Below are positions 1 through 64,000 of a DNA stretch of 64,000 nucleotides, one piece after another. The position numbers and the translations under genes are program-made. Under the pieces are notes generated by a model. The model was not told the DNA's origin and did not search any database. It was given only the letters and a program-made list of their open reading frames with translations. Origin of the DNA: Opitutia bacterium Tous-C4FEB (GTDB lineage: Bacteria; Verrucomicrobiota; Verrucomicrobiia; Opitutales; Opitutaceae); the NCBI GenBank assembly GCA_002304445.1, contig NEVA01000004.1, positions 62,001 through 126,000 of the forward strand, in the 5' to 3' direction. Positions within the stretch are counted from its first letter, which is position 1; the number at the start of each line of letters is the position of its first letter.

Positions 1-1708
1 CGGGGCTGTGGAGGCGGGCGATGTCGCGGGCGGCTTCCTTGGGTTGGCGCCATTGGTCGACGATGCCCCAAGAGCGGAGTTGGCCGGGCTCGGAGCCGAC
101 GTAGTCGCTCCGGTAATCGTTAAACGTCCAAAGCGCGGCACCGATCAGGTGGGGAAAGCCGGCGAGCGTGGACCATCGTTCGTCGAGCGCGGGGATGCGC
201 GAGTTGAGGGGTTCGCCGAACTGGCGCACGCCGAACTCTGCGAGAAAGATCGGACGACCGGGCCATTTGGCGGTGAGGGTGGAGACCACCAGACCCGGGT
301 CGGCGCTGTAGGTGTTTTGGAAAATGAGGTCGGAGTCGGTGATGGGATCGTTGGCGGGGCCGTAGTCTGGGCGGGCGCCGGTGAAACTGACGTAGGCGTG
401 CAGGCGGTGCGGATCGAGTTCGCGGCGGGCGTAGTCGATCATGGATTTCACAAACGGGCGGTGATTCACGAGTTCGTTGCCGGGGCTCCAGCCGATAATC
501 GAAGGATGGTTGTAGTCGCGCTCGATCAGCTCGCGAAGCCAGAGCTTGGTGCGGGGGTTGTCGGGGATGACGTTGGGGTCGCCTTCGCCCCAAAGAGGAA
601 TCTCGGCGAAGATCATGACGCCCTTTTCATCGAGGTAATCGAGGAGGTTGGGCGCACTGGGGGCGTGCATGATCCGCATGAAATTGCCGCCGTAGCGTTT
701 CATGAGATCGACATCGAGGCGGACCAAGTGCTCGGGCTCGGTGTTGCCGTAGGCGCGGTGGTCGTGGACGCGGTTGAAGCCCACCAAGCGGACCTTCTCG
801 CCGTTGAGGTAAAGGCCGTCGGGTTTGATTTCAACGCGGCGGATGCCAAAGCGGGTGCGGTGGGTGGCAGGGGTCGGGCCGGTCGGTGCGAGGGAGATCG
901 CGGTAGAAAGGGCATAAAGTTCTGGGTGGTCGAAATGCCAGAGCCGCAGGGCGGCGGTGGGCACGGTGAGCCGGGCGCGGGCGAGAGTGGTGCCGGCGGC
1001 GGGGACGCTGACCGCGGTCTCGACGCGGCCGACGCCCGGGACCTCGGTGGCGAGGCGGACAGCGGCGGGAGCGGCGGCGGCGTTTTCCAGTTTATACTCG
1101 ATGAAAATCTCGGCGGTGCGCGCGGCGAGGTCGGGCTCGGCGCGGACGTGTTGCCGCACGAGCCGCGCGGCGTGGTGCGAGGTCAGGGTGACGCTGCGGC
1201 TGATGCCGCCCCAAGCCCACCAGGCACCGCGGCGAAAGGTGTTGTCGGCGCGGACGGTGACGACGTTGGGCGCGTCGCGGCGCACCCGGTCGGTGATGTC
1301 GAAATCGAACGGCAGATAACCCCCGTCGTGGCGGCCGAGGGAGACGCCATTGAGAAAAACCTCGGCCGATTCGTAGACGGCGCCGAAATTGAGGCGCACG
1401 CGGCGCCCGGTCCACGCGGAAGGCACGGCGAATTCGCGCCGATACCACGCGGCGCCGATGTGTTGGGCGTAGGCGTTGACGGTATCCCAGTTGCCCGGGA
1501 CGGTCAGGCGATCCCAGCCGGCGACGCCGGGTGCCGCGGCGAGGGCCGGATCGACGGTGAAGGCCCAGATGCCGTCGAGGGACAGCGGCGCCTCAACGGG
1601 CGGGGCGACGGCGGTTGCGGGCGAAACGGTGGCGTCGGCGGCACGGAGCGGGAGGGCGGCGAGGGCGATCCACGCGGCGAGGCCGCAAACAAATGGGCTA
1701 AGTTTCAT
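1..1708 (-). CDS. Glycoside hydrolase family 2 (beta-galactosidase/beta-glucuronidase type), 3' end outside the window
   Basis: Secreted family 2 glycosidase, expected to release beta-linked galactosyl, glucuronyl or mannosyl units in the periplasm. The frame is open from an ATG at 1706-1708 (MKLSPFVCGL) through the left edge, giving about 569 codons, so the C-terminus is missing. A hydrophobic signal peptide ending near ALPLRAAD is followed by the jelly-roll sugar-binding domain (motif WYRREFAVP), an immunoglobulin-like middle domain, and the TIM barrel. The acid/base Glu is E412 in GWSPGNEL and the nucleophile is E491 in FLAEFG. It resembles the second GH2 enzyme at 20250-22340, including the SFNDYRS-like segment after the nucleophile. 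A strong terminator lies between it and the upstream receptor gene, so it may have its own promoter or depend on read-through. Substrate cannot be decided from sequence alone. Confidence 0.88.
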   Translation of the reverse strand, partial: MKLSPFVCGLAAWIALAALPLRAADATVSPATAVAPPVEAPLSLDGIWAFTVDPALAAAPGVAGWDRLTVPGNWDTVNAYAQHIGAAWYRREFAVPSAWTGRRVRLNFGAVYESAEVFLNGVSLGRHDGGYLPFDFDITDRVRRDAPNVVTVRADNTFRRGAWWAWGGISRSVTLTSHHAARLVRQHVRAEPDLAARTAEIFIEYKLENAAAAPAAVRLATEVPGVGRVETAVSVPAAGTTLARARLTVPTAALRLWHFDHPELYALSTAISLAPTGPTPATHRTRFGIRRVEIKPDGLYLNGEKVRLVGFNRVHDHRAYGNTEPEHLVRLDVDLMKRYGGNFMRIMHAPSAPNLLDYLDEKGVMIFAEIPLWGEGDPNVIPDNPRTKLWLRELIERDYNHPSIIGWSPGNELVNHRPFVKSMIDYARRELDPHRLHAYVSFTGARPDYGPANDPITDSDLIFQNTYSADPGLVVSTLTAKWPGRPIFLAEFGVRQFGEPLNSRIPALDERWSTLAGFPHLIGAALWTFNDYRSDYVGSEPGQLRSWGIVDQWRQPKEAARDIARLHSP

Positions 1709-1737
1709 GGGGGAGAAGATCGGACGGGTTCGGACAG

Positions 1738-1772
1738 AAAAACGGCGGGCTAGCACGAAGGCCAGCCCGCCG
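1738..1772 (-). terminator. Rho-independent terminator after the TonB receptor gene
   Basis: On the minus strand a GC-rich stem, CGGCGGGCT paired with AGCCCGCCG around a short loop containing TTCG, is followed at once by TTTTT (1742-1738). It sits about 20 bases past the stop codon of the receptor gene (1793) and 30 bases before the GH2 start. It is the clearest intrinsic terminator in the window. Confidence 0.85.
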
Positions 1773-1792
1773 GATAAAACGAGCGAGGCTGA

Positions 1793-4447
1793 TTAGAACT
1801 TGGTCGTCGCCGAGAGCGTGAACTCACGCGGCGCGCCATAGACCCGGTTGCCGGTGTAGTAGGTCTGGTTGCGGAGGTTATCGACTTGAAGTTGGAAATC
1901 GACGACGCGGCCGCGGACCTTGGTGGCGTAGCCGAGTGTGAGGTCGAACACCGTATAACTGGGGAAGATCAAGCCCCAGGCGGTGTTGTCGGAGGCGGGG
2001 TGTTGCGAGCTTTGGTAGCGCGTGCCGAATCCGACGGAGGCGCCCTTGAGCGCGCCCTCGAGGAAGGCGTAGCGTTGGAAGAGGCGCACGATGTTGTCGG
2101 GCGAGTTGGGCAACGGACGGTCCTTCAAGAGCCAGTAGTTGATGTCGAGGGCGACGTCGTTGGTGGGCAGTTTATTGACCGTGGGCTTGTTCTTGTAGAG
2201 GTGGCTGGCGCCGAGCACGAGCGAGTAGGACGGGATCGGAGTCCAAACCCAGTCGGTCTCGTAGCCCTCGGTGGTGTTGCCGTCGATGGTGGTGGACCAG
2301 TTGACGGAGGCGCGCACGGCGGGGTTGGAGGTGGTGGGGTTGAGGTCGGACTCGGTGCCGCGGTTTCGGGGATCGGCGGAATTCCGGTTGATGTCGGTGA
2401 TCAGGATGTTGCCGCGGGTGAGGTTGAACCAACCGAAAGAGCCGGTGAGCTTGCGGTTGAAGAGTTCGAATTTCAGGCCGATTTCCTTGCCCTTGCCGAT
2501 GTCGTTGGGCACCGGGTTGGCCGCCTGCTCGGCGGGAGTGACGATGTCCGCTGGAACCGACGCGGGGGCGAACGAGACGCGGCTCACCTTGCTGGCGCCG
2601 ACGCGGGCGGTCTCGCCCTGGTTCTGGCTGGCGTAGAGGTTGAGCCCGCGGACGATGCGGACGACGGCGCCGACCGTATGGTTGTCCGTCTTGACGTTGG
2701 CCGTAGCGACGGCGCCGGGGAGGACGGCACCGTCCCGATCAACGCCGCCATTGACGGCGTAACCCCAGCTGTAGCGTTTGCCGGCGGTGAGCGTGATGCG
2801 GTCGTCGAACCAGCTCGTGCTGAAGGCGGCGAACTCGGCGCGCGTGATGCTCTTGCTGTAGTCGGCGGTGCGGATGCCGGCGGGCTGAACGGCGGAAGGC
2901 CAGGTAGTGATGAGACGGTTGTCGGGGAACGCGTGCACGCGGGGATCCCAGTAAATCCAAGCATTGGCTCCGGTGAGGGTGGCGGGGATGCGGCCGGTGT
3001 TGACGGTGTCGGGAACCACGCGCGGGGAGGCGGGAACCGAAAGCGGATAGGCGGCGTAGTTGAGCACGGCGTTTTCGACGGTCTGTTCCTGGTCGCCGTA
3101 TTGGGCGCCGATCAGCAGCGTGTTGCGGGAGCGCCACAGGTCTTTCTTGAACACGCCTTGGAACTTCACGTCGCGGTTCTCGACCTTGGTGCGGTTGGCG
3201 GAGAAATTATTGTTTTGGTAGTAACCGGCGGGTTGGAGCCGGGTGCCGAAGCTGTAGAGATCGTAGTTGAGACGGGCTTTGGTGTAGCGGCCCAGCAACG
3301 AGGCGTTGAACCAATCGGTCGCGGCGAAGGTGGAGTCGCTCTCGACGATGGTGGCGGGCTCGGAGAATTTGGCGTTGGGCCCGAAATAATTGTAGGAACG
3401 GCCGCCGGGTGCGTTGCCTTCCTGCAGGGTCTCACCGACGCCAAGGGAGGTCCATTTGCCGGTGGTGTTGAGGATATCGGTGCGCCATTGGCCGAAACCG
3501 CCGTAGCCGATGCGGCTTTGATATTCGGCCTTGGTGAACGGCACGCCGGCGAGAGCGCCGGTGCGGAGCCGGCCGAGGTTCAGCAGGGACTGGTCCGGGT
3601 TATCGAAGGCGTTTTGGTAATTTTGCGACGCGGGCTGCGGCTGGGAGACGGCGTTGCCGGTGCTGGTGCGGTAGACGACCTCGATCCCGGTGCGGAACTT
3701 GGCCGAGGGCTGCCAGAGCAACTGCGGATTGATGAACGTCGTCGTCGAATGCGAGTGCTGCTGCCACTGGTTGCCGTCGCGATGCGAGAGGATCACGCGA
3801 TAGGCGAGGGTTTTGTCGCGGTTGATGGGGCCGGTGAGATCGACGGAGGCCTTGTAAGTGTAATGCGAGCCGATGCGCACGGTGGCCTCTTCTTGTCGGG
3901 CGAAGAGAGGCTTCTTGGTGACGTTGTTGACCTCGCCGCCGATGGTGGCGCCGCCGATGAACACGGCCATGGGGCCCTTGGCGACCTCGATGCGGTCGAC
4001 GTTTTCGGTGTCGAAACCGTAGAACTGGCGGAGGCCGTTGCGGAACGTGCCGTTGTAAGGCTGGCCGCGGAAACGGGTGGAATTTCCCTGGCCATTGCCG
4101 CGCCCGGCGCCGGCGGAGAAATTGCCGTTGGGGGCGTTATCGTCGAGGGCGACGGAGCTGACGTAGGACAAGGCGCCGAGGAAACCGCTCTTGCCGGTGT
4201 CGCGGAGAAACTCGCCCGTGATCACGGTGATTGGCAGCGGCGTATCCATCAGGGCTTGGGCGACGCCGGTGGTCGCGACGGAGTTTTGCACGCGGTAGCC
4301 GGAGTCCTTGGCGCTGCGCACCTCGAAGGCGGAAAGCACGAGCACCTCCGAGGGCGGCGGGACGGAGGGTGGCGACGCCGGCTGGGCAATGAGGGCGAGC
4401 GGCGCGAGCAGCGCGGCGGCGAACAGATGACGGGGGTCGGGTTGCAT
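1793..4447 (-). CDS. TonB-dependent receptor, outer membrane
   Basis: Outer-membrane beta-barrel that imports oligosaccharides or siderophore-like ligands with TonB energy. The ATG at 4447 (MQPDPRHLFA) gives 884 residues and puts the signal peptide (AALLAPLALIAQPA) at the N-terminus; an upstream in-frame ATG at 4486 would add 13 residues and spoil it. After the signal come SAFEVRSAKDSGY, the plug domain (STRFRGQPYNG, VDRIEVAKGPMAV), then a long barrel of alternating strands ending in Phe (ATTKF), the usual barrel-assembly signal. It is the last gene before a strong terminator. A palindrome at 4559-4578, identical in its 16-base core to one at a LacI gene 30 kb away, lies about 110 bases upstream and is the probable operator. 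Its position in a glycosidase cluster argues for a carbohydrate ligand. Confidence 0.92.
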   Translation of the reverse strand: MQPDPRHLFAAALLAPLALIAQPASPPSVPPPSEVLVLSAFEVRSAKDSGYRVQNSVATTGVAQALMDTPLPITVITGEFLRDTGKSGFLGALSYVSSVALDDNAPNGNFSAGAGRGNGQGNSTRFRGQPYNGTFRNGLRQFYGFDTENVDRIEVAKGPMAVFIGGATIGGEVNNVTKKPLFARQEEATVRIGSHYTYKASVDLTGPINRDKTLAYRVILSHRDGNQWQQHSHSTTTFINPQLLWQPSAKFRTGIEVVYRTSTGNAVSQPQPASQNYQNAFDNPDQSLLNLGRLRTGALAGVPFTKAEYQSRIGYGGFGQWRTDILNTTGKWTSLGVGETLQEGNAPGGRSYNYFGPNAKFSEPATIVESDSTFAATDWFNASLLGRYTKARLNYDLYSFGTRLQPAGYYQNNNFSANRTKVENRDVKFQGVFKKDLWRSRNTLLIGAQYGDQEQTVENAVLNYAAYPLSVPASPRVVPDTVNTGRIPATLTGANAWIYWDPRVHAFPDNRLITTWPSAVQPAGIRTADYSKSITRAEFAAFSTSWFDDRITLTAGKRYSWGYAVNGGVDRDGAVLPGAVATANVKTDNHTVGAVVRIVRGLNLYASQNQGETARVGASKVSRVSFAPASVPADIVTPAEQAANPVPNDIGKGKEIGLKFELFNRKLTGSFGWFNLTRGNILITDINRNSADPRNRGTESDLNPTTSNPAVRASVNWSTTIDGNTTEGYETDWVWTPIPSYSLVLGASHLYKNKPTVNKLPTNDVALDINYWLLKDRPLPNSPDNIVRLFQRYAFLEGALKGASVGFGTRYQSSQHPASDNTAWGLIFPSYTVFDLTLGYATKVRGRVVDFQLQVDNLRNQTYYTGNRVYGAPREFTLSATTKF

Positions 4448-4762
4448 GGAACGAATGACGAGCGCAGGGTTATGGTTGTCGGTCACACCGGGTAGATGTG
4501 GCCTGGGAAGGGGGCGAGGAATTCGAAGAGTGTCCGAGAACGGTCCGCAAACGTTGCGATGGTGAAATCGTTCACCCGTGAAAACTGACCCGGAAGCCTG
4601 CGGGGTCCGACTGGCGCGCCTTGGTCAATTTCCTGTCGCGGGCCGATGTGGGCCATGGGGCCGGAGCGGGCTTCAGTGCAAACTCTGGCGCACGGGAGAC
4701 GCTGAGCGCCGAGCCCGTCGACCATATCAGCCCGCCGCGGTCATACCTTCGGCGCGCTCGGG
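4448..4762. other. 315-base leader between SGNH hydrolase and TonB receptor
   Basis: No convincing gene. The region holds the palindromic operator at 4559-4578 and presumably the receptor promoter on the minus strand. I could not place confident -10/-35 boxes, and no terminator is visible after the upstream SGNH gene. Short open frames here have no recognisable protein character. Confidence 0.6.
4559..4578. promoter_or_regulatory. Predicted LacI-family operator upstream of the TonB receptor
   Basis: The sequence GGTGAAATCGTTCACC (4561-4576) has perfect arms GGTGAA/TTCACC around ATCG. The identical 16-mer occurs at 34503-34518 across the start of a LacI-family gene. Two exact copies, both in front of TonB receptor genes at opposite ends of the glycan locus, support a shared regulator. 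Confidence 0.75.
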
Positions 4763-6058
4763 TTAAGGGGGCTTTGTGCCGACGGGCTCGCCGACGACGA
4801 GAAAGCCGCTGAGGTAAAGTCCGTGCGCGGCGTAGGGCTTCGGGTCGGTGATGAGCTTGCCGGCTTTGGCCATAATTGCGGCCTTGTCGATCTGGGTGGC
4901 GAGCAATTCGAGGGTCACGCGATGCTCGGTATCGGCGAGCGGCTTCGAGAAAAACCACCGGGCGAGGTAGAAGCGACCCGGCGTCGAATAACTGTCGAAG
5001 AGCGTGCCCGTCTCCGGCGGCAGCTCGTCGATCGTCACGCGGAACTGGCCGTTCTCGGGGCCTTTCAAGCCGACGATGCCCAGCGCGGTTCCTTTGAAAC
5101 GAAACGCAATCTTCGCGCCCGGCTCCATCGCGACCCAGGTCGGTGGCACCAGGTTTTGCCCGCTTTGGGTGGTGACGTGCACATCATGCGGCGGGACCGG
5201 TTGCCATTGGCTGTCGTGGTCCGTCTCGGCGACGCTGACGATCCGCGCGCGTTGCCAATTTTCGGTCGAGAGCGGTTTCGCCAGCGGGTGCGGTCCGGCG
5301 GCGCCCGCGCGGAGGAACTGCGGCAGCGCGAGCGCCAGCCGGGCGGCGTAAACGCGGTGGCCGGCGTCGGTCGGATGCGTCTTGTCGCGGGTGAAAATCA
5401 GGCGGCCCTGCGCATCGCGGCCCTCGGCATCGGCTTTCACACTTTCAGGCGCCGTCATGACGAGCGTCGCGGCCGCGATGCGCCGCGCGATCTCGACACC
5501 GAAATTGAAACTCGGAATGGCGTAGTGCGCGGCGACGTTCTCCATCGAGCGCGCCGTGCTCTGATAGCTGCCGGCGAGCAGGTCCTTTAACATTCCGTCC
5601 GAAACGGTGTAGACAAAACAGATGTCGGTGTGGGGATTCGCGGCCCACGTCTGGCGGACGATGCCTTCCATGCGCGCTTCGACGCGGGGTGAACCGGAGC
5701 CGTCGTTGACGGCAAATTCCACGAAGAGCAGATCGGGCCGGTGGCGCAGCACATCGCGTTGCAGGCGCGGCGCGCCGTAATCGGAGCCGGTGCCGGAGAC
5801 GGCGGCGTTGATCTCGGTGAATTTTGTCTTCGGGTAGGCGCGCTGAAACGTCGTCAACGTCATCGGCCGCCAGCCCGCTGCGGCGGTGATGCTACCGCCG
5901 AGGAACGCCACGCGCACCTCTTCACCGCGTGCGATCTTGGCGGCGACATTCGGCAAGCCGCCGCGTACGTGAAATTCCGTCAGCTCGGCGCCGCGGGCGA
6001 GCGCGAGCGGAAAAATCACGCCAAGGAGCAGACAGCGAAAGAACTGCAGCATTGTCAT
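4763..6058 (-). CDS. Secreted SGNH/GDSL-type hydrolase (putative carbohydrate esterase)
   Basis: Likely an O-acetyl (or similar) esterase that removes ester decorations from polysaccharide. A signal peptide (LLLGVIFPLALARGA) precedes the SGNH fold: block I FLGGSIT with nucleophile S56, an Asn-containing block FVEFAVNDGSG, and block V DKTHPTDAG with the Asp/His pair. A beta-sandwich C-terminal part follows (FRFKGTALGIVGLKGPENGQF), as in other two-domain SGNH esterases. The start codon overlaps the stop of the upstream GH9-like gene by four bases (ATGA, 6055-6058), so the two are probably translationally coupled. The architecture resembles the gene at 12026-13231; the two are likely paralogues with different substrates. 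431 residues. Confidence 0.85.
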   Translation of the reverse strand: MTMLQFFRCLLLGVIFPLALARGAELTEFHVRGGLPNVAAKIARGEEVRVAFLGGSITAAAGWRPMTLTTFQRAYPKTKFTEINAAVSGTGSDYGAPRLQRDVLRHRPDLLFVEFAVNDGSGSPRVEARMEGIVRQTWAANPHTDICFVYTVSDGMLKDLLAGSYQSTARSMENVAAHYAIPSFNFGVEIARRIAAATLVMTAPESVKADAEGRDAQGRLIFTRDKTHPTDAGHRVYAARLALALPQFLRAGAAGPHPLAKPLSTENWQRARIVSVAETDHDSQWQPVPPHDVHVTTQSGQNLVPPTWVAMEPGAKIAFRFKGTALGIVGLKGPENGQFRVTIDELPPETGTLFDSYSTPGRFYLARWFFSKPLADTEHRVTLELLATQIDKAAIMAKAGKLITDPKPYAAHGLYLSGFLVVGEPVGTKPP

Positions 6059-8376
6059 GGTGAGAGTTGGGCGCGGTGCGCGAGGTAGCCGAAGCCGTAA
6101 GACACCTCGACGGCGGTAGCGGCGCTGCGCGGTGCGCGGAGGCGACCACTGAACGTGCGGGCGTTGGGCGAGTCTTCGGTGACGAGGAGTTTCCCGGTCG
6201 CGCCAGTGGTGGTGACAACCACCTCGGCGGTTTCGACTTTTGCGTAGTCGAAGTTCAGCGGTGCGGTGAGTTGCACGACGATTTCGTCGCCGTCGCGGCG
6301 CAGGTTGAGTGAAATCTCAGCGTGGGCGAGGTAGGCCAAGGAAACATTGAAGGCGGTGTTGAAGGTGACCCAGCCCTCGGTCCAACCGATGTTTCCGACC
6401 TGCGAATTGTAGGGGAAGTGCTGGTTCTTCGGACTGCCATCGATCACGAAGCGGGCCTTTTCGAGTTGGCCGATGCCGCCCTTGTGGAAGCCATACCAGC
6501 CGTGTTCGACGCCTTCGATTTCGCGCGGAGCGTCGTAGGAGAAGTGGCGGCCGGCGGGGTTGCGGCCGAACATCGCATCGAAGTGCGAGGTGGCGAGTTC
6601 GTTGAGCCGCGTGCGCGTGGCGGCATCGCGAATGAAGGGACGAGCCGAGAGCAGGGCCGCGGGTAGGCCGACGACGTTGCCGGGCTCGTTCCACATCGTC
6701 GGCTTGTCGCCCATCGGCGTCCAACCGTCGCCGTCGGTGAGTTTGCGGAAGTCCCAGAGATTGGCGGAGCGGCGGATCGCGACCTGCGCCCACGCGTCGA
6801 TTTTCGCGGCGAGACCGGCGGGGGCGCGGCCGGGGTAGGTGCGGAGAACGTGCGTGAGGCCCGTGAGCGTGAGCCACTCGCTCATGCGCTGGCCCTTGGT
6901 GGTGAGCGGGTCGTTCCAGTCGAGGTTCGTGACCAGCCATTCGGTCTGGCGTAGGGCAGCATTAAGATAGCGGTCGGCATCGGCGCGGCCCTCGCGCCGG
7001 GCGACTTCGTGGAGAAGGAGATTTGGCTCAACGGAGAAACCGGGCGGGAGCGCGCCCTTGGTGGTGCCGAGCTTGGTCTTGAGCGCAAGGAGATCGTGCT
7101 CGGGACTTTCGTCGTAGGGGTAAGTGCGATCGGCGGTGGGCGTGGTCCAGGTCGCGAAGGCGTAGTCGCGCACGACGGTGTAATTTTGCTCCGGCAGATA
7201 GTCCTTCAGCCACGGCCACGCATAGAGGAAGTAGGCGAGTTGGGCCTTGAGGTGTTCGTGGTCGAGGCGCTGGGTGACGATGATGTCGGCGCCCCAGTGG
7301 ATGAGTTTTACGAGGTCAGGGATGTCGGCGCGGTAAGGCGTGAGCGCGCCCCAGAGTTTGGGATCGGTCGAAGCCTCGTAAGTGATCTGACGAGGCATCC
7401 GCGTGTAAGCGGAGGGGTGGGAAAGAAACTGCGGGACAAGGGAGTGGAGCTCCCAACCGAAGTGGTGGTCATCGCGCCAGCCGAATGAGCCACGGCAAAC
7501 CGGGCGGTGGTTGCCGACGTAGTGACGGCTATCGACCATGAAGTTGATCGCGTTCTGGTAGGTCACGCGCTCGAGCCACCACTGGCCGATGCGAAACGGT
7601 GGCGACGTGTGCGGGCCGGCCACGACGACGAACTCGCGCGAGTCGTTCGCGGGTTCGAACGCGGTGAAGTCACCGATGTGTCCGAGGAGCTTGCCTGAGA
7701 AAAGCGCGGCGCCGCCGGTGGCCGCGCGCACCTCGAACAAAGTGCCGTCGGGCAGCGTGGGCGCGGTGAACCGTTTCGATTTTCCGAGATTGAAGCCGCT
7801 CTGGTTGAGATAGATCAGCGGGATTTTTTCGGCGGCAGCGACCGAGGCGCCGAGGGCGGCACTGGCCGACGGTAGCGGCGGGAGCGTGCGCACGCTGGCA
7901 GGCCAGACGATGACTTCCGAGATGCGCGCGTAACCATCGGGCGTGGCGGTAATCCATAGGCGCAGGCGATCGGTGCGCACGGCGACGGCGTCGTCGAATG
8001 CGAGCGCGAGCGCGGTGGCCTGGTTGTTGACGACCGTGGCGGACGGGATGTCGACCCACTGGCCGTCGCGCCGGAATTGAACGGTGAGGCCGCGCACGGC
8101 GGTGGCGGCGTTGAGGCCGGTGTGCACATGCACGCCGAGGAGCGACGTGGTTTCGGCGAGCTCCACCTCAAGCCACCACGGGCCCGCGGGAGTGCGGCCG
8201 CTCGTCCAGCGCGACGTATCGCTTCGGACGCCATCAATGGCGTTAGCGGCGGTGAACTCGCCGTAGGTGGAGCTGGCGAGGGCGGAGCGGAGGGCGACCG
8301 GCCGGGGCGCCGGTTCGGCGGCGATAAGCCCGGCGGCGGCAAGGGCAGACAGAATGGCTAGGCGGAGAGCGTTCAT
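6055..8376 (-). CDS. Secreted GH9-like glycosidase with N-terminal discoidin-type domain
   Basis: I chose the ATG at 8376 (MNALRLAILSALAAAGLIAAEP), which begins with a clean signal peptide; the open frame extends 62 codons further upstream but that part has no protein character. The 773-residue product starts with an F5/8-type C (discoidin) domain (ASSTYGEFTAANAIDG, RWTSGR), followed by the cellulase N-terminal immunoglobulin-like domain (IPLIYLNQSGFNLGKSKRF), then a large helical domain like an (alpha/alpha)6 barrel (MFGRNPAGRHFSYD, NIGWTEGWVTFNTAFN). The canonical GH9 DAGD nucleophile motif is not visible; RDDHHFGW may replace it, so the family call is provisional. It is coupled by ATGA to the SGNH gene downstream. 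Confidence 0.72.
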   Translation of the reverse strand: MNALRLAILSALAAAGLIAAEPAPRPVALRSALASSTYGEFTAANAIDGVRSDTSRWTSGRTPAGPWWLEVELAETTSLLGVHVHTGLNAATAVRGLTVQFRRDGQWVDIPSATVVNNQATALALAFDDAVAVRTDRLRLWITATPDGYARISEVIVWPASVRTLPPLPSASAALGASVAAAEKIPLIYLNQSGFNLGKSKRFTAPTLPDGTLFEVRAATGGAALFSGKLLGHIGDFTAFEPANDSREFVVVAGPHTSPPFRIGQWWLERVTYQNAINFMVDSRHYVGNHRPVCRGSFGWRDDHHFGWELHSLVPQFLSHPSAYTRMPRQITYEASTDPKLWGALTPYRADIPDLVKLIHWGADIIVTQRLDHEHLKAQLAYFLYAWPWLKDYLPEQNYTVVRDYAFATWTTPTADRTYPYDESPEHDLLALKTKLGTTKGALPPGFSVEPNLLLHEVARREGRADADRYLNAALRQTEWLVTNLDWNDPLTTKGQRMSEWLTLTGLTHVLRTYPGRAPAGLAAKIDAWAQVAIRRSANLWDFRKLTDGDGWTPMGDKPTMWNEPGNVVGLPAALLSARPFIRDAATRTRLNELATSHFDAMFGRNPAGRHFSYDAPREIEGVEHGWYGFHKGGIGQLEKARFVIDGSPKNQHFPYNSQVGNIGWTEGWVTFNTAFNVSLAYLAHAEISLNLRRDGDEIVVQLTAPLNFDYAKVETAEVVVTTTGATGKLLVTEDSPNARTFSGRLRAPRSAATAVEVSYGFGYLAHRAQLSP

Positions 8377-8501
8377 GGGAGTGGGGAAAGGAGCGGAGGC
8401 AGTGCCTCGAACCAGCCAGCGGCCATCTTGGCGGCGCGCGCAAAGGTGGTAATGGTGGCAGAAGAACCCGGTTCCGCGCGGACGGGGTTGACGAGCAAAG
8501 C

Positions 8502-8517
8502 TCCTCCAAAGAGGAGT
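8502..8517. repeat. Small perfect hairpin in the gap before the GH9-like gene
   Basis: CTCCTC and GAGGAG pair around a CAAA loop, in the 256-base gap between the fusion dehydrogenase stop (8633) and the GH9-like start. There is no T-run behind it on the minus strand, so a terminator is possible but weak. Nothing else is recognisable in the gap. Confidence 0.4.
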
Positions 8518-8632
8518 GCCGACCACGGGCGTGATCGACCGGCCAAACAAGAGGAATTTCATTGGGTAAGGCGTCCCCGTCGACTGGGCGAGGTCTGGAC
8601 CGGTGGAGCAAACTGGTCGTTGGTGCAGCCGT

Positions 8633-11600
8633 TCACTCCACGATCAGAACGCCGCTCATGATGCGCCAGTGGCCGGGGAACGTGCAGAGGTAGGGATAGC
8701 GTCCGGGTTGAGTCGGCGCGATAAACACGAGCTCGGCCCGGGCGTTGGGATTAATGAGCGGCGTCGCGTGGAGGACTTTTGGCGAGGCCGGGATGAAGTG
8801 CTTGGCGAGGCCGGTGGGATCGCTCGCCATTTGATCCGCGAGTAAGCCAATCTCCTCCTCGGCGCCGATGGCCACAAGGACGAGATTGTGCGGCATCGAG
8901 TCGGGGTTCTCAAAAACGATTCGCACGGGCTGGCCGGCATTGACGCGGAGTTCACGCGGGGCGAATTGCATCTGGTTCGGCACGGCTTGGACGCGCAGAG
9001 CGTTCGCATCGGCGGCGTGGGCTTTTTCCCAAGCGGCCGCGAAAGTTTTAAGTGCGGCGGCGTCGGCGGCGAATCGGGCGCCGGTGAGCGGTTGCCCGAG
9101 CGCATCGTAAACGAACACTGGCGGTGGCGGATTGCGCAGGCGGCGATAGGTGATTTCCAAGGTGTTGAGTCCGGGCTGCAGTTCAAACGCCACTTGCTGT
9201 TCCGAGCTGTAGGGGCTGTCGGCGGAGGCGAGTTGGATGCCGTTGGCGGAGATGTCGAGGTAGCCGTGCTTAACGCTGAGCACTGCGGTCTGCGGTGTGG
9301 TGACGTCGATGAACGTGCGGTAGGAGCCGTCCAAGCTGACGGCAGCTTTGCCTTTCTGTTTGGCCGCGCCTTTTAGCGCGGGCGTAGGTTCGCTGGCGCC
9401 AGTCGAAGCGAGCGTAAGCCAGTGGTCGACGCGCGTGGCCGGGGAAACTTCCAGCACCGGAACCGAGCGCCCCTTGCGCGGCTGGGTGCCGGCCCGGAGA
9501 TCGGTCAACATCTGCTGCACCGCGGGTTCGGTCGGATGGAGGTGCGCGACGACCGCGTCGAATCCCGGGCGCGTCGGGCGCAAGTGCGCGACCGCGTTGA
9601 TCGCGGCCATGCGCACGCGCGGATGCGGATCGCCGGCAGCCTGCGAAAGACGCGTCACCGCGTCGGGCAAGTGGTCGACGGTCAAGCGCACGAGCTGCGC
9701 GGCAGCCGCGCGCATCAACGGATCCTCGGAGGAGGCAAGGTTGGAGATCCACGCGGGTTGGACTTTGCCTGCGGCAGCGAGAACCCACGAGGCTTCAAGC
9801 TGGGTTTGGTCGAACGAGGGCTGCGTGCGCGCCTGCGTAGCGACCCACGCTTCGACGGCGGGCACGGCGGCGGCGCCAAGTTTGCGGAGCTGAATGCGCG
9901 CGTGGTGGCGGACAATGTTCTGCGGGTGGGCCAGCAGCGCCAGCAACGCGGCGGTCGGCGCGCCCTCGATCTTCGGCCAGTCTTTCACGAGCGGTTTGCC
10001 CGTGTGGACGACGCGCCAGATGCGACCACGCACGTGGTTCCACTGCGGATCGCGCATGGCATGTTGGGCGTGCCCGATGATCAGACTGGAGAAATCGGAC
10101 ACGTAGAGCGCGCCGTCGAAACCGAACTCCACGTCGACGGGGCGAAACGTGCTGTTTTTCGAGCTGAGCACATCGAGGCGATCGGTCGCGACGAGCGGGC
10201 CGGCATCCGCCTTCACGGCTGAGAGCGACACGATGTAGCTTCCGAGGAGCGAGGCGGAGGCGACGCCCTGTTGAAAAACGTCGGGGAAATTGGGACTGGA
10301 GATCACACTGAGGGCCGAGCCCTTCGCGTAGTTGAGCACGGTGGCGTTGCCGTAGGGGTGGTAGACGCCGAGCGGGGTCCACGTGAGCGGAACACCCTCG
10401 AGCACGTGGCCGCCGCCGTAGCGTTGGAAACTATTTCCGTAGCGGTCGAACGACACCTTCCACGGGTTGGGCGTCATGCTTTGCCACTCGGTGTTGATGC
10501 GCCCGGTAGCGGGGTTGAGGCGATAGGTCGAGGAGTCGATGCCGCGCACGACGCCGAAGGGCGTCTCGAACTGCGAGCGGTGAAACACGCCGTCGGAAAA
10601 GAGGAGGTGGCCGAGCGGGTCGCTGGTGACCATGCCGCCGTGGTGCGAATCCGTGACGTCGATCCCGCGCAGGAGTTCGGTGCGCGTGTCGGCGCGGCCG
10701 TCACCATCGGTGTCGTTCAACACAAGCAGCCGCGGCTGCGCGGAAACAATCACGCCACGCTCGTGGAAAGCGACGCCGTCGAGCGCGTCGAAGCCGTCGG
10801 CGAAGACGGTGGACTTGTCCGCCTTACCGTCGTGATCGGTATCTTCGAGGACGAGGATCTTGTCGTGCGGTTGCTCGCCGGGAATGGTGTGCGGAAACGA
10901 GGGCATCGTGACCACCCAGAGGCGGCCGCGGGCGTCGAAGCTCAATTGCACGGGATTGCGCAGCTCGGGAAACTGCTCCTCGGAGGCGAAGAGATTTACA
11001 GCGTAACCGTCCGCCACCACGAGTTCCTGTTGCATCTCGGCCGGCGAGCGGACCGTGCCACCGGGGAAGCGATACGTAGTCGTCTTGCCCTCGGGCATCG
11101 CTGGAAGGGAAGGCGCGGGATAGTCGGCGAAGCGCTTCGTCGGGTTGGCGGCGAGCTCGTGGATGATGGCGTCGGCCTGTGCGACGAGTTGGTGATAGCG
11201 TGGGAGTTCGGCAGCGTTCTCCTCCGGACGTTTGCGGACGCCATAGTAGAGAGCGGCATTCTTGGGGCGAACGAGCTCGGCGACGTAGGTGTGTTTCAGC
11301 GCGGCGGCGCGAGCGACCTCCGCGAGCCGGAGAGATTCCGTTGCGGTGGGTGCGGCTTCGCCGAGGAGTGACTGCGCGATAGCGGCACTGAGGGTGCGGG
11401 TGCCGGCGGCGTTGAGATGGACGCCCTGCGTGGTAAGCGGCTCGGCGCTGCGAGCGTAGGCATCGCGGCTGGCGGCAAGAAGATCGACGAAGGTGGTCCC
11501 AAGCTCGCGCGCGAGTTCGGCGATGGCCTGCGAGTAAAGGGAGATGTCGCGGTTGCGTTCGGTGGCGTTGGGTGCGCTGCGCGCTTCGACGGCGATCGGC

Positions 11601-12022
11601 GAGAGCAACACGAGTTTGGCCCCGGGGTGGAGCCGAGTAATTTCGCGCAGATAGACCTGATATTGGGAGCGAAACGCGGCGAGGCCGGCGGCGCCGGCGA
11701 AGGACTCGTTCATACCGTAGCCGAGCACGACGACCTGCGCGGGCCAGGCGGCGAGCAACGTTTTGAGGTGCTCGACGTAGCCCTCGGGGCGGAGCCGGTA
11801 GCCGACTTCGTCACCCGTCCACGCGAGACTGCGGATGCGGAGTTTTTTGTCGGGGTGCGCGAGGTGCAAGCGGGCTTCGAGGTCACCCGACTCGAGCAGG
11901 CGCTCGATCATGGCGTTGCCGTAGAAAAGAACTCCGTCGCCCGCGCGTAGAGATTTGTCGGCGGCGGAAAAAGCCGCGGCCGGCCACAAGACGAGGCAAA
12001 GAAAAAGAGAGAGGGTTTTCAT
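8633..12022 (-). CDS. SGNH hydrolase / PVC-type dehydrogenase propeller / HEAT / cupredoxin fusion protein
   Basis: An 1129-residue secreted multi-domain protein. The signal peptide (MKTLSLFLCLVLWPAAAFSA) is followed by an SGNH-like domain to about residue 215 (VVVLGYGMNES, GVHLNAAG). Residues ~325-690 form the PVC-type membrane-bound dehydrogenase propeller (LWVVTMPSFPH, ILVLEDTDHDGKADK, DSHHGGMV). HEAT-like helical repeats (~690-840) and a beta-sandwich linker (~850-980) follow. The C-terminus is a type 1 copper domain with ligands H1045, C1113, H1118 and M1122 (YLCTFPGHWRIM). The usual C-terminal CxxCH haem site of this dehydrogenase family is absent, so the copper domain probably replaces it as electron acceptor. 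The gene lies 3 bases after an SGNH gene (12026). Substrate unknown; oxidation of a released sugar is a reasonable guess. Confidence 0.85.
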   Translation of the reverse strand: MKTLSLFLCLVLWPAAAFSAADKSLRAGDGVLFYGNAMIERLLESGDLEARLHLAHPDKKLRIRSLAWTGDEVGYRLRPEGYVEHLKTLLAAWPAQVVVLGYGMNESFAGAAGLAAFRSQYQVYLREITRLHPGAKLVLLSPIAVEARSAPNATERNRDISLYSQAIAELARELGTTFVDLLAASRDAYARSAEPLTTQGVHLNAAGTRTLSAAIAQSLLGEAAPTATESLRLAEVARAAALKHTYVAELVRPKNAALYYGVRKRPEENAAELPRYHQLVAQADAIIHELAANPTKRFADYPAPSLPAMPEGKTTTYRFPGGTVRSPAEMQQELVVADGYAVNLFASEEQFPELRNPVQLSFDARGRLWVVTMPSFPHTIPGEQPHDKILVLEDTDHDGKADKSTVFADGFDALDGVAFHERGVIVSAQPRLLVLNDTDGDGRADTRTELLRGIDVTDSHHGGMVTSDPLGHLLFSDGVFHRSQFETPFGVVRGIDSSTYRLNPATGRINTEWQSMTPNPWKVSFDRYGNSFQRYGGGHVLEGVPLTWTPLGVYHPYGNATVLNYAKGSALSVISSPNFPDVFQQGVASASLLGSYIVSLSAVKADAGPLVATDRLDVLSSKNSTFRPVDVEFGFDGALYVSDFSSLIIGHAQHAMRDPQWNHVRGRIWRVVHTGKPLVKDWPKIEGAPTAALLALLAHPQNIVRHHARIQLRKLGAAAVPAVEAWVATQARTQPSFDQTQLEASWVLAAAGKVQPAWISNLASSEDPLMRAAAAQLVRLTVDHLPDAVTRLSQAAGDPHPRVRMAAINAVAHLRPTRPGFDAVVAHLHPTEPAVQQMLTDLRAGTQPRKGRSVPVLEVSPATRVDHWLTLASTGASEPTPALKGAAKQKGKAAVSLDGSYRTFIDVTTPQTAVLSVKHGYLDISANGIQLASADSPYSSEQQVAFELQPGLNTLEITYRRLRNPPPPVFVYDALGQPLTGARFAADAAALKTFAAAWEKAHAADANALRVQAVPNQMQFAPRELRVNAGQPVRIVFENPDSMPHNLVLVAIGAEEEIGLLADQMASDPTGLAKHFIPASPKVLHATPLINPNARAELVFIAPTQPGRYPYLCTFPGHWRIMSGVLIVE

Positions 12023-12025
12023 CGA

Positions 12026-13231
12026 TCAGTTCAGGAGGAGATGGAACACACGCAGAGCGGTGCCGTTGGCCTTGGGATTTTGGTCGTGGGCAATCCGCAC
12101 TTTCGCGACGTGGCGGCCGGGTGGCAAATGGTCGTCGAGTATCACAGCCCAGGGTAAGTGGAGCGAACTGCTCCAGCGGGTGTAGGTTTCGATCGGCCGA
12201 TACGGTGCGCCGTCTACGCTGAATTCCAGACGCCCCGCATCCGGCCCGGCGGTGATGAAGAGACCGCAGCCCGTGCCCTCGAAACCGAATTCAAATTCCG
12301 CTCCCGGCTCGGTGCCGACGAGCGCCGCTACATCCACAAATCCCGCGCGCGTACCCTTTTTGTCCGCAGGCCGCCATGATTCTTCGATCGTGAAGCCCCG
12401 GATATTTCGCGCGTCGCGGATGTCGCCGAAACGTCCGCGAGAATAACTCTTTGGATCCACCGGCGGCGGCAGTAGGTGTGGTTTTTCTGCCGTGGCCAGT
12501 GGCGGGGCAAACGCCGCGTTGAGCAGCCGCGCGACGCTGTGGGCGTAGAGTTGATGACCAAAGGGCGACGGATGGAGGTTCTTGAAATCCTGGTCCCACG
12601 AAAACTCTCCGGCGTTGATCCGGTCGGTGACTTCGCGCGAGAGATTCAGCGACGGGTTGCCATAGGCGACTGCGACCTTTTCGTGCTGCGCGATCGATAC
12701 GGGCACCTTGCCGCCGTTGTAGTCGGCCATGTGCTCGGGCATGACAAAGTGAAGCTGAACGATGTCGGTCCGCGGACTCACGGTGCGCACGTGGCGCACC
12801 ACGCCCTCAATTCCGCGGAGCATGTGCGCGGGGTCGGCGGTGTTTGATGTGTCGTTCACCGCCGCCTCGAGAAACAGGAGATCGACCGGCCCGTGCGACA
12901 ACACGTCGCGTTCCAGGCGAAATGCGTGCGGCACCGAACCGAGCGAGCCGATACCCGCGTTGATGAACTCAAACTTCGTCACGGGGAATTTTTTCGTGAG
13001 GTAGTCGCAGGTGTGCTGCCGCCAAGCCCCACCCGCCGTGATCGAACCGCCGAGGAAGACCACGCGCCCAGCGTGCGTGTGCTCGAACGTGCGCCGGCTG
13101 TTCGCCAAGCCGTCGCGTAGCTCGAAATAGTCATGGCCCTTGGGCAACACGTTGGGGGCGTCGGCCGCGGGCGCTGCGCCGAGCGCAGCGATCGTCCAAA
13201 GGGCTGCGATGAGTGCGAGCAGATGATTCAT
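12026..13231 (-). CDS. Secreted SGNH/GDSL-type hydrolase
   Basis: 401-residue predicted esterase. A signal peptide (LLALIAALWTIAALGAAPA) is followed by block I VFLGGSITAGG with nucleophile S63, block III LFLEAAVNDTSN, and block V NLHPSPFGHQLYA with the catalytic His. The C-terminal half (FEFGFEGTGCGLFITAGP, RLEFSVDGAPYR) is a beta-sandwich like that of the SGNH gene at 4763-6058. It is one of four stand-alone SGNH genes plus one fused domain in this window, which points to a heavily esterified substrate. It ends 3 bases before the fusion dehydrogenase, in the same operon. Confidence 0.86.
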   Translation of the reverse strand: MNHLLALIAALWTIAALGAAPAADAPNVLPKGHDYFELRDGLANSRRTFEHTHAGRVVFLGGSITAGGAWRQHTCDYLTKKFPVTKFEFINAGIGSLGSVPHAFRLERDVLSHGPVDLLFLEAAVNDTSNTADPAHMLRGIEGVVRHVRTVSPRTDIVQLHFVMPEHMADYNGGKVPVSIAQHEKVAVAYGNPSLNLSREVTDRINAGEFSWDQDFKNLHPSPFGHQLYAHSVARLLNAAFAPPLATAEKPHLLPPPVDPKSYSRGRFGDIRDARNIRGFTIEESWRPADKKGTRAGFVDVAALVGTEPGAEFEFGFEGTGCGLFITAGPDAGRLEFSVDGAPYRPIETYTRWSSSLHLPWAVILDDHLPPGRHVAKVRIAHDQNPKANGTALRVFHLLLN

Positions 13232-13275
13232 CGATGGCTAAACGAGTTCGAGGCGCCAGAGGTGACCCGCATGGA

Positions 13276-14310
13276 TCATTTTTTCGTGTTCTGCTTTTTT
13301 GGCGCCGCTTTCTTCACGTTGTTGTTCGCCGGGATGGGGCTGGTGAAGCCGGCATACATCTCGGGCTTTACGCCCAGCGCGTAGCCGACGCCAAACGTGT
13401 TGGGCTTAAATGGTCCGACGAACGCGATGGCGAGCTCGGCGGTAATGGCGCTTTCGAGGCCGAGTGCCCAGAGGCAACCGTTCACGACGAGCCGGCGGTA
13501 GCCCTCGTTGGTGATATCCTCGGGCGTGCCGTAAAGGGTGGTGAAGACGCGGCCGATTTTGCCCGAAGCCGACTTATAGGTGCGGGTCCACTCGGAAGGC
13601 TGCGGCGGCTTGGTGGCGTCGGCTGGCGAATCGGGCGTCATACCGTTCAGCGGCTGCGCCAGCGTGAGGATTTCACCGTCGGTCGGTTTGCCCACGTAGC
13701 CGCCGGCCTGGACCCAAACGTCCTTTACCCCGCGCAGAATCGGATGCCCGTGCTTTTCCGGGACGACGGTGATACGGGTGCTTTGCGCGTGGTTTTTGCC
13801 GTAATGCCCGACCCACGTCTGTCCGAGTACCTGATGTCCGAAGCCGAGTTCGTAATCGGGGCCTTTGTAGTCGTAGGAGTACTTGTGAAACGGATCGGCA
13901 GCGGTTGTGCGGAAGGCATGTGTCGCTGTCCGTAGGCCGACCACGGGGCCGCCGCGGTTGAGGTAGGCATCGATGTGCGCCATCTGCTCCTGGGAAAACG
14001 CCTGGAAGCGGAGAAATACCACCGCGAGGTCAGCGCGGTCGAGCGCCTCTAGGCCCGGCATGTTCGAGTTGCCCGGCACGATTTCACCGCTCGCCGGGTC
14101 GACATTGAACAGCACCGTACAGGTGAAGCCGTGGCGCTGGGCGAGAATGCGCGCAAGTGCGGGCAAGGTTTCCTCGGAGCGATACTCGTGATCGCCGGCG
14201 AGGAAGACGATGTGCCGGCCCAGACCCGGACCCTGGGATCCTTGATAGACGAGGGGCGCAGCGCTCGCGCAGGAAACGAGCGTGGCGAGGGCGAGGAAGA
14301 GTTTCTTCAT
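13276..14310 (-). CDS. ThuA-domain protein, secreted
   Basis: 344 residues with a signal peptide (MKKLFLALATLVSCASA) and a ThuA-like class I amidotransferase fold: IVFLAGDHEYRSEETLPAL near the N-terminus, the strand DLAVVFLRFQAF, the turn GGPVVGLRTATHAF, and WVGHYGKNHA. ThuA proteins are linked to trehalose and other sugar utilisation and are very common in PVC polysaccharide loci, but their reaction is not settled. The C-terminus is lysine-rich (KKAAPKKQNTKK). It lies between the DUF1552 gene (36 bases upstream) and an SGNH gene, in the same long operon. Confidence 0.82.
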   Translation of the reverse strand: MKKLFLALATLVSCASAAPLVYQGSQGPGLGRHIVFLAGDHEYRSEETLPALARILAQRHGFTCTVLFNVDPASGEIVPGNSNMPGLEALDRADLAVVFLRFQAFSQEQMAHIDAYLNRGGPVVGLRTATHAFRTTAADPFHKYSYDYKGPDYELGFGHQVLGQTWVGHYGKNHAQSTRITVVPEKHGHPILRGVKDVWVQAGGYVGKPTDGEILTLAQPLNGMTPDSPADATKPPQPSEWTRTYKSASGKIGRVFTTLYGTPEDITNEGYRRLVVNGCLWALGLESAITAELAIAFVGPFKPNTFGVGYALGVKPEMYAGFTSPIPANNNVKKAAPKKQNTKK

Positions 14311-14345
14311 GACGAGGGGCGATTGGAGTTGGAAGCGACTGGGGG

Positions 14346-15650
14346 TCAGGCGACGAGCTGAGGAATTATTCCGGAGCTGTCACCGTGTCGCTCGACTGCA
14401 ACCCCCGAACCCCGCAGCAGGGTGAGCCATGCGTTACAGAGGGGCGTGTCCTTGGAAACCACCAGATTGTGTCCGAGGCGGAGGCCGGCGCCACGGCCAG
14501 CGAGAAGCGTGGGGCAGCTGTCTAGGTTGTGGCCGGTCCTAATGTTACTCCCGTAGACGACCGTCGTGTGATCGAACAGCGAGCTGCCATCCGGCTCCGC
14601 GGTCGCTTTCAATTTGTCTAGGAAACCGGCGAGCAACTCGCTTTGCGCCCGGTCGCGTTTCTCGGAGGCCTCCAGATATTCCGAGCCCTTGCCGAGGTAG
14701 TGACTCATCGTGTGGGCGTCGATGCGGACGTCGAGGCTGGTGAGCAGCGTCGATACCGGTTGCCGATAACTCAGCACGCGCGTGCTGTCGGTGCGCAGAG
14801 CGGCGATCATGATGTCATACATGAGCTTGATCTCCTCGTAGCCCGCCAAGCTGGACTTCGGTTCCGCAAGGCCCGGCGCGGGCCGGGGCGCCCCCAGCCA
14901 ACGTTCGTCGCGGCTCAAGCGGGTCTCGATGTCGCGGATGCCTTGGAAATATTCGTCCAGTTTTGCGGTGTCGGTCTTGCCGAGCTGGCGCTGCAATTCG
15001 CGCGCGCTTTCCATGGCATTGTCGAGGACGCTGCGCCGCTGCCGAAGCATCGTCTTCTGCATTTCGATCGGGGTGCTGTTCTGGGCGAAGAGCCGGTGGA
15101 ACGCCTCGACCGGCGTCTTGGGTCCGGACATCGGCTTGCCACGGGCATCCCAGGAAAGCGAGAGGCCCTGGCCGTGCCCCGATGCATTGGCCGCCGCGCC
15201 GCAGTCCAAAATGAGGGAGTCGAAACGGGTCTCCTTTCCCAGCGCATCGGCGGCGACCTGATCAGCCGAGATCGTGTTGTGGAAACTCTGCCCCGGTTCG
15301 CCAAATTCGTTGGCGCCGGTCAGCCAAAACGTGCTTCCGGAGTGGCCGCCGGAGACGTCTTTGTTCACGAGGCCTTGGACGATTGTGAACTCGGATTTGT
15401 GCCGGGCCAGCGGGGCGAGCCCAGTGGGTAAGGTGTAGCCGGAGCCTTTTTGGGCGACGTCGGGAAACCACGATTGTTCGGTCACGCCCCAGCCAAATCC
15501 CAGAAAGACCATGCGTTTCGGGCGCGCGGCGGCGACTGGAGCGGGTGCGGCCGACGCAAAGCGACGGAAGCCGAGCGACTCGAGCAGGGGTAGGGCGATC
15601 AGGGCGGTGCCGGTGCGCAGAAAGTGACGGCGGGTGCGGGGGGGATTCAT
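14346..15650 (-). CDS. DUF1552 protein with Tat signal
   Basis: 434 residues. The N-terminus RTRRHFLRTGTALIALPLLES is a twin-arginine signal, so the protein is exported folded. The body matches DUF1552: MVFLGFGWGVTEQSWFPD, a GHSGSTFWLTG segment and YGSNIRTGHNLDSCPTLLAGRG. These proteins are nearly always encoded next to the DUF1592 cytochrome protein, as here (13 bases apart). The pair is typical of Planctomycetes and Verrucomicrobia; the fold is related to alkaline phosphatase/sulfatase proteins, but no activity has been established. Confidence 0.88.
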   Translation of the reverse strand: MNPPRTRRHFLRTGTALIALPLLESLGFRRFASAAPAPVAAARPKRMVFLGFGWGVTEQSWFPDVAQKGSGYTLPTGLAPLARHKSEFTIVQGLVNKDVSGGHSGSTFWLTGANEFGEPGQSFHNTISADQVAADALGKETRFDSLILDCGAAANASGHGQGLSLSWDARGKPMSGPKTPVEAFHRLFAQNSTPIEMQKTMLRQRRSVLDNAMESARELQRQLGKTDTAKLDEYFQGIRDIETRLSRDERWLGAPRPAPGLAEPKSSLAGYEEIKLMYDIMIAALRTDSTRVLSYRQPVSTLLTSLDVRIDAHTMSHYLGKGSEYLEASEKRDRAQSELLAGFLDKLKATAEPDGSSLFDHTTVVYGSNIRTGHNLDSCPTLLAGRGAGLRLGHNLVVSKDTPLCNAWLTLLRGSGVAVERHGDSSGIIPQLVA

Positions 15651-15663
15651 GCGGGTGGTGGGA

Positions 15664-18396
15664 TTATTTTGAGGAGAACTCTTTGCTGCGGATCAAAGCG
15701 TGGATGAACTCGCGGGTCGCGAACGATTTCGCTCCGGCCTGCGCGACGATGCTCGCGATCAGGGGCTCGTCGCTGAATCCGCACGGGCGGCCGAGGGCGT
15801 ATTCGATCAGCGCAGAGGCGAAGCCACGGGCGAAGTTTTCCTGCTGGGCGGCGATGATCGCACGCAACTCGAAATAGTCGCGGAAGGCGGGCCCCTTGTG
15901 CAGCGCGCCGCCGGCGTCGATGGTCCAAGTCTTCTGTGCGTTCGGGAGCGGTTTGCCCGTCTCGTCCCGGGCTTGGTAGGTGTCGGCGGTGCGCCATTGG
16001 CCGACCGCATCGAAGTTCTCCAGGCCGAAACCGATTGGATCGATCTTGCGGTGGCAGTTGAGGCACTGCGGTTCCTGCTGGTGCAACTGGAGCCGTTCGC
16101 GCGCGGTGAGCAACTGGGCGCCGAGGCGCGCGAGTTCCGGGACATTGGCGGGGGCCGGTGGCGGCGGCTCATGGAGGAGCTTGCGCAGTACCCACGCGCC
16201 GCGCTCCACCGGGTTCGTATGCTGGCCGTTGCTGCCCATTGCCATGATGGCCGCCATGCCAAGCAGCCCGCCGCGCGGGGAGCCGGCGGGGAGAGGCACC
16301 TTCCGAAACGCGTCGCCCGTGACGCCGGGAATTCCGTAGTAGTCGGCGAGCAGCGCATTGATCACCACGTGATCCGCGCTGAGCAGTTCGCCCAGGCGGC
16401 CGTTGTCCCGCAGCAAAGCGGCGAAGGTCTCGTAGACTTCCTGCCGCGCGGCCGACTTTACGGAGTCGTCGAACTTGGGATAAAGCTTCCGGTTGAATTG
16501 AAACAAATCGAGGCGGTCCAGCGTCAGCCATTGGCCCAGAAAGGGGCGGACGAAGTGCACGGAGCGCGGGTGGTCGAGCAGTCGGTCTGCCTCAGTCGCG
16601 ACTATCTCCGGTTGAAGGAGTTTTCCCCCGACCGCGAGATCGCGCAGCGCGCGATCCGGCGGGGAACCCCAGAGAAAATAGGAAAGCCGCGTGGCCAGCT
16701 CAAGTCCGTCGAGCGAGCGAGGCGCGTTGCCGGCCTCGGGTTCGGCACGGTACAGGAAGCGTGGCGAAGTAAGCACCGCGGCCAGCGCCTGCTTGAGCGC
16801 CTCGCGGTGGGTGCCGCCCGTACCTCGCCGGGATTCGTAGATCCGCAGCAGACGATCCAGCGAGGCTTCCGTTGCCGGGACTCCCCGGCAGGCTTCCTGC
16901 GCGAATCGGCCGAAGGCGCCGCGGAGGTTTTCCTTGGAAACGGTCTCCACCCGGGAATCGAGCGGGAGATCCAGCGCGCGGAGTCCGGGCGCGACCGTCT
17001 CCGGGGAAACTGGCACGCGTTCGATCTCGATCCAGTCGATCCAGATCGCGACTTCAGGTCCGTGGCCGTTGCGGGCGACGGCCTCGCGGAACTTTTGCTG
17101 CACCCGGTCGCCGTCGAGGACCCCGCGCTCGCGAACGAAGAGATTGCGGTGATTTCGGTCGGCGCTCTGCCGCGTGAACGTGAACGGGATTTCAATTACG
17201 CCCGGAGCCTCGATCGTGCCCGTGATGTGATGGGTGCTAAGCGCGGGCGTGCCGGGACCGGCGCCGGCAAATCCTTTCAATCCAAATTCAAGAAAGCGGC
17301 GTTCGATTGGCGCGCTCGGCGCGGCGCCCGCGCGAATCCGGACCACGTAGTCGCCCGGAGGAAAATCGCGTGGAATCGAGAGCCCTTGAACCGCGGCAAA
17401 GCCGGTTCCGCCGTAGCCCGTGGTCATGGTCAGGTAGGCGCCACGGTCGAGGGCGGGCAGCCGCAGGTAATACTCGTCGTAGCGCACGAACTCGGTGCGG
17501 TCTCTGGTTCGGTAGATGATCGCGGGATTTGCTTCCGCTTCCGCGTTGAAACCGAAGGTCTTGGCGCTCGGAGCCCCGGGGATTTTTTGCCAGTGGTAGC
17601 GCAGGGCGTCGTCGCTCGGGGCGATTTCGCGGAGCTTCGCCACGAGCGCGGTGTTCTCCGGGCGCGCGGCGGCGTCATCCACGGCTTTGATCCAGCGGTT
17701 GGCCCGGTCCACCGCATCGAGTGAATCGCGGTTTCGTTTCAGAAAGGTCGGGTGGCTCTTTTCCGTTTCGTGGCGGAATATCTTCGCCGCCGAACCGACG
17801 GCCGATGCGTTGAAAGATTCCTCAAGCGCTTCGTGCGCCAGCGCTTCGTAGATTTCGAACTGGTTACCGTTAACAAACAGGTTGGCACCCACGGTGTCGA
17901 AGGTGGGGCCGCCGGTGTCAGATGGCAGTGCGCTCACATCTACGTGCACGCCGAGGAGATCGCGCAGCGTGTTGGCATACTCGCGCCGGTTGAGCCGGCG
18001 GAGGGCGATCACACCCTTCTGATCCGAAAGGCGCTGGCGGGCTGCGACCATCGCGTTGGACAAGTCGTCTAGGAAATTGGCCTTCGCTTCGGGCGCGGGC
18101 TGCGTCTCGTCCTCAGGCGGCATTTCGCCGGCATTCAGCGCATTGAGGACTTTCTGCCAGCGTTCGGCGGTGGGCAGATCGGCAATCGCGAGCGGTAATT
18201 CATCAACGCGGAACCTTCCCTTCTGCTTTTCGGGCCCGTGGCAGCTTTGGCAGTTGGTCTCGAGAAAGGCACGGTGCCGTTCCGTCATCGCACCCGCGGG
18301 AGTTTCCGCCGCGCGCGCGACCGGAACGACGGCGGCGAAGAGCATCAGGCAAACGGAGGCGAGATGAGGGAAGAGACGCGGGGGCATGATCATCAC
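15664..18396 (-). CDS. Cytochrome-c-containing DUF1587/1595/1592/1588/1585 protein
   Basis: 910-residue secreted haem protein. A signal peptide (LMLFAAVVPVARA) precedes a PSC1-type cytochrome c domain with CQSCH at residues 49-53 (haem ligands C49, C52, H53). The DUF1587 segment (LRRLNRREYANTLRDLLGV), DUF1595/1592 (FLYRAEPE, LATRLSYFLWGSPPD), DUF1588 (GLLGMAAIMAMGSNGQHTNP with CLNCHRKIDPIGFGLENFD, a second CxxCH) and DUF1585 (FASALIEYALGR) follow in the standard order. It forms an operon with the DUF1552 gene. An oxidative role on polysaccharides or sulfated sugars is often proposed, but that is inference. Confidence 0.9.
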   Translation of the reverse strand: MMIMPPRLFPHLASVCLMLFAAVVPVARAAETPAGAMTERHRAFLETNCQSCHGPEKQKGRFRVDELPLAIADLPTAERWQKVLNALNAGEMPPEDETQPAPEAKANFLDDLSNAMVAARQRLSDQKGVIALRRLNRREYANTLRDLLGVHVDVSALPSDTGGPTFDTVGANLFVNGNQFEIYEALAHEALEESFNASAVGSAAKIFRHETEKSHPTFLKRNRDSLDAVDRANRWIKAVDDAAARPENTALVAKLREIAPSDDALRYHWQKIPGAPSAKTFGFNAEAEANPAIIYRTRDRTEFVRYDEYYLRLPALDRGAYLTMTTGYGGTGFAAVQGLSIPRDFPPGDYVVRIRAGAAPSAPIERRFLEFGLKGFAGAGPGTPALSTHHITGTIEAPGVIEIPFTFTRQSADRNHRNLFVRERGVLDGDRVQQKFREAVARNGHGPEVAIWIDWIEIERVPVSPETVAPGLRALDLPLDSRVETVSKENLRGAFGRFAQEACRGVPATEASLDRLLRIYESRRGTGGTHREALKQALAAVLTSPRFLYRAEPEAGNAPRSLDGLELATRLSYFLWGSPPDRALRDLAVGGKLLQPEIVATEADRLLDHPRSVHFVRPFLGQWLTLDRLDLFQFNRKLYPKFDDSVKSAARQEVYETFAALLRDNGRLGELLSADHVVINALLADYYGIPGVTGDAFRKVPLPAGSPRGGLLGMAAIMAMGSNGQHTNPVERGAWVLRKLLHEPPPPAPANVPELARLGAQLLTARERLQLHQQEPQCLNCHRKIDPIGFGLENFDAVGQWRTADTYQARDETGKPLPNAQKTWTIDAGGALHKGPAFRDYFELRAIIAAQQENFARGFASALIEYALGRPCGFSDEPLIASIVAQAGAKSFATREFIHALIRSKEFSSK

Positions 18397-18403
18397 CGGT
18401 GGG

Positions 18404-19204
18404 TTACTTCACTTTCCAAATTTTTACGTCGTCGATCCACACGGTGCTTGGCACGAGGAAGCTGAACCAGCGTTTCATCGGGTGGGCGAAGCCGGCGGAT
18501 CGGTGGTGGGCTACGAGTTTCCCGTCGAGACTGAGGCGCATCTCGTCGCCCTCGGTGACAAGGACGAGTTCGTGCCACTCGGTGTCGGCCTTCCATGGAA
18601 CGGTGAGCTGCTTGGTCTTTAGAAGAACATCGAGATCGGCGGGCAGCGGCTCCTTGCGGTCGAGGTAGGGTTGCCGCCGCTTGCGAATCTCGAGGTTGCC
18701 TACACCGGTTTTCCAATCCCAGAGCATGATGCTGCCTGCGGAGAGGACGGCGTAGCAAAGATGGCCGGCGTGGATGCCCGTGGTCTCGCGGTCGACGAAG
18801 CCGAGTTGGAGCGACTCGCCCTTTGTAAGGCCGGGGAACCGGAAGCGCACCACTGCACCGCCGTCGGTGAATCCGGCCTCGTGATGAATGTGGGCCTGGT
18901 GGCCGGCCTCTTTTGAAGCGCTGGCTATCTTGAGGATGCCGCCGTCGAGATCGGCCATTTTGATCTGCGGCACGCGGTCGGCGGTAGCGCTGTTCCAACC
19001 GTTGCCGATGGCCTTGGCGAGATTGCCGTCTTCTTCCCTCGCGAAGGCGTCGTGAAAGATGAGCGTGCCTTTCTCGTGAAGCCATCCGGCGTCGTCGCGC
19101 GAAGGAACGGATGGCTTTGGCTGAGGATTGGCGGCGTGCAGAGCCGTCAGCGGCGGGAGAATCAGCGCTAGCGCGAATCGGTGGAGCAGAAGTGAGCAGT
19201 TCAT
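18404..19204 (-). CDS. Secreted concanavalin-like/DUF1080-like protein, copy 1
   Basis: 266 residues: a signal peptide (LALILPPLTALHA), then a jelly-roll fold resembling DUF1080/LamG proteins (LTVPWKADTEWHELVLVTE, MRLSLDGKLVAHHR, TVWIDDVKIWKVK). It is closely related to the gene at 24259-25083; most of the mature region, from IFHDAF to the last residue, is the same, with divergence mainly around the segment AVLSAGSIMLWDWKTG. It starts inside an ATGA overlap with the upstream GH43-like gene (19201-19204). Probably a carbohydrate-binding or lyase-type accessory protein; its activity cannot be read from sequence. Confidence 0.78.
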   Translation of the reverse strand: MNCSLLLHRFALALILPPLTALHAANPQPKPSVPSRDDAGWLHEKGTLIFHDAFAREEDGNLAKAIGNGWNSATADRVPQIKMADLDGGILKIASASKEAGHQAHIHHEAGFTDGGAVVRFRFPGLTKGESLQLGFVDRETTGIHAGHLCYAVLSAGSIMLWDWKTGVGNLEIRKRRQPYLDRKEPLPADLDVLLKTKQLTVPWKADTEWHELVLVTEGDEMRLSLDGKLVAHHRSAGFAHPMKRWFSFLVPSTVWIDDVKIWKVK

Positions 19205-20199
19205 GATTTATTTTTCCACTTTATGGGCGCGATACTGACCCCGCGGAAGGGCCGTTCGGCACTGGAGATCCACCAGTCGCCGTCCTCATCCTGAAAAAAC
19301 TCCGGGGCGTGGCCTTGGATTTCCGCTATCGGGGCCCGGTCGCGGAAGTTCAAAGGGTCGGTGGAAAAGTAGACAAAGCTGCGGTCTTGGTAGGTGACGA
19401 GTTGCTTGCTCAGTTCTGCGTCCCAGCGACACCAAATCAGATAGAAGCCGCCGTGCAGCGCCAGGAGAGTGGGCGACTCGGCCCCACCCGTCTCCCCCGG
19501 GGCGAGCGAGAACACTGTCGTAGGCTCGCTCCAGTGCAGGAGATCGCGAGAAGTCCGCACGAGAACGCTCTGACGAGAGGTGTAAGACATATAGAAGAGC
19601 CCGTCATGGTGCATGACAGATGGATCCCGCGCGCTGCCTTCCTGGCGGAACAACTCACCGCGCGGCTGCCACGACCAGAGGTCGGTGGAGGTGGCATAGC
19701 GAATCGGGCTGTAGCCGTAGAACATCCAATATTGGCCGTCGTGAGGGATGATGAACGGCGAGTGAATTTCGCGAATCTCCTTTCGGCGTTCGGCGGGTGG
19801 CAGAATTTTCGGCTGGTCCAGCCACCGGCCCGCTACCCATTGCTGCTTCAAAGGTCCGACGGGCGCCGCGGCATGAAACAAAAACCACTCCGCCTCGTGT
19901 GGATTCGGTTCGCCCTTTGCGACGGCCGGATGGGTGATGCCGAACGCATGCCAACGCCCGTCGGGCCCCTTGATGATCGCGTGGTCGTTCACCTGCCAAT
20001 CGGGATATCGTTCGCCGGTTCTGAAACGCGGGGAATCGGGCCCAGGAAAAATATCTGCGGCGGGACGATAGACGTGCACCCAGTCGCCTACGATGATCGG
20101 CACCGGTGGAGCTCGATTGACCGAATCGGCTGCGCCGACGATTCCGGAAAAAAGTCCGAAGGCGCAGAGCGTGAAAACCAAAAGGTGAAACGGTTTCAT
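19201..20199 (-). CDS. GH43-like five-bladed propeller glycosidase, secreted
   Basis: I use the ATG at 20199 (MKPFHLLVFTLCAFGLFSGIVGA), which starts with a proper signal peptide; an extra 38 codons upstream would overlap the preceding GH2 gene. The 332-residue protein shows repeated propeller-blade motifs: NDHAIIKGPDGRWHAFGIT, EIHSPFIIPHDGQYWMFYG, SARDPSVMHHDGLFYMSYTS, AESPTLLALHGGFYLIWCRW and APEFFQDEDGDWWISS. This pattern fits GH43/GH117-type enzymes (arabinosidases, xylosidases, anhydro-galactosidases). Conserved acidic residues at the blade starts are present (ND, EIHSP, RDPS, AESPT). It is translationally coupled to copy 1 of the DUF1080-like protein. Confidence 0.8.
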   Translation of the reverse strand: MKPFHLLVFTLCAFGLFSGIVGAADSVNRAPPVPIIVGDWVHVYRPAADIFPGPDSPRFRTGERYPDWQVNDHAIIKGPDGRWHAFGITHPAVAKGEPNPHEAEWFLFHAAAPVGPLKQQWVAGRWLDQPKILPPAERRKEIREIHSPFIIPHDGQYWMFYGYSPIRYATSTDLWSWQPRGELFRQEGSARDPSVMHHDGLFYMSYTSRQSVLVRTSRDLLHWSEPTTVFSLAPGETGGAESPTLLALHGGFYLIWCRWDAELSKQLVTYQDRSFVYFSTDPLNFRDRAPIAEIQGHAPEFFQDEDGDWWISSAERPFRGVSIAPIKWKNKS

Positions 20200-20249
20200 G
20201 GGGGAAGGGGCAAAGCACATGGAGCGGGTGGGGTGTAGCCGGAGATTTG

Positions 20250-22340
20250 CTAGGGAGCCGGACGTGCTGAAACGGGGCCCGCGGAGAGCCGGCCCAAATT
20301 GACGGAGGTCCACATCGCGGTGCGGAAGCCGGCCCGCCAGATTTCGAGACGGAAGCCGCCGGCGCCCGCGGGAGCGGAAATTTTCAGCGGTACATCGGTG
20401 CGCAGCGGGACCTTGGCGATGTCGAGCGGACGGTTTTGACCGTCGAGGAAGTTGACCCGCAGTTCGCTGTCAGCCGTCGGGAAAATCGGGAAGTCCATTC
20501 GGGGCTCGATACGCACGGTGAGCGCTCCGGCCGCGAGGGTCGCGGAGCGCACGACGAATCCGGAGTGCTCGCGGCGCAAGGCGTGGTAGGTGCCGCTGGG
20601 TTTCCCTTCCGGATCGATGAGGCCCCACTCGCGCCAGCCGTTGGCACTCGTTCCGACGTAGCGGCTGCGGTAGTCGTTGAAACTCCAGATGGACGCGCCG
20701 GACAAAAACGGCCGCGATCGGATGATCGCGAGCATCTCGCGAAACCAATCCACGCGCTCGATCTCGTCTTCCACGGCGTTCCGGCGCAGGCCGTATTCGG
20801 TAACGACAAGCGGCTTGTTGGGATAGAGCGCGTGGGCGCGGTCGATGTTGGCGGCGTTTTGCTGTGGTGTGGCGCCGTAGGTGTTCAAGCACACAAAATC
20901 GCCGTGGACGGAGCCTTCTGACTCGGGCTTGAGATTTTCTTTGGCCACGGTGTTGCTGGCGAATACCACGAGCCGCGTGGGGTCGAGTTCGCGCGTGAAA
21001 TCGCGCATGTTTTTCACCCAACGCGCACCCGGTGGGGTATCCGCGGCGATTTCGTTGGCGACACTCCACGCGATGATCGACGGGTGGTTCCAGTCGCGCT
21101 CGATCATTTCGCGGTGCTGCGCGCGAAACGCCGCCTGCAACTCCGGATCATCGAGATTCCGGTCCGGTGTATGGGTTTGACTGGCCTCGGCGATGAACAG
21201 CATCCCGTGCCGGTCGGCCCAATCGAGAGCCACGGGCGTCATCGGATAATGCGTGAAGCGCTGAAATACGAAGCCCGCTTCTTTCATCAACTGCAGGTCG
21301 CGCACGACGAGATCAGCCGGCTCGTCTTGTCCTCCTCCGGGATAGCTCGCGTGGCGATTTGCACCGGCGAGACGAATGGGTTGACCGTTTAGCAAGAGCT
21401 CGGTGCCGCGCGTCTCGAAGCGGCGCAGACCGAATCGCACGGTATCGCGCGCGTGGCCAGCGACAGAGGTGCGCGCGTGATAGAGGACAGGCGCGTCGAG
21501 TTGCCAGAGCGAAACCTGGTCCCGGCCGAGGGCAAAGGTGAATTCGACTCGGGCGGTGGTGCCGGCGGCGATCTCTGTTTCCACGACGGTGGGTGGGAGA
21601 GACAGCCAGTTTTCCTCCCGGGCGATTTCGGAGCGCACGCGCACGCGTCGCGCAAGCGTTGTCGTGTTTCGGACCCACGCCTGCACGCGCACAGTGGCCG
21701 TTCCAGTGGCGAGATCAGGCGTGGCCTCGACCTTCTGTTTCGCGACGTAAACCGGTGAACCGACCAACAAGTCGACATCGCGGATGATCCCACCGTCGTC
21801 CCACCAGGCCATCACCTGATGCTGGGGAGCAGGGCTGAAGGACCGCGTCCAGCGGTTGTCAGCGCAGACGACAATCACGTTGGACTCGCCGGGCTTGAGG
21901 CGGCCCGTGACGTTGAACTCGAACGGCGTGTAGCCGAATTCATGCGAGCCGAGCAATTCACCGTTCAGCCACACGCGGGCGCGCCGATAAACCGCGCCAA
22001 AGTTTAGCCGCACGTGTTCGCCGGGGGCGAAGGCGGGCGTGGTGAATTTGAGGCGATACCAGCCCGCGCCGATGAAGCCGATGAACCGGGGATCGTGCGA
22101 CCAGGTGTGCGGTACCTTCACGGTGTCCCAGACGCTGTCGTTGAGTTTGGGGGAAAACCACTCGGCTTGGTCGCCCCAGTTTTGGTAGTCCACCGCGAAC
22201 TTCCATTGGCCATTTAACGAGACGCGCCGGAGGTCGGTGGCCACGTCGCGCGAAGTCGTCTCGGGCGAAGTTTGCGCGGGCGCTTCGCTGGACCACAGGG
22301 CGAAAAGAAAGAAGAACAGAAGTGGCATGATGGATTTCAT
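20250..22340 (-). CDS. Glycoside hydrolase family 2 (beta-glucuronidase/beta-galactosidase type)
   Basis: 696-residue secreted GH2. A signal peptide (MPLLFFFLFALWSSEAPAQ) is followed by the sugar-binding domain (GAGWYRLKFTTP, RARVWLNGELLGSHEFGYTPF), the Ig-like domain, and the TIM barrel. The catalytic residues are clear: N429-E430 in IAWSVANE (acid/base) and E515 in LVVTEYG (nucleophile). The ANRH segment before the barrel is typical of the glucuronidase branch, but galactosidase cannot be excluded. It follows a small structured gap and a 76-codon ORF after the GH28 gene, in the same direction, so both enzymes may be made together to trim side chains from a pectin-like backbone. Confidence 0.92.
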   Translation of the reverse strand: MKSIMPLLFFFLFALWSSEAPAQTSPETTSRDVATDLRRVSLNGQWKFAVDYQNWGDQAEWFSPKLNDSVWDTVKVPHTWSHDPRFIGFIGAGWYRLKFTTPAFAPGEHVRLNFGAVYRRARVWLNGELLGSHEFGYTPFEFNVTGRLKPGESNVIVVCADNRWTRSFSPAPQHQVMAWWDDGGIIRDVDLLVGSPVYVAKQKVEATPDLATGTATVRVQAWVRNTTTLARRVRVRSEIAREENWLSLPPTVVETEIAAGTTARVEFTFALGRDQVSLWQLDAPVLYHARTSVAGHARDTVRFGLRRFETRGTELLLNGQPIRLAGANRHASYPGGGQDEPADLVVRDLQLMKEAGFVFQRFTHYPMTPVALDWADRHGMLFIAEASQTHTPDRNLDDPELQAAFRAQHREMIERDWNHPSIIAWSVANEIAADTPPGARWVKNMRDFTRELDPTRLVVFASNTVAKENLKPESEGSVHGDFVCLNTYGATPQQNAANIDRAHALYPNKPLVVTEYGLRRNAVEDEIERVDWFREMLAIIRSRPFLSGASIWSFNDYRSRYVGTSANGWREWGLIDPEGKPSGTYHALRREHSGFVVRSATLAAGALTVRIEPRMDFPIFPTADSELRVNFLDGQNRPLDIAKVPLRTDVPLKISAPAGAGGFRLEIWRAGFRTAMWTSVNLGRLSAGPVSARPAP

Positions 22341-22356
22341 CGGGGATGGGGTTGGC

Positions 22357-22587
22357 TCAGGATTGGTGTCCTAGATTGTCGGCGAAGTTAAAGGCGCCGT
22401 CGATGGGGCGGAGTTTCGAAGGGAGGAAAGATCGACAGTTCGAAAACGTAGCTACACCGACGGCGATCAAGTCACCGACTTGAAAAGTACCGATGGCCGT
22501 GGTTGTGACCTGCGATTGCGGCACAAGGGCGGAATTGATTACGGCCAGCGGCAAGAGCAGCACGGCGGACAGGGGGGCAGTTTTCAT
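22357..22587 (-). CDS. Small ORF with signal peptide, probably a gene remnant
   Basis: 76 codons starting MKTAPLSAVLLLPLAVINSA, a convincing signal peptide, with an AAAGG-type ribosome site about 10 bases ahead and 16 bases after the GH28 stop. The remainder (TFQVGDLIAVG, then VATFSNCRSFLPSKLRP) overlaps a region full of inverted repeats at 22395-22482. It may be a real short secreted peptide. More likely it is the first 20 codons of a lost secreted protein joined to an inserted repeat element. No family is recognised. Confidence 0.4.
   Translation of the reverse strand: MKTAPLSAVLLLPLAVINSALVPQSQVTTTAIGTFQVGDLIAVGVATFSNCRSFLPSKLRPIDGAFNFADNLGHQS
22395..22482. repeat. Nested inverted-repeat element
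   Basis: CGCCGTCG (22395-22402) and CGACGGCG (22458-22465) form outer arms. TTCGAA at 22415-22420 and 22439-22444 forms an inner pair placed almost symmetrically (gaps of 12 and 13). A separate perfect hairpin, CAAGTC-ACC-GACTTG, follows at 22468-22482. The symmetry suggests a folded RNA or a small mobile repeat unit inserted between the GH28 and GH2 genes. Confidence 0.5.
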
Positions 22588-22603
22588 GAGAGTGCGCCTT
22601 TCG

Positions 22604-24262
22604 TTATTTCGATTCTGCAGCCTTCTTCGCGGCCGCATCGGCTTGATCGGCCTTCTGTTGGATTTCGCCATCGAGTGCAGCGGACCGCGTGCGTAGCTCG
22701 GCAAGACGGCGCAGTTCGTCAGCTGTAGGAGCGACAAGCACTGGCAACGTTGCGCTGCATTCCACGCGGCAATCCTTTTCGGTCACGTCCCTCGCATCGG
22801 CGAGTTTCGCGAGGCCGGGCACCGGTGCGGGAGCGCGCGCGACGACGCCTTGCAGCGTCAGTCCTTCGATATCATCCCCGGCGATGAAGGCGCGGGCATC
22901 CGGCTTCTCCACCGTGAGGCGCACCTTCTCCAGCCGCACGCCTTTGACATGCCGAAGATAGAGCGCCGAAGCGGGCAGCTCGCCGTCGAAGGGCGTGGCC
23001 CATTTGATGTAGTTGGATGACTCCAGCAGCTCGCCCACGTCGAGCCGGGATGCCTGCTCCGCCGTGCCGCCGCCGGGGAAGGTGAGGTCGATGTTGGTGA
23101 ACGAGACGTTCTCGATGTGCGTCCCTGGGAGTGAAACGACCGCCGAGCAGAGCCGCTCGAATGGGTCCTCCAATCCGCTCTTGCCCTTGTAGCCGACGTC
23201 GCCTCCCGCACCCACGACTACCCGAATGTCGTTGAACCGCACGTTGCGGATGCGTCCCACCGGGGGGCGCGCCGATTTACCATGGGCGCTGAAGGCAAAA
23301 CGGGAAGCCAGCACCATGAACGGCTGGCAGACTTGCTTCATCTCGATGCCGGAGAACGACAGGTCCTCAAACTGAGCGCCCTCGGTGGACTCGATCTTGA
23401 TGCCGCCTTGGCACTGCGTGAAGACGCAGTCGCGCATGCTCATCCGCCGGATGGCCCCGATGGATTCCGCGCCGACGCGGATGGCGTGCCAGCGGGAGGT
23501 GATGCGGCAACCGCTGATCTCGAAATCCTCGTTCGGCCAGTCAGGATGGAAGGTCTTCGGGGCTATGCCATCGTCGCCGGTGTCGAGATCGCAGTCCTTG
23601 ATGCGGACGCGCCGACAGCCGTCGAAATTAAGACCGTCGCCATTCGGCGACTTCCGGCTGCGGATCGTGACGCGCTCGATGTGGATGTCCTCGCTGCGCA
23701 CGAAGAACGTCGTGAATGACGCAGGATCGAGCAGCTTCACCTCGCGGACGGTTACCTTCCGGCAACCGACGATTCGCACGAGCATGGGGCGGCGGGGGTC
23801 ATTCGCGTTCGGGAACACTTTGCGCTCGGTGCCGCCCTGGCCGTCAATCGTCCCGGGCCCCTCGATGCCGATCTCATGGGCATTTTCCGCGTAGATCAGA
23901 CACTGCTTCCAATTGCTGGCGGCAAATTTCCAAAAGGCACTCCAGTGCAGCGGCGCGGTCTCCACCGTGTAGTCGGCGATATTCGGACTTCCGCGCAGGA
24001 TGGCATCCTTCCCGACTTTCAACGTGACGTGGCTCTTGAGTAGCAGCGAACCGGACACGAATACCCCGCTGGGCACGAGGACTGTGCCTCCACCCGCGGC
24101 ATGGCAGGCGTCGATGGCTTGCTGGATCGCGGAGGTGTTGATCGTCGTGCCGTCGCTCTTGGCCCCATAGGCTGTGATGTCGAAGACCTTTGGTTCGGCG
24201 GCGTGCAGAGCAGCCAGCGGCGAGAGGAGAAAGGAGGTGAGGAGTGTAAGGGTAAGTTTCAT
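22604..24262 (-). CDS. GH28 polygalacturonase-family enzyme, secreted
   Basis: The ATG at 24262 overlaps the stop of the upstream DUF1080-like gene (ATGA) and opens with a signal peptide (LTLLTSFLLSPLAALHA); the longer upstream frame is an artefact. The 552-residue right-handed beta-helix carries the GH28 set: D209 in PNGDG, D230-D231 in DTGDDGIA, H259 in SRWHAIRVG, and K289 in GGIKIES. The N-terminus FDITAYGAKSDG is the usual first coil. It should hydrolyse galacturonan or rhamnogalacturonan. The C-terminus has an alanine/lysine-rich tail (AAAKKAAESK) after the helix. Neighbours GH2, esterases and the TonB receptors fit degradation of a decorated pectin. Confidence 0.9.
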   Translation of the reverse strand: MKLTLTLLTSFLLSPLAALHAAEPKVFDITAYGAKSDGTTINTSAIQQAIDACHAAGGGTVLVPSGVFVSGSLLLKSHVTLKVGKDAILRGSPNIADYTVETAPLHWSAFWKFAASNWKQCLIYAENAHEIGIEGPGTIDGQGGTERKVFPNANDPRRPMLVRIVGCRKVTVREVKLLDPASFTTFFVRSEDIHIERVTIRSRKSPNGDGLNFDGCRRVRIKDCDLDTGDDGIAPKTFHPDWPNEDFEISGCRITSRWHAIRVGAESIGAIRRMSMRDCVFTQCQGGIKIESTEGAQFEDLSFSGIEMKQVCQPFMVLASRFAFSAHGKSARPPVGRIRNVRFNDIRVVVGAGGDVGYKGKSGLEDPFERLCSAVVSLPGTHIENVSFTNIDLTFPGGGTAEQASRLDVGELLESSNYIKWATPFDGELPASALYLRHVKGVRLEKVRLTVEKPDARAFIAGDDIEGLTLQGVVARAPAPVPGLAKLADARDVTEKDCRVECSATLPVLVAPTADELRRLAELRTRSAALDGEIQQKADQADAAAKKAAESK

Positions 24263-25083
24263 GACGCGGGATTTGATTTCACTTTCCAAATTTTCACGTC
24301 GTCGATCCACACCGTGCTCGGCACGAGGAAGCTGAACCAGCGCTTCATCGGGTGGGTGAAGCCGGCGGAGCGGTGTCGGGCAACGAGTTTGCCGTCGAGG
24401 CTGAGGCGCAGCTCGTCGCCCTCCGTCACGAGGACGAGTTCGTGCCACTCGGTGTCGGCCTTCCACGGGATGGTGACCTGTTTGGTTTTCAGCAGCGCAT
24501 CGAGATCGGCGGGCAATTTTTCTTTGCGATCGAGGTAAGTTTGGCGGCGTTGGCGGAGCTCGAGGTTCATCACGCCGGTCTTGTGATCGACGAGGGTGAC
24601 GCTGGTCGGTGAGAGAATACCGTAGCAGAGATGGCCCGCGTGAATGCCCTTCGTCTCACGGTCGACGAAGCCGAGTTGGAGCGACTCACCCTTGGTCAAT
24701 CCGGGGAACTTGAAGCGCACGACGGCGCCCCCGTCGGTGAAACCGGCTTCGTGGTGAATGTGCGCGGCGTGGCCGGCCTCCTTTGAAGCGCTGGCGATCT
24801 TGAGAATACCAGAGTCGAGGTCGGCCATCTTGATCTGCGGCACGCGGTCGGCGGTGGCGCTGTTCCAACCGTTGCCGATGGCCTTGGCGCCGTTGCCCGT
24901 TTCTTCGCGTTCAAAGGCGTCGTGGAAGATGATCGCGCCGCTGGCCCGGAGCCAATTGGCGTCGTCGGCCGGGAGTGCGGCGAGTGAAGTGGCCATGAGC
25001 GCGACAAGGGCGAGTCTCACCGGCGAGCAGCCGGAGTGTTTGGACTGAAGGTCACTTGCCATCGGGAGAAGCGTTTTGGGCAT
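24259..25083 (-). CDS. Secreted concanavalin-like/DUF1080-like protein, copy 2
   Basis: 274 residues, a near-duplicate of the gene at 18404-19204. The stretch from IFHDAFEREE to WIDDVKIWKVK aligns without gaps and differs at only scattered positions, apart from one variable loop (GILSPTSVTLVDHKTG). Two starts are possible, 25083 (MPKTLL) or 25062 (MASDLQ); both overlap the 3' end of the upstream esterase gene. A hydrophobic stretch (LALVALMATSLAALPA) is the likely signal. Its stop overlaps the GH28 start, so, like copy 1, it is coupled to a glycosidase. Confidence 0.78.
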   Translation of the reverse strand: MPKTLLPMASDLQSKHSGCSPVRLALVALMATSLAALPADDANWLRASGAIIFHDAFEREETGNGAKAIGNGWNSATADRVPQIKMADLDSGILKIASASKEAGHAAHIHHEAGFTDGGAVVRFKFPGLTKGESLQLGFVDRETKGIHAGHLCYGILSPTSVTLVDHKTGVMNLELRQRRQTYLDRKEKLPADLDALLKTKQVTIPWKADTEWHELVLVTEGDELRLSLDGKLVARHRSAGFTHPMKRWFSFLVPSTVWIDDVKIWKVKSNPAS

Positions 25084-26590
25084 TCATCCGAAATGGCGCG
25101 GCGGGCAACCCGGCGCGGTTGAAGAGCGTTGCAGTCGGGTTGCCGTGCCACGCGTAGCGGACGGCGCGCGGTTCGCGGACCTTCGCCGTCCGGAGTGTAA
25201 GGGTGGTGGCGCGCACTTCCACGGTCGCCGGCTCAAATTTTCCGTCGGGACCAGCCACCTCAAAGCCGGTGTCGGTTCCCGCCTGCAGGACGAGGCCGGG
25301 TTGCTGGTCGCCCGGGTCAAACCTCAGCACTACATGATCCGCCTCAAAGCGAGAGTCCAAGGGGCGGGGCCCGGCGGCGACTACCGCGCGACCGTAAACT
25401 TCGCGCAGTGCGACCAAGGCGAGCCGCCGGCCGACCTCCTGCTTGTTGGCGGGATGAATGTTATCGGGATCACCGATGTCGATACCGACAGCCAGACCCG
25501 TGTGGGGAACCGATTTGACGACCTTCTGCTGCGCAGCGCGCAACTCGGGCCACGTGGCAGGCCCGCCGTTGAAGTTGACCAGCTGCTGGATCAAGAAGGG
25601 GAACTCACCTTGGCCCCACGCCTGGCGCCACCCCCCTATGAGTTGCGTCAGCAGGTCGGCATACTCGGCTGCACGGTCGACGTTGCCTTCGCCCTGATAC
25701 CAGATCGCCCCTTTGATGGTCATCGTGGTGAGCGGTTGGATCCGGCTCTCATACAGTTTTCCTGTGCCCGCCGTGGCGCGGGCGGCGGAGAATTTGGCGT
25801 AGAGGGCCGTGGTCATCTCGGGCGGGCGCGCCGGCACGGGTTGGCCGTTCCGGCGGGCCTCGGTGACCTGCTTTTGCCACTGTTCGTAAGCTTCGATGAC
25901 AGGCTTCTGCTCCCGCTCAAAGCGACGCGCGTTCTCCAAGGCTGACGGAAAGCCCGGCCATTGCTCACGGGCGCTCCGCGGGGTCCAATACTCGGCGGCG
26001 GTGCCGCCCACCGCCGCTTGCACGAGTCCGATCGGAACCTGCAATCGCTGCGCGAGTTCCCGCCCAAAGAAATAGGCTGCGGCGGAAAAACTTTGGGCGC
26101 TTTCCGGAGCACACACGGCCCATGGTTGTTTACTGAGCATGGCGAAGAGGCGAATTTGCGGGTGATTGGCCGCCGCGACTTCCTCCGTTGCGTTGCGAAC
26201 GCCGCCGTAGGTGCACCATGGACCGCTTTGCAGCGTCATCTCCATGTTGGACTGGCCCGAGCAGATCCACACATCCCCGGCCAACAGGTTTGTGAGCGTG
26301 ATCGTGTTGTTGCCCTCGACGGTCAGATCCGGAACCGGACCGGCTGAGAATACGGGGAGCGTCACGGTCCACGGGGTAATCGCACCTGCGCCGCTGGCGT
26401 GGCCGATAACTTTTCCGCCGAGTTTCACGACGACGGTCTCCCCTGACGCTGCCCAACCTGAAATCTTCGAAGGCACATCGCGTTGCAGCACCATATTGCT
26501 GCTGAAGACCGGCGACAACCGGACGTCTGCGCGCCCGCCAGGCAAGACGTAGAAGAGTAGCAGCAATAGGGCCGTGAGGTTGGCTTTCAC
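25052..26590 (-). CDS. Sialate/xylan O-acetylesterase family protein, secreted
   Basis: 512 residues with a signal peptide (LTALLLLLFYVLPGGRA). The SGNH/SASA fold is evident: FSSNMVLQRDVPS near the start, CSGQSNMEM with nucleophile S114, GAIWYQGEGNV as the second block, and DNIHPANKQEVGRRLA with the catalytic Asp/His. These match the 9-O-acetyl sialate esterase/acetylxylan esterase family (CE20-like). In a pectin or hemicellulose locus the substrate is more likely an acetylated plant or algal sugar than sialic acid. It lies 20 bases after an SGNH gene and overlaps the next gene by 32 bases. Confidence 0.9.
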   Translation of the reverse strand: MKANLTALLLLLFYVLPGGRADVRLSPVFSSNMVLQRDVPSKISGWAASGETVVVKLGGKVIGHASGAGAITPWTVTLPVFSAGPVPDLTVEGNNTITLTNLLAGDVWICSGQSNMEMTLQSGPWCTYGGVRNATEEVAAANHPQIRLFAMLSKQPWAVCAPESAQSFSAAAYFFGRELAQRLQVPIGLVQAAVGGTAAEYWTPRSAREQWPGFPSALENARRFEREQKPVIEAYEQWQKQVTEARRNGQPVPARPPEMTTALYAKFSAARATAGTGKLYESRIQPLTTMTIKGAIWYQGEGNVDRAAEYADLLTQLIGGWRQAWGQGEFPFLIQQLVNFNGGPATWPELRAAQQKVVKSVPHTGLAVGIDIGDPDNIHPANKQEVGRRLALVALREVYGRAVVAAGPRPLDSRFEADHVVLRFDPGDQQPGLVLQAGTDTGFEVAGPDGKFEPATVEVRATTLTLRTAKVREPRAVRYAWHGNPTATLFNRAGLPAAPFRMNAQNASPDGK

Positions 26591-26610
26591 AGGTGGACTT
26601 CGCTAAATGG

Positions 26611-27441
26611 TTACGGTCGAACCGGGACAGCAGCTGGCGGCGCCAGCGCGAGGGCGATGCTCCGTGCAACCGGCTTCGCCAGCGCGCTGGAACCGGCGGA
26701 CGTGAAATGGACGTTGCGCGGGATTTGGAGTTTGGCCTGCACCGGTTTGACGGCGGCCCAAAGGTCAACGACGACGACGCCCCTCTCCTTCATCACCTTT
26801 TGGGCGGCTTCGTTGTAGGGGAGTTCGCTGTTCTCAACGTATTTTTCAGCGAGGCTTTTCGGGATGGGAGTTGTCGTCGCAAAGATTAGTTTCGCGCCGG
26901 TTTTACTGAGGATGTCGACTATCAGGTGGAGATTTTTTTCGTAATCACCGAGGGAGACATAGGGTCTACATCCGCGTGCGGGGCTGGCGTAGTGGCCGTC
27001 CTTGTCTTTGTCGATTCCATCCGCGAATCGATACGAGGCATCGTGGAGTCCGTGATTGAAGACGATCACGTCCCATTTCTCGCCTTTCTTAATCCAGCGT
27101 CTGAGGCCGTAGTCGCCGAGCGCGGTCGTGGTCGCGCCGCAGTTGGCCGGCACGCGATGCACGTTGGCGACGCCCGCCAGTTCCTTGCGCACGAATGTCG
27201 CATAGCCGATCGATACGGAGTCGCCCAAGAGCAGCACCCGGGAGAGTCTCGGATCGTCGGTGATGGGGGCGTAGGCATCGGGCGGGGCTGTCCTCGCCGG
27301 AGCCGGTTTGGCGTCTGGAACTTCGCCCGGGGCTAGCGGAATATTCGGGTCGCGCAGCTTCGCCGTCGGTTCGGCGCGAAGAAAGCCGAGGCACACCAGA
27401 AAGAGCACGGGCAAAGCGAGAGCAATAAGGCGCGGCTTCAT
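26611..27441 (-). CDS. Secreted SGNH/GDSL hydrolase (rhamnogalacturonan acetylesterase-like)
   Basis: 276 residues from the ATG at 27441 (MKPRLIALALPVLFLVCLGFLRAEP, a good signal peptide); the longer upstream frame lies inside the DUF1501 gene. Motifs are LLLGDSVSIGY with nucleophile S75, the Asn block VFNHGLHDASY, and NVHFTSAG with the catalytic His. The start overlaps the stop of a 68-codon ORF by four bases. It belongs to the standard GDSL esterase group and is expected to deacetylate polysaccharide fragments. Confidence 0.85.
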   Translation of the reverse strand: MKPRLIALALPVLFLVCLGFLRAEPTAKLRDPNIPLAPGEVPDAKPAPARTAPPDAYAPITDDPRLSRVLLLGDSVSIGYATFVRKELAGVANVHRVPANCGATTTALGDYGLRRWIKKGEKWDVIVFNHGLHDASYRFADGIDKDKDGHYASPARGCRPYVSLGDYEKNLHLIVDILSKTGAKLIFATTTPIPKSLAEKYVENSELPYNEAAQKVMKERGVVVVDLWAAVKPVQAKLQIPRNVHFTSAGSSALAKPVARSIALALAPPAAVPVRP

Positions 27442-27644
27442 GACGGGTGCGTTACCGAATGCTCGGCGTTGGCCCGCAGGCAAAGCACTCGGTTGACCAA
27501 GGGTGCACCCGAGCCAAATTTTGCCGGGGATGGTTCCGAAGCCTGCAGTGCAACCACTGGGAAAAGTAGAGCGCCGACCAAGAAACGAAGCGGTGAGCGA
27601 GTAGGGCGGTGGATCGCGCCGGCATGATTTGTCGATCGGCGCAT
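27438..27644 (-). CDS. Small secreted ORF coupled to the SGNH gene
   Basis: 68 codons beginning MRRSTNHAG, with an arginine-rich N-region and a hydrophobic core (RFLVGALLFPVVALQAS), then a short tail ending SVTHPS. It begins 8 bases after the DUF1501 stop and ends in an ATGA overlap with the SGNH start, so it fills the gap exactly and could be translated. No family is recognised. Like the ORF at 22357-22587 it may be the signal-peptide stump of a deleted gene. Confidence 0.35.
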   Translation of the reverse strand: MRRSTNHAGAIHRPTRSPLRFLVGALLFPVVALQASEPSPAKFGSGAPLVNRVLCLRANAEHSVTHPS

Positions 27645-27652
27645 GTCTTGGT

Positions 27653-29074
27653 TCAGGCCAGCATGGCCTTGACGACGTGGCCGTGAACGTCCGTGAGACG
27701 ATAGTCGCGGCCTTGGCTTCGGTAGGTAAACGCCTCGTGGTTGATGCCGAGTTGGTGCAGCAGCGTAGCGTTGAGATCGTGGATATGGACGGGGTCTTGG
27801 GTAATGTTGTAGCTGAAATCGTCGGTTGCCCCAACGACGTGGCCACGTTTGATCCCGGCACCGGCGACCCACAGGCTGAAGCATCTCGGGTGATGGTCGC
27901 GACCGTAGTTTTCCTGAGTAAGCACCCCCTGCGAATAGACCGTGCGGCCAAACTCCCCGCCCCAAACGACGAGGGTGTCTTCAAAAAGGCCGCGCTCTTT
28001 CAGGTCACTCAACAGGGCCGCGGTGGGCTGGTCGGTGTCGTAGCACTGGCTCTTGATGCCCTCGGGGAGCTTGGCGTGCTGATCCCACCCCCGGTGATAC
28101 AGCTGGATAAAGCGCACGCCGCGTTCGGCCAGCCGTCGCGCGAGGAGGCAGTTCGCCGCGTACGTGCCGGGCTTGCGGGATTCCGGGCCGTAGCGGTCGA
28201 AAATGTGCGCCGGCTCCTTCGAAAGATCGGCGAGATCGGGCACGCTGGTCTGCAGGCGGAAGGCCATTTCAAATTGATCGATGCGAGCCTGGGTCTCGGG
28301 GTCCTGGTAGTCGGCGAGCTTGAGGCGGTTGAGCGCGCCCAGATCGTCGAGCATAGCGCGGCGGCGCTCGGTCGTGATGCCTTCGGGGTTGGAAAGATAG
28401 AGCACAGGGTCCTTGCCTGAGCTAAAACGCACTCCTTGGTACTTTGTCTTCAGGAATCCGCTGCCCCACATGCGTTCGGCTAGGGGCTGCGCGTTGGTGC
28501 CGCCGCTGGGTCGGGAAACCAGCACCGTAAATGCCGGTAGATTTTCGTTTTCACTGCCAAGGCCGTAGGCGATCCAAGAGCCGAACGAAGGCCGGCCGGA
28601 AAGTTGGTGCCCGGTCTGCACCAAGGTCATCGCCGGATCGTGGTTGATCGCCTCCGTGTGCATGCTGCGGATGAGACAGAGATCATCGGCGTGCTTCGCG
28701 GTGAACGGCAGCAATTCGCTCAGCTCCATCCCGCATCGTCCATGCCGGGCGAACTGGTAGACACTGGGGGCAATCGGGAACCGTTTCTGGGCGGCGGTCA
28801 TGCCCGTGAGACGTTGCCCGCCACGAACGCTCTCGGGCAGATCCTGATCGAAGCGGGCACCGAGCCCGGGCTTGGGATCGAAGAGTTCAAATTGGGACGG
28901 CGCGCCGCTTTGGGTGAGCCAGATGATGCGTTTGGCTTTCGGCGCGAAGTGAGGCAACGTGCCGAAGCTGCCTGCGGCCGAGGTGCGGCTGGGGTTGAGC
29001 AGCGAGGCGAGTGCAGCCGCTCCGACGCCGGCAGTGCTGCGGCCGAGGAACTGGCGACGGGTGAATGAATTCAT
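27653..29074 (-). CDS. DUF1501 protein with Tat signal
   Basis: 473 residues. The Tat signal is SFTRRQFLGRSTAG. The body is typical of DUF1501: RIIWLTQSGAPSQFELFDPKPG, CLIRSMHTEAINHDPA, FGSWIAYGLGSENENLPAF, YHRGWDQH, and VVWGGEFGRTVYSQG with GRDHHPRCFSLWVAG. These proteins have an alkaline-phosphatase/sulfatase-like fold and are encoded next to DUF1553 cytochrome proteins, as here (30 bases downstream of one). The molecular activity is unproven. Confidence 0.9.
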   Translation of the reverse strand: MNSFTRRQFLGRSTAGVGAAALASLLNPSRTSAAGSFGTLPHFAPKAKRIIWLTQSGAPSQFELFDPKPGLGARFDQDLPESVRGGQRLTGMTAAQKRFPIAPSVYQFARHGRCGMELSELLPFTAKHADDLCLIRSMHTEAINHDPAMTLVQTGHQLSGRPSFGSWIAYGLGSENENLPAFTVLVSRPSGGTNAQPLAERMWGSGFLKTKYQGVRFSSGKDPVLYLSNPEGITTERRRAMLDDLGALNRLKLADYQDPETQARIDQFEMAFRLQTSVPDLADLSKEPAHIFDRYGPESRKPGTYAANCLLARRLAERGVRFIQLYHRGWDQHAKLPEGIKSQCYDTDQPTAALLSDLKERGLFEDTLVVWGGEFGRTVYSQGVLTQENYGRDHHPRCFSLWVAGAGIKRGHVVGATDDFSYNITQDPVHIHDLNATLLHQLGINHEAFTYRSQGRDYRLTDVHGHVVKAMLA

Positions 29075-29104
29075 GGTTCGATGCAGGTTCGAATTTGGAC
29101 GAGG

Positions 29105-32100
29105 TTACGGCTTGGTGATCGTCTCATCGAGGCACAGCAGGGTGCTGGCGATACTGGTCATTGCGGCAAGTGTGGGCAGTGGAATGCCCTCTGCTCGGAT
29201 GGGGACGCCGGTATTCAAGAGTCCGTGGGCGGCTTTGGGATTCACCGTGAAGTCGGTGACCGTGCGGTCATAGGCCCGTGTCAGCACATCGAGTTCGGCG
29301 GCGCTGGCCTCGCGAGCGAGCAGCGTGAGGTAACCGTGCTGAATCTGCGCGGGCACCGTTGACCCAGCCTTGATCATGCGTGCCGCAATGTGACGAGCGG
29401 CCTCGATATAGGTGGGGTCATTCATTAGGTTGAGGGCTTGGAGCGGTGTGTTGGATCGCGACCGCCGCACGGCGCACACCTCGCGGCCAGGCGCGTCGAA
29501 GGCGATCATTGCCGGATGTGGCACGGTGCGTCGCCAATAGGTATAGAGGCTGCGCCGATGCAGATCGTCGCCCTTGCTTTCAACATAAGTGGCGTTGCCG
29601 GCCGCGACCATTTCGTAAAGCCCCTGCGGGTGATAGGGTCGCACGGATTTTCCTCCGACTCCCACCGAAAGCAGGCCGGCGGCGGCAAGCGCCTGATCAC
29701 GGACGAACTCCGCATGCAGGCGAAAGCGCGGACCGCGCGCGAGCAGGCGGTTTTCAGGATCACGTGCGATCAGAGCGGGCGTAAGTCGCGAGCTTTGCTG
29801 ATAGGTCGCACTGGTGAGCATCAGCCGCAGCAGGTGTTGAATGTCCCAGCCGCTGCTCATGAATTCTCCCGCGAGCCAGTCCAGCAACTCGGGATGGCTC
29901 GGCAGTTCTCCTTGGGCGCCGAAATCCTCGCTGCTGCGCACCAAACCTGCTCCGAAAATCGATTGCCAGAGACGGTTCACGGTCACCCGCGCCGTGAGCG
30001 GGTGCTCCTTGCTGACCAGCCATTGAGCGAGGCCGAGCCGGTTGCGAGGTGCTTTTGGCGGCAAGGCGGGTAGCACGGCCGGCGTGTCAGCCGTGACCTG
30101 CTCGCCGGGTTTATCATACGCGCCACGCATGAGGATGAAGGTGTCTTTCGGCTTCTGCCGCTCGACCATGACAATGGCGGCGGGCAACTTTGCCCGCATG
30201 GCGTCGATCCGACCGTTGAGCGCGGTGATTTTCTTCCGCACCTCTTTGGATTCGGGCAGCGCCAGTTGGTATTGCCGCCTAAGGCTCGCCGATTCGGGCG
30301 GGGTAAGCGCGGCCACTTCCTTGCCCGCAAGTTCCACGGTGGCTTCCTCCACCAGTTGATCGACCGGTGCTTCAGTGTAAAACAGGCGCCATTCGGTCTC
30401 GCGGCCAGCCACTGTGACCGTGACGTTGAAATGCGCGGTCTCGCCCTCCCGCACCAACCACGGCTCGGTCAGTTGCCAGACGAGCGCAACCGGCGGTTTG
30501 TTCGGTCCGGGCTGAAGCACAGTGAGCGTGGTGTAGTCTTGGGCACTGGCGTCGAGCACTCGATCCGCCTCGTTCGCCTTCTGGGCAAGGCCTTCAATCG
30601 CGCCGGTCATCGCCAGTATCTTTGAGTCAGCCAGTCGGACGGCGACTTTTCCTACTCCGATGCGAGCGCCATCGCCTTCGGTGGAGCATTCGAGTCGAAG
30701 CGCGGTGATCTTTTTTCCAACCGGCAAACGGAGGGTGGCAACGACGGGCTTTCTCTCGGCGTTCACCAGACTGAGGTCAAAGGCGCGCCCGTCACCGGCA
30801 ATTTTTGGCGTTCCCTGTGGGGCGGAGATCTCGGCGATCTCAAATGCCTGCCACTCCAGTCGCCGTTTTGCCAGCCGATCGGCCCAAGCCCGCACGTCGT
30901 GATCGGCGATGGTTTGAGACGCGAGTTTACCCTCCAGCGCGCTCACGTCCTCCTCCAACGGCTTCATGCGCGCCGCCACCTCGGGCGAGGGTAAGATAAT
31001 CGTGTCCTGTTTGCCGTCGCCCTGCTCATTCACGTTGTTGAAAAAAGCCATCAGGCTAAAATAGTCTTTTTGCGTGAGGGGATCGAATTTGTGGTCGTGG
31101 CAGCGTGTGCAGTTGAACGTCTGTGCCATCCACACCGTGGCCGTCGTCTCCACCCGATCAGCGGTGTATTCTGCGATGAACTCCGCCGCGATCACGCCGC
31201 CCTCGGTGTTGACCATGTGGTTGCGGTGGAATCCGGTCGCGATCCGCTGCTCCAAAGTGGGATTCGGCAACAAATCGCCGGCGAGTTGCTCGACGGTGAA
31301 GCGGTCGAATGGCATGTTTTGGTTGAAGGCCGCGATGACCCAATCGCGCCAAGGATGCATGTCCTGGTCGTTGTCATTCTGATAGCCCTGCGTGTCGGCA
31401 AACCGAGCCGCATCCAACCAGTCCACCGCCATGCGCTCGCCGTAGTGAGGCGAAGAAAAGTGCGCGGAAATGTAGTCGTTCAATCTTGTCGGCTCAAAAT
31501 GCTGGGCGAGGTCTCGTCGCGGCGGTAGCCCAGTCAGATCGAGCGCAATCCTTCGGGCCAAGACGTCCGACTCGGCGCGTGGAGATGGTTTCAAACCCGT
31601 CCGCACGAGCCCTCGGAGCACGAACCAATCAATCGGGTTGCGTGGCCACTCCACCAAGTCCGCATCCACCTGCGGAAAGTCACCGGCCGCGGGCACGCGC
31701 ACCGGCTGCACCGGCTGATAGGCCCAATGCTGCTCATAAGGCGCACCCTCGGCCACCCAGCGCTTCAGAATCTCCTTCTGCTCGGCGGTGAGTGTTTTGT
31801 GCGAGTCGGGAGGTGGCATGATCTCGTCGTCATCGGTCGAAACGATGCGGGCGATGAGTTCACTGTCCTCAACTACGCCGGGAACAATGGCCACGGCTCC
31901 TGACCGCGACGGCGTGGTGGGGCCCTCGCGCACATCGAGTCGGAGCCCTGCCTTTCGATCCGCTTTGTCGGGCCCATGGCAGCCGAAACAATTGTTCGAA
32001 AGAATAGGCCGGACGTCGCGGTTGTATTGAAGAGCGTCCGCTGATTGGGCCCCGCAGACCGCGACGGGCATCGCCAGCAACACGGCAGTGAGGAGCGTGA

Positions 32101-32113
32101 AAGTTGGTTTCAT
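29105..32113 (-). CDS. PSD1-type cytochrome c / DUF1549 / DUF1553 protein
   Basis: 1002-residue secreted haem protein. The signal peptide (LLTAVLLAMPVAVCGA) precedes a planctomycete-type cytochrome c with CFGCH (C42, C45, H46), then DUF1549 (RRIALDLTGLPP, HYGERMAVDWLDAARFADT, and a second CxxCH at C335-H339 in FNCTRCHDHKFDPL), a coiled and beta-rich middle, and DUF1553 (LAQWLVSKEHPLTARVTVNRLW, SRSNTPLQALNLMNDP). It lies directly after the TonB receptor (51-base gap) and before DUF1501. The pair probably works at the outer face of the cell in oxidation or desulfation of imported glycans; that role is inference. Confidence 0.92.
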   Translation of the reverse strand: MKPTFTLLTAVLLAMPVAVCGAQSADALQYNRDVRPILSNNCFGCHGPDKADRKAGLRLDVREGPTTPSRSGAVAIVPGVVEDSELIARIVSTDDDEIMPPPDSHKTLTAEQKEILKRWVAEGAPYEQHWAYQPVQPVRVPAAGDFPQVDADLVEWPRNPIDWFVLRGLVRTGLKPSPRAESDVLARRIALDLTGLPPRRDLAQHFEPTRLNDYISAHFSSPHYGERMAVDWLDAARFADTQGYQNDNDQDMHPWRDWVIAAFNQNMPFDRFTVEQLAGDLLPNPTLEQRIATGFHRNHMVNTEGGVIAAEFIAEYTADRVETTATVWMAQTFNCTRCHDHKFDPLTQKDYFSLMAFFNNVNEQGDGKQDTIILPSPEVAARMKPLEEDVSALEGKLASQTIADHDVRAWADRLAKRRLEWQAFEIAEISAPQGTPKIAGDGRAFDLSLVNAERKPVVATLRLPVGKKITALRLECSTEGDGARIGVGKVAVRLADSKILAMTGAIEGLAQKANEADRVLDASAQDYTTLTVLQPGPNKPPVALVWQLTEPWLVREGETAHFNVTVTVAGRETEWRLFYTEAPVDQLVEEATVELAGKEVAALTPPESASLRRQYQLALPESKEVRKKITALNGRIDAMRAKLPAAIVMVERQKPKDTFILMRGAYDKPGEQVTADTPAVLPALPPKAPRNRLGLAQWLVSKEHPLTARVTVNRLWQSIFGAGLVRSSEDFGAQGELPSHPELLDWLAGEFMSSGWDIQHLLRLMLTSATYQQSSRLTPALIARDPENRLLARGPRFRLHAEFVRDQALAAAGLLSVGVGGKSVRPYHPQGLYEMVAAGNATYVESKGDDLHRRSLYTYWRRTVPHPAMIAFDAPGREVCAVRRSRSNTPLQALNLMNDPTYIEAARHIAARMIKAGSTVPAQIQHGYLTLLAREASAAELDVLTRAYDRTVTDFTVNPKAAHGLLNTGVPIRAEGIPLPTLAAMTSIASTLLCLDETITKP

Positions 32114-32164
32114 CGCAAAGGGACTCTGGTCTTCGCGGGTGTGATTTTCCCCGAGAAACGCGGC

Positions 32165-34381
32165 TTAAAACCGATATTCCGCGCTCAGCCGATACGAGAT
32201 GGGGTCGCCCATCGAAATCGAGCTGGGGTAGTATTCCTCGTTGAAGAGATTTGAGACCGTCAGATTGTAGGTAACGGGCTTGCCAAAGATCTTTGCGTTA
32301 TAGCCCACACGGCCGTTCACCACGACGCGCGGGTCAAGGAGGTAGGGATAGGTATCGTTGGTCTCGAAGGCCTTCGCCTCGCCGCGGTAGCCGATATTGG
32401 CGCCGGTGGAGAAGCCCTTCAGCCAGCTCTGGGTGAACCGGTAGGAGGTCGTCACCGTCCATGAATGGGTGGGCGATCGAACCTGTGCGCGACCGACGAT
32501 CGCGGGGTTGGAGGGATTCTTGGAAATGTAGGAGTGCGTCTGCGTGTAGCCGCCGACGAGCTGGAGGTTCTTCGTGATGTTGGACGAGAGGCGGAGTTCG
32601 AAACCTTTGGCGCGGTTTTCGCCGACTTGGGTCTCGTAGGTGTAGGCACCGATGGTGTCGGTGGCGGTAAAGGACTGGCGACCATTGATGTTCTTGGTGT
32701 CGAAGACGGTGGCCTGCCCGCTGTAGCGGCCGTCGCCGAAATCGAATTTCACGCCGTAGTCGAGGCCCTTGGCGATGATCGGATCGAAGGGCGTGAGCGA
32801 GCGATCCTCGTTGGTGCGCAGGGTCGTGATCTGGCGGAAGGATTCGGAGTAGTTGGCGTAGACGCCGAGGGCTTTCGTCACCCGGAATACGGCGCCTGCC
32901 TGCGGCGTGGTCCGATCACGCTCGATGCGAAGGCGCGTGTTGGCGAGATAGTTGAGCGAGAGGTTTTGGATCTTTGAGTAGTTGAGGCCGCCCAGAAACA
33001 TCAGCCGCTCGTCGAAGAGTGCGAGTGCATCGACGAGGTAGAACTTGTCCTCCCAAAACTTCCCGCCGCTGTACGCGGAAATGCGTGCGGCGGAAAGAGG
33101 TGGGACGGTGCGATCCCACGTGGCCGGATTGGCGAGATCCCAATTCGCGGGCGTCGGGACTCCAACGCCGGCGACGATGCCTGAGAAACGGCTGTTGTTA
33201 TCGCTGCGCGCGGCGACGTATTCCCAACCAGCGACGAGGCGGGTGTAGTGGCGGCGCGAGAAATCAAAACGCGCGGCGAGGTTAAGGGTATTCGCGAAAG
33301 TTTGGCCGTTGACGTAGCTGCCGCTAAGGCTGCGCGAAAACGGCAACTGACCCGCGGGAGTGTTTGCGGCGAGGGAGATCGCCGCGGCGCCGGCTTCCCA
33401 GCTGTTGCGCCGGACCGAACTGACGCCTGCTACGTTACGCAAGACGATGCGGTCAGTGAAGGCATGCTCTATGGTTGAAGAATAGATGCGGTTGCCGGTG
33501 TGCGTGCCGAGGCCGGGGCCCTGAGCATTGAACCTGCGGGAAATCATGTCGGCGAACTTGACGACGAAGGGCGTGACGAGGCGGTTGTTATAACGGGGCC
33601 AGTTCGAGGTGCCGGTGAGATCCATGTCGACCCACTCGGCATCGAGGGTAAGCGCGGTGCCCTTGCGCGGCGCCCAGCGGATTACGGGGGCGATAAAGCT
33701 TTTCTGCTGGTCGTCGAAATCGCGGTAGCCACCGCGGTCGAGATACGATGCGTCGATGCGGTAGGTGAGCGTGCCGGAGCTGTTTAAAGGACCGGTTGTC
33801 CCGATCTCCGCGCGGTAGTATTCCCACGAGCCGATATCGAGTTTAAGGTTACTCGCGCGCTTGGCCGAGGGCTGCTTTGTCACGGTATTGGCGACACCGC
33901 CGGGATCGAGTTGGCCGTAAAGCACGGAGGCGGGGCCGTTGACGACCTCGACGCGGGAGACGTTGGCCGAGTCGAAGCTGCGGAAGTTCGTGTTGCCGTT
34001 ACGGGCGCTGAAAAACGTGGTGAATCCGCGGATCGTGTAGCTCTCCAAATTGCCCGTCGCCGCGCGCTGGGTGGAGCTGACGCCGGAGGAGAGGCCGATG
34101 ATGTCATAGATCTCGGTCAGACCGTAGTCCTTGAACAATTGCTCGGTGAGCACGTCGATCGAGACGGGCATCTTCTTGAGTTCGGTGGCGACCTTGGTGG
34201 CGCTGATGGAATTGGTGGCGGCATAGCCCGATTCGGCTTCCGACTGAATCGTGAACGTGGGCATGATGACCGCTTTTTCTTCCCCGGACTTTGCGGGCAA
34301 GGCCGACTGGGCGAGGCCGGCGAGCGGGACTATTAGCGATGAAGCAACGACGACAGCGCATTGGGTAAACCAGATTTTCAT
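32165..34381 (-). CDS. TonB-dependent receptor, FhuA/FpvA-like, outer membrane
   Basis: The ATG at 34381 (MKIWFTQCAVVVASSLIVPLAGLAQ) gives 738 residues with a clean signal peptide; the upstream extension to 34492 has none. Plug motifs are MPVSIDVLTEQLFKDYGL, SYTIRGF and VSRVEVVNGPASVLYGQLDPGGVANTVTK, the siderophore-receptor-type plug. The barrel ends in YRLSAEYRF with the terminal Phe. It is the first gene of the long minus-strand operon and is divergent from the LacI gene, with the shared palindrome at 34501-34520 between them. The ligand is probably an oligosaccharide of the locus substrate. Confidence 0.92.
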   Translation of the reverse strand: MKIWFTQCAVVVASSLIVPLAGLAQSALPAKSGEEKAVIMPTFTIQSEAESGYAATNSISATKVATELKKMPVSIDVLTEQLFKDYGLTEIYDIIGLSSGVSSTQRAATGNLESYTIRGFTTFFSARNGNTNFRSFDSANVSRVEVVNGPASVLYGQLDPGGVANTVTKQPSAKRASNLKLDIGSWEYYRAEIGTTGPLNSSGTLTYRIDASYLDRGGYRDFDDQQKSFIAPVIRWAPRKGTALTLDAEWVDMDLTGTSNWPRYNNRLVTPFVVKFADMISRRFNAQGPGLGTHTGNRIYSSTIEHAFTDRIVLRNVAGVSSVRRNSWEAGAAAISLAANTPAGQLPFSRSLSGSYVNGQTFANTLNLAARFDFSRRHYTRLVAGWEYVAARSDNNSRFSGIVAGVGVPTPANWDLANPATWDRTVPPLSAARISAYSGGKFWEDKFYLVDALALFDERLMFLGGLNYSKIQNLSLNYLANTRLRIERDRTTPQAGAVFRVTKALGVYANYSESFRQITTLRTNEDRSLTPFDPIIAKGLDYGVKFDFGDGRYSGQATVFDTKNINGRQSFTATDTIGAYTYETQVGENRAKGFELRLSSNITKNLQLVGGYTQTHSYISKNPSNPAIVGRAQVRSPTHSWTVTTSYRFTQSWLKGFSTGANIGYRGEAKAFETNDTYPYLLDPRVVVNGRVGYNAKIFGKPVTYNLTVSNLFNEEYYPSSISMGDPISYRLSAEYRF

Positions 34382-34500
34382 AATGGAGGGGTTGGAGGCG
34401 GGGCGATTGAACGACCGGTCGGCTCGCACGGGTGAACCAAAAGGCCGGGTTGAAAACAGGGTGAGAGAGCTGGTCTTTCCAGTTGCGCTCAAGTTGCTGA

Positions 34501-34520
34501 ATGGTGAAATCGTTCACCAT
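34501..34520. promoter_or_regulatory. Palindromic LacI-family operator covering the regulator's start codon
   Basis: atggtgaaatcgttcaccat is a perfect palindrome of arms ATGGTGAA/TTCACCAT around ATCG. Its 16-base core is identical to the site at 4561-4576. It lies about 120 bases upstream of the TonB receptor start and overlaps the first two bases of the LacI start codon at 34519, so binding would repress both directions. Confidence 0.78.
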
Positions 34521-35589
34521 GCTGGAAAATTCCCCCAAAGTCGTGACGTTGAAGGACGTCGCGGCGCGTGCCGGGCTTTCGCTGGCGACGGTTTCCTATG
34601 CGCTCCGCCAGCATCCCAAGATTCCGGTGGAGACGCGGGAGCTCGTGGCGGCGGCGGCACGCGAGCTCGGTTACCGGCCGAATCCGCGGGTCGCCAGTCT
34701 CATGGCGCACATCCGCGGGTCGCAGTCGCGTTCCCACCAGGAGCGGCTGGCGTTCGTGTGGGTGCACACCAGCCGAGCGGAGGCACGGCAGAATCCTTTT
34801 TTGAAACTGGTCTTCGCGGGCGCGCGGGAGCGGGCGAGGCAGATGGGCTTTGTGTTGGAGGAGTTTTGGACGAGCGACGCGGGGATGACGGACCAGCGCC
34901 TCGAGCAGATTCTCCGGGCGCGCGGGATCGTGGGCGTGGTGCTGTCGCCGGTCACCACGGCGGAGTCGGCGGTGACGCTGGGCTGGGACTGGCGGCAGTT
35001 TGCCCCGGCGGTGATCGGCAATATCACCTGGATGCCGGAGCTGCACCACGCGGGGCACCATCACTTTCTGGCGATGCGCTTGGCGTTGTTGGAACTCGCG
35101 AAACTCGGCTGCAAGCGGCCGGTCGCGCTGATCGAGGCGACGGTGCATGAGCGGAACAAGCATGCGTATGTGGCCGGTTTCTTGGCCCATCACCCGCAGG
35201 CGGCGTCGGCGCGCGGCCTGGTGCGGGTGGCGAGCCGCGGCGACGCCACCGACCTCGGGCCGTGGCTGCAAGCGGCGCGGCCGGATGCGTTGATCGTCAG
35301 CCACACCGATCTGTTGGATTTGCCCGGGATCAGCGAAGTGGTGAAGAAACTGCGCCTGCCGCGGGTGACGCTCTATTGGAGCAAAGAGACCCCGCGTGGA
35401 ATCGGTGGGATCGACCAGTGTCAGGATCGCGTGGCCGGGCACGCGGTCGATCTGGTGGCGGCGCAGCTCAACGCGAACGAAACGGGTGCGCCGGATTTGC
35501 CGCGCATCATGTTGTTCCCCGGGCGCTGGGTCGTGCCGGGTGCGCCGGGTGGCAAAGGCGTGGCGGCGCGACCGGCCAAAGGTCAGTAG
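34519..35589 (+). CDS. LacI-family transcriptional regulator
   Basis: 356 residues from the ATG at 34519 (MLENSPKVVTLKDVAARAGLS). An in-frame ATG 18 bases earlier lies in the operator palindrome and would add only MVKSFT; I prefer the later start. The N-terminal helix-turn-helix (TLKDVAARAGLSLATVSYAL) and hinge (AARELGYRPNPRVASLM) are standard LacI. The periplasmic-binding-protein-like effector domain follows (LAFVWVHTSRAEA, FAGARERARQMGF, ILRARGIVGVVLSPV). It is divergent from a TonB receptor and upstream of a beta-helix protein. The effector is probably a sugar released by the locus enzymes. Confidence 0.92.
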   Translation: MLENSPKVVTLKDVAARAGLSLATVSYALRQHPKIPVETRELVAAAARELGYRPNPRVASLMAHIRGSQSRSHQERLAFVWVHTSRAEARQNPFLKLVFAGARERARQMGFVLEEFWTSDAGMTDQRLEQILRARGIVGVVLSPVTTAESAVTLGWDWRQFAPAVIGNITWMPELHHAGHHHFLAMRLALLELAKLGCKRPVALIEATVHERNKHAYVAGFLAHHPQAASARGLVRVASRGDATDLGPWLQAARPDALIVSHTDLLDLPGISEVVKKLRLPRVTLYWSKETPRGIGGIDQCQDRVAGHAVDLVAAQLNANETGAPDLPRIMLFPGRWVVPGAPGGKGVAARPAKGQ

Positions 35590-35670
35590 ACGGCCCCGTT
35601 CTCCTCGCGGGTCCGGTTGATATTCGCCGCGATGCGGTGAGCTTTTCCGGCTTCGCGCGTCTCGCCTCAG

Positions 35671-37251
35671 ATGCCTCTCATATCACGTTGGTTTTTACGA
35701 TTCCGCTGGCTGCTTGGCGTGGTGCTTGGGGCGACGGCCATGGCGCCGGTTTTCTCGGCCGAGGAAACCAAGAGGGGCGTGACCACGGACCGGCCGGTGA
35801 ACTACGAGGCGTTTGGCGCGGTGGGCGACGGTGTCGCCGATGACATGCCGGCCATCGTCGAAGCGCACGCCTTCGCCAATACCCACGGCTTGGCGGTCAA
35901 AACGAAGCCTGACGCCACTTATCACCTCGGTCGCCGTGCGCTCACGGCGATCATCGCTACCGATACCGACTGGGGCACATCGAAGTTTATCGTCGACGAT
36001 ACGGAGGTGGAAAATCACCGCGTCTCGCTCTTCGCGGTGCGCTCGTTGCTGGCACCGATTACGGTGTCGATTGCAAAGCTGACGCGCGATCAGCGGCAGC
36101 TCGACGTCCGGCCGCCCGCAGACTGCTGGGTGCGGGTGGAGAACAGCGGTCGGCGGCGCTACATTCGGCGTGGCCTCAACCAGAACAACGGTTCGGCCCA
36201 GCGGGATTGCTTCATTTTGCGCCGCGACGGCACCATCGAAGGCGACATCGACTGGGATTATGCGACGGTCACCAAAGTGGAAGCGCGGCCGATCGATGAG
36301 CGACCGCTCTTGCTGAAGGGCGGGGTTTTTACGACCACGGCTAACCGGATGAATCAGGAGAAGGGCTATAACTACTGGGAGAGAAACATCGTGATCACCC
36401 GTTCAAACACCACAGTCGACGGGCTGACGCATCATGTCGTGGGCGAGACGGACGTCGGCCATCCCTACCACGGGTTTCTTGCGGTCAGCAGTTGCGCCAA
36501 CGTCACGCTGCGCGACTGTTTTCTCACCGGTCACAAGACCTACTCGACCATCGGCGCGGCGGGGAAGCCGGTGAGCATGGGCACCTACGACGTGTCGGCG
36601 AATGAAGTGGTCAACTTCACGATGATCGGGTGTCGCATGGACAACATTTGCGATGTCACGCGTTGGGGCGTGATCGGAACCAACTTCTGCAAAAACATTT
36701 TGCTGGAGAACTGCACGCTCTCACGCATGGACACGCACCAAGGTGTCTCCGGGACGTATACGATTCGCGGTTGCACCTTGGGCCACGCGGGCCTGAACGC
36801 GATTGGCCGGGGTGTATTGACCGTCGAGAACTCCACGCTGAACGGCCGGTCTTTGATCAGTCTGCGCAGTGATTACGGGAGCACGTGGGAAGGAACGGTG
36901 GTGATCCGCAACAGCCGTTGGATCCCCGCGTGTGGCGCGGCGGTGCAGCCTCACCTGCTCGCGGCCAGCAACGATGGTCAACACGACTTCGGCTATCCTT
37001 GTTTCATGCCGCGGGAAATCACGATCGATGGTCTGGTGATCGAGGATCGCAACGTGCCGAAGGGCTACCAAGGGCCGTTTCTTTTTACCGACCCGGACGG
37101 GGCGAGCCCGGGCGGGGCGAATCGGCCGTTCCCTTACGCGCTCACCGAGCGCGTGACCCTCCGCAACGTGACCACGAGCAGCGGAAAAACGATCCGGACT
37201 TCGCCGGACGCCGGGTTCAACGCGCGGGTGCGCTTGGTTGAGAGCAATTGA
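35671..37251 (+). CDS. Secreted right-handed beta-helix protein (pectate-lyase-3/GH28-like superfamily)
   Basis: 526 residues; a signal peptide (WLLGVVLGATAMAPVFSA) is followed by VNYEAFGAVGDGVADDMPAI, the classic first coil of pectate-lyase-3/GH28-like parallel beta-helices. Many short strands of the type NVTLRDCFLTGH, NILLENCTLSRMD and GVLTVENSTLNGR form the helix. The catalytic GH28 Asp triplet is not evident, so it may be a lyase or epimerase-like protein instead. It lies 81 bases after the LacI gene on the same strand and is the only glycan-related gene of this locus on the plus strand, so it may be co-transcribed with its regulator. Confidence 0.78.
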   Translation: MPLISRWFLRFRWLLGVVLGATAMAPVFSAEETKRGVTTDRPVNYEAFGAVGDGVADDMPAIVEAHAFANTHGLAVKTKPDATYHLGRRALTAIIATDTDWGTSKFIVDDTEVENHRVSLFAVRSLLAPITVSIAKLTRDQRQLDVRPPADCWVRVENSGRRRYIRRGLNQNNGSAQRDCFILRRDGTIEGDIDWDYATVTKVEARPIDERPLLLKGGVFTTTANRMNQEKGYNYWERNIVITRSNTTVDGLTHHVVGETDVGHPYHGFLAVSSCANVTLRDCFLTGHKTYSTIGAAGKPVSMGTYDVSANEVVNFTMIGCRMDNICDVTRWGVIGTNFCKNILLENCTLSRMDTHQGVSGTYTIRGCTLGHAGLNAIGRGVLTVENSTLNGRSLISLRSDYGSTWEGTVVIRNSRWIPACGAAVQPHLLAASNDGQHDFGYPCFMPREITIDGLVIEDRNVPKGYQGPFLFTDPDGASPGGANRPFPYALTERVTLRNVTTSSGKTIRTSPDAGFNARVRLVESN

Positions 37252-37286
37252 CGGGCGGGCCGGAGACGGGAGCGACGTGCTGGGGC

Positions 37287-37318
37287 GCGGAGGGCGGGTC
37301 GGAGACCCTGTCCTACTT
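37287..37318. repeat. REP-like element, copy 1 (carries the stop codon of the lyase gene)
   Basis: GCGGAGGGCGGGTCGGAGAC followed by CCTGTCCTACTT. It contains the hairpin GGGTC-GGA-GACCC. Related copies are at 39465-39496 and 43511-43549. The minus-strand TAG of the heparinase-type gene lies inside it (37313-37315). Confidence 0.65.
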
Positions 37319-39439
37319 CAAGACGAGGGCGGTGTCGGTGACGAGGAGGGTGTCGGTTTGGCCGTCGGGGCGCGGGATTTTTAGCGTGTCGTCGGGGGTG
37401 AGGGTTGCGGCCAAGGCGGCGGGTTTGGCGCCGCGTTCAGGCCAGAGGACGGAATAGACGGTGAACTCAGCAGCGGATTCGTTGCTTTCCAGCGTGAGGT
37501 GTTGATGCGGGGTCCACTTGCCCGTGAGGTGCGCGCCGCTCACGGTGCCGCCCGCGTATTTTGGGTCGACCGGGACGGGAAATTTATTCGTCACGGTGCC
37601 GCGCCACGTGAGGTTGGCGGCGAGGATCTGGGTCGTGAGCGAGGCTTTTTTCTTCGCGCCGACGATGGTCGAAGTGGAAGTGGCGGCGTCCCAAGCAAGG
37701 GTTTCGTCGGCGTGAAGGAGCCAAGAGAGTTTGGCGGGCGCGGTGAGGACGACGCGGTCGCGGAGGACGACGTAGCGGGAATCGACGAACACGAGGTCGC
37801 GGGTGACGCGCTTCACGCGATCTTTGGGTTGGAGCGTGGAGTAGGCTTTGGTGGCGTCGCCGGTGGTCCAGACGGTGCGGGGCGTTTCTTCGTAGCGGGT
37901 GATTTTGCCGGTGGACGCTTTGGACTGCGCTTTTTGGCCGAGGCCGTCGATGAGCAGGGTGTTTTTCGAAATCGTCTGGCGCGTCCATTCGCGGTGAAGC
38001 GGCGAGTTGTGGAATTCGCGGTAAGCGGAGTTGATCGCGAGGCCTTCGCCGTAGGCGTTTAGGATGAAGGCATTTTGGTCGGCGTGGCTGTGGCTGAAGG
38101 AACCGTAGGACGAGGATTTGAAAGTGACGTGGATGTCGTCGTCAGGGCGGCCGAGGGCGCGGTGGAGTGAAACCCAACCCACGTCGCGGAAGTAGCGGTG
38201 AGAGGGCAGCGTGGAGAGCGGGACGGGGGCGGGGAGGGCGCGGCCGGAGGCGATGAAGTTGCGGAAGAGGAACTCGGCGGCGACGGGGTAGGTGCGGCTG
38301 AGGTCTTCGAGGCCCTTGTCGACGGGCCGGGTGCGGGTGTCGGTGCAGAGAGCCGCGTAGGAGCGGAGGACGCCGTTTTGCTGCACGCGGGCGAGGTGCT
38401 CCATGTAGTCGGCGATAACGGGTTCGAGGTTGAAGCGGCCGGCGTTGGAGACGTCGCCGAAGGTGGTGTGGAGGTAGGGTTGGACGTTGTAGATCGCGAA
38501 GAGCGGGGAGTTTTTCCAGAACGGGGAGGCGTAAGCGGAGGGATCGCCGAGGGCGAGGAGCGCGTCTTGAAACGCGGCGTGTTCGAAGGTGCCGCGCCAG
38601 TAGGCGGTGCCCTCGCCCCAGCCGCCGTCGTCGCCGCCCCAAGGACTGAACTGATCGCGGTAGAACTTGTAAGCATAGGTCCACCAGGCGCGGGCTTCGG
38701 GCAGGTCGTCCCAGAGCGCGAGGGCCGTGAGGCCGGTCATGGGCATGAATCGGACCGGGTGCGAGGAGAGGTCGGCGGCGATGGAGTTGCGGGTGACCTG
38801 CGAGATGTTGCCTTCTTTTTCGATCCACTCGGCGGAACGGGTGCCGCGGATTTTGAAGTGCGCAAGGATCGTGGCGCGGTCGGCGGGCGAGAGTTTCGCG
38901 CGGAGCTGGTCGTAAACGAGGGGGAGCTTTCGCCAGAGGCGGAAGTGGGCTTCGTCGTTGTAATAAATATCGGTGGCGCCGACGACGTCGCCGGATTTCC
39001 AGTCGGGGGCGAAGTGCCAAGCGGACACCCCGAGGAGAATCTCGCGGGCTTTGGCGAAGTATTTTTCCTCGCCGGTGACGATCCAAGCGAGGGTGGCGGC
39101 TTCGGCGATGCCGGTGATGCGGCCGCAGACGTCTTGGACGGCGCGCCATTTGTCGGCTTTGGCGGAGTCGCGTTTGGACGGGGTGGGATCGCCGTAAGTT
39201 ACGGGCTCGGCGGGAAACGGGAGCGCCATGAAGTCACGGTCGAGGTCGCGCTTGATGAGGGCGTAGGCCTTGGCGCCGTCGCCGGTGAGGCAGTAGGCGC
39301 GGAAGGCGTCGGCGCGCCCGGCGAGGATGTTGGTGCGCGGGGCGGAGGTGGGGACGAGGCTGGCGGGATCGGGGGCGGCGTAGAGGACGGGAGAAAGAGT
39401 GAGAACGAGGAGAAGGGAAACGAGGGAGTTGGGTTTCAT
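37313..39439 (-). CDS. Heparinase II/III-family polysaccharide lyase (DUF4962-like N-terminus), secreted
   Basis: 708 residues from the ATG at 39439 (MKPNSLVSLLLVLTLSPVLYAAP). The N-terminal (alpha/alpha) toroid includes ALIKRDLDRDFMALPFP, ITGIAEAATLAWIVTGEEKYFAKAREILLG and EGNISQVTRNSIAADLSSH. The C-terminal heparinase II/III beta-sandwich starts around SSSYGSFSHSHADQNAFILNA, with conserved His residues, and ends near LLVTDTALVLK. The family cleaves uronate-containing glycans (heparin, alginate, related polymers) by beta-elimination. Downstream enzymes for keto/hydroxy acids in the same operon fit processing of an unsaturated uronate. The stop codon lies in a REP-like repeat. Confidence 0.85.
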   Translation of the reverse strand: MKPNSLVSLLLVLTLSPVLYAAPDPASLVPTSAPRTNILAGRADAFRAYCLTGDGAKAYALIKRDLDRDFMALPFPAEPVTYGDPTPSKRDSAKADKWRAVQDVCGRITGIAEAATLAWIVTGEEKYFAKAREILLGVSAWHFAPDWKSGDVVGATDIYYNDEAHFRLWRKLPLVYDQLRAKLSPADRATILAHFKIRGTRSAEWIEKEGNISQVTRNSIAADLSSHPVRFMPMTGLTALALWDDLPEARAWWTYAYKFYRDQFSPWGGDDGGWGEGTAYWRGTFEHAAFQDALLALGDPSAYASPFWKNSPLFAIYNVQPYLHTTFGDVSNAGRFNLEPVIADYMEHLARVQQNGVLRSYAALCTDTRTRPVDKGLEDLSRTYPVAAEFLFRNFIASGRALPAPVPLSTLPSHRYFRDVGWVSLHRALGRPDDDIHVTFKSSSYGSFSHSHADQNAFILNAYGEGLAINSAYREFHNSPLHREWTRQTISKNTLLIDGLGQKAQSKASTGKITRYEETPRTVWTTGDATKAYSTLQPKDRVKRVTRDLVFVDSRYVVLRDRVVLTAPAKLSWLLHADETLAWDAATSTSTIVGAKKKASLTTQILAANLTWRGTVTNKFPVPVDPKYAGGTVSGAHLTGKWTPHQHLTLESNESAAEFTVYSVLWPERGAKPAALAATLTPDDTLKIPRPDGQTDTLLVTDTALVLK

Positions 39440-39464
39440 GGTCGGAGGGGGCGAGCAGGCGGAG

Positions 39465-39496
39465 GGCGGGTCGGAGACCTTTTGCCCAACTTCGAG
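39465..39496. repeat. REP-like element, copy 2
   Basis: The same GCGGAGGGCGGGTCGGAGAC core as copy 1 is followed by a diverged tail (TTTTGCCCAACTTC instead of CCTGTCCTACTTC). It occupies most of the 79-base gap between the dehydrogenase stop and the lyase start. A partial repeat (GAGCGGAGGGCGGGCGG) follows directly. Confidence 0.62.
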
Positions 39497-39518
39497 CGGA
39501 GGGCGGGCGGGAGGAAGA

Positions 39519-40520
39519 TCACGTGGATCGGTCGTAGACCTCGGGGGTGACGATGGCCTCCAGGGGGAGGCCTTGGGTGAAGGCGCGGAGGTTGCGCAGG
39601 GCTTGGGCGGTGGCGTCGGGGTAGCGGTCGAGTGTGGGGCCGGCGAAATGCGGGGTGAGGAAGACGTTGGGCAGGCCGCGCAGCGCGTGATCGGGCGCGA
39701 GCGGCTCGTGGGCGTAAACATCGAGGCCGAATTGGATTTGTCCCTCGCGGGCGACGCGGATGAGCGCGGCCTCGTCGACGACGGCGCCGCGGCCGACGTT
39801 GACGAAGGCGGCGCCGGGCGGAAGGAGCCGGAGAAGTTTTTCGTCGATGAGGCCGGTGGTGGCGGGAATAAGCGGGGCCAGTTCGACGAGCACATCGCTG
39901 CCGGCGAAGAGCGCTTCGAGCGACGAGGCGCGACGCAGGCCGAACTCGCGCTCGTGGGCGGCGTCGACGTCGGGGGCGAAGACGGTGACGGCGCAATTGA
40001 ACGGACGGATCAGGCGGACGAATTCGCGGGCGACGGGGCCGAAGCCGTGGATGCCGATGCGGCGTTCAAACAGGGAAACGGCTTCGGTCGGGCCGTTTTT
40101 CCACGCGCCCTTTTGGTGCATGGCAAACGTCCATTGGGTGGCGCGGCGAAGGCAGGTGAGGGTGTGGAGGAGGGCGCACTCCGCGACGACGCGGCTGATC
40201 GCACCGCCCCAATTGGTGAGAAGCAGGCCCTGCTCGAGGTGGGCGCGGGTGACGAGGGTCTTGATCGAGCCGGTGAGGTAACAGACGTAGCGGAGGCGGG
40301 CCGGGAGTACGGCCGGGAGCAGGGGTGTTTTCCAGCAGGCGAGCAAAATCGTGGGATCGGCGGCGGCGAGTTTTTCCGCGAAGGCGGCGGGACTCAGACC
40401 GGTGGGATCGAGCAGGCGGAAGCCGGGGAAGAGCGCGCGGAGTTCGGCGAGCAACGGAGCGGGAAGAAAATGCTCGGCCTCGTAAGGCGTGAGGACGGCG
40501 AGGAGAGAACGGTCGGGCAT
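39519..40520 (-). CDS. D-isomer-specific 2-hydroxyacid dehydrogenase
   Basis: 333 residues, cytoplasmic NAD(P)-dependent oxidoreductase. The Rossmann motif is GIHGFGPVAREFV (GxGxxG). Catalytic residues are Arg in NVGRGAVVDEAAL, Glu in DVYAHEPLAPDH, and His in FLTPHFAGPT. The N-terminal half forms the flanking substrate domain (LTPYEAEHFLPAPLL, LRYVCYLTGSIKTLV). It lies 16 bases after the isomerase gene. In this setting it could reduce hydroxypyruvate, tartronate semialdehyde or a keto-uronate, but the substrate is not determined. Confidence 0.88.
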   Translation of the reverse strand: MPDRSLLAVLTPYEAEHFLPAPLLAELRALFPGFRLLDPTGLSPAAFAEKLAAADPTILLACWKTPLLPAVLPARLRYVCYLTGSIKTLVTRAHLEQGLLLTNWGGAISRVVAECALLHTLTCLRRATQWTFAMHQKGAWKNGPTEAVSLFERRIGIHGFGPVAREFVRLIRPFNCAVTVFAPDVDAAHEREFGLRRASSLEALFAGSDVLVELAPLIPATTGLIDEKLLRLLPPGAAFVNVGRGAVVDEAALIRVAREGQIQFGLDVYAHEPLAPDHALRGLPNVFLTPHFAGPTLDRYPDATAQALRNLRAFTQGLPLEAIVTPEVYDRST

Positions 40521-40536
40521 GGACGTGGTGAAGGAG

Positions 40537-41685
40537 TCAGGCCGAGGGTGGCAGGCACTCGAGGAGGTCGAGGGTCGGCGAAGGATTCAGTTGCCAAGGC
40601 CCGAGGGCGGCAGGGACGAAAATTTTGTCGAAGGGCCGGAGAGCGTGAGTTTCGCCGCCGACGGTGAGGGAGCCGGAGCCGGCGGTGACGATGCCGACGA
40701 AGCACTCCGAATCGTGGCGGGAGATCGGACCGCGAATGTGACTCTTGCGAATGCGGAAACAGGGGGTGCGCTCGAGGCCGATGAGCGTGTCTTGGTAGGA
40801 ATCGGGGCCGAGGGCGCGGGCGCGACGGGGCGGGCAAAAGGCTTCGGTGAGGACGCGGTTTGCCGGCCACGGATCGAGGTCGAACACATCGAGGCAGAAC
40901 TCGAGGCCGCGGTTCATGAAGCGCGCACTTTCCGGGAGCGTGTAGCCGCCACGCTCGAATTCGAAGCGCACGACGAGATCGCTGGGCTCCATGATCTCGG
41001 CGAGGAGCAAGCCCGGGCCAAGGGCATGGGGCACGCCGCCGGGCACGATGAGCGTATCGCCGACATTGACGGGGATTTTGTCGAAGCAGGCCTCGAGGCC
41101 GGCGATGTCCTGGGTCTCGATCAGGCGGCGCAGTTGGTCGCGCGTGGGCGGGCGCTGGAAACCGAGGTAGAGATAGGGCGGGTGCGGGAGATCGTCGCGG
41201 ATCGCGAGGATATGGTAGGCCTCGGTTTTGCCCGAGGGCGCGTTGAGAAATTTTTGGGCGAACGCGGCAGTGGGATGAACTTGGAAGTGGAGGCGGATCG
41301 ACGGGTCGAGGAACTTGACGAGGAGCTGGGGCGACGCGCCGTAGCGGGCGACGTGTGCGGCGCCGAGGTAGGGGACGGGGTCGGCTGCGAGCACATCGGC
41401 GAAGTTACGGGGAGTCGGGTCGGAGCCGTGGAGAACGGGGGAGAGGCCCTCGGGCAGAGCGAACTGCGAGTTGAGAGCTGAGAGCGGAGAGTTCGGAGCG
41501 GAGGCGTGGCGGGTGGCGTCGGGGGGATTAACCGCGCGGGTGGTGGAGGCGATCCAGTCCTCGGGGAAATGGGTGTCGGCGGGCGAGGAGGCGCCGGAAA
41601 GCCGGTCCAATTCGCGCCCGCCGAGGTAAGTGCGCCAAACGCGGTTGGGCGGGAGACGGAGAAGTGGAGCCTGAGATGAACTCAT
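40537..41685 (-). CDS. Class I mannose-6-phosphate isomerase-like protein (cupin)
   Basis: 382 residues from the ATG at 41685, which overlaps the transporter stop (ATGA). Zinc-site motifs of class I phosphomannose isomerases are present: HFQVHPTAAFA, SGKTEAYHI, and VPGGVPHALGPG, plus the C-terminal GSGSLTVGGETHALRPFDKIFVPAA cupin domain. The N-terminal RVWRTYLGGRELDRL is also typical. It should interconvert an aldose and ketose phosphate, or act on a related sugar. An in-frame insertion (SPLSALNSQFALP) around residues 65-75 comes from a short repeat also found in the glycerate kinase gene. Confidence 0.86.
   Translation of the reverse strand: MSSSQAPLLRLPPNRVWRTYLGGRELDRLSGASSPADTHFPEDWIASTTRAVNPPDATRHASAPNSPLSALNSQFALPEGLSPVLHGSDPTPRNFADVLAADPVPYLGAAHVARYGASPQLLVKFLDPSIRLHFQVHPTAAFAQKFLNAPSGKTEAYHILAIRDDLPHPPYLYLGFQRPPTRDQLRRLIETQDIAGLEACFDKIPVNVGDTLIVPGGVPHALGPGLLLAEIMEPSDLVVRFEFERGGYTLPESARFMNRGLEFCLDVFDLDPWPANRVLTEAFCPPRRARALGPDSYQDTLIGLERTPCFRIRKSHIRGPISRHDSECFVGIVTAGSGSLTVGGETHALRPFDKIFVPAALGPWQLNPSPTLDLLECLPPSA
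41468..41496. repeat. Short intragenic repeat, copy 1
   Basis: GAGTTGAGAGCTGAGAG (41468-41484) matches 61534-61550 exactly, and the similarity extends over about 29 bases with few differences. Both copies sit in frame inside unrelated genes and encode an SALNSQ peptide. Confidence 0.6.
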
Positions 41686-43430
41686 GATGGGTTTCCGGTC
41701 CGACGAGCGGTGAACAAAAGCAGGGCACCGACGCCGACGACGAGTGCGCCGCAGCCAATGAAGGCGAGACGGCCGATGAGTGGATTCGGAATGAGCGCGA
41801 GGAGCAGCACGAAGCCGCCGTAGGCGACGCAAAGCCAGCCGACGGCGGCGGATTGCTGGGCGTCGTTGCCGGCGCCTTCTTCTTTGGCGAAGTCAACCGG
41901 CTGGTTGAAGCGGGTGAAGAACTCGGCGACGTTGGCCTTGTGCTCGGGGGTGGTGCCTTTCCAGCAGAGCATGGTGCCGATAAACCAAGCGGAACCGATG
42001 GCGACGTTGCCGAAGAGCTCGATGCCTTGGCGCCAATACTCCTTGGCGGTGTTGTCCAGTGGGCCGGTGTAGCCGAAGAGCGGGGCGGCCCACTCGGGCG
42101 TGAGAAACCGGCTGATAAAGAGCGAGCCCGCGAAGCCGACGAGGACAGTGCTCCATGCCGACCAAGGCGGCGTGCGGCGGACGATGATGCCGAGCACGAG
42201 CGGAACGAGAATGGGCGTGCCGATGAGAATGCTCAGGCGTTGGGTCATGGTGAAGAGGTCCATGCCCCGGAGCTCGCTGAGTTTCAGCCCGACCAGAATC
42301 ACGAGGATGCCGAGCGTCGCGGTGGCGATCTTGCTGACGCGGAGGAGGTGGGCGTCGGGGGCGTTGGGCTTGATGATCGGTTGGTAGAAATTTTTGATGA
42401 AGTAACCGGCGTTTTTGTTCAGGCCGGAGTCCATCGACGACATGGTGGCGGCGAAGATACCGCTGACGAGCAGCCCCATCATGCCGACCGGCATGACGTC
42501 GCGGGCGACGGCGATGAAGGCGGCTTCCTCGGGGTTTTTCAGGTTGGGAAAGACGACGCCGAGGTCCGGGTAGAGAATGCGGGCAACCATGGGCGGGATG
42601 AACCAGATGATGATGCCGACGATGAAGAGGCCGGCGCCCAGCAGGCCGGCCCAACGGGCGTGGCGGCCGTCTTTGACGCAGAGGTAGCGGTTGGCGTCGT
42701 TGAGGTTGTTGGTCGAGAAAAGCTGTTTGAGAATCATCGCGAGGCACCAGAGCCAAAGGAATTCCTGGGTGAACACCTGGTTGAGATCGAGATGGCCGGC
42801 GGGCAGTTGGGAGACGAAGCCGTCGAGCCCGCCGACTTTCAGCAGCGCGAGCACGGTGACCGCGAGACAGACCGGCATGAGGATGAGGACTTGGATGAAG
42901 TCGCTGGCGAGGACGGCCCAACTGCCGCCGATGAGAGCCATGATGAGCACGACGACGCCGGTGGCCATGATGGTGAGACTGATATCCAGACCGAAGACGG
43001 CGGCGAAGAAGACCCCCAAGGAATTGAGCCAGATCCCGGCTTGAAGGAGGCCGAAGGGCACTTGAAGCCAAGTGAACACCTGTTCGCTGACGGCGCCGAA
43101 GCGGGTGCGGATGGCCTGGATGCTCGTGACCACCCGGAGTTGGCGGAAGCGAGGGCCGAAGTGGTAGGCGTTGACGAGAAAGCCCAACGAATTGCCGATG
43201 TAGATGATGATGATCGGCCAGCCGTCGCTGTAGGCTTTGCTGGAGGCACCGGTGAACGTCCACGCGCTGAAGGCGACCATGAAGGCGGAGCCGCCGACCA
43301 TCCACCAGAGAGCTTTGCCGCCGCCGCGAAAATATTCGGAGACGTTGGTCACGAATTTCCGGAAGACCCAACTGATCGCCAGCATGTAGACGAAGTAGAA
43401 AACGAGGACGGCGTAGTCGTAGGATGTCAT
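41682..43430 (-). CDS. Sodium:solute symporter (SSS family)
   Basis: 582 residues from the ATG at 43430 (MTSYDYAVLVFYFVYMLAIS). About 13-14 hydrophobic segments run through the protein, with family signatures SEYFRGGGKALWWMVGGSAFM near the start, GASSKAYSDGWP, and GIFAATMSSMDSGLNKNAGY in the middle. It imports a sugar or organic acid across the inner membrane with sodium. It leads an operon with the isomerase, dehydrogenase and lyase, and has a clear sigma-70-type promoter upstream. The divergent-looking LacI gene actually lies upstream on the same strand and probably regulates it. Confidence 0.92.
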   Translation of the reverse strand: MTSYDYAVLVFYFVYMLAISWVFRKFVTNVSEYFRGGGKALWWMVGGSAFMVAFSAWTFTGASSKAYSDGWPIIIIYIGNSLGFLVNAYHFGPRFRQLRVVTSIQAIRTRFGAVSEQVFTWLQVPFGLLQAGIWLNSLGVFFAAVFGLDISLTIMATGVVVLIMALIGGSWAVLASDFIQVLILMPVCLAVTVLALLKVGGLDGFVSQLPAGHLDLNQVFTQEFLWLWCLAMILKQLFSTNNLNDANRYLCVKDGRHARWAGLLGAGLFIVGIIIWFIPPMVARILYPDLGVVFPNLKNPEEAAFIAVARDVMPVGMMGLLVSGIFAATMSSMDSGLNKNAGYFIKNFYQPIIKPNAPDAHLLRVSKIATATLGILVILVGLKLSELRGMDLFTMTQRLSILIGTPILVPLVLGIIVRRTPPWSAWSTVLVGFAGSLFISRFLTPEWAAPLFGYTGPLDNTAKEYWRQGIELFGNVAIGSAWFIGTMLCWKGTTPEHKANVAEFFTRFNQPVDFAKEEGAGNDAQQSAAVGWLCVAYGGFVLLLALIPNPLIGRLAFIGCGALVVGVGALLLFTARRTGNPS

Positions 43431-43474
43431 GGGTGGGGGCGTCGGCCGAAGGCAGCCAAAGAGCTGAACCAATA

Positions 43475-43503
43475 ATTATAACTATGAACTGCCAAGGTGG
43501 AAA
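43475..43503 (-). promoter_or_regulatory. Sigma-70-type promoter of the symporter operon
   Basis: On the minus strand TTTCCA (43503-43498) and a perfect TATAAT (43480-43475) are separated by 17 bases, about 45 bases before the symporter ATG. The AT-rich block AATAATTATAA stands out in this GC-rich DNA and may also carry the LacI operator. Confidence 0.6.
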
Positions 43504-43510
43504 CGAGCGC

Positions 43511-43549
43511 CCGGGCGGCCGGCGGCGGTTCGGAGCCCCGGTCCTACTT
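43511..43549. repeat. REP-like element, copy 3 (carries the stop codon of the LacI gene)
   Basis: GGCGGCCGGCGGCGGTTCGG followed by AGCCCCGGTCCTACTT, a diverged version of copies 1 and 2. As in copy 1, the TAG stop of a minus-strand gene lies in the conserved TCCTACTT end (43544-43546), preceded by an AAG lysine codon. Confidence 0.55.
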
Positions 43550-44590
43550 GGGGGCGGGCCCGGTGGAGTTGCCGATGACGAGGGGGCCGGGCAGCATCAG
43601 ATCGGTGTAACCCTCGTCGGGCATATTTTCCCCAAGGACGAGGCGGGCGGCGGTCTCGCCGAGTTTGTCGGGACTGGTCCCGGCGCCGGTGATGCGGAGC
43701 GCGCCCTCGATGCTCAGGCGGGAGACGTCGGCGGAAGCGAGACTGAGATCGGCCGGGACGTTCCAGCCCTCGCGTTGGAGCGCGAGCGCGGCGCCGTAGG
43801 CCATTGGGGTGTTGTAGGTGACGAAGGCGGTGGGGAAGTCGCGGCGCTTGGCGTGGGGCAGCAGCCCATGAATGGCCTCACCGCCCTCGGCGCGATCGGC
43901 TTCGGCGACGACGGTGGTGTAGCGTGGGTCGAGGCTCAGGTCGTGCGCATGGAGGGCGTTTTTGAGCGCGAGCAGGCGGGCGTCGTGCCGACCGAGGGAG
44001 GCGTTGCCGCCGAGCCAGCCGATCCGGCGGTGGCCGAGGCCGTGAAGGTGGCGGACGACCTCGGTCAAAGCCTGGGGCTCGTTGCCCAAAACCGAGTGAC
44101 AGAGCCCGCGGTAGTGGGCCGAGACGGCCACGACGTGACGCGTGAGCCGGGTGAGTTCGGACATGAATGGAAGGGCCACTTCGCCGAGGACAACGACGCC
44201 GCCGATTTCATGACTGGGGTGCAAAATCTGGCCAAGTTTGGCGGGCGTGAGTTCATCCTCGGCGCCAAGAAAGACGGAGCGATAACCCCGGGCTTCGAGA
44301 CCGTGGTGCAAGCCGTGTTGGACGTGGCCGAAGTAAGTGCTGGGGATGTAGAGTCGCAGCGGAGCGCGCAGGATGAAGCCGATCTGTTTGACCCGGGAGG
44401 AATCCGGCGAGGAGTCCACTCGCATGCCCTTCGGCAAGTAGCCGGCGCGGACGGCGTGGTCCCAGATGCGTTTATAGGTGTCCGGATTGATGCCCGCGCT
44501 GCGACCGTTGAGGGCGAGGGAGACCAGCGCTTGGGAGATGCCGAGCTGTTCGGCCAGCTGGGTCTGGGAGATCTTGCGCGGGCGGGGCAT
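43544..44590 (-). CDS. LacI-family transcriptional regulator of the symporter/lyase cluster
   Basis: 348 residues. The helix-turn-helix is KISQTQLAEQLGISQALVSLAL near the start; the hinge region is followed by the effector-binding domain (IGFILRAPLRLYIPSTYFGHVQHGLHHGLEARGY, with periplasmic-binding-protein folds; VVRHLHGLGHRRIGWLGG; AFVTYNTPMAYGAALALQREGWNVPADLSLASAD). It is most similar in layout to CcpA/PurR-like repressors. The gene lies 113 bases upstream of the symporter start on the same strand. Inverted TAATAAT/ATTATTA repeats upstream of its own start are a candidate operator. Confidence 0.9.
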   Translation of the reverse strand: MPRPRKISQTQLAEQLGISQALVSLALNGRSAGINPDTYKRIWDHAVRAGYLPKGMRVDSSPDSSRVKQIGFILRAPLRLYIPSTYFGHVQHGLHHGLEARGYRSVFLGAEDELTPAKLGQILHPSHEIGGVVVLGEVALPFMSELTRLTRHVVAVSAHYRGLCHSVLGNEPQALTEVVRHLHGLGHRRIGWLGGNASLGRHDARLLALKNALHAHDLSLDPRYTTVVAEADRAEGGEAIHGLLPHAKRRDFPTAFVTYNTPMAYGAALALQREGWNVPADLSLASADVSRLSIEGALRITGAGTSPDKLGETAARLVLGENMPDEGYTDLMLPGPLVIGNSTGPAPK

Positions 44591-44602
44591 GGCGCCGAGG
44601 TT

Positions 44603-44635
44603 TAATAATAACCAAAACGGGGCAACGAATTATTA
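44603..44635. promoter_or_regulatory. AT-rich inverted repeat upstream of the LacI gene
   Basis: TAATAAT (44603-44609) and ATTATTA (44629-44635) are exact inverted repeats with a 19-base spacer, within 45 bases of the LacI start. The AATAATT core also appears at the symporter promoter (43471-43478). This could be an autoregulatory operator or simply overlapping promoter boxes. Confidence 0.4.
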
Positions 44636-44692
44636 GACGGCAAACGGGCGGCACGCCACCACCCGACCGCGAGCGCGGAGAAACTCCCGGGG

Positions 44693-45688
44693 TCAGCCGT
44701 TTTTTCCGAGACTGATCGGGGTAAAGGGCGCCAACTTCCGGTCCGGAGACTGCGCCGCCAGCTCGTCAAACGCCACCTGTTGCAGCGCGGTCGCCTGCGC
44801 CGGGGAGAGACCGAGCTCGAAGGCCGAGCGCTCGTCTTTGCCGAGCGAGCGCGGGTCGAGGCCGGTGAGATCGCCGAAAATCACCAGCGCCTCCAAGTAA
44901 TAGCCGTAGGTGCTCGCATGCCACTGGTCGTGGGCCCAGAGGTCGACTTGGCCGAACGCCACGCCGTCGTAGGGATTTGGATCGGCGACGCCGGTCTTGA
45001 AGGCGCGATTCCACGCTTCGCCCACGGGGATGACCCCGCGGATAACCGGCGTGGTGGCCGCAGCCCGGTCATAGGCGGCGCGAACGTCTTTGGCCATCTG
45101 TTCGATCGGCTGGCCGTGCCAATGGCCTTTCGCCGGGTAAACCTGATCGGCGCGCGACCAAGTCGAGATCAGGCGAATGTCGACCGCCGGGTTTTTGCCG
45201 TGGAGCAACTCGGCGAGTTGCTTGGCCGAGCGGATGAGGAGGTCGGGGTTGCCGGGTTGAGCGGTGTTGAGCAGGCTTTGGCTCTGCATCACCACGTGGT
45301 CCCAGGCGCGGCCGATCAGGTGGAGTTTTTGCGCGAGGTGAAGATCGAGGCCGGAGCCGCCGACCGTCTCGAGACTGACGTTGAAATCGAGACCGGCCTG
45401 AGTGGCGAAGGTCTTGAACACCGCCGGCACGCCGCCGATGCCGCCGCCGTTGAGATCCGTGACGGTGTGCGCGCGGTGAAACCGCACGGCCGAGCCGGAG
45501 CCGAAGAGAAAGCTGTTTCCGATAAACAGCACGGTGCCCATCGGCTTGAGGGCCGGAGCGGCGGCTGGCGCGGCGACGGTGGGCGTCGGGCCGGCGGGTT
45601 GCGGTTGGGCAACGAGGGCGGCGACCAGGAGCGGCCATAGCAGCAGTCGGGCGGTGAAATGCTCAAGAGTTCGGCGGGTCATCGGCAT
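44693..45688 (-). CDS. Secreted SGNH/GDSL-type hydrolase
   Basis: 331 residues from the ATG at 45688 (MPMTRRTLEHF; a second ATG two codons later is equally possible). The signal segment is ARLLLWPLLVAALVAQ. The SGNH core has TVLFIGNSFLFG with nucleophile S59, an ETVGGSGLD block, HVVMQSQSLL, and DQWHASTYGYYLEALV with the catalytic His. A proline/alanine-rich linker (TPTVAAPAAAPAL) sits between signal and domain. It lies 40 bases after the molybdoenzyme gene on the same strand. It differs from the other SGNH genes in lacking the C-terminal beta-sandwich. Confidence 0.78.
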   Translation of the reverse strand: MPMTRRTLEHFTARLLLWPLLVAALVAQPQPAGPTPTVAAPAAAPALKPMGTVLFIGNSFLFGSGSAVRFHRAHTVTDLNGGGIGGVPAVFKTFATQAGLDFNVSLETVGGSGLDLHLAQKLHLIGRAWDHVVMQSQSLLNTAQPGNPDLLIRSAKQLAELLHGKNPAVDIRLISTWSRADQVYPAKGHWHGQPIEQMAKDVRAAYDRAAATTPVIRGVIPVGEAWNRAFKTGVADPNPYDGVAFGQVDLWAHDQWHASTYGYYLEALVIFGDLTGLDPRSLGKDERSAFELGLSPAQATALQQVAFDELAAQSPDRKLAPFTPISLGKNG

Positions 45689-45728
45689 AAAGAAGCGGTA
45701 GGATAAACGAAAGAAGCCCGGTGGAACG

Positions 45729-46898
45729 TCAGATCCCGTCGCCGGCGGTGAGCGCCAGTTCCACGTCGAGCGGGCGGCGTGAGTTTTCGGTGGCGTAGGC
45801 CTCCATGAAATCGTTCCAAGGCGGAGCATCGGCGAAGTAGACTTGAGCGGGGCGGCTCGCGGCCACGCTCACGTTGCGGGCGATCGGGAGGTTGATGATG
45901 TAGCCGAGATTGTCGGGGTTGTAGTCGAGCGGTTGGGTCTGTCCGGTCTCCGTGTGGGCCCGCGCGAGCAACGTGTAATCGCCGGCGGCTCCGACGGTCC
46001 AGCGCGTCTCCCATTGGCACCAGCAATACGGCTGCCGGATGCCTTTGAGTTGGGCGGCTTGCCAGGTGCGGCCGCCATCGGAGGAGACGTCGACCCCTGC
46101 GATCTTTTCCTCGCCGGCCCAGGCCAGACCGGCCACGAGGTGGCGGCCCAGACCCAGCTGCGCGCCTTCGGGCGGCTGGAGGATGGCGCTCTTGACGGCA
46201 CTCGCGCCGATCGGCTGGCGGACTTTTCCGCCGGGGCCCGGGCGATTCACGGAGTATTTGGTGGTTTGGAAAAAGCCCGGGTAGGCGTGGTCGATCACGC
46301 GCATGGCGCGCAGCCACTTCACGGATGCGACGCCATAATGACCCGGCACGAATAGCCGCATGGGCGCGCCGTGGTTCGGCTCCAGCCACTCGCCGTTCAT
46401 GCGCAGGGCGATGATCGTGTCGGGATGCAGCGCCTTTGCGAGGGGGAGGCTGCGGGAAAAATTCATCGCGTGGCCGTGCTCCTCGCCGTGATCGGCGCCC
46501 TCGAAGACCACTTCGGTCGCGCCGGCGGCGAGGCCGGCCGGTTCGAGCAAGGTGCGGAGCGGCACGCCGCTCCACTCGGCGTTGCCGATCGCGCCGGCGC
46601 CCCACTGCACGCCCTCGGCGCGTTCGCGGAGAAACGAACGCCCGTTGCCGGCGCATTCGACGGTCGCGAACACGGTGTGTTGGGGCAACGAGGCCAACTC
46701 GGCGAACGTCCAGGCGGCGGGCCGGGCGACCAAGCCGTCCAACGTGCAGGTCCAGGCGGCGGCGTCAGTGGCGACGGGCGGCTCAAAGTGGTTGCGCACG
46801 AAAAAGAGTCGGTTCGGGGTGACCCAGCCGGCGGAGTTGTCGAGGGGAGTTTCGCTGTTCTCCGGGGACGCCGTGACGATTTTTCGTTGGGGATTCAT
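45729..46898 (-). CDS. Sulfite-oxidase-like molybdopterin enzyme
   Basis: 389 residues from the ATG at 46898 (MNPQRKIVTASPENSETPL). The Mo-cofactor domain has FFVRNHFEPP, the molybdenum-ligand cysteine C82 in ATVECAGNGRSF, GNAEWSGVPLRTLLE, ADHGEEHGH, and PMRLFVPGHYGVASVKWL. The C-terminal dimerisation domain follows (IAGVDVSSDGGRTWQAAQL, CWCQWETRWTVG, YIINLPIARNVSV). No signal peptide or Tat motif is visible at this start, which is unusual for bacterial sulfite-oxidase relatives, so it may be cytoplasmic or the start may be wrong. Substrate could be sulfite or a related oxyanion. Confidence 0.86.
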   Translation of the reverse strand: MNPQRKIVTASPENSETPLDNSAGWVTPNRLFFVRNHFEPPVATDAAAWTCTLDGLVARPAAWTFAELASLPQHTVFATVECAGNGRSFLRERAEGVQWGAGAIGNAEWSGVPLRTLLEPAGLAAGATEVVFEGADHGEEHGHAMNFSRSLPLAKALHPDTIIALRMNGEWLEPNHGAPMRLFVPGHYGVASVKWLRAMRVIDHAYPGFFQTTKYSVNRPGPGGKVRQPIGASAVKSAILQPPEGAQLGLGRHLVAGLAWAGEEKIAGVDVSSDGGRTWQAAQLKGIRQPYCWCQWETRWTVGAAGDYTLLARAHTETGQTQPLDYNPDNLGYIINLPIARNVSVAASRPAQVYFADAPPWNDFMEAYATENSRRPLDVELALTAGDGI

Positions 46899-47032
46899 AG
46901 GAGGGACGCGGCCGAGCCGCGCCGGACAACCCACACCGCGAGATCGTGCGGAATCGGGCAAGACGGAAAGCGAGGGGGCGACCTTCACGCTATCGCAAAA
47001 GAAACAACCGCAGCCGAAGAGGGCCGATGTTC

Positions 47033-47362
47033 TCAGTCGTGCTTTTTTCCGGGCTTGGGTATCTTGCGCGGACGGCGGTTTGAAGCGGATCGAGACACGT
47101 TTTCCGGAGGGGCCCCGGCGAGAATCGAGGGTTCGACATCAAAATCGATCAACTCGCACGGTTTAAGCCCGCAGGCCTTGGCGAGTTTTTCGATTGTAGA
47201 GAGGCGGATGTCGCGCTTCCGGCCTGCTTCGACCGACTGGTAGTATTTGTAGTCGAGACCCGACTTTTCGGCGAACGCCTCCTGGGTAAGGCCAAGGCCC
47301 TTTCGGAGTTGTTTTACGCGCGCCAGCAGGCGCTCAGCCGTATCGTTTGCCACTTCTAACAT
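47033..47362 (-). CDS. XRE-family helix-turn-helix regulator
   Basis: 109 residues. The helix-turn-helix is LRKGLGLTQEAFAEKSGLDYKYYQSVEAG (residues ~19-47), and the C-terminus is basic (NRRPRKIPKPGKKHD). It is divergent from the helicase gene, with 179 bases between starts that contain two 23-base direct repeats. This layout is typical of the controller (C-type) proteins of restriction-modification systems and of TA-like islands, so it probably times expression of the defence operon. Confidence 0.85.
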   Translation of the reverse strand: MLEVANDTAERLLARVKQLRKGLGLTQEAFAEKSGLDYKYYQSVEAGRKRDIRLSTIEKLAKACGLKPCELIDFDVEPSILAGAPPENVSRSASNRRPRKIPKPGKKHD

Positions 47363-47384
47363 TAGCGGCGGCCCCCTTTCTCAT

Positions 47385-47435
47385 ACACCTTGGCAACGGC
47401 AGTGCGGGCTGGACACCATAGTAACGGTAGTGCGA
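47385..47435. promoter_or_regulatory. Two 23-base direct repeats between XRE regulator and helicase
   Basis: Copies at 47385-47407 and 47413-47435 share ACACC, then AACGG(C/T)AGTGCG at the same spacing, 28 bases apart. An inverted partial copy (CACTACCG) is at 47469-47476. These are likely binding sites of the XRE regulator. Confidence 0.62.
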
Positions 47436-47541
47436 AGTGGGCGTGTTTATGTGCGACGCACCCATCTCCACTACCGGCATCTCCGGCCGAGGTGTGGAAT
47501 CTGTCCTGCGGGACTGAACACCGCGCGAAGGTTCATACCCT

Positions 47542-50500
47542 GTGCCTAGAATCTTCGATAACATCGCTCAGGCGTTGTTGCCTGCGCTGAGCGACACCCT
47601 CGCGGTCGCCCACCGTTCCGACTTTTGCGTCGGCTACTTCAATCTCCGCGGCTGGAAGGCCATCGACACGCTGATCGATGCGTGGCCGGGCGGGGCCGGC
47701 CAGCAATGCCGACTACTCGTCGGCATGCAGCGACTCCCGCAGGACGAGTTGCGCGACGCCTACAGTCTGGCGCCACAGGAGAGCGAGATGAGCATGCAGG
47801 CCGCCGTTCAACTGAAACGCCGCCTAGCTCAGAATTTCCGGGATCAGCTTACGTTCGGCGCACCCACCGACGCCGATGAAGCCGGCCTGCGCCGACTCTC
47901 GGCCCAGCTCAAGTCCGGCAAGGTGGTCGTAAAGCTTTTCCTGCGACACACCCTCCACGCGAAACTCTACCTCTGTTTCCGCAGCGACCCCATCAACCCC
48001 ATCACCGGGTTCCTTGGCAGCAGTAATCTCACGTTCTCCGGCCTCAGCGGACAGGGCGAGCTGAACGTCGATGTGCTCGATCACGACGCGACCGAAAAGC
48101 TCGCGCGCTGGTTCAACGAGCGTTGGGACGACCGCTGGTGCATCGATATCACGAGTGAACTGATCCAAGTCATCGATGAGAGCTGGGCGCGGCCCGACGT
48201 GCTTCCGCCCTATTGGATTTACGTGAAGATGGCCTACCACCTCGCCGAGGAAGCGCGTGCGGGTCTCTCCGAATTCTCCATTCCCGCCGACATGCGCGGC
48301 ACCTTGCTGGAGTTTCAGGCCGCCGCCGTGCGCATTGCCGCCCGCCATCTCCAGAAGCGCGGCGGAGTGATTCTCGGCGATGTCGTCGGTCTCGGGAAAA
48401 CCGTCATGGCCACCGCGCTCGCGCGGGTTTTCCAAGACCCACCGCACTCGTTGGAGACGCTCATTCTTTGTCCGAAAAATCTCGTGGGGATGTGGAAGGG
48501 TTACGCGCACCGCCATCGCCTGATCGCTGAAGTCGTTTCCGTAACGCAGGCCCAGTCCATCCTCCCTGACCTGCGCCGCTACCGCGTCGTCATCATCGAC
48601 GAGAGCCACAATCTCCGCAATCGCGAGGGCCGCCGCTGGGCGGTGATCCGCGACTACCTCGCGCGCAACGCCAGCAAGTGCATTTTGCTTTCGGCCACAC
48701 CCTACAACAAAGCCTACCTCGATCTCGCCAACCAACTCCGGCTTTTTCTCACGCCCGAAGACGGTGTCGGCCTCCGGCCCGAAGAATACCTCCGCACCGA
48801 TTGCGACGGCCGGGTCGATGAATTCACCCGTCGCCACCAGTGCGCTGTAAACTGTCTCGCGGCCTTCGAAAAGAGCCCGCACGCGGACGACTGGCGCGAA
48901 CTTATGCGGCTTTTTATGGTGCGGCGCACCCGCAGCTTCGTGGAGCGCAACTACGCGCTGACGGAGTGTCCCGGCTGCACGACCGTCCTCGCGCCGACGC
49001 ACACCCACTGCGCCAAGTGCGGCCGTGCCAAGGCCAAGGAGGATCGCCGGTTTCTCGTGCTGGAGGGCAACCGCCGTTTCCATTTCCCGAAGCGACGCCC
49101 CAAAGCGCTCACGTTTCGCATCGCCGAAAAAGACCCTGACGACCAATACGCGCGACTCTATTCGGAGCGCGTCGTGGACACGGTCCGGCTGCTCCGGTTG
49201 CCGCGCTACGGACTCGCAAACTATCTCAGACCGGCCCCCGATAAAGCCCCGACGCAGGACGAAGCGGAGATGATGAAAAATCTCTCCCGCGCCGGCCAGC
49301 GGTTGATCGGCTTCTGCCGCACCAATCTTTTCAAACGGCTCGAAAGCAGCGGCCATGCGTTTCTCGTTTCGGTGCGCCGCCACGTTGTGCGGAATGTAAT
49401 CTGGCTGCACGCCCTCGAAAAAGGACAACCGCTCCCGATCGGGACGCAGGACGCGGTGCTGTTCGAAACACGTTCCGACGATGGGGACGACAGCGGTCTT
49501 TTCGCCGGCGGCCCCACGAGCGATCAAGCAAATCAGGTGGCGAGTGTGCCGAAAGACCTCGCCGGCTTTTCTGCCGAGGCCGCCAACGGCTACGCTCTGC
49601 TCCGCGACCACCACAAGCAGAACTTCGACTGGCTGCGGGCCGATCTCTTCATCCCGGACCTCGCCACCCACCTACGGCTCGATGCCGAGCGCCTCCTCGC
49701 CGTGCTCCAACTGGCCGAGACGTGGAATCCGGCGACGGATCGCAAGCTCGCCGAATTGGAAAAATTGATCCGCAAACAACACGGGAGGGAGAAGATTCTG
49801 ATTTTCTCCCAGTTTGCCGACACTGTGAGCTACCTCAGCGGCGAACTGCATCGGCGCGGGGTCGACCGCCTCGCCTCCGTCACGGGAAGCACCGACGATC
49901 CCGCTGCCTTCGCGCAGCGCTTCAGCCCCGAAAGCAATCAGGTACGCGACCAAATCTCCGCCGCCCAGGAACTCCGCGTGCTCATCGCCACCGATGTTTT
50001 GAGCGAGGGGCAGAATCTTCAGGACGCCGCCATCGTCGTAAATTTCGATCTGCCGTGGGCCATCATCCGCCTCATTCAACGAGCCGGCCGCGTGGATCGT
50101 ATCGGCCAGAAAGCAGGAGAGATTCTCTGTTACTCCTTCCTGCCGGCCGAGGGCGTGGAGCGCCTGATAAAACTTCGCTCGCGCGTGCGCCAGCGCTTGC
50201 AGGAAAACGCCGAAGTCGTCGGCACCGACGAAACGTTCTTCGAGGACGAGCAACACGATGGCCTCATTCGCGATCTCTTCACCGAGCGATCCGGCGTCCT
50301 TGATGACCCCGAGGACAGCGAGGTCGATCTCTCCTCGCTCGCCTATCAGATCTGGAAAAACGCGAGCGACGCCGACCCGTTCCTGCGAAAAATCATCCCC
50401 GATCTGCCCGGTGTCGTGTTTTCGACCAAGTCGCTCGCCGCCGTCGCGCCGCGTCCCGTCGGTGCTCCCGGGGTAGTGCCCGTCTCCGGTGCGATGGTGT

Positions 50501-51009
50501 ATGTGCGCACCGGCGACGGCACCGATGCCTTGGCGTGGGTGGACGAAGCCGGCCGCACCGTCACCGAATCGCAGCACGAGATTCTGCGCGCCGCCGCGTG
50601 TGAGCCGACAACTCCGGCGGAGCCGCGTTTGGATCGCCATCACGCGCTCGTGCAAGGTGCCGTCGCCGCGATTCAGACGGAGCACGCCGGGAGCGGTGGG
50701 CAGCTCGGCAAGCCGACCAGCGCGCGACGTCGCACCTATGAACGGCTAAAGGATTACGCGGCCCACGTGAAGGGCACGCTCTTCGATATCAAGCCGATGC
50801 ATCAAGCGCTCGACGCCCTCTACGCGCAACCGCTGACCGAGGCCGCCCGCGATCTCCTGAATCGCGAGCTCCGCGCGGGCATCGCCGACGAGAAACTCGC
50901 CGACCTCATTCTCTCGCTCCACGAGGAAGACCGCCTGTGCCTGCCCAAGGACGACGGCCACACGCGCGAGCCGCAGATCATCTGTTCCCTCGGTATCCGC
51001 CCGCTCTGA
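47542..51009 (+). CDS. PLD-nuclease/SNF2-type helicase (defence protein)
   Basis: 1155 residues with a GTG start and GAAGG ribosome site. Residues ~1-200 are a phospholipase-D-like nuclease with one HxK motif (H139, K141 in LHAKLYL) and GSSN at 159-162. Residues ~255-870 are an SF2/SNF2 ATPase: Walker A GLGKT (283-287), DESH (353-356), SAT (384-386), a zinc ribbon C476/C479/C490/C493, and the C-terminal lobe with ILIFSQFADTVSYL, LIATDVLSEGQNLQDA and IQRAGRVDRIGQ. A helical C-terminal domain follows. It starts an operon with an adenine methyltransferase 5 bases later and a DprA-like gene. A restriction-type anti-phage function is likely: the helicase translocates and the PLD domain cuts. Confidence 0.9.
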   Translation: MPRIFDNIAQALLPALSDTLAVAHRSDFCVGYFNLRGWKAIDTLIDAWPGGAGQQCRLLVGMQRLPQDELRDAYSLAPQESEMSMQAAVQLKRRLAQNFRDQLTFGAPTDADEAGLRRLSAQLKSGKVVVKLFLRHTLHAKLYLCFRSDPINPITGFLGSSNLTFSGLSGQGELNVDVLDHDATEKLARWFNERWDDRWCIDITSELIQVIDESWARPDVLPPYWIYVKMAYHLAEEARAGLSEFSIPADMRGTLLEFQAAAVRIAARHLQKRGGVILGDVVGLGKTVMATALARVFQDPPHSLETLILCPKNLVGMWKGYAHRHRLIAEVVSVTQAQSILPDLRRYRVVIIDESHNLRNREGRRWAVIRDYLARNASKCILLSATPYNKAYLDLANQLRLFLTPEDGVGLRPEEYLRTDCDGRVDEFTRRHQCAVNCLAAFEKSPHADDWRELMRLFMVRRTRSFVERNYALTECPGCTTVLAPTHTHCAKCGRAKAKEDRRFLVLEGNRRFHFPKRRPKALTFRIAEKDPDDQYARLYSERVVDTVRLLRLPRYGLANYLRPAPDKAPTQDEAEMMKNLSRAGQRLIGFCRTNLFKRLESSGHAFLVSVRRHVVRNVIWLHALEKGQPLPIGTQDAVLFETRSDDGDDSGLFAGGPTSDQANQVASVPKDLAGFSAEAANGYALLRDHHKQNFDWLRADLFIPDLATHLRLDAERLLAVLQLAETWNPATDRKLAELEKLIRKQHGREKILIFSQFADTVSYLSGELHRRGVDRLASVTGSTDDPAAFAQRFSPESNQVRDQISAAQELRVLIATDVLSEGQNLQDAAIVVNFDLPWAIIRLIQRAGRVDRIGQKAGEILCYSFLPAEGVERLIKLRSRVRQRLQENAEVVGTDETFFEDEQHDGLIRDLFTERSGVLDDPEDSEVDLSSLAYQIWKNASDADPFLRKIIPDLPGVVFSTKSLAAVAPRPVGAPGVVPVSGAMVYVRTGDGTDALAWVDEAGRTVTESQHEILRAAACEPTTPAEPRLDRHHALVQGAVAAIQTEHAGSGGQLGKPTSARRRTYERLKDYAAHVKGTLFDIKPMHQALDALYAQPLTEAARDLLNRELRAGIADEKLADLILSLHEEDRLCLPKDDGHTREPQIICSLGIRPL

Positions 51010-51014
51010 TCCCC

Positions 51015-54000
51015 ATGACACTCGACTTCGCCCGCGCCCGCCCGCTCCTCCAATCCGGCGACCTCGCCCGGCTCTTCCGCGAGGAACTCGGCTGGGAGCC
51101 AAGCCGACACCGCCTCACGCTGCGAGCCGCCGAGCAAGACCACGCGCTGACCGCCTTCGCAGAGAAGCGCGGGTTCACCGCGTGGCTTTGCGTCGCTCCG
51201 GATGGCGGGCTGCCAGACCACGCCACCCGGCTGAAAATTGAGCGAAAACTCACCGAGACGAATTTCGAGCATCTCATTGTTTTCGCTACGCCCGACCGCG
51301 CCCGCCAGTCGTGGATGTGGGTTCGGCGCGAGACGGGGAAACCGCTCGCGGTCCGCACCCACGAATTTTTCCGCGCCCAGCCCGGCGATTCGCTGCTCCA
51401 GAAACTCGACTCGCTCTATGTCTCGTTCGCCGAGGAAGAAGCTGGAATCGCAATCGTCCAAATGGGCGGGAAGGCCCGCGCCGCCTTCGACCTCGAGCGT
51501 GTCACCAAGGCGTTTTACCGTGATTTCGACACGCACCGGAAGGCCTTCCTCACGTTCATCGACGGCATCGGCGCAGTGGCCGACCGCGAGTGGTATGCGT
51601 CCGTCATGCTCAACCGCCTGATGTTCGTCTATTTCATCCAGAAGAAGGGGTTTCTCGACGGCGACCGCGACTACCTCCGCCATCGCCTCCAGCGCAGCCA
51701 GCAAGAAAAAGGGAAGGATAAGTTCTACACCTTTTACCGCTACTTCCTGCTCCGTCTCTTCCACGAGGGCTTCGGCAGGCGCCGCCAAGACCGCGCGCCC
51801 GATCTCGAAAAACTACTCGGCAACATCCCCTATCTCAACGGTGGTCTCTTCGACGTGCATGAACTCGAAAAACCCGAGCGCTACGGCGAGGAAATTCAGA
51901 TTCCCGACAAGGCCTTCGAGCGCGTTTTCGATTACTTCGACGCCTACCAGTGGCACCTCGACGAACGCCCGCTCCGCGCCGACAACGAGATCAACCCCGA
52001 TGTCCTCGGCTATATCTTCGAAAAATACATCAACCAAAAACAAATGGGGGCGTATTACACGAAGGAGGATATCACCGATTATATCGGGAAAAATACCATC
52101 CTGCCGTTCCTCTTCGATGCCGCCCGTGCCCGGTGTAAAGTCGCCTTCGAAAATCCGGGCGGTCCGACCGTCTGGGATTTGCTCCGCGAAAATCCCGACC
52201 GCTACATCTATCCCGCCGTCCGGCACGGCACGGATAAAAAACTCCCGCCAGAAATCGCGGCGGGCCTCGATCCCAACCAGCCCGACCTGATCGCGCGCCG
52301 CAAGGCGTGGAACAAGCCCGCGCCCGCCGACTACGCTTTGCCCACGGAAATCTGGCGCGAGGTCGTCGCCCGTCGGCAGCGTTGTGAGGAGATCAGGAAG
52401 AAACTCACGGCGGGCGAAGTCCGCGACGTGAACGACTTCATCACGCTCAATCTCGATCTCCGCCAGTTTTCGCAGGATGTCATTCAGAGCTGCGAAGGCC
52501 CTGACCTGCTCATGGCCCTGTGGCATGCCATCACAACGATCACGGTCCTCGATCCCACCGGTGGCTCGGGCGCGTTCGTGTTTGCCGCACTCAACATTCT
52601 CGACCCGCTCTACGAGGCCTGTCTCGACCGCATGGAAGCGTTCCTCGCCGAGTGGGACGAACATGGTCGCAAGGCGCACCCGAACTACCACAAGAAGTTC
52701 GCTGAAGTCCTCGGTCGCGTAGACGCGCACCCCAATCGCCGCTACTTCGTCCTAAAATCGATCATCCTGAACAACCTCTACGCCGTGGACATCATGGAGG
52801 AGGCGGTGGAGATCTGTAAGCTGCGCCTGTTCCTCAAGCTCGCCGCGCAGGTCGATCCGGACGCCACCAAGGACAACCTCGGCATCGAGCCGCTCCCGGA
52901 CGTCGATTTCAACATCCGCGCCGGCAACACCCTTGTCGGCTACGCCACCTACGACGAAGTGAAACGCGCCGTCACCAGCGCACTGGATTTCGACGACGCG
53001 ATGGGAAAGATCGCCGTCAAAGCCGCCGACCTGCAGCAGACGTTCGACAAATTTCGCCAGCTCCAGACTGAGGGCGACGGTTCAGTGCCTACCACCCACA
53101 AGCACGAACTCCAGAAACGGCTCAAGGCCCTAGACGACGAACTCAACAGCTACCTCGCCGGCGAATACGGCGTGAAAGTGAGCGACAAAGTTGCGTTCGC
53201 CAAATGGGTGAAATCACACCAGCCGTTCCACTGGTTCATCCAGTTCTACGGCATCCTCACCAGCGGTGGTTTCGATGTCATAGTCGGCAATCCCCCCTAC
53301 GTGGAATACAAGGACGTCAAAGATTCCTACAAGGTCCACGGATTCCAAACGCTGGAATGCGGCGACCTCTACGCATTCACAATGGAGCGCGCCTACCGGC
53401 TTCTCCAAAGAGGCGGACGGGTTGGCCTAATTGTTCCAGTGTCCATTTTCTGCGTGGACGGCTTCAAGACGCTTCAAACGCTTTCGCTTCAGAAACTGGA
53501 ATCAATATGGGCATCGAGTTACGCGAATCGACCAGCTCAACTTTTCGATGGCGCTCAAAAACGGTTAACCATCGTTCTCGGAAAGAGAGGCGAATCGACG
53601 ATGCCTGCGGTTCACACGACGGCCTATTATCGTTGGCGCAGGGAGGAGTTTCCGAACTTATTTCGCGCGCGGGTTCACTATGCACCAACGCACTCCAATT
53701 TTTCGGTCTTTCCGGCCTCGCTGGAGAAGCTCGGCAGCACAATCGAAGTTTCCGCTTTCTCAAAGCTCGCCATGAGAAACGAGCGCCTCGAAGCCGCGGT
53801 AACCTCGGCCGTAAAGCATCGCGTGTTTTACACTCGCAAGTTCGGATACTTCCTCGCGTTTCTGAATTTCATTCCGCGCGTTTCGGAAATTCGCACTCGT
53901 AAGTTGGTCGCGCCTTCGGAACTCAAAGACCTCTGCCTTCCAGATAACGCGACCGTGCTGACCACCGTTGCATCCCTCAGTTCATCCACCTTCTTTTGGT

Positions 54001-54332
54001 TTTGGAACGTGCTGTCGGACTGCCGGAACTTGAATCGCCGGGACATCTTTTCGTTTCCGCTCAACCCCGTTGCGTTGACCGAGCATGAGCGCCGGCGGCT
54101 CGCCGACTTGGGAGAAAAATATCTCAAGGGGCTCAAGGATGCATCCTATGAAATGCAGAAGAGTGGGTTGATGCTCCAGACCTTTGAGTATTCATCCACC
54201 AAACCCATCCTCGACGAAATCGACGCGGTGCTCGCAGAGCACTACGGGTTCACGGCGGAGGAGTTGGATTTCATCCTGAACTACGACATCAAATACCGCC
54301 TCGGCCGCGACACCGAGAACGAAGAGGAATGA
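51015..54332 (+). CDS. Eco57I-type N6-adenine DNA methyltransferase (type IIG/PglX-like)
   Basis: 1105 residues from the ATG at 51015, five bases after the helicase stop. Motif I is LDPTGGSGAF (residues 512-519 start it), and motif IV is NPPY at 759-762 in IVGNPPYVEY, the pair that identifies gamma-class adenine methyltransferases. FEKYINQKQMGAYYTKEDI precedes motif I as in Eco57I and PglX proteins. The C-terminal third (~780-1105) is the likely target-recognition region, ending EELDFILNYDIKYRLGRD. The N-terminal ~200 residues (RLKIERKLTETNFEHLIVF) may hold a nuclease-like fold, but no certain PD-ExK motif is seen. The short gap implies co-translation with the helicase. Confidence 0.92.
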   Translation: MTLDFARARPLLQSGDLARLFREELGWEPSRHRLTLRAAEQDHALTAFAEKRGFTAWLCVAPDGGLPDHATRLKIERKLTETNFEHLIVFATPDRARQSWMWVRRETGKPLAVRTHEFFRAQPGDSLLQKLDSLYVSFAEEEAGIAIVQMGGKARAAFDLERVTKAFYRDFDTHRKAFLTFIDGIGAVADREWYASVMLNRLMFVYFIQKKGFLDGDRDYLRHRLQRSQQEKGKDKFYTFYRYFLLRLFHEGFGRRRQDRAPDLEKLLGNIPYLNGGLFDVHELEKPERYGEEIQIPDKAFERVFDYFDAYQWHLDERPLRADNEINPDVLGYIFEKYINQKQMGAYYTKEDITDYIGKNTILPFLFDAARARCKVAFENPGGPTVWDLLRENPDRYIYPAVRHGTDKKLPPEIAAGLDPNQPDLIARRKAWNKPAPADYALPTEIWREVVARRQRCEEIRKKLTAGEVRDVNDFITLNLDLRQFSQDVIQSCEGPDLLMALWHAITTITVLDPTGGSGAFVFAALNILDPLYEACLDRMEAFLAEWDEHGRKAHPNYHKKFAEVLGRVDAHPNRRYFVLKSIILNNLYAVDIMEEAVEICKLRLFLKLAAQVDPDATKDNLGIEPLPDVDFNIRAGNTLVGYATYDEVKRAVTSALDFDDAMGKIAVKAADLQQTFDKFRQLQTEGDGSVPTTHKHELQKRLKALDDELNSYLAGEYGVKVSDKVAFAKWVKSHQPFHWFIQFYGILTSGGFDVIVGNPPYVEYKDVKDSYKVHGFQTLECGDLYAFTMERAYRLLQRGGRVGLIVPVSIFCVDGFKTLQTLSLQKLESIWASSYANRPAQLFDGAQKRLTIVLGKRGESTMPAVHTTAYYRWRREEFPNLFRARVHYAPTHSNFSVFPASLEKLGSTIEVSAFSKLAMRNERLEAAVTSAVKHRVFYTRKFGYFLAFLNFIPRVSEIRTRKLVAPSELKDLCLPDNATVLTTVASLSSSTFFWFWNVLSDCRNLNRRDIFSFPLNPVALTEHERRRLADLGEKYLKGLKDASYEMQKSGLMLQTFEYSSTKPILDEIDAVLAEHYGFTAEELDFILNYDIKYRLGRDTENEEE

Positions 54333-54874
54333 CGCCCGTCGCACTTAACGCCACCGACGCCCGTTATCCCGCGCGTTTGCGGCGGCGTCTGGGCGACGCT
54401 GCGCCGGCTCAACTCTCTGCCCTCGGCAATCTGGACTTGCTGGCGTCGCCCAAGACCGCGCTGTTCTGCTCCGCCCGCTGTCCCGGTGAAGCCATCCTCC
54501 GCACCTACGACAAGGCCGCCCGCTGGCGCGATGCGGGCCGCGGCGTCATCAGCGGTTTCCATTCACCCATCGAAAAGGAATGCCTGAGCATCCTCCTGCG
54601 CGGAACGCCGCCAGTCATCATCTGCCCCGCCCGCAGCCTGGAGAAGCTGCGCCTTCCGTCCGCGTGGAGATCGCCGCTGAACGATGGTCGTCTCTTGATT
54701 CTCTCGTGCATTTCTTCGCCCCACCATCGGGTCACGGCCGAACTCGCCGCCCGCCGCAATCACTTCGTCGCCGCCCTCGCCGACGAAGTCTGGTTCGCCC
54801 ACATCGCTTCCGGCGGCCAAACGGAGCAACTGGCCAAAACCATCGCCAGTTGGCCGCCCACCTCTCGGCCCTGA
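54329..54874 (+). CDS. DprA/Smf-like (SLOG-fold) protein
   Basis: 181 residues, overlapping the methyltransferase stop by four bases (ATGA), so it belongs to the same operon. The Rossmann-like DprA segment is visible: YPARLRRRLGDAAPAQLSALG, then KTALFCSARCPGEAILRTYDKAARWRDAGRGVISGFHSPIEKE, and TPPVIICPARSLEKLRLP. It is half the length of a normal DprA and lacks the C-terminal winged helix. DprA/SLOG folds bind single-stranded DNA or nucleotides, so it may act as a loader, sensor or nucleotide-signal component. It is unusual as a third partner of a helicase/methyltransferase pair. The 76-bp repeat R1 begins 7 bases after its stop. Confidence 0.78.
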   Translation: MTPVALNATDARYPARLRRRLGDAAPAQLSALGNLDLLASPKTALFCSARCPGEAILRTYDKAARWRDAGRGVISGFHSPIEKECLSILLRGTPPVIICPARSLEKLRLPSAWRSPLNDGRLLILSCISSPHHRVTAELAARRNHFVAALADEVWFAHIASGGQTEQLAKTIASWPPTSRP

Positions 54875-54880
54875 CCGCGC

Positions 54881-54956
54881 CCGAGTTCACTCACATCCTG
54901 AGCCTCTTCCCCCTCGTCCCCGCGCCCGTGAAAGCCGCCGCGCTTACGACGTTCAA
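54881..54956 (+). repeat. 76-bp direct repeat R1 (methyltransferase-tail-like)
   Basis: First of three copies; reads PEFTHILSLFPLVPAPVKAA on the plus strand but is not in a complete gene. It lies between the DprA-like stop and the HicA stop (4-base overlap). It is the most diverged copy, with about a quarter of positions different from R2 and R3. Confidence 0.75.
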
Positions 54957-55177
54957 CGCCGGCCCAGCAATTCTTCGACCGTGAGGCCGATGTCCTTGGC
55001 AATTTGCCGCAGGAGTGGCGGCGCGATGTCTCGCCCTTTGTGCAAAGGCACCGTCGTGCCGCGTCCGTCTGCGTGGCGGTATTGAACGTGCGAACCGCGT
55101 TGGCGCACGGCGGCGAAACCCAGCATCTCCAGCAACCGGCAAACTTCGCCGGGTTTGAGGACAGGGACGTTTCCCAT
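54953..55177 (-). CDS. HicA-family toxin (mRNA interferase)
   Basis: 74 residues from the ATG at 55177. The double-stranded-RNA-binding-like HicA fold is clear: LKPGEVCRLLEMLGFAAVRQRGSHVQYRH, with the catalytic His in GSHVQY, and TVPLHKGRDIAPPLLRQIAKDIGLT. HicA toxins cleave mRNA and are neutralised by HicB. It lies 2 bases after hicB, the reverse of the most common hicAB order but frequent for YcfA-type pairs. Confidence 0.88.
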   Translation of the reverse strand: MGNVPVLKPGEVCRLLEMLGFAAVRQRGSHVQYRHADGRGTTVPLHKGRDIAPPLLRQIAKDIGLTVEELLGRR

Positions 55178-55179
55178 CG

Positions 55180-55389
55180 TCAGGCGACCGCGACGCTTTG
55201 CGTGCCGACGAATTCCGCCTCCAGCTTTGGCTCGCCGTCTTCCAGTAGCATGGCAACGACTTCGCGCAGGTTGGCGTTCAGTTCGTCCAAGGATTCCGCC
55301 TGCGAGTGCGCACCGGGGAAGCCCGGCACGTAGCCGATCAACAGGCCCGTCACGGGGTCGCGTTCCACGACTGCGGTGAAATTTTTCAT
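55180..55389 (-). CDS. HicB-family antitoxin
   Basis: 69 residues from the ATG at 55389 (MKNFTAVVERDPVTGLLIGYVPGFPG). The partially degraded RNase H fold of HicB is recognisable (VVERDPVTGLLIGYVPGFPGAHSQAESLDELNANLREVVAMLLEDGE). No C-terminal DNA-binding domain is present, so repression may need the toxin. It precedes hicA in a two-gene unit on the minus strand, between repeats R1 and R2. Confidence 0.86.
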   Translation of the reverse strand: MKNFTAVVERDPVTGLLIGYVPGFPGAHSQAESLDELNANLREVVAMLLEDGEPKLEAEFVGTQSVAVA

Positions 55390-55462
55390 GCCGATATGCT
55401 TGCTCCGCCTGGCCGGAACGCAAGCCCACCGAACCTCGCCGAATGCCACGCCCCGGCCGATT

Positions 55463-55538
55463 CCGAGTTCACCCACATCGTCGGCACCTTCCGCCTCGTC
55501 TCCGCGCCCGTGAAGTCTGCGGCGCTCGCGGCGTTTCG
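55463..55538 (+). repeat. 76-bp direct repeat R2
   Basis: Second copy; reads SEFTHIVGTFRLVSAPVKSA and continues ALAAFRR. It differs from R3 at fewer than ten positions over 76 bases. It separates the HicBA module from the next toxin-antitoxin pair. Confidence 0.78.
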
Positions 55539-55611
55539 GCGCAGCCCGGTATGAGATCGCGACAGTAAACCGGGGCTTGCGCTAGGTAGCCTCCGCGATG
55601 ATTTTCGGCTC

Positions 55612-55812
55612 ATGAGCAAAGCCGAAATTCTCGCCGAGCTGCCGAACCTTTCCGCAGGGGAGCGGGACGACGTGAGACGACGGCTGGCCGAACTGGACGA
55701 AGAGAACGCCGATGCCGTGGCGCTGGCCCGCGCCGAGGAACTGGGCCGAGGATCGGTGCCGCCAAAAACTCAAGCGGATGTCTTTCGCAACGCGCGCGCC
55801 GCGCTCTCGTGA
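55612..55812 (+). CDS. Antitoxin, addiction-module (Unstab_antitox-like) family
   Basis: 66 residues: MSKAEILAELPNLSAGERDDVRRRLAELDEE is the usual N-terminal helix-turn-helix-like module of small ParD/RelB-related antitoxins, followed by an acidic, flexible tail that would wrap the toxin. The stop overlaps the GTG start of the toxin by four bases, so the pair is coupled. Confidence 0.8.
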   Translation: MSKAEILAELPNLSAGERDDVRRRLAELDEENADAVALARAEELGRGSVPPKTQADVFRNARAALS

Positions 55813-56098
55813 ACCGTTGGTTTCACCCGGCCTTTGAGGTCGAGCTGATCGAGGCCGCGCGCTATCTCGAACACCAACGCGGCGATTTTGGCCGGCAGTT
55901 TCTCAATGAAGTCGAGGCCGCCATCGGAACGATCATGGAGGCACCCGCTAGGTGGCGGCCGTGGCCCGGTGACATCCGGCGCTTCCTACTTTCCTCGTTT
56001 CGCTACACCATCCGCTATCGCATCCGTCGGGATGAAGGTTTGGTGGAATTCCTGAGTATCGTCCATACCTCGCGCCAGCCCGACACGGGCGCGAATCG

Positions 56099-56102
<4 letters not shown>
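55809..56102 (+). CDS. RelE/ParE-family toxin
   Basis: 97 residues with a GTG start. The RelE/ParE fold shows in FHPAFEVELIEAARYLEHQRGDFGRQFLNEVEAAIGTIMEAPARWRP and RFLLSSFRYTIRYRIRRDEGLVEFLSIVH, the ParE-type core with the conserved Arg/Tyr strand. It is either a gyrase inhibitor or an mRNA interferase. Its last bases overlap the start of the truncated helicase-tail ORF. Confidence 0.85.
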
Positions 56103-57118
<1,016 letters not shown>

Positions 57119-57152
57119 CTGATTTTTTTGGAGGGAACATGATCGGATTCGC

Positions 57153-57166
57153 GAGCGAGCTCGCTC
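57153..57166. repeat. REP-type palindrome
   Basis: GAGCGAGCTCGCTC is a perfect 14-base palindrome inside the longer CGCGAGCGAGCTCGCTCCTA. This form resembles the REP sequences that are scattered in many GC-rich genomes. It sits just before partial copy B of the namZ 3' end. Confidence 0.55.
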
Positions 57167-57185
57167 CTACAAATGGCGGCGAGCG

Positions 57186-57324
57186 TCAGCGGTAGAGCCA
57201 GTAGCGTTTGCTCTGCTCTCGCTTTGTTCGATGCGGGCGCCGTCGCGCTGGAGGGCGCGGACGAAGGCTTCGCTGCCGAGGTGGCGGATGAAGCCGTTGA
57301 CCTCGCCGGGCTTCGCGGCGGCGA
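57186..57324 (-). pseudogene. Partial copy B of the namZ 3' end
   Basis: 139 bases almost identical to the last part of namZ (59223 onwards): the stop codon, ANATGSTA-type region, and the codons for PGEVNGFIRHLGSEAFVRALQRDGARI. About 45 bases that encode LGFWLKQWREQARVY in namZ are missing and the join shifts the frame. It cannot encode a functional protein. It marks the left side of the RelE-type module at 57401-57877. Confidence 0.82.
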
Positions 57325-57370
57325 TGATTTCGAACGGCAGACTTGGGCCCGATTTGGTTTCAGCTCTTGC

Positions 57371-57380
57371 GTCACGTGAC
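57371..57380. promoter_or_regulatory. Palindrome GTCACGTGAC, candidate TA operator
   Basis: A perfect 10-base palindrome 20 bases upstream of the antitoxin start (57401), in the position where type II antitoxins usually bind their own promoter. Confidence 0.5.
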
Positions 57381-57400
57381 CCGGGATTTAGGTTTCACGC

Positions 57401-57604
57401 ATGAGTATTGAGGTCCTGAAACAAGAACTCGCCGGTCTGGCGCCGGCCGACCGTTCCCGGATCATGGCGTTTCTTTTGTCGCTCCAGGATAGTCAGGATG
57501 CCGCCTACCGCGGGGTGCTCGCAGGGAAGATTGATGATCGGGATCCCAAGCGCTGGGTTTCCATCGACGAACTCGATCGTCGTCTGGCGGCTAAACAGGA
57601 CTGA
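57401..57604 (+). CDS. Antitoxin, addiction-module type
   Basis: 67 residues, MSIEVLKQELAGLAPADRSRIMAFLLSLQDSQD, a short helical DNA-binding-like module, then an acidic tail (KIDDRDPKRWVSIDELDRRLAA). Its size, charge and position 9 bases before a RelE-like toxin identify it as an antitoxin. It is similar in design to the one at 55612-55812 but not obviously homologous. Confidence 0.75.
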   Translation: MSIEVLKQELAGLAPADRSRIMAFLLSLQDSQDAAYRGVLAGKIDDRDPKRWVSIDELDRRLAAKQD

Positions 57605-57613
57605 GCGGCAGAT

Positions 57614-57877
57614 ATGGCCCTGTTCCGGCTGCTCATCGATTACGACGTGGTCGTATACGTGGAAGGGCTCTCAAAGACCGATCGGCGCGCGATCCGAGAC
57701 CGACTGGTTGAAATTCGCGATTTTCCCGCGCATCGCTCAGATTACGTCGAGCACGATGCCGTCGGTCGGGAGGTGGCGATCAACATCTGCGGCGCGTTTG
57801 CGATCAAGTTCTGGGTGGATCACGCCGACCAGCAGATCAAAATTCTCGACGTCCATCCGGCTGACCGGAGGCGCTAG
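57614..57877 (+). CDS. RelE-like toxin
   Basis: 87 residues, with FRLLIDYDVVVYVEGLSKTDRRAIRDRLVEIRDFPAHRSDYVEHDAVGREVAIN and the strand AIKFWVDHADQQIKILDVHPADRR, the pattern of RelE/HigB-type ribosome-dependent interferases. It is coupled to the antitoxin upstream. The module is bounded by the two partial namZ copies. Confidence 0.8.
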   Translation: MALFRLLIDYDVVVYVEGLSKTDRRAIRDRLVEIRDFPAHRSDYVEHDAVGREVAINICGAFAIKFWVDHADQQIKILDVHPADRRR

Positions 57878-58080
57878 AAGCGTCCGGGACGTTTACTCGT
57901 CTGCTTTTCTTTTTCCCGGGAGGGGGTTCCCGAATAGCAGACCGCTCGACGCGACCGTGCGGCCGACTGCAGTCAGGTGGACGTGGGAGCGGCGGCGTTC
58001 GACTCCGATCTCGCAAAGGCGTTTGTTCATTGGGCAAAACAACGGTGTGCAGCTCCCGCCGCCGGCCGTGGCGGCTGGGC

Positions 58081-58322
58081 TTATTTGTAGAGCCAACAGC
58101 GCTTGCTCGGCTCTTGGTCGATGCGGGCGCCGTCGCGCTGGAGGGCGCGCATGAAGGCTTCGCTGCCGACGTGGCGGATGAAGCCGTTGACCTCGCCGGG
58201 CTTTGCGGCGGCGAACGGGTTCTTTGGCTCCCGTTTGCAGGCGAGGCGCATGAGCTGAAAACCAAGCTCGGTGGGCTGCCACGCGTCGAAATCGGAGCTC
58301 TCGGTGTAGAGGCCGATGGCCA
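58081..58322 (-). pseudogene. Partial copy A of the namZ 3' end
   Basis: About 80 codons (from VAIGLYTESSDFDAWQPTELGFQLMRLACKREPKNPF to the stop, ending RCWLYK) that match the last 80 residues of namZ with some substitutions. The same segment LGFWLKQWREQARVY is missing as in copy B. It has no promoter or N-terminus and is a duplicate fragment. It lies between the RelE-type and VapBC modules. Confidence 0.85.
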
Positions 58323-58346
58323 CTTTTGGGACGCGGTCCGGTAGCT

Positions 58347-58784
58347 TTACGGGCCGACGTTCAGCCGAAGCGTGGTGGCCAGCTTCCGTTGGTTCGCATC
58401 GAACGATAGAAAGCAGGTCGCATTCAGCAGGCGGGCGGTGGCGACGTGCAGAATATCGAATGAGCGGTGCCCGCCGCTCATGGTATGAAGCCCGGAAATC
58501 CGCGAAGCCTCGTTTACGATGGCGTTCACATCGCAGGAAGCCGGCTGCAGGTGGCCGCTGCTGAAATCGGTCTCGAATGCGGCGAGGGAGGCGAGTGCGT
58601 CGGCTCGGGAGATTGCTTGGCGAAAGGTGGCGAAACGAATCGCGTTACCCAACTCATACCGCCCTAGCGTGGTGACCGTGAGCGGCAGCTGGGTTTGTTG
58701 CACCCAGCGTTTTGCTGCGGGCGTGTGCGCGTCGTTACCGAACAGCGAAAAGAGAAAACTCGTGTCGGCGACTGCGGTGGCCAT
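58347..58784 (-). CDS. VapC-type PIN-domain toxin
   Basis: 145 residues, PIN-domain ribonuclease. Conserved acidic residues are D8 in AVADTSFLFSLFG, E44-type Glu in GRYELGNAIRF, and Asp in SFDILHVATARLL and FLSFDANQRKLA. It is expected to cleave tRNA or rRNA. It starts 1 base after the antitoxin stop, in a two-gene minus-strand unit between namZ copy A and namZ itself. Confidence 0.9.
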   Translation of the reverse strand: MATAVADTSFLFSLFGNDAHTPAAKRWVQQTQLPLTVTTLGRYELGNAIRFATFRQAISRADALASLAAFETDFSSGHLQPASCDVNAIVNEASRISGLHTMSGGHRSFDILHVATARLLNATCFLSFDANQRKLATTLRLNVGP

Positions 58785-58785
58785 G

Positions 58786-59031
58786 TCAGTGGCCCTGGCT
58801 TTCGGTCAGAATCGAGCCGCTTTCGGCGGCCGTCAGGGTGGTGGACCACACCCGGCGGTTGAGCGCGGCGCTCTGCGACCAATCAACCTGTGTCGCCTTG
58901 GCGGCGGAAGGCGGCACGACCTTCGCCACGATTTTGCCCCGGCGCGTCACGTCGACTTCTTCGCCTTTGGCCACCCACTTGAGCACCTTGGAATAGTTGT
59001 TCCGCAGCTCGCGCACCGTGGTTGTCTTCAT
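58786..59031 (-). CDS. Phd/YefM-type antitoxin (VapB)
   Basis: 81 residues from the ATG at 59031 (MKTTTVRELRNNYSKVLKWVAKGEEVDVTRRGKIVAKV), the typical N-terminal DNA-binding fold of Phd/YefM antitoxins, then a tail that binds VapC. A perfect inverted repeat (TGTGC/GCACA, 59031-59051) overlaps its start codon, consistent with autoregulation. The longer upstream frame (from 59136) has no protein character. Confidence 0.86.
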   Translation of the reverse strand: MKTTTVRELRNNYSKVLKWVAKGEEVDVTRRGKIVAKVVPPSAAKATQVDWSQSAALNRRVWSTTLTAAESGSILTESQGH

Positions 59032-59051
59032 GTGCGACAAAATGTAGCACA
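59031..59051. promoter_or_regulatory. Inverted repeat at the VapB start, candidate operator
   Basis: TGTGC and GCACA are separated by GACAAAATGTA-type spacer of 11 bases and overlap the antitoxin start codon. Binding there would block both promoter and translation start, as in other VapBC operons. Confidence 0.5.
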
Positions 59052-59222
59052 ACGGATGCGTGTCAATCGGGGAGGCGATCCGGCGGCAAGGTGTTGCCAG
59101 CGGCGATCGGGCGCACGGTGGCGGGGCGGGAATCAAGCGAGGATGCCTATGCGGCGATGGGGAACGCGACGGGGCGCGGCCTGCGGGCTTCGGCGACCTC
59201 GCCCTCCCTTACGACGGCGCGG

Positions 59223-60608
59223 TCAGCGGTAGAGCCAGTAACGTTTGCTCTGCTCTTGATAGACGCGGGCCTGTTCGCGCCATTGCTTTAGCCAGAATCC
59301 GAGGTCGATGCGGGCGCCGTCGCGCTGGAGGGCGCGGACGAAGGCTTCGCTGCCGAGGTGGCGAATGAAGCCGTTGACCTCGCCGGGCTTAGCGGCGGCG
59401 AATGGGTTCTTTGGCTCCAGTTTGCAGGCGAGGCGCATGAGCTGAAAACCAAGCTCGGTGGGCTGCCAGGCGTCGAAATCGGAAATCTCGGTGTAGATGC
59501 CGACGGCGGGTTTGCCGGTCTTGGTGTTGGGCACGCTGATGGTGCGGAAGCGGACTCCGGCGACCGGCAAGGCGCGGAGTTCTTTTTCGAGCGCTTCGCG
59601 GGGCGTGGTTTTGTGGGAAACGCCGCGGAAGATGTGTTCGGAGCCGACGCCGCTGCGGAAGCCGCCGAGGTAGGTGCCGAGGCCGGTCATCGGGTAGCCG
59701 ATCACCGCCGCGTAGTCTTGGATGCCGCCGGACGTGGGGACCCAGGTAAGTCCGGTTTCGGGCCAGCGCATCGAGCGGGTCCAGCCGCGCATGGGGATGA
59801 CGGTGAGTTTGCCGGCGGCGCGTTGGGCGGGCGTGACGTCGATGCCGCCGGGGGCTTGGGCGTCGCGGGCGAGCCGCGCGAGTTCGCCCATGGTGAGGCC
59901 GTGGACGTAGGGCACGCGAAACGCGCCGACGTAGCTCATCCATTTCGCGTCGAGCGGCGGACCGTCGACTTTGAGGCCGCCGAGGGGATTGGGCCGGTCG
60001 AGCACGATGAGCTCCTTGCCGTTTTCGAAGCAGGCCTCGAGGGCGAGTTTCATCGCGCTGGTAAACGTGTAGCTGCGCGTGCCGATGTCCTGCAGGTCCA
60101 CGATGAGGGCGTCGATATCCTTGAGCTGGGCGGGGGAGGCTTTGAAGCTTTTGCCTTTGTAGGCGACGCCGCTGTAGAGCGAATAGACCATGAGGCCGGT
60201 GCGCGGGTCGATCTGGTCGGGGTATTTTTTCTCGGCCGGGAGGGCGCCGTAGACGCCGTGTTCGCCGGCGTAGAGGGCGACGAGTTTGATGCCGGGGGCG
60301 CGGCGAAGGACGTCGATGGTGCTGATGCCGTTGCGATTGACGCCGGCGGGGTGGGTGAGGAGGCCGAGACGTTTCCCGCGGACGACGGCAAAACCGTCGG
60401 CCTCGAGCACGTCGATGCCGAGCATCACGCGGGGTGCGGGATCGGCGCGCGGCGGGGTGAAGTAGACACGGGCCGGTGGGTTGGCGGGCGCGGCGGTGGG
60501 GCGGGTAGGCGGAGCGGCGGGAGTGGCGGCGCAACCGAAGAGGCCGAAGGTCGCCGTCGCGAGGGCGACTAAAAATCGGACGGCAGAAACGCGCTCGGGG
60601 ACGGCCAT
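59223..60608 (-). CDS. namZ: NamZ-like exo-beta-N-acetylmuramidase (DUF1343) lipoprotein
   Basis: 461 residues. A lipoprotein signal ends in LFGC, with a proline/alanine-rich linker (PAAPPTRPTAAPANPPAR). The DUF1343 core is evident: LGIDVLEADGFAVVRGKRLGLLTHPAGVNRNG, FAGEHG-type LYAGEHGVYG, YSLYSG, IVDLQDIGTRSYTFTSAMKLALEAC, and ELIVLDRPNPLGGLKVDGP. DUF1343 enzymes remove N-acetylmuramic acid residues from peptidoglycan fragments. The final 80 residues are the parent of copies A and B. It follows glkA-type genes on the same strand by 27 bases and is probably the ancestral neighbour of the island. Confidence 0.88.
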   Translation of the reverse strand: MAVPERVSAVRFLVALATATFGLFGCAATPAAPPTRPTAAPANPPARVYFTPPRADPAPRVMLGIDVLEADGFAVVRGKRLGLLTHPAGVNRNGISTIDVLRRAPGIKLVALYAGEHGVYGALPAEKKYPDQIDPRTGLMVYSLYSGVAYKGKSFKASPAQLKDIDALIVDLQDIGTRSYTFTSAMKLALEACFENGKELIVLDRPNPLGGLKVDGPPLDAKWMSYVGAFRVPYVHGLTMGELARLARDAQAPGGIDVTPAQRAAGKLTVIPMRGWTRSMRWPETGLTWVPTSGGIQDYAAVIGYPMTGLGTYLGGFRSGVGSEHIFRGVSHKTTPREALEKELRALPVAGVRFRTISVPNTKTGKPAVGIYTEISDFDAWQPTELGFQLMRLACKLEPKNPFAAAKPGEVNGFIRHLGSEAFVRALQRDGARIDLGFWLKQWREQARVYQEQSKRYWLYR

Positions 60609-60635
60609 GGGTTGCGTAACCGTTGCGTGGGGTGC

Positions 60636-61847
60636 TCAGGCCGTCGAGCCGGAAGGTGAAGCAGGACCAAACGTGCGGTCGACGGTAGCCGTGAGGTTGG
60701 TGGCGGCGACGCGGAGGGCGGCGGGCAGGGGAGTGCCGGGAGGCGTGATCGCGTGCAGGGTGAGGCCGGGGATGGGTGCGGCGGTGATGGCACCGGCGAA
60801 GACGTGGACCGGTTTGCCGAGGGCGACGGCGCGGGCGGCGAGAGCGCCGGGGCCCTTGCCGCTGAGCGAGCTGGCATCGAAACGGCCCTCGCCGGTGAGC
60901 ACGAGATCGGCGGCGGCGAGGCGGGAATCGAGATCGAGCCAAGCGGAGACGAGGTCGAAGCCGGAGATGAGTTGCGCGGACGCGGCCGCCATGAGTCCGA
61001 ACGAGATGCCGCCGGCCGCACCGGCGCCGGGGACGTCCATGAGAGCGTCGGGCTTCGCGCCGTGGGTGCAGAGCAAGAGGGCGAGGCGGGCGGCTTCGTT
61101 GTCGAGGCGGCGGAGGTCGGCGGGGCGAAGGCCCTTTTGCGGGCCGTAAATCGCGGCGGCACCGTTGGGGCCGAGGACGGGATTGGCGACGTCGCAGGCG
61201 ATGCGCAGCGGGGGCAGATCGGCGGGCAACCGGCCGTCGAGCCGGGCAATCTCGGGCCAACGGGAGGGGGTGGGCGGATCGATCAGCTCACCGGTGATGG
61301 AGACGAAGTTGAGCCCGAGGGCGGCGAGGGCGCCGAGGCCAAGGTCGCTGGTGGCGCTGCCGCCGAGCCCGAGAAGGACGGCGGCGACGCCGGGGCGGGC
61401 GGCGAGGCGGATGAGCTCGCCGGTGCCGGTCGTCGAAGTGAGCCAAGGATCGCGGGCCTCGGGCGCGAGCAGCGCGAGGCCGGACGCGGCGGCCATTTCG
61501 ACCACGGCGACGCGGGCGTCGAGGGGGAGTTGGGAGTTGAGAGCTGAGAGCTGAGAGTCTGGAAGATCGAGCAGACGCCGGGCGGTGGCGGGGATGAGGG
61601 CGAGCGGGACGAAACCCAGTCTGGCGACGACGGGTTCGCCGCGCGGGCCGGTGACGGTGTGCGCCTCAAACGTGCCGCCGAGAGCTTGGGTGAGGATCTC
61701 GCAAAACCCCTCGCCGCCATCGGTGAGCGGGCACAAGTCGAGGGTCCAATCGGGTTGGCGGGCGCGAAGGCCGCCGGCGGCGAGGGCGCAGGCCTGGGGC
61801 GCGGACAGGGCATCTTTGAATTTGTCGAAAGCGAGCAAGGCGCGCAT
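60636..61847 (-). CDS. Glycerate kinase (GarK/GlxK family)
   Basis: 403 residues from the ATG at 61847 (MRALLAFDKFKDALSAPQACALAAGGLRA); the long upstream frame is not coding. The family pattern is LLAFDKFKDALSAPQA, DLCPLTDGGEGFCEIL, LGLGGSATSDLGLGALAALG, CDVANPVLGPNGAAAIYGPQKG, and LTGEGRFDASSLSGKGPGALA. It phosphorylates glycerate, the end of the pathway from tartronate semialdehyde or hydroxypyruvate, which fits the sugar-acid catabolism in this window. A short in-frame repeat (SQLSALNSQLP) interrupts a loop around residue 95-105. Confidence 0.9.
   Translation of the reverse strand: MRALLAFDKFKDALSAPQACALAAGGLRARQPDWTLDLCPLTDGGEGFCEILTQALGGTFEAHTVTGPRGEPVVARLGFVPLALIPATARRLLDLPDSQLSALNSQLPLDARVAVVEMAAASGLALLAPEARDPWLTSTTGTGELIRLAARPGVAAVLLGLGGSATSDLGLGALAALGLNFVSITGELIDPPTPSRWPEIARLDGRLPADLPPLRIACDVANPVLGPNGAAAIYGPQKGLRPADLRRLDNEAARLALLLCTHGAKPDALMDVPGAGAAGGISFGLMAAASAQLISGFDLVSAWLDLDSRLAAADLVLTGEGRFDASSLSGKGPGALAARAVALGKPVHVFAGAITAAPIPGLTLHAITPPGTPLPAALRVAATNLTATVDRTFGPASPSGSTA
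61534..61562. repeat. Short intragenic repeat, copy 2
   Basis: GAGTTGAGAGCTGAGAG (61534-61550) is identical to 41468-41484; flanking similarity extends it to about 29 bases. In both genes the frame is kept and the peptide SALNSQ results. Confidence 0.6.
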
Positions 61848-61930
61848 GGCGGTTGAAGCTGCGAGGAGCGGCGGGCGGGGCGAAAGCTTTTTCTTGGGAC
61901 TTGGGCGGAGTTGGCGGGGGACGTCTGGCT

Positions 61931-63019
61931 TTAGGGAGTGGCAAGCAACGCCTGGCGGGGGCGTCCGGCGCCGGGCGCGCTTAGGCCGCCGTTCCAAGCG
62001 CCGGCGACCAGTTGAAAGCGGGGTGACCGGAGCGCGCCGGTTTCCCAGCGCTGCGCCTTTTCCACCAAGAGATCCACGGCGTCGATTCCGATCAGGTCGG
62101 TGTTCTGCCGGATGCCGGCGATGGCGCCGCCGGAGTCGGCCACAGCCAGAGAAATCAGACCGATCTCGCGGGGCGCGTGGCCCAACAGCTCGGGGTCGCG
62201 GATGGAGAAAATGACCGCATCGAGGCGGTGGCGTGCGATCCAAGCGTTGAGCAGAGAAGGGAGTTCATCGCGGGTTTCGGGCATGAGAGCGGGCAAGCGT
62301 CGGCTTTGGGGCAGTGACTGTTGGGCGACCAGAAATCCGGACCACCAACGGTGGCCCATCCGCCGGCTGGCGTAGGCCGGCAGCGCCAATCCGATGCGGC
62401 GATAGCCGAGGGCGAGCGCGTTTTCGAACGCGATTTGCGCGCTGCGGTAGTGATCGTCGGCGACGCGATCGATGGCGGGGTTTTGCACGCTGGGGCCGAG
62501 ACCGACGACGGCAAAGTCGGTGAAATTAAAATCAATCGAGCTCTGGTCGCCGGGCAGTGGGGCCACGAGCACTCCGTGGACGCCACGAGCCTTGAGCAAG
62601 TCGGCGAGACGTTTGGGGCGCATGTCGGTCTTGGTGAGGGAGAATTCATCGAGCCGAAATCCGCGTTGGGCGGCTCGGGCCGAAGCGGCGGAGTGCAACT
62701 GGCGGACGGTGTCGATGTCGCGCCACGCGTCGTTGGGGCGATCGGCGGTAAAAAAAGCGAGCGAGGCCTGGGCGGGCACGATGGTGGCGGGGGCGCGGCG
62801 CGAGCGCATGAGGGCGGCGACCAGCGGGTTTTTCCTGTAACCCAGCTGCGCGGCGGCCGACTCGATGCGCGCGCGAGTGGCGGCGGGGATGCTGGGGTGT
62901 TGTTGCAAGGCCAGCGATACCGCGGAGCGGGAGACGCCGGCCTGGGCGGCAACCTCGCGCATCGAAACGCGGCCGACGGCGAAGGGGATTCGGGCGGAAA
63001 CGGTGGGATCGGATTTCAT
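61931..63019 (-). CDS. LacI-family transcriptional regulator
   Basis: 362 residues from the ATG at 63019 (MKSDPTVSARIPFAVGRVSMREVAAQAGVS); MPPQT upstream is also possible. The helix-turn-helix MREVAAQAGVSRSAVSLALQQHPSIP and hinge ESAAAQLGYRKNPLVAALMRSRR are followed by the sugar-binding domain (SLAFFTADRPNDAW, LLKARGVHGVLVAPLPG, ENALALGYRRIGLALP, GLISLAVADSGGAIAGIRQN). It is divergent from the TonB receptor at 63213, so it probably controls it, as the first regulator does at 34.5 kb. The glycerate kinase gene follows on the same strand after 83 bases. Confidence 0.9.
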   Translation of the reverse strand: MKSDPTVSARIPFAVGRVSMREVAAQAGVSRSAVSLALQQHPSIPAATRARIESAAAQLGYRKNPLVAALMRSRRAPATIVPAQASLAFFTADRPNDAWRDIDTVRQLHSAASARAAQRGFRLDEFSLTKTDMRPKRLADLLKARGVHGVLVAPLPGDQSSIDFNFTDFAVVGLGPSVQNPAIDRVADDHYRSAQIAFENALALGYRRIGLALPAYASRRMGHRWWSGFLVAQQSLPQSRRLPALMPETRDELPSLLNAWIARHRLDAVIFSIRDPELLGHAPREIGLISLAVADSGGAIAGIRQNTDLIGIDAVDLLVEKAQRWETGALRSPRFQLVAGAWNGGLSAPGAGRPRQALLATP

Positions 63020-63212
63020 AGTTTGCGGTGGCATCCTGCGGAACGAACGGGCGGTTCGGGCGTGATTCGGCGTGGGGTAGGGAACGAAGCCGAATCGGGA
63101 AATTTCTGCGTTACGAAGCGGGACAAAACCAAGAGTTACTCAACAATGCCAGTAAAGTCGTTTTTGCTATGCCATCACCCCGATGTCTTGGTCCATCCTC
63201 CCCATCCAGCCC
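63020..63212. promoter_or_regulatory. Divergent promoter region between LacI gene and TonB receptor
   Basis: 193 bases with no gene. The 8-base palindrome GAAATTTC (63099-63106) is a possible operator core, but no copy was found elsewhere in the window. The GGTGAAATCGTTCACC site of the first LacI system is absent, so this regulator likely uses another operator. Confidence 0.4.
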
Positions 63213-64000
63213 ATGAAACTACCCTACGGTCAGACATTCAAAACCAACGCTCTTTGGCGTTCCCTCAGCTGGGTGCTGGTTGCCCCCGCGCTGCTCGCAC
63301 AAGTGGTGACTCCGCCCAGCCCGCAAGTCCCGGCCGATGATGCGGTCCAGCTTTCGCCTTTTGTGATTTCCTCCGAGCGAGACACGGGCTGGTCGGCCAA
63401 CGACACCCTGTCGGCCACGCGCACGAAGCAGGCGCTGAAAGATGTGCCGGTGAACATCGACGCGATCACTTCCGATTTCATGGAAGATCTCGGCCTGAAC
63501 ACCGCCGATGAGGTCACCAAATTCGTCGCCAACGTTTACGCCGCGCCGACGATGGAAAATGACAATCAGACCGACAACTTTTCCTTCCGCGGCCTCTCCC
63601 AGCGCTTCAACGTCTCGCGCAATTACTTCCGGTGGTATGTCCCGAGCGACACTTACAACGTTGAGCGCATCGACTTCGGCAAAGGCTCGAACTCGCTGAT
63701 CTTCGGCGATGTCGAACCCGGCGGCCAGGGATCGGTCTTCACGAAGCGCGCGCTGATGAAAAACTTCGGCACCGCCTTTGCGCAATACGGCAGCAACGAC
63801 GCCTACCGCATGCAGCTCGACGTCAACCGGAAGCTTCGCAGTGGTCTCGCTCTCCGCTTCAACGCCGTGCGGCGCGAGGAACGCACCTTTCAGGATGCTT
63901 CCGCCTACAAACTTGCCGGCGAGACGCTCGCGCTCACTTGGCAGCCTTTCCGAAACACGCTCGTCCGCCTCGAAGCTGAACGCGGCGATTTCGACAACGC
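63213..64000 (+). CDS. TonB-dependent receptor, 3' end outside the window
   Basis: First 262 codons of an outer-membrane receptor. I chose the ATG at 63213 (MKLPYGQTFKTNALWRSLSWVLVAPALLAQ), which gives a normal signal peptide; an in-frame ATG at 63183 would add ten residues. SPFVISSERDTGWSANDTLSATRTK and the plug (VPVNIDAITSDFMEDLG, FSFRGLSQRF, YNVERIDFGKGSNSLIFGDVEPGGQGSVFTKRA) follow the pattern of the other receptors. It is divergent from a LacI gene. The frame is open to the right edge. Confidence 0.9.
   Translation, partial: MKLPYGQTFKTNALWRSLSWVLVAPALLAQVVTPPSPQVPADDAVQLSPFVISSERDTGWSANDTLSATRTKQALKDVPVNIDAITSDFMEDLGLNTADEVTKFVANVYAAPTMENDNQTDNFSFRGLSQRFNVSRNYFRWYVPSDTYNVERIDFGKGSNSLIFGDVEPGGQGSVFTKRALMKNFGTAFAQYGSNDAYRMQLDVNRKLRSGLALRFNAVRREERTFQDASAYKLAGETLALTWQPFRNTLVRLEAERGDFDN

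Follow-up and report, generated by a model that had tools for sequence, protein, structure and literature searches.

The window analysed here is a stretch of 64,000 nt, with its own numbering, from Opitutia bacterium Tous-C4FEB (GCA_002304445.1, NEVA01000004.1, positions 62,001-126,000 of the forward strand). At 47542-54874 it carries, all on the forward strand, three genes, whose products are a helicase of the PLD-SNF2 kind, an adenine methyltransferase of Eco57I type and a DprA-like protein of 181 aa (Table 1). The initial annotation had located these three genes correctly, and Pfam comparisons confirm the PLD, SNF2 and Eco57I domains that it assigned, as inspection of the junction does the ATGA overlap that couples the last two genes. 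An XRE-family gene diverges from the helicase gene about 180 bp upstream and probably encodes a lineage-specific controller; it had been proposed as a controller of the system, but a single-sequence search, which more diverged regulators could escape, places an XRE-like gene next to the helicase in just two loci, the window's and that of one relative (L054). The window neighbours of the DprA-like gene are the methyltransferase and HicA/HicB. The 94-nt repeats found downstream are present as three copies in the whole genome, all at this place.

Table 1. Features of the operon and its surroundings (window coordinates)
Feature	Coordinates	Strand	Basis
XRE-family HTH protein, 109 aa	47033..47362	-	HTH_3 51.9 bits; PADLOC 'Control_protein' 49.9 bits
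PLD-nuclease/SNF2-type helicase fusion, 1155 aa, GTG start	47542..51009	+	Pfam domains, relatives
PLD (HKD) nuclease domain, N-terminal, residues 24-195	47611..48126	+	PF13091 (PLDc_2) 37.5 bits
CxxC...CxxC zinc-ribbon-like insert in ATPase, C476-C493	48967..49020	+	Read from sequence
Helicase_C motor domain, residues 735-855	49744..50106	+	PF00271 58.9 bits
Eco57I-type adenine-N6 DNA methyltransferase with target-recognition region, 1105 aa	51015..54332	+	PF07669 90.8 bits
SAM-binding motif DPxxGSGAF, residues 513-521	52551..52577	+	D513, P514, G517, G519 and F invariant in 48/48 aligned sequences
Catalytic motif NPPY, residues 759-762	53289..53300	+	N759, P760 and P761 in 48/48 aligned sequences; Y in 47/48
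ATGA overlap, methyltransferase stop/DprA-like start	54329..54332	+	Junction also in L050, L054, L057 and L127
Short DprA-like (SLOG/Rossmann) protein, 181 aa	54329..54874	+	DNA_processg_A match, predicted fold, motifs

The three core proteins

Conservation was assessed in alignments A2, A3 and A4 of 46, 48 and 46 sequences, chosen for completeness. The 45 relatives aligned with the window helicase (A4) are 52-78 % identical to it, and the PLD residues H139, K141, S160, N162 and E173 are invariant in all 46 proteins, with D149 present in 45. The SNF2 part begins at residue 259 (Pfam), and G283, K286, T287, D353, E354, R847 and R850 are kept throughout. A zinc ribbon inside the ATPase, noted at the outset, is present in the window, but it is not a general feature of the family (8 of 46 helicases, the window's included). 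Among the best 25 of 50 PADLOC families, the motor matches in part the DrmD and in part the BrxHI and BrxHII profiles.

The methyltransferase matches PADLOC model PDLC03628, named Type IIG, over its full length (residues 6-1101, 1146.8 bits) and resembles PglX in part, among the best 25 of 59 families. Its predicted structure matches in fold CamA (Z 26.4), BrxX (22.8) and the Type ISP enzymes LlaGI (23.0) and LlaBIII (22.0). The N-terminal part has an alpha-beta-beta-beta-alpha-beta order of secondary structure; at least 154 residues of it are spanned by none of the 50 fold matches listed, and no conserved D...ExK is present at positions 30-61, 64-79 and 85-86 tabulated for 48 methyltransferases. 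A target motif was sought through Synechocystis 6803, for whose pSYSX relative the available text of one report gives none; Slr6095 is described there as part of a Type I system (PMC6560206). The catalytic residues of the PLD, helicase and methyltransferase parts are thus all kept, which we count in favour of a restriction-modification function.

The DprA-like protein matches DNA_processg_A at 27.2 bits, just below the Pfam cut-off of 29.6. Its structure model (pLDDT 96) has ShosA as the closest solved fold (Z 21.4 over 174 residues) and DprA (3uqz) as the next (Z 18.5 over 171 residues), indicating a Rossmann/SLOG domain; LOG-type enzymes (with AMP) and the SLOG domain of ThsA (with cADPR) are among its other SLOG-fold neighbours. 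The only PADLOC match is to PsyrA (77.1 bits). Aligned with the genome's own 398-aa DprA, the protein has no winged helix, no N-terminal part and no GSR motif, so that model and alignment together bear out the DprA/SLOG fold without winged helix that had been suggested. The family motifs CSxKCPG, GGFHSPxEKECL, CPARS and RN stand in place of DprA's GSR and SGLARGID, and the lack of GSR and of the C-terminal winged helix rules out a canonical DprA.

Recurrence of the trio and the variable slot

More often than by chance, the same trio is found again in relatives spread over many bacterial phyla. The relatives of the methyltransferase number 329, the best of which supplied a set of 80 loci. In 77 of 80 methyltransferase-anchored loci with at least 3.3 kb upstream, a helicase gene lies upstream on the same strand, the exceptions being L062, L076 and L120. 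Of 47 loci with at least 7.9 kb downstream, window included, 41 have the DprA-like gene downstream of the methyltransferase and on its strand (37 within the fetched stretch, and L075, L093, L094 and L118 once their contigs had been traced beyond it); L052, L065, L067, L068, L102 and L120 lack it. One duplicate (L032, of L124) is kept in these counts and dropped from the 56-locus gap count below, and L048/L049 and L097/L114 are each pairs from one genome. The initial annotation had proposed the DprA-like protein as a regular partner, a view to be given up if such pairs almost never carried it; most of these loci do carry it, but it was not seen in four plasmid regions and also occurs with no pair in view.

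Those plasmid regions are Synechocystis pSYSX, Anabaena pANACY.05 and Pelobacter pPRO1 (by HMM) and Rhodococcus pRJH4 (by annotation alone), and their helicase/methyltransferase pairs are more distant from that of the window. Most of the helicase is contained in 20 plasmid records, and a tblastn search of all plasmids with the DprA-like protein returned one distant record only, a RecQ/DprA pair; in L161 a RecQ gene adjoins the DprA gene. Of 80 helicase loci on viral contigs, 14 were examined: the DprA-like gene is present in all four close relatives whose contigs reach far enough downstream (L221, L222, L223 and L225), and eight of the 14 are distant relatives in which none was found. None was found in the annotated phages scanned.

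Within the phylum, strong matches occur in 14 (methyltransferase) and 30 (DprA-like) of 387 genomes, with 11 genomes having both (hypergeometric P 2.7e-11, uncorrected for relatedness, with thresholds of 200 and 100 bits respectively chosen after the lists were seen). At E 0.001 the same searches give 99 and 92 genomes, and we read most of these, from their weak scores and long frames, as Eco57I enzymes of the general kind and as ordinary DprA. The 31 strong DprA-like matches include 12 with helicase or methyltransferase sequence on the same contig, five with neither in at least 9 kb upstream and 14 that are undecidable, such that five of 17 informative matches show neither gene nearby.

Distances were compared over 27 loci, after removal of L080 with its poor DprA-like row. 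The helicase and methyltransferase correlate with rho 0.58, and the DprA-like protein and methyltransferase only weakly (rho 0.32, P 0.001). Between the DprA-like protein and the helicase no significant correlation was found (rho 0.11, P 0.15), and for pairs at helicase distances above 0.35 the value is negative (rho -0.17). Co-inheritance by this measure is weak, and we count it against a functional tie. In a control for length, blocks of 170 columns gave rho (5-95 % range) of 0.40-0.59 for helicase blocks against the methyltransferase and 0.01-0.64 for methyltransferase blocks against the helicase; the short length of the DprA-like protein may thus explain part of its weak correlation.

The three-gene operon first described holds for the window, but relatives usually have more genes: ORFs lie between the methyltransferase and DprA-like genes in 44 of 56 loci. 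Those of at least 80 aa number 103 on the same strand and 13 on the opposite strand, and are the product of a longest-first calling script, not curated genes. Their content varies from locus to locus, and some belong to known defence families (OLD/PtuA-type ATPases, Schlafen, DarTG, GmrSD, YhcG and PIN). A joint scan covered 88 of 105 cargo ORFs, leaving out four L124 duplicates and 13 ORFs under about 145 aa, and was read from the best 25 of 80 Pfam families and the best 25 of 504 PADLOC families; individual scans were made of 39 cargo proteins and of one gene that follows a DprA-like gene downstream. For several slot genes, such as those at L072, L092, L101, L103, L108, L110 and L113, no Pfam family reached the thresholds applied, and the arrangement offers an anchor pair with which new effectors could be sought. 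In 10 of the 56 loci the DprA-like gene abuts the methyltransferase (gap of 150 bp or less), with the ATGA overlap in five. The window operon is this cargo-free form. We therefore dropped the idea that the DprA-like gene needs cargo; the abutment and overlap indicate that it belongs to the core, besides any partnership with cargo toxins.

Proposed mechanism and alternatives

The locus probably encodes an ATP-dependent restriction-modification system that is split over separate polypeptides and supplemented by a regulator of SLOG fold. From knowledge of the protein families we infer methylation, translocation, cleavage and a role in phage defence. The methyltransferase would read a specific, probably asymmetric DNA site and mark host adenines, while the helicase, with a single HKD half-site, would engage unmarked DNA and translocate using ATP, cleavage occurring when two PLD halves pair; Type ISP enzymes do the same job in one polypeptide. 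What the DprA-like protein binds and controls is the most tentative part of the scheme: being translationally coupled, it might bind a product or state of the attack (ssDNA, a nucleotide or a partner protein) and gate the system by restraining or releasing the nuclease, and in most relatives might do likewise with second-line effectors encoded just upstream of its gene.

A more far-reaching proposal, which we consider unlikely, makes the locus a platform with a plug-in effector slot, in which the restriction pair is the first line and the DprA-like protein senses the fight or a block and releases the abortive effector held in the slot. If this were true, restriction in many phyla would have a DprA derivative as its guardian switch. 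A DprA derivative that ends a restriction operon and stands beside exchangeable effectors would tie the SLOG fold to restriction control, and the same arrangement would explain how abortive systems get added to a restriction locus.

It is possible, if doubtful, that the DprA-like protein is instead an antitoxin-type safety lock that acts directly on the helicase-nuclease or a cargo toxin to keep it inactive, releasing it upon infection. ShosA is its closest solved fold, ahead of DprA, PsyrA is its only PADLOC match, and DprA homologues have been called antitoxins of shosTA, syrTA and rqlHI, a DprA-PRTase pair having given defence against T7 and lambda (PMC9122126). Yet the window proteins tested include no phosphoribosyltransferase or RecQ-type toxin, the gene persists in the ten loci without cargo, and pairs that do without it are evidently tolerated. 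Those same plasmid pairs, the weak distance congruence, negative against the helicase for diverged pairs, and the five of 17 phylum matches with no helicase or methyltransferase nearby would suit a DprA-like gene that is one more cargo passenger, functionally unconnected with the restriction pair; its presence in 41 of 47 loci and in all four close viral relatives though the cargo differs, on the same strand and with overlaps in five loci, makes this improbable.

We think it decidedly unlikely that cargo effectors are turned on by a nucleotide signal which the DprA-like protein makes or binds: the AMP- and cADPR-associated SLOG neighbours and the motifs replacing those of DprA fit such a role, but a common fold shows no function, no partner that would make a signal was recognised in the window, and ten loci hold no cargo to switch on. 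That the methyltransferase is itself a Type IIG enzyme with incidental neighbours is very improbable, and we have set this aside; the full-length match to the model of that name has to be weighed against the helicase upstream in 77 of 80 loci and the absence of a conserved D...ExK at the tabulated N-terminal positions.

Relation to known systems

Type ISP enzymes are single polypeptides with another nuclease. The locus shares with LlaGI and LlaBIII the methyltransferase fold and the set of nuclease, helicase motor and methyltransferase activities, but divides these between two polypeptides, uses a PLD nuclease and includes a third protein; this placing of methyltransferase, motor and nuclease in separate genes rules out Type ISP. 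A DprA-like partner is common to the locus and to ShosTA, PsyrTA and RqlHI, whose other partners carry PRTase or RecQ-type parts, whereas at this locus a PLD-SNF2 helicase and a methyltransferase take their place; with no PRTase or RecQ-type toxin gene among the window proteins tested, we do not assign the locus to ShosTA/PsyrTA.

DISARM has a PLD nuclease, a helicase and an adenine methyltransferase (PMC9142583), as does this locus, whose motor partly matches DrmD. The DrmA helicase and DrmB (DUF1998) core, which the initial annotation had reported absent, was likewise not found by PADLOC among the matches listed for 14 window proteins (43.5-60.6 kb), where the sole DrmA match is to the helicase motor (43.6 bits), and DISARM was rejected. 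BREX was rejected as well, since no PglZ, BrxC or other core gene is among the matches listed for the same proteins. Type-2 BREX-Related (BR)/Hma systems likewise combine an N6-methyltransferase with a Swi2/Snf2 helicase bearing an N-terminal HKD nuclease (PMC12839542), but their defining DUF499 AAA+ ATPase is absent here, with no match in the window's genome (96 % complete), so that the locus agrees with BR/Hma in helicase and methyltransferase and not in DUF499, and an assignment to BR was rejected. The latter occurs somewhere in 10 of 29 related genomes, about 370 kb off on the same contig in L093 and more than 900 kb off in L081 if the contig is the same. A further difference is the DprA-like gene, as DprA or SLOG appears nowhere in the available main text of the BR/Hma paper (PMC12839542).

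The prrC-type guardians embedded in Type I restriction loci likewise place a second-line effector gene inside a restriction locus (PMC12707154); here, unlike there, the slot is bounded at its far end by a DprA-like gene and takes diverse kinds of cargo. A search of PADLOC, NCBIfam and Pfam and by targeted text queries for a model describing the triplet found none, in keeping with the novelty first claimed for it. The locus thus appears to represent a known type of phage defence in a widespread variant that has not been described before.

The operon and its proteins

The initial annotation had placed a helicase, a methyltransferase and a short DprA-like gene, joined to the methyltransferase by an ATGA overlap, at 47542-54874, and all three are present there on one strand. 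The helicase has the Pfam domains PLDc_2, SNF2 and Helicase_C and only partial matches in PADLOC, the best being to C3a139 'HKD+Snf2' (132 bits), while the methyltransferase, of the Pfam family Eco57I, matches PADLOC 'Type IIG' over its full length (1146.8 bits). The DprA-like protein matches DNA_processg_A below the Pfam threshold and the antitoxin PsyrA in PADLOC (77 bits). Nothing came close to the cut-offs among the matches listed in an NCBIfam scan of the operon proteins.

Features of the operon and of the region downstream (window positions)
Feature	Position	Strand or orientation	Remarks
XRE-type gene	~180 bp upstream of helicase	divergent	109 aa
PLD-SNF2 helicase	47542-51009	same as the two genes below	1155 aa
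Eco57I-type methyltransferase	51015-54332	same as helicase and DprA-like gene	1105 aa
DprA-like gene	54329-54874	same as helicase and methyltransferase	181 aa; start codon overlaps methyltransferase stop
94-nt direct repeats	54863-54956, 55445-55538, 56118-56211		71-86% identical
HicA/HicB	55004-55476	-	
ParE	55809-56102	+	
339-aa ORF	56099-57118		no Pfam match; start encodes third 94-nt repeat
101- and 205-nt direct repeats	57224-57324, 58114-58320, 59301-59507		94-95% identical
PIN-domain gene	58347-58784	-	among the 101- and 205-nt repeats
461-aa gene	59223-60608	-	

Catalytic residues of helicase and methyltransferase are conserved. In 46 aligned helicases the PLD residues H139, K141, S160, N162 and E173 are invariant (D149 in 45), as are the motor residues checked, and a zinc ribbon is present in eight. 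Methyltransferase residues D513, P514, G517, G519, F521, N759, P760 and P761 are invariant in 48 sequences (Y762 in 47), and the model (pLDDT 84) matches the folds of CamA (Z 26.4, 437 residues), LlaGI (23.0), BrxX (22.8), LlaBIII (22.0), DrdV (21.9) and MmeI (20.3). Alignment of 46 DprA-like proteins gives the majority-consensus motifs CSxKCPG, GGFHSPxEKECL, CPARS and RN, with G33, S48, G76, E82, L90 and R102 invariant. By Z score the DprA-like model (pLDDT 96, pTM 0.91) lies closer to the antitoxin ShosA (21.4; 174 residues, 2.4 A) than to the DprA proteins of S. pneumoniae (18.5) and H. pylori (18.1), although Foldseek ranking by E-value differs, with DprA first and ShosA fifth. An ordinary DprA is encoded elsewhere in the window's genome; alignment to it bears out the proposed absence of the winged helix from the DprA-like protein, which also lacks the N-terminal part and has GSR and SGLARGID replaced, and thus the ssDNA-binding and RecA-loading roles of DprA are not simply transferable to it.

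Downstream, the 94-nt repeats, with no further copy in the window's genome, punctuate small modules, and the 101- and 205-nt repeats seem to have arisen from the 461-aa gene by partial duplication.

Recurrence of the trio

A methyltransferase scan of genome contigs gave 329 relatives, the best 80 of which were fetched. Most of these are metagenome bins, assigned by record title to Verrucomicrobia, Nitrospirae, Acidobacteria, Proteobacteria, Chloroflexi, Poribacteria, Planctomycetes, Cyanobacteria, Gemmatimonadota, Armatimonadetes and others; genomes of the window's phylum supplied another 16 stretches, and the 91 loci with a usable methyltransferase served for neighbour counts. A same-strand helicase lies upstream in 77 of the 80 loci with at least 3.3 kb of upstream sequence. 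A same-strand DprA-like gene lies downstream in 47/63, 41/53 and 37/47 loci with at least 3, 5 and 7.9 kb of downstream sequence respectively, the last within the fetched stretches and the window being counted in all three sets. Further along their contigs, four of the negatives (L075, L093, L094 and L118) proved to have the gene on the operon strand, 8-16 kb downstream, bringing the total to 41/47. It was not found in L052, L065, L067, L068, L102 and L120; a genome-level search gave no match for five of these, and for L067 a single 50-bit match in a 403-aa frame.

Further searches were not anchored on the window's methyltransferase. Of 80 viral loci retrieved with the helicase alignment 14 were examined, and six (L221-L226) are close relatives; L224 and L226 are cut off downstream, and the other four all have the trio, with methyltransferase and DprA-like genes overlapping in L221, L222 and L225 and separated by one ORF in L223. 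The DprA-like gene was not found in the eight distant loci (HMM scores 231-278). The DprA-like alignment matched four viral loci: L217 and L218, which share contigs with L221 and L223; L219, with neither helicase nor methyltransferase within 8 kb upstream; and L220, which begins at a contig end. In a set of 387 genomes from the phylum, a methyltransferase match above 200 bits occurs in 14, a DprA-like match above 100 bits in 30 and both in 11, against about 1.1 expected (P 2.7e-11, ignoring kinship and with thresholds chosen after the lists were seen). Helicase or methyltransferase sequence shares the contig with 12 of the 31 strong DprA-like matches (two with C-terminal methyltransferase pieces, one with an N-terminal piece); five (L164, L168, L172, L178 and L180) have neither in at least 9 kb upstream, and 14 are uninformative, 13 having less than 5 kb upstream and one not having been fetched. 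In L174 (G129:C30), one of the 12, the order is reversed, the DprA-like gene directly preceding and overlapping a close helicase relative.

The DprA-like gene is thus a regular partner, as proposed, in 41/47 loci and 4/4 close viral relatives, but not in the six loci named nor in four plasmid regions with the helicase/methyltransferase pair. The plasmid regions argue against an obligatory role, as does the correlation of DprA-like with helicase distances (rho 0.11 over all pairs and -0.17 among the diverged ones), a poor match that the shortness of the DprA-like protein may explain in part. A relative of the pair on plasmid pSYSX of the model cyanobacterium Synechocystis 6803 (L158, record 43696-51129) has a VapC-type toxin gene between helicase and methyltransferase and a ubiquitin-like gene set (E2, ThiF, multiubiquitin) downstream; a DprA-like gene was not found there.

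Variable genes between methyltransferase and DprA-like gene

The three-gene operon of the initial annotation is a cargo-free form; missed were the ORFs that many relatives carry between methyltransferase and DprA-like gene. Both genes are present in 56 loci, L032 being left out as a duplicate; the median gap between them is 1.7 kb and the largest 7.5 kb in fetched stretches, or about 16 kb in L093. It exceeds 150 bp in 46 loci; in the other ten, including the window, the genes abut or overlap. At least one same-strand ORF of at least 80 aa occupies this slot in 44 loci; ORFs of this length number 103 on the operon strand, against 13 on the other. The first lies within 60 bp of the methyltransferase in 26/44 loci and the last within 60 bp of the DprA-like gene in 24/44. 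The next ORF past the DprA-like gene is on the same strand in 25/44 loci, within 60 bp in 15, and therefore the DprA-like gene is not always the last of the operon.

A family scan of 88 slot ORFs gave, among the matches listed and with overlapping families, AAA_15/AAA_21 (9), Schlafen AlbA_2 (8), PIN (4), YhcG, GmrSD and HNH (3 each), and DarT, Macro, OLD TOPRIM, Mrr and PLD (2 each). Examples are DarT (L042), DarG (L032), GmrSD (L088), YhcG (L066 and L035), OLD (L070), DUF3644 (L051) and PLD (L064). Slot genes of L072, L092, L101, L103, L108, L110 and L113 that no Pfam family matched at the thresholds applied are candidates for new effectors.

Proposed working and known systems

Judged from sequence, the helicase and methyltransferase probably make up a split ATP-dependent restriction enzyme. 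Since a PLD half-site requires a second copy, cleavage would occur when two complexes meet, as has been proposed for Type ISP enzymes. The DprA-like protein belongs with this core, because it is coupled to the methyltransferase where cargo is absent, and lies beyond the slot where cargo is present. Its likeliest role, by model and analogy, would be that of a gate or lock, which may act on the helicase, on the cargo or on both, given that ShosA is the nearest fold and that DprA homologues of shosTA, syrTA and rqlHI are called antitoxins in a passage of PMC9122126.

No description of the triplet or the slot was recognised among the matches listed in full-text literature, which included few subscription papers. 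The operon misses a defining feature of Type ISP and, by a PADLOC scan of 14 window proteins, of DISARM and BREX. The Type-2 BREX-Related (BR, Hma) systems, outlined in part of PMC12839542, likewise pair an N6-methyltransferase with an HKD-Swi2/Snf2 helicase but add a DUF499 ATPase; DUF499 has no match in the window's genome, and of 29 related genomes only 10 contain it anywhere. That a restriction locus can harbour an effector gene is already known from prrC (an excerpt of PMC12707154); the new element is the DprA-like gene on the far side of the slot.
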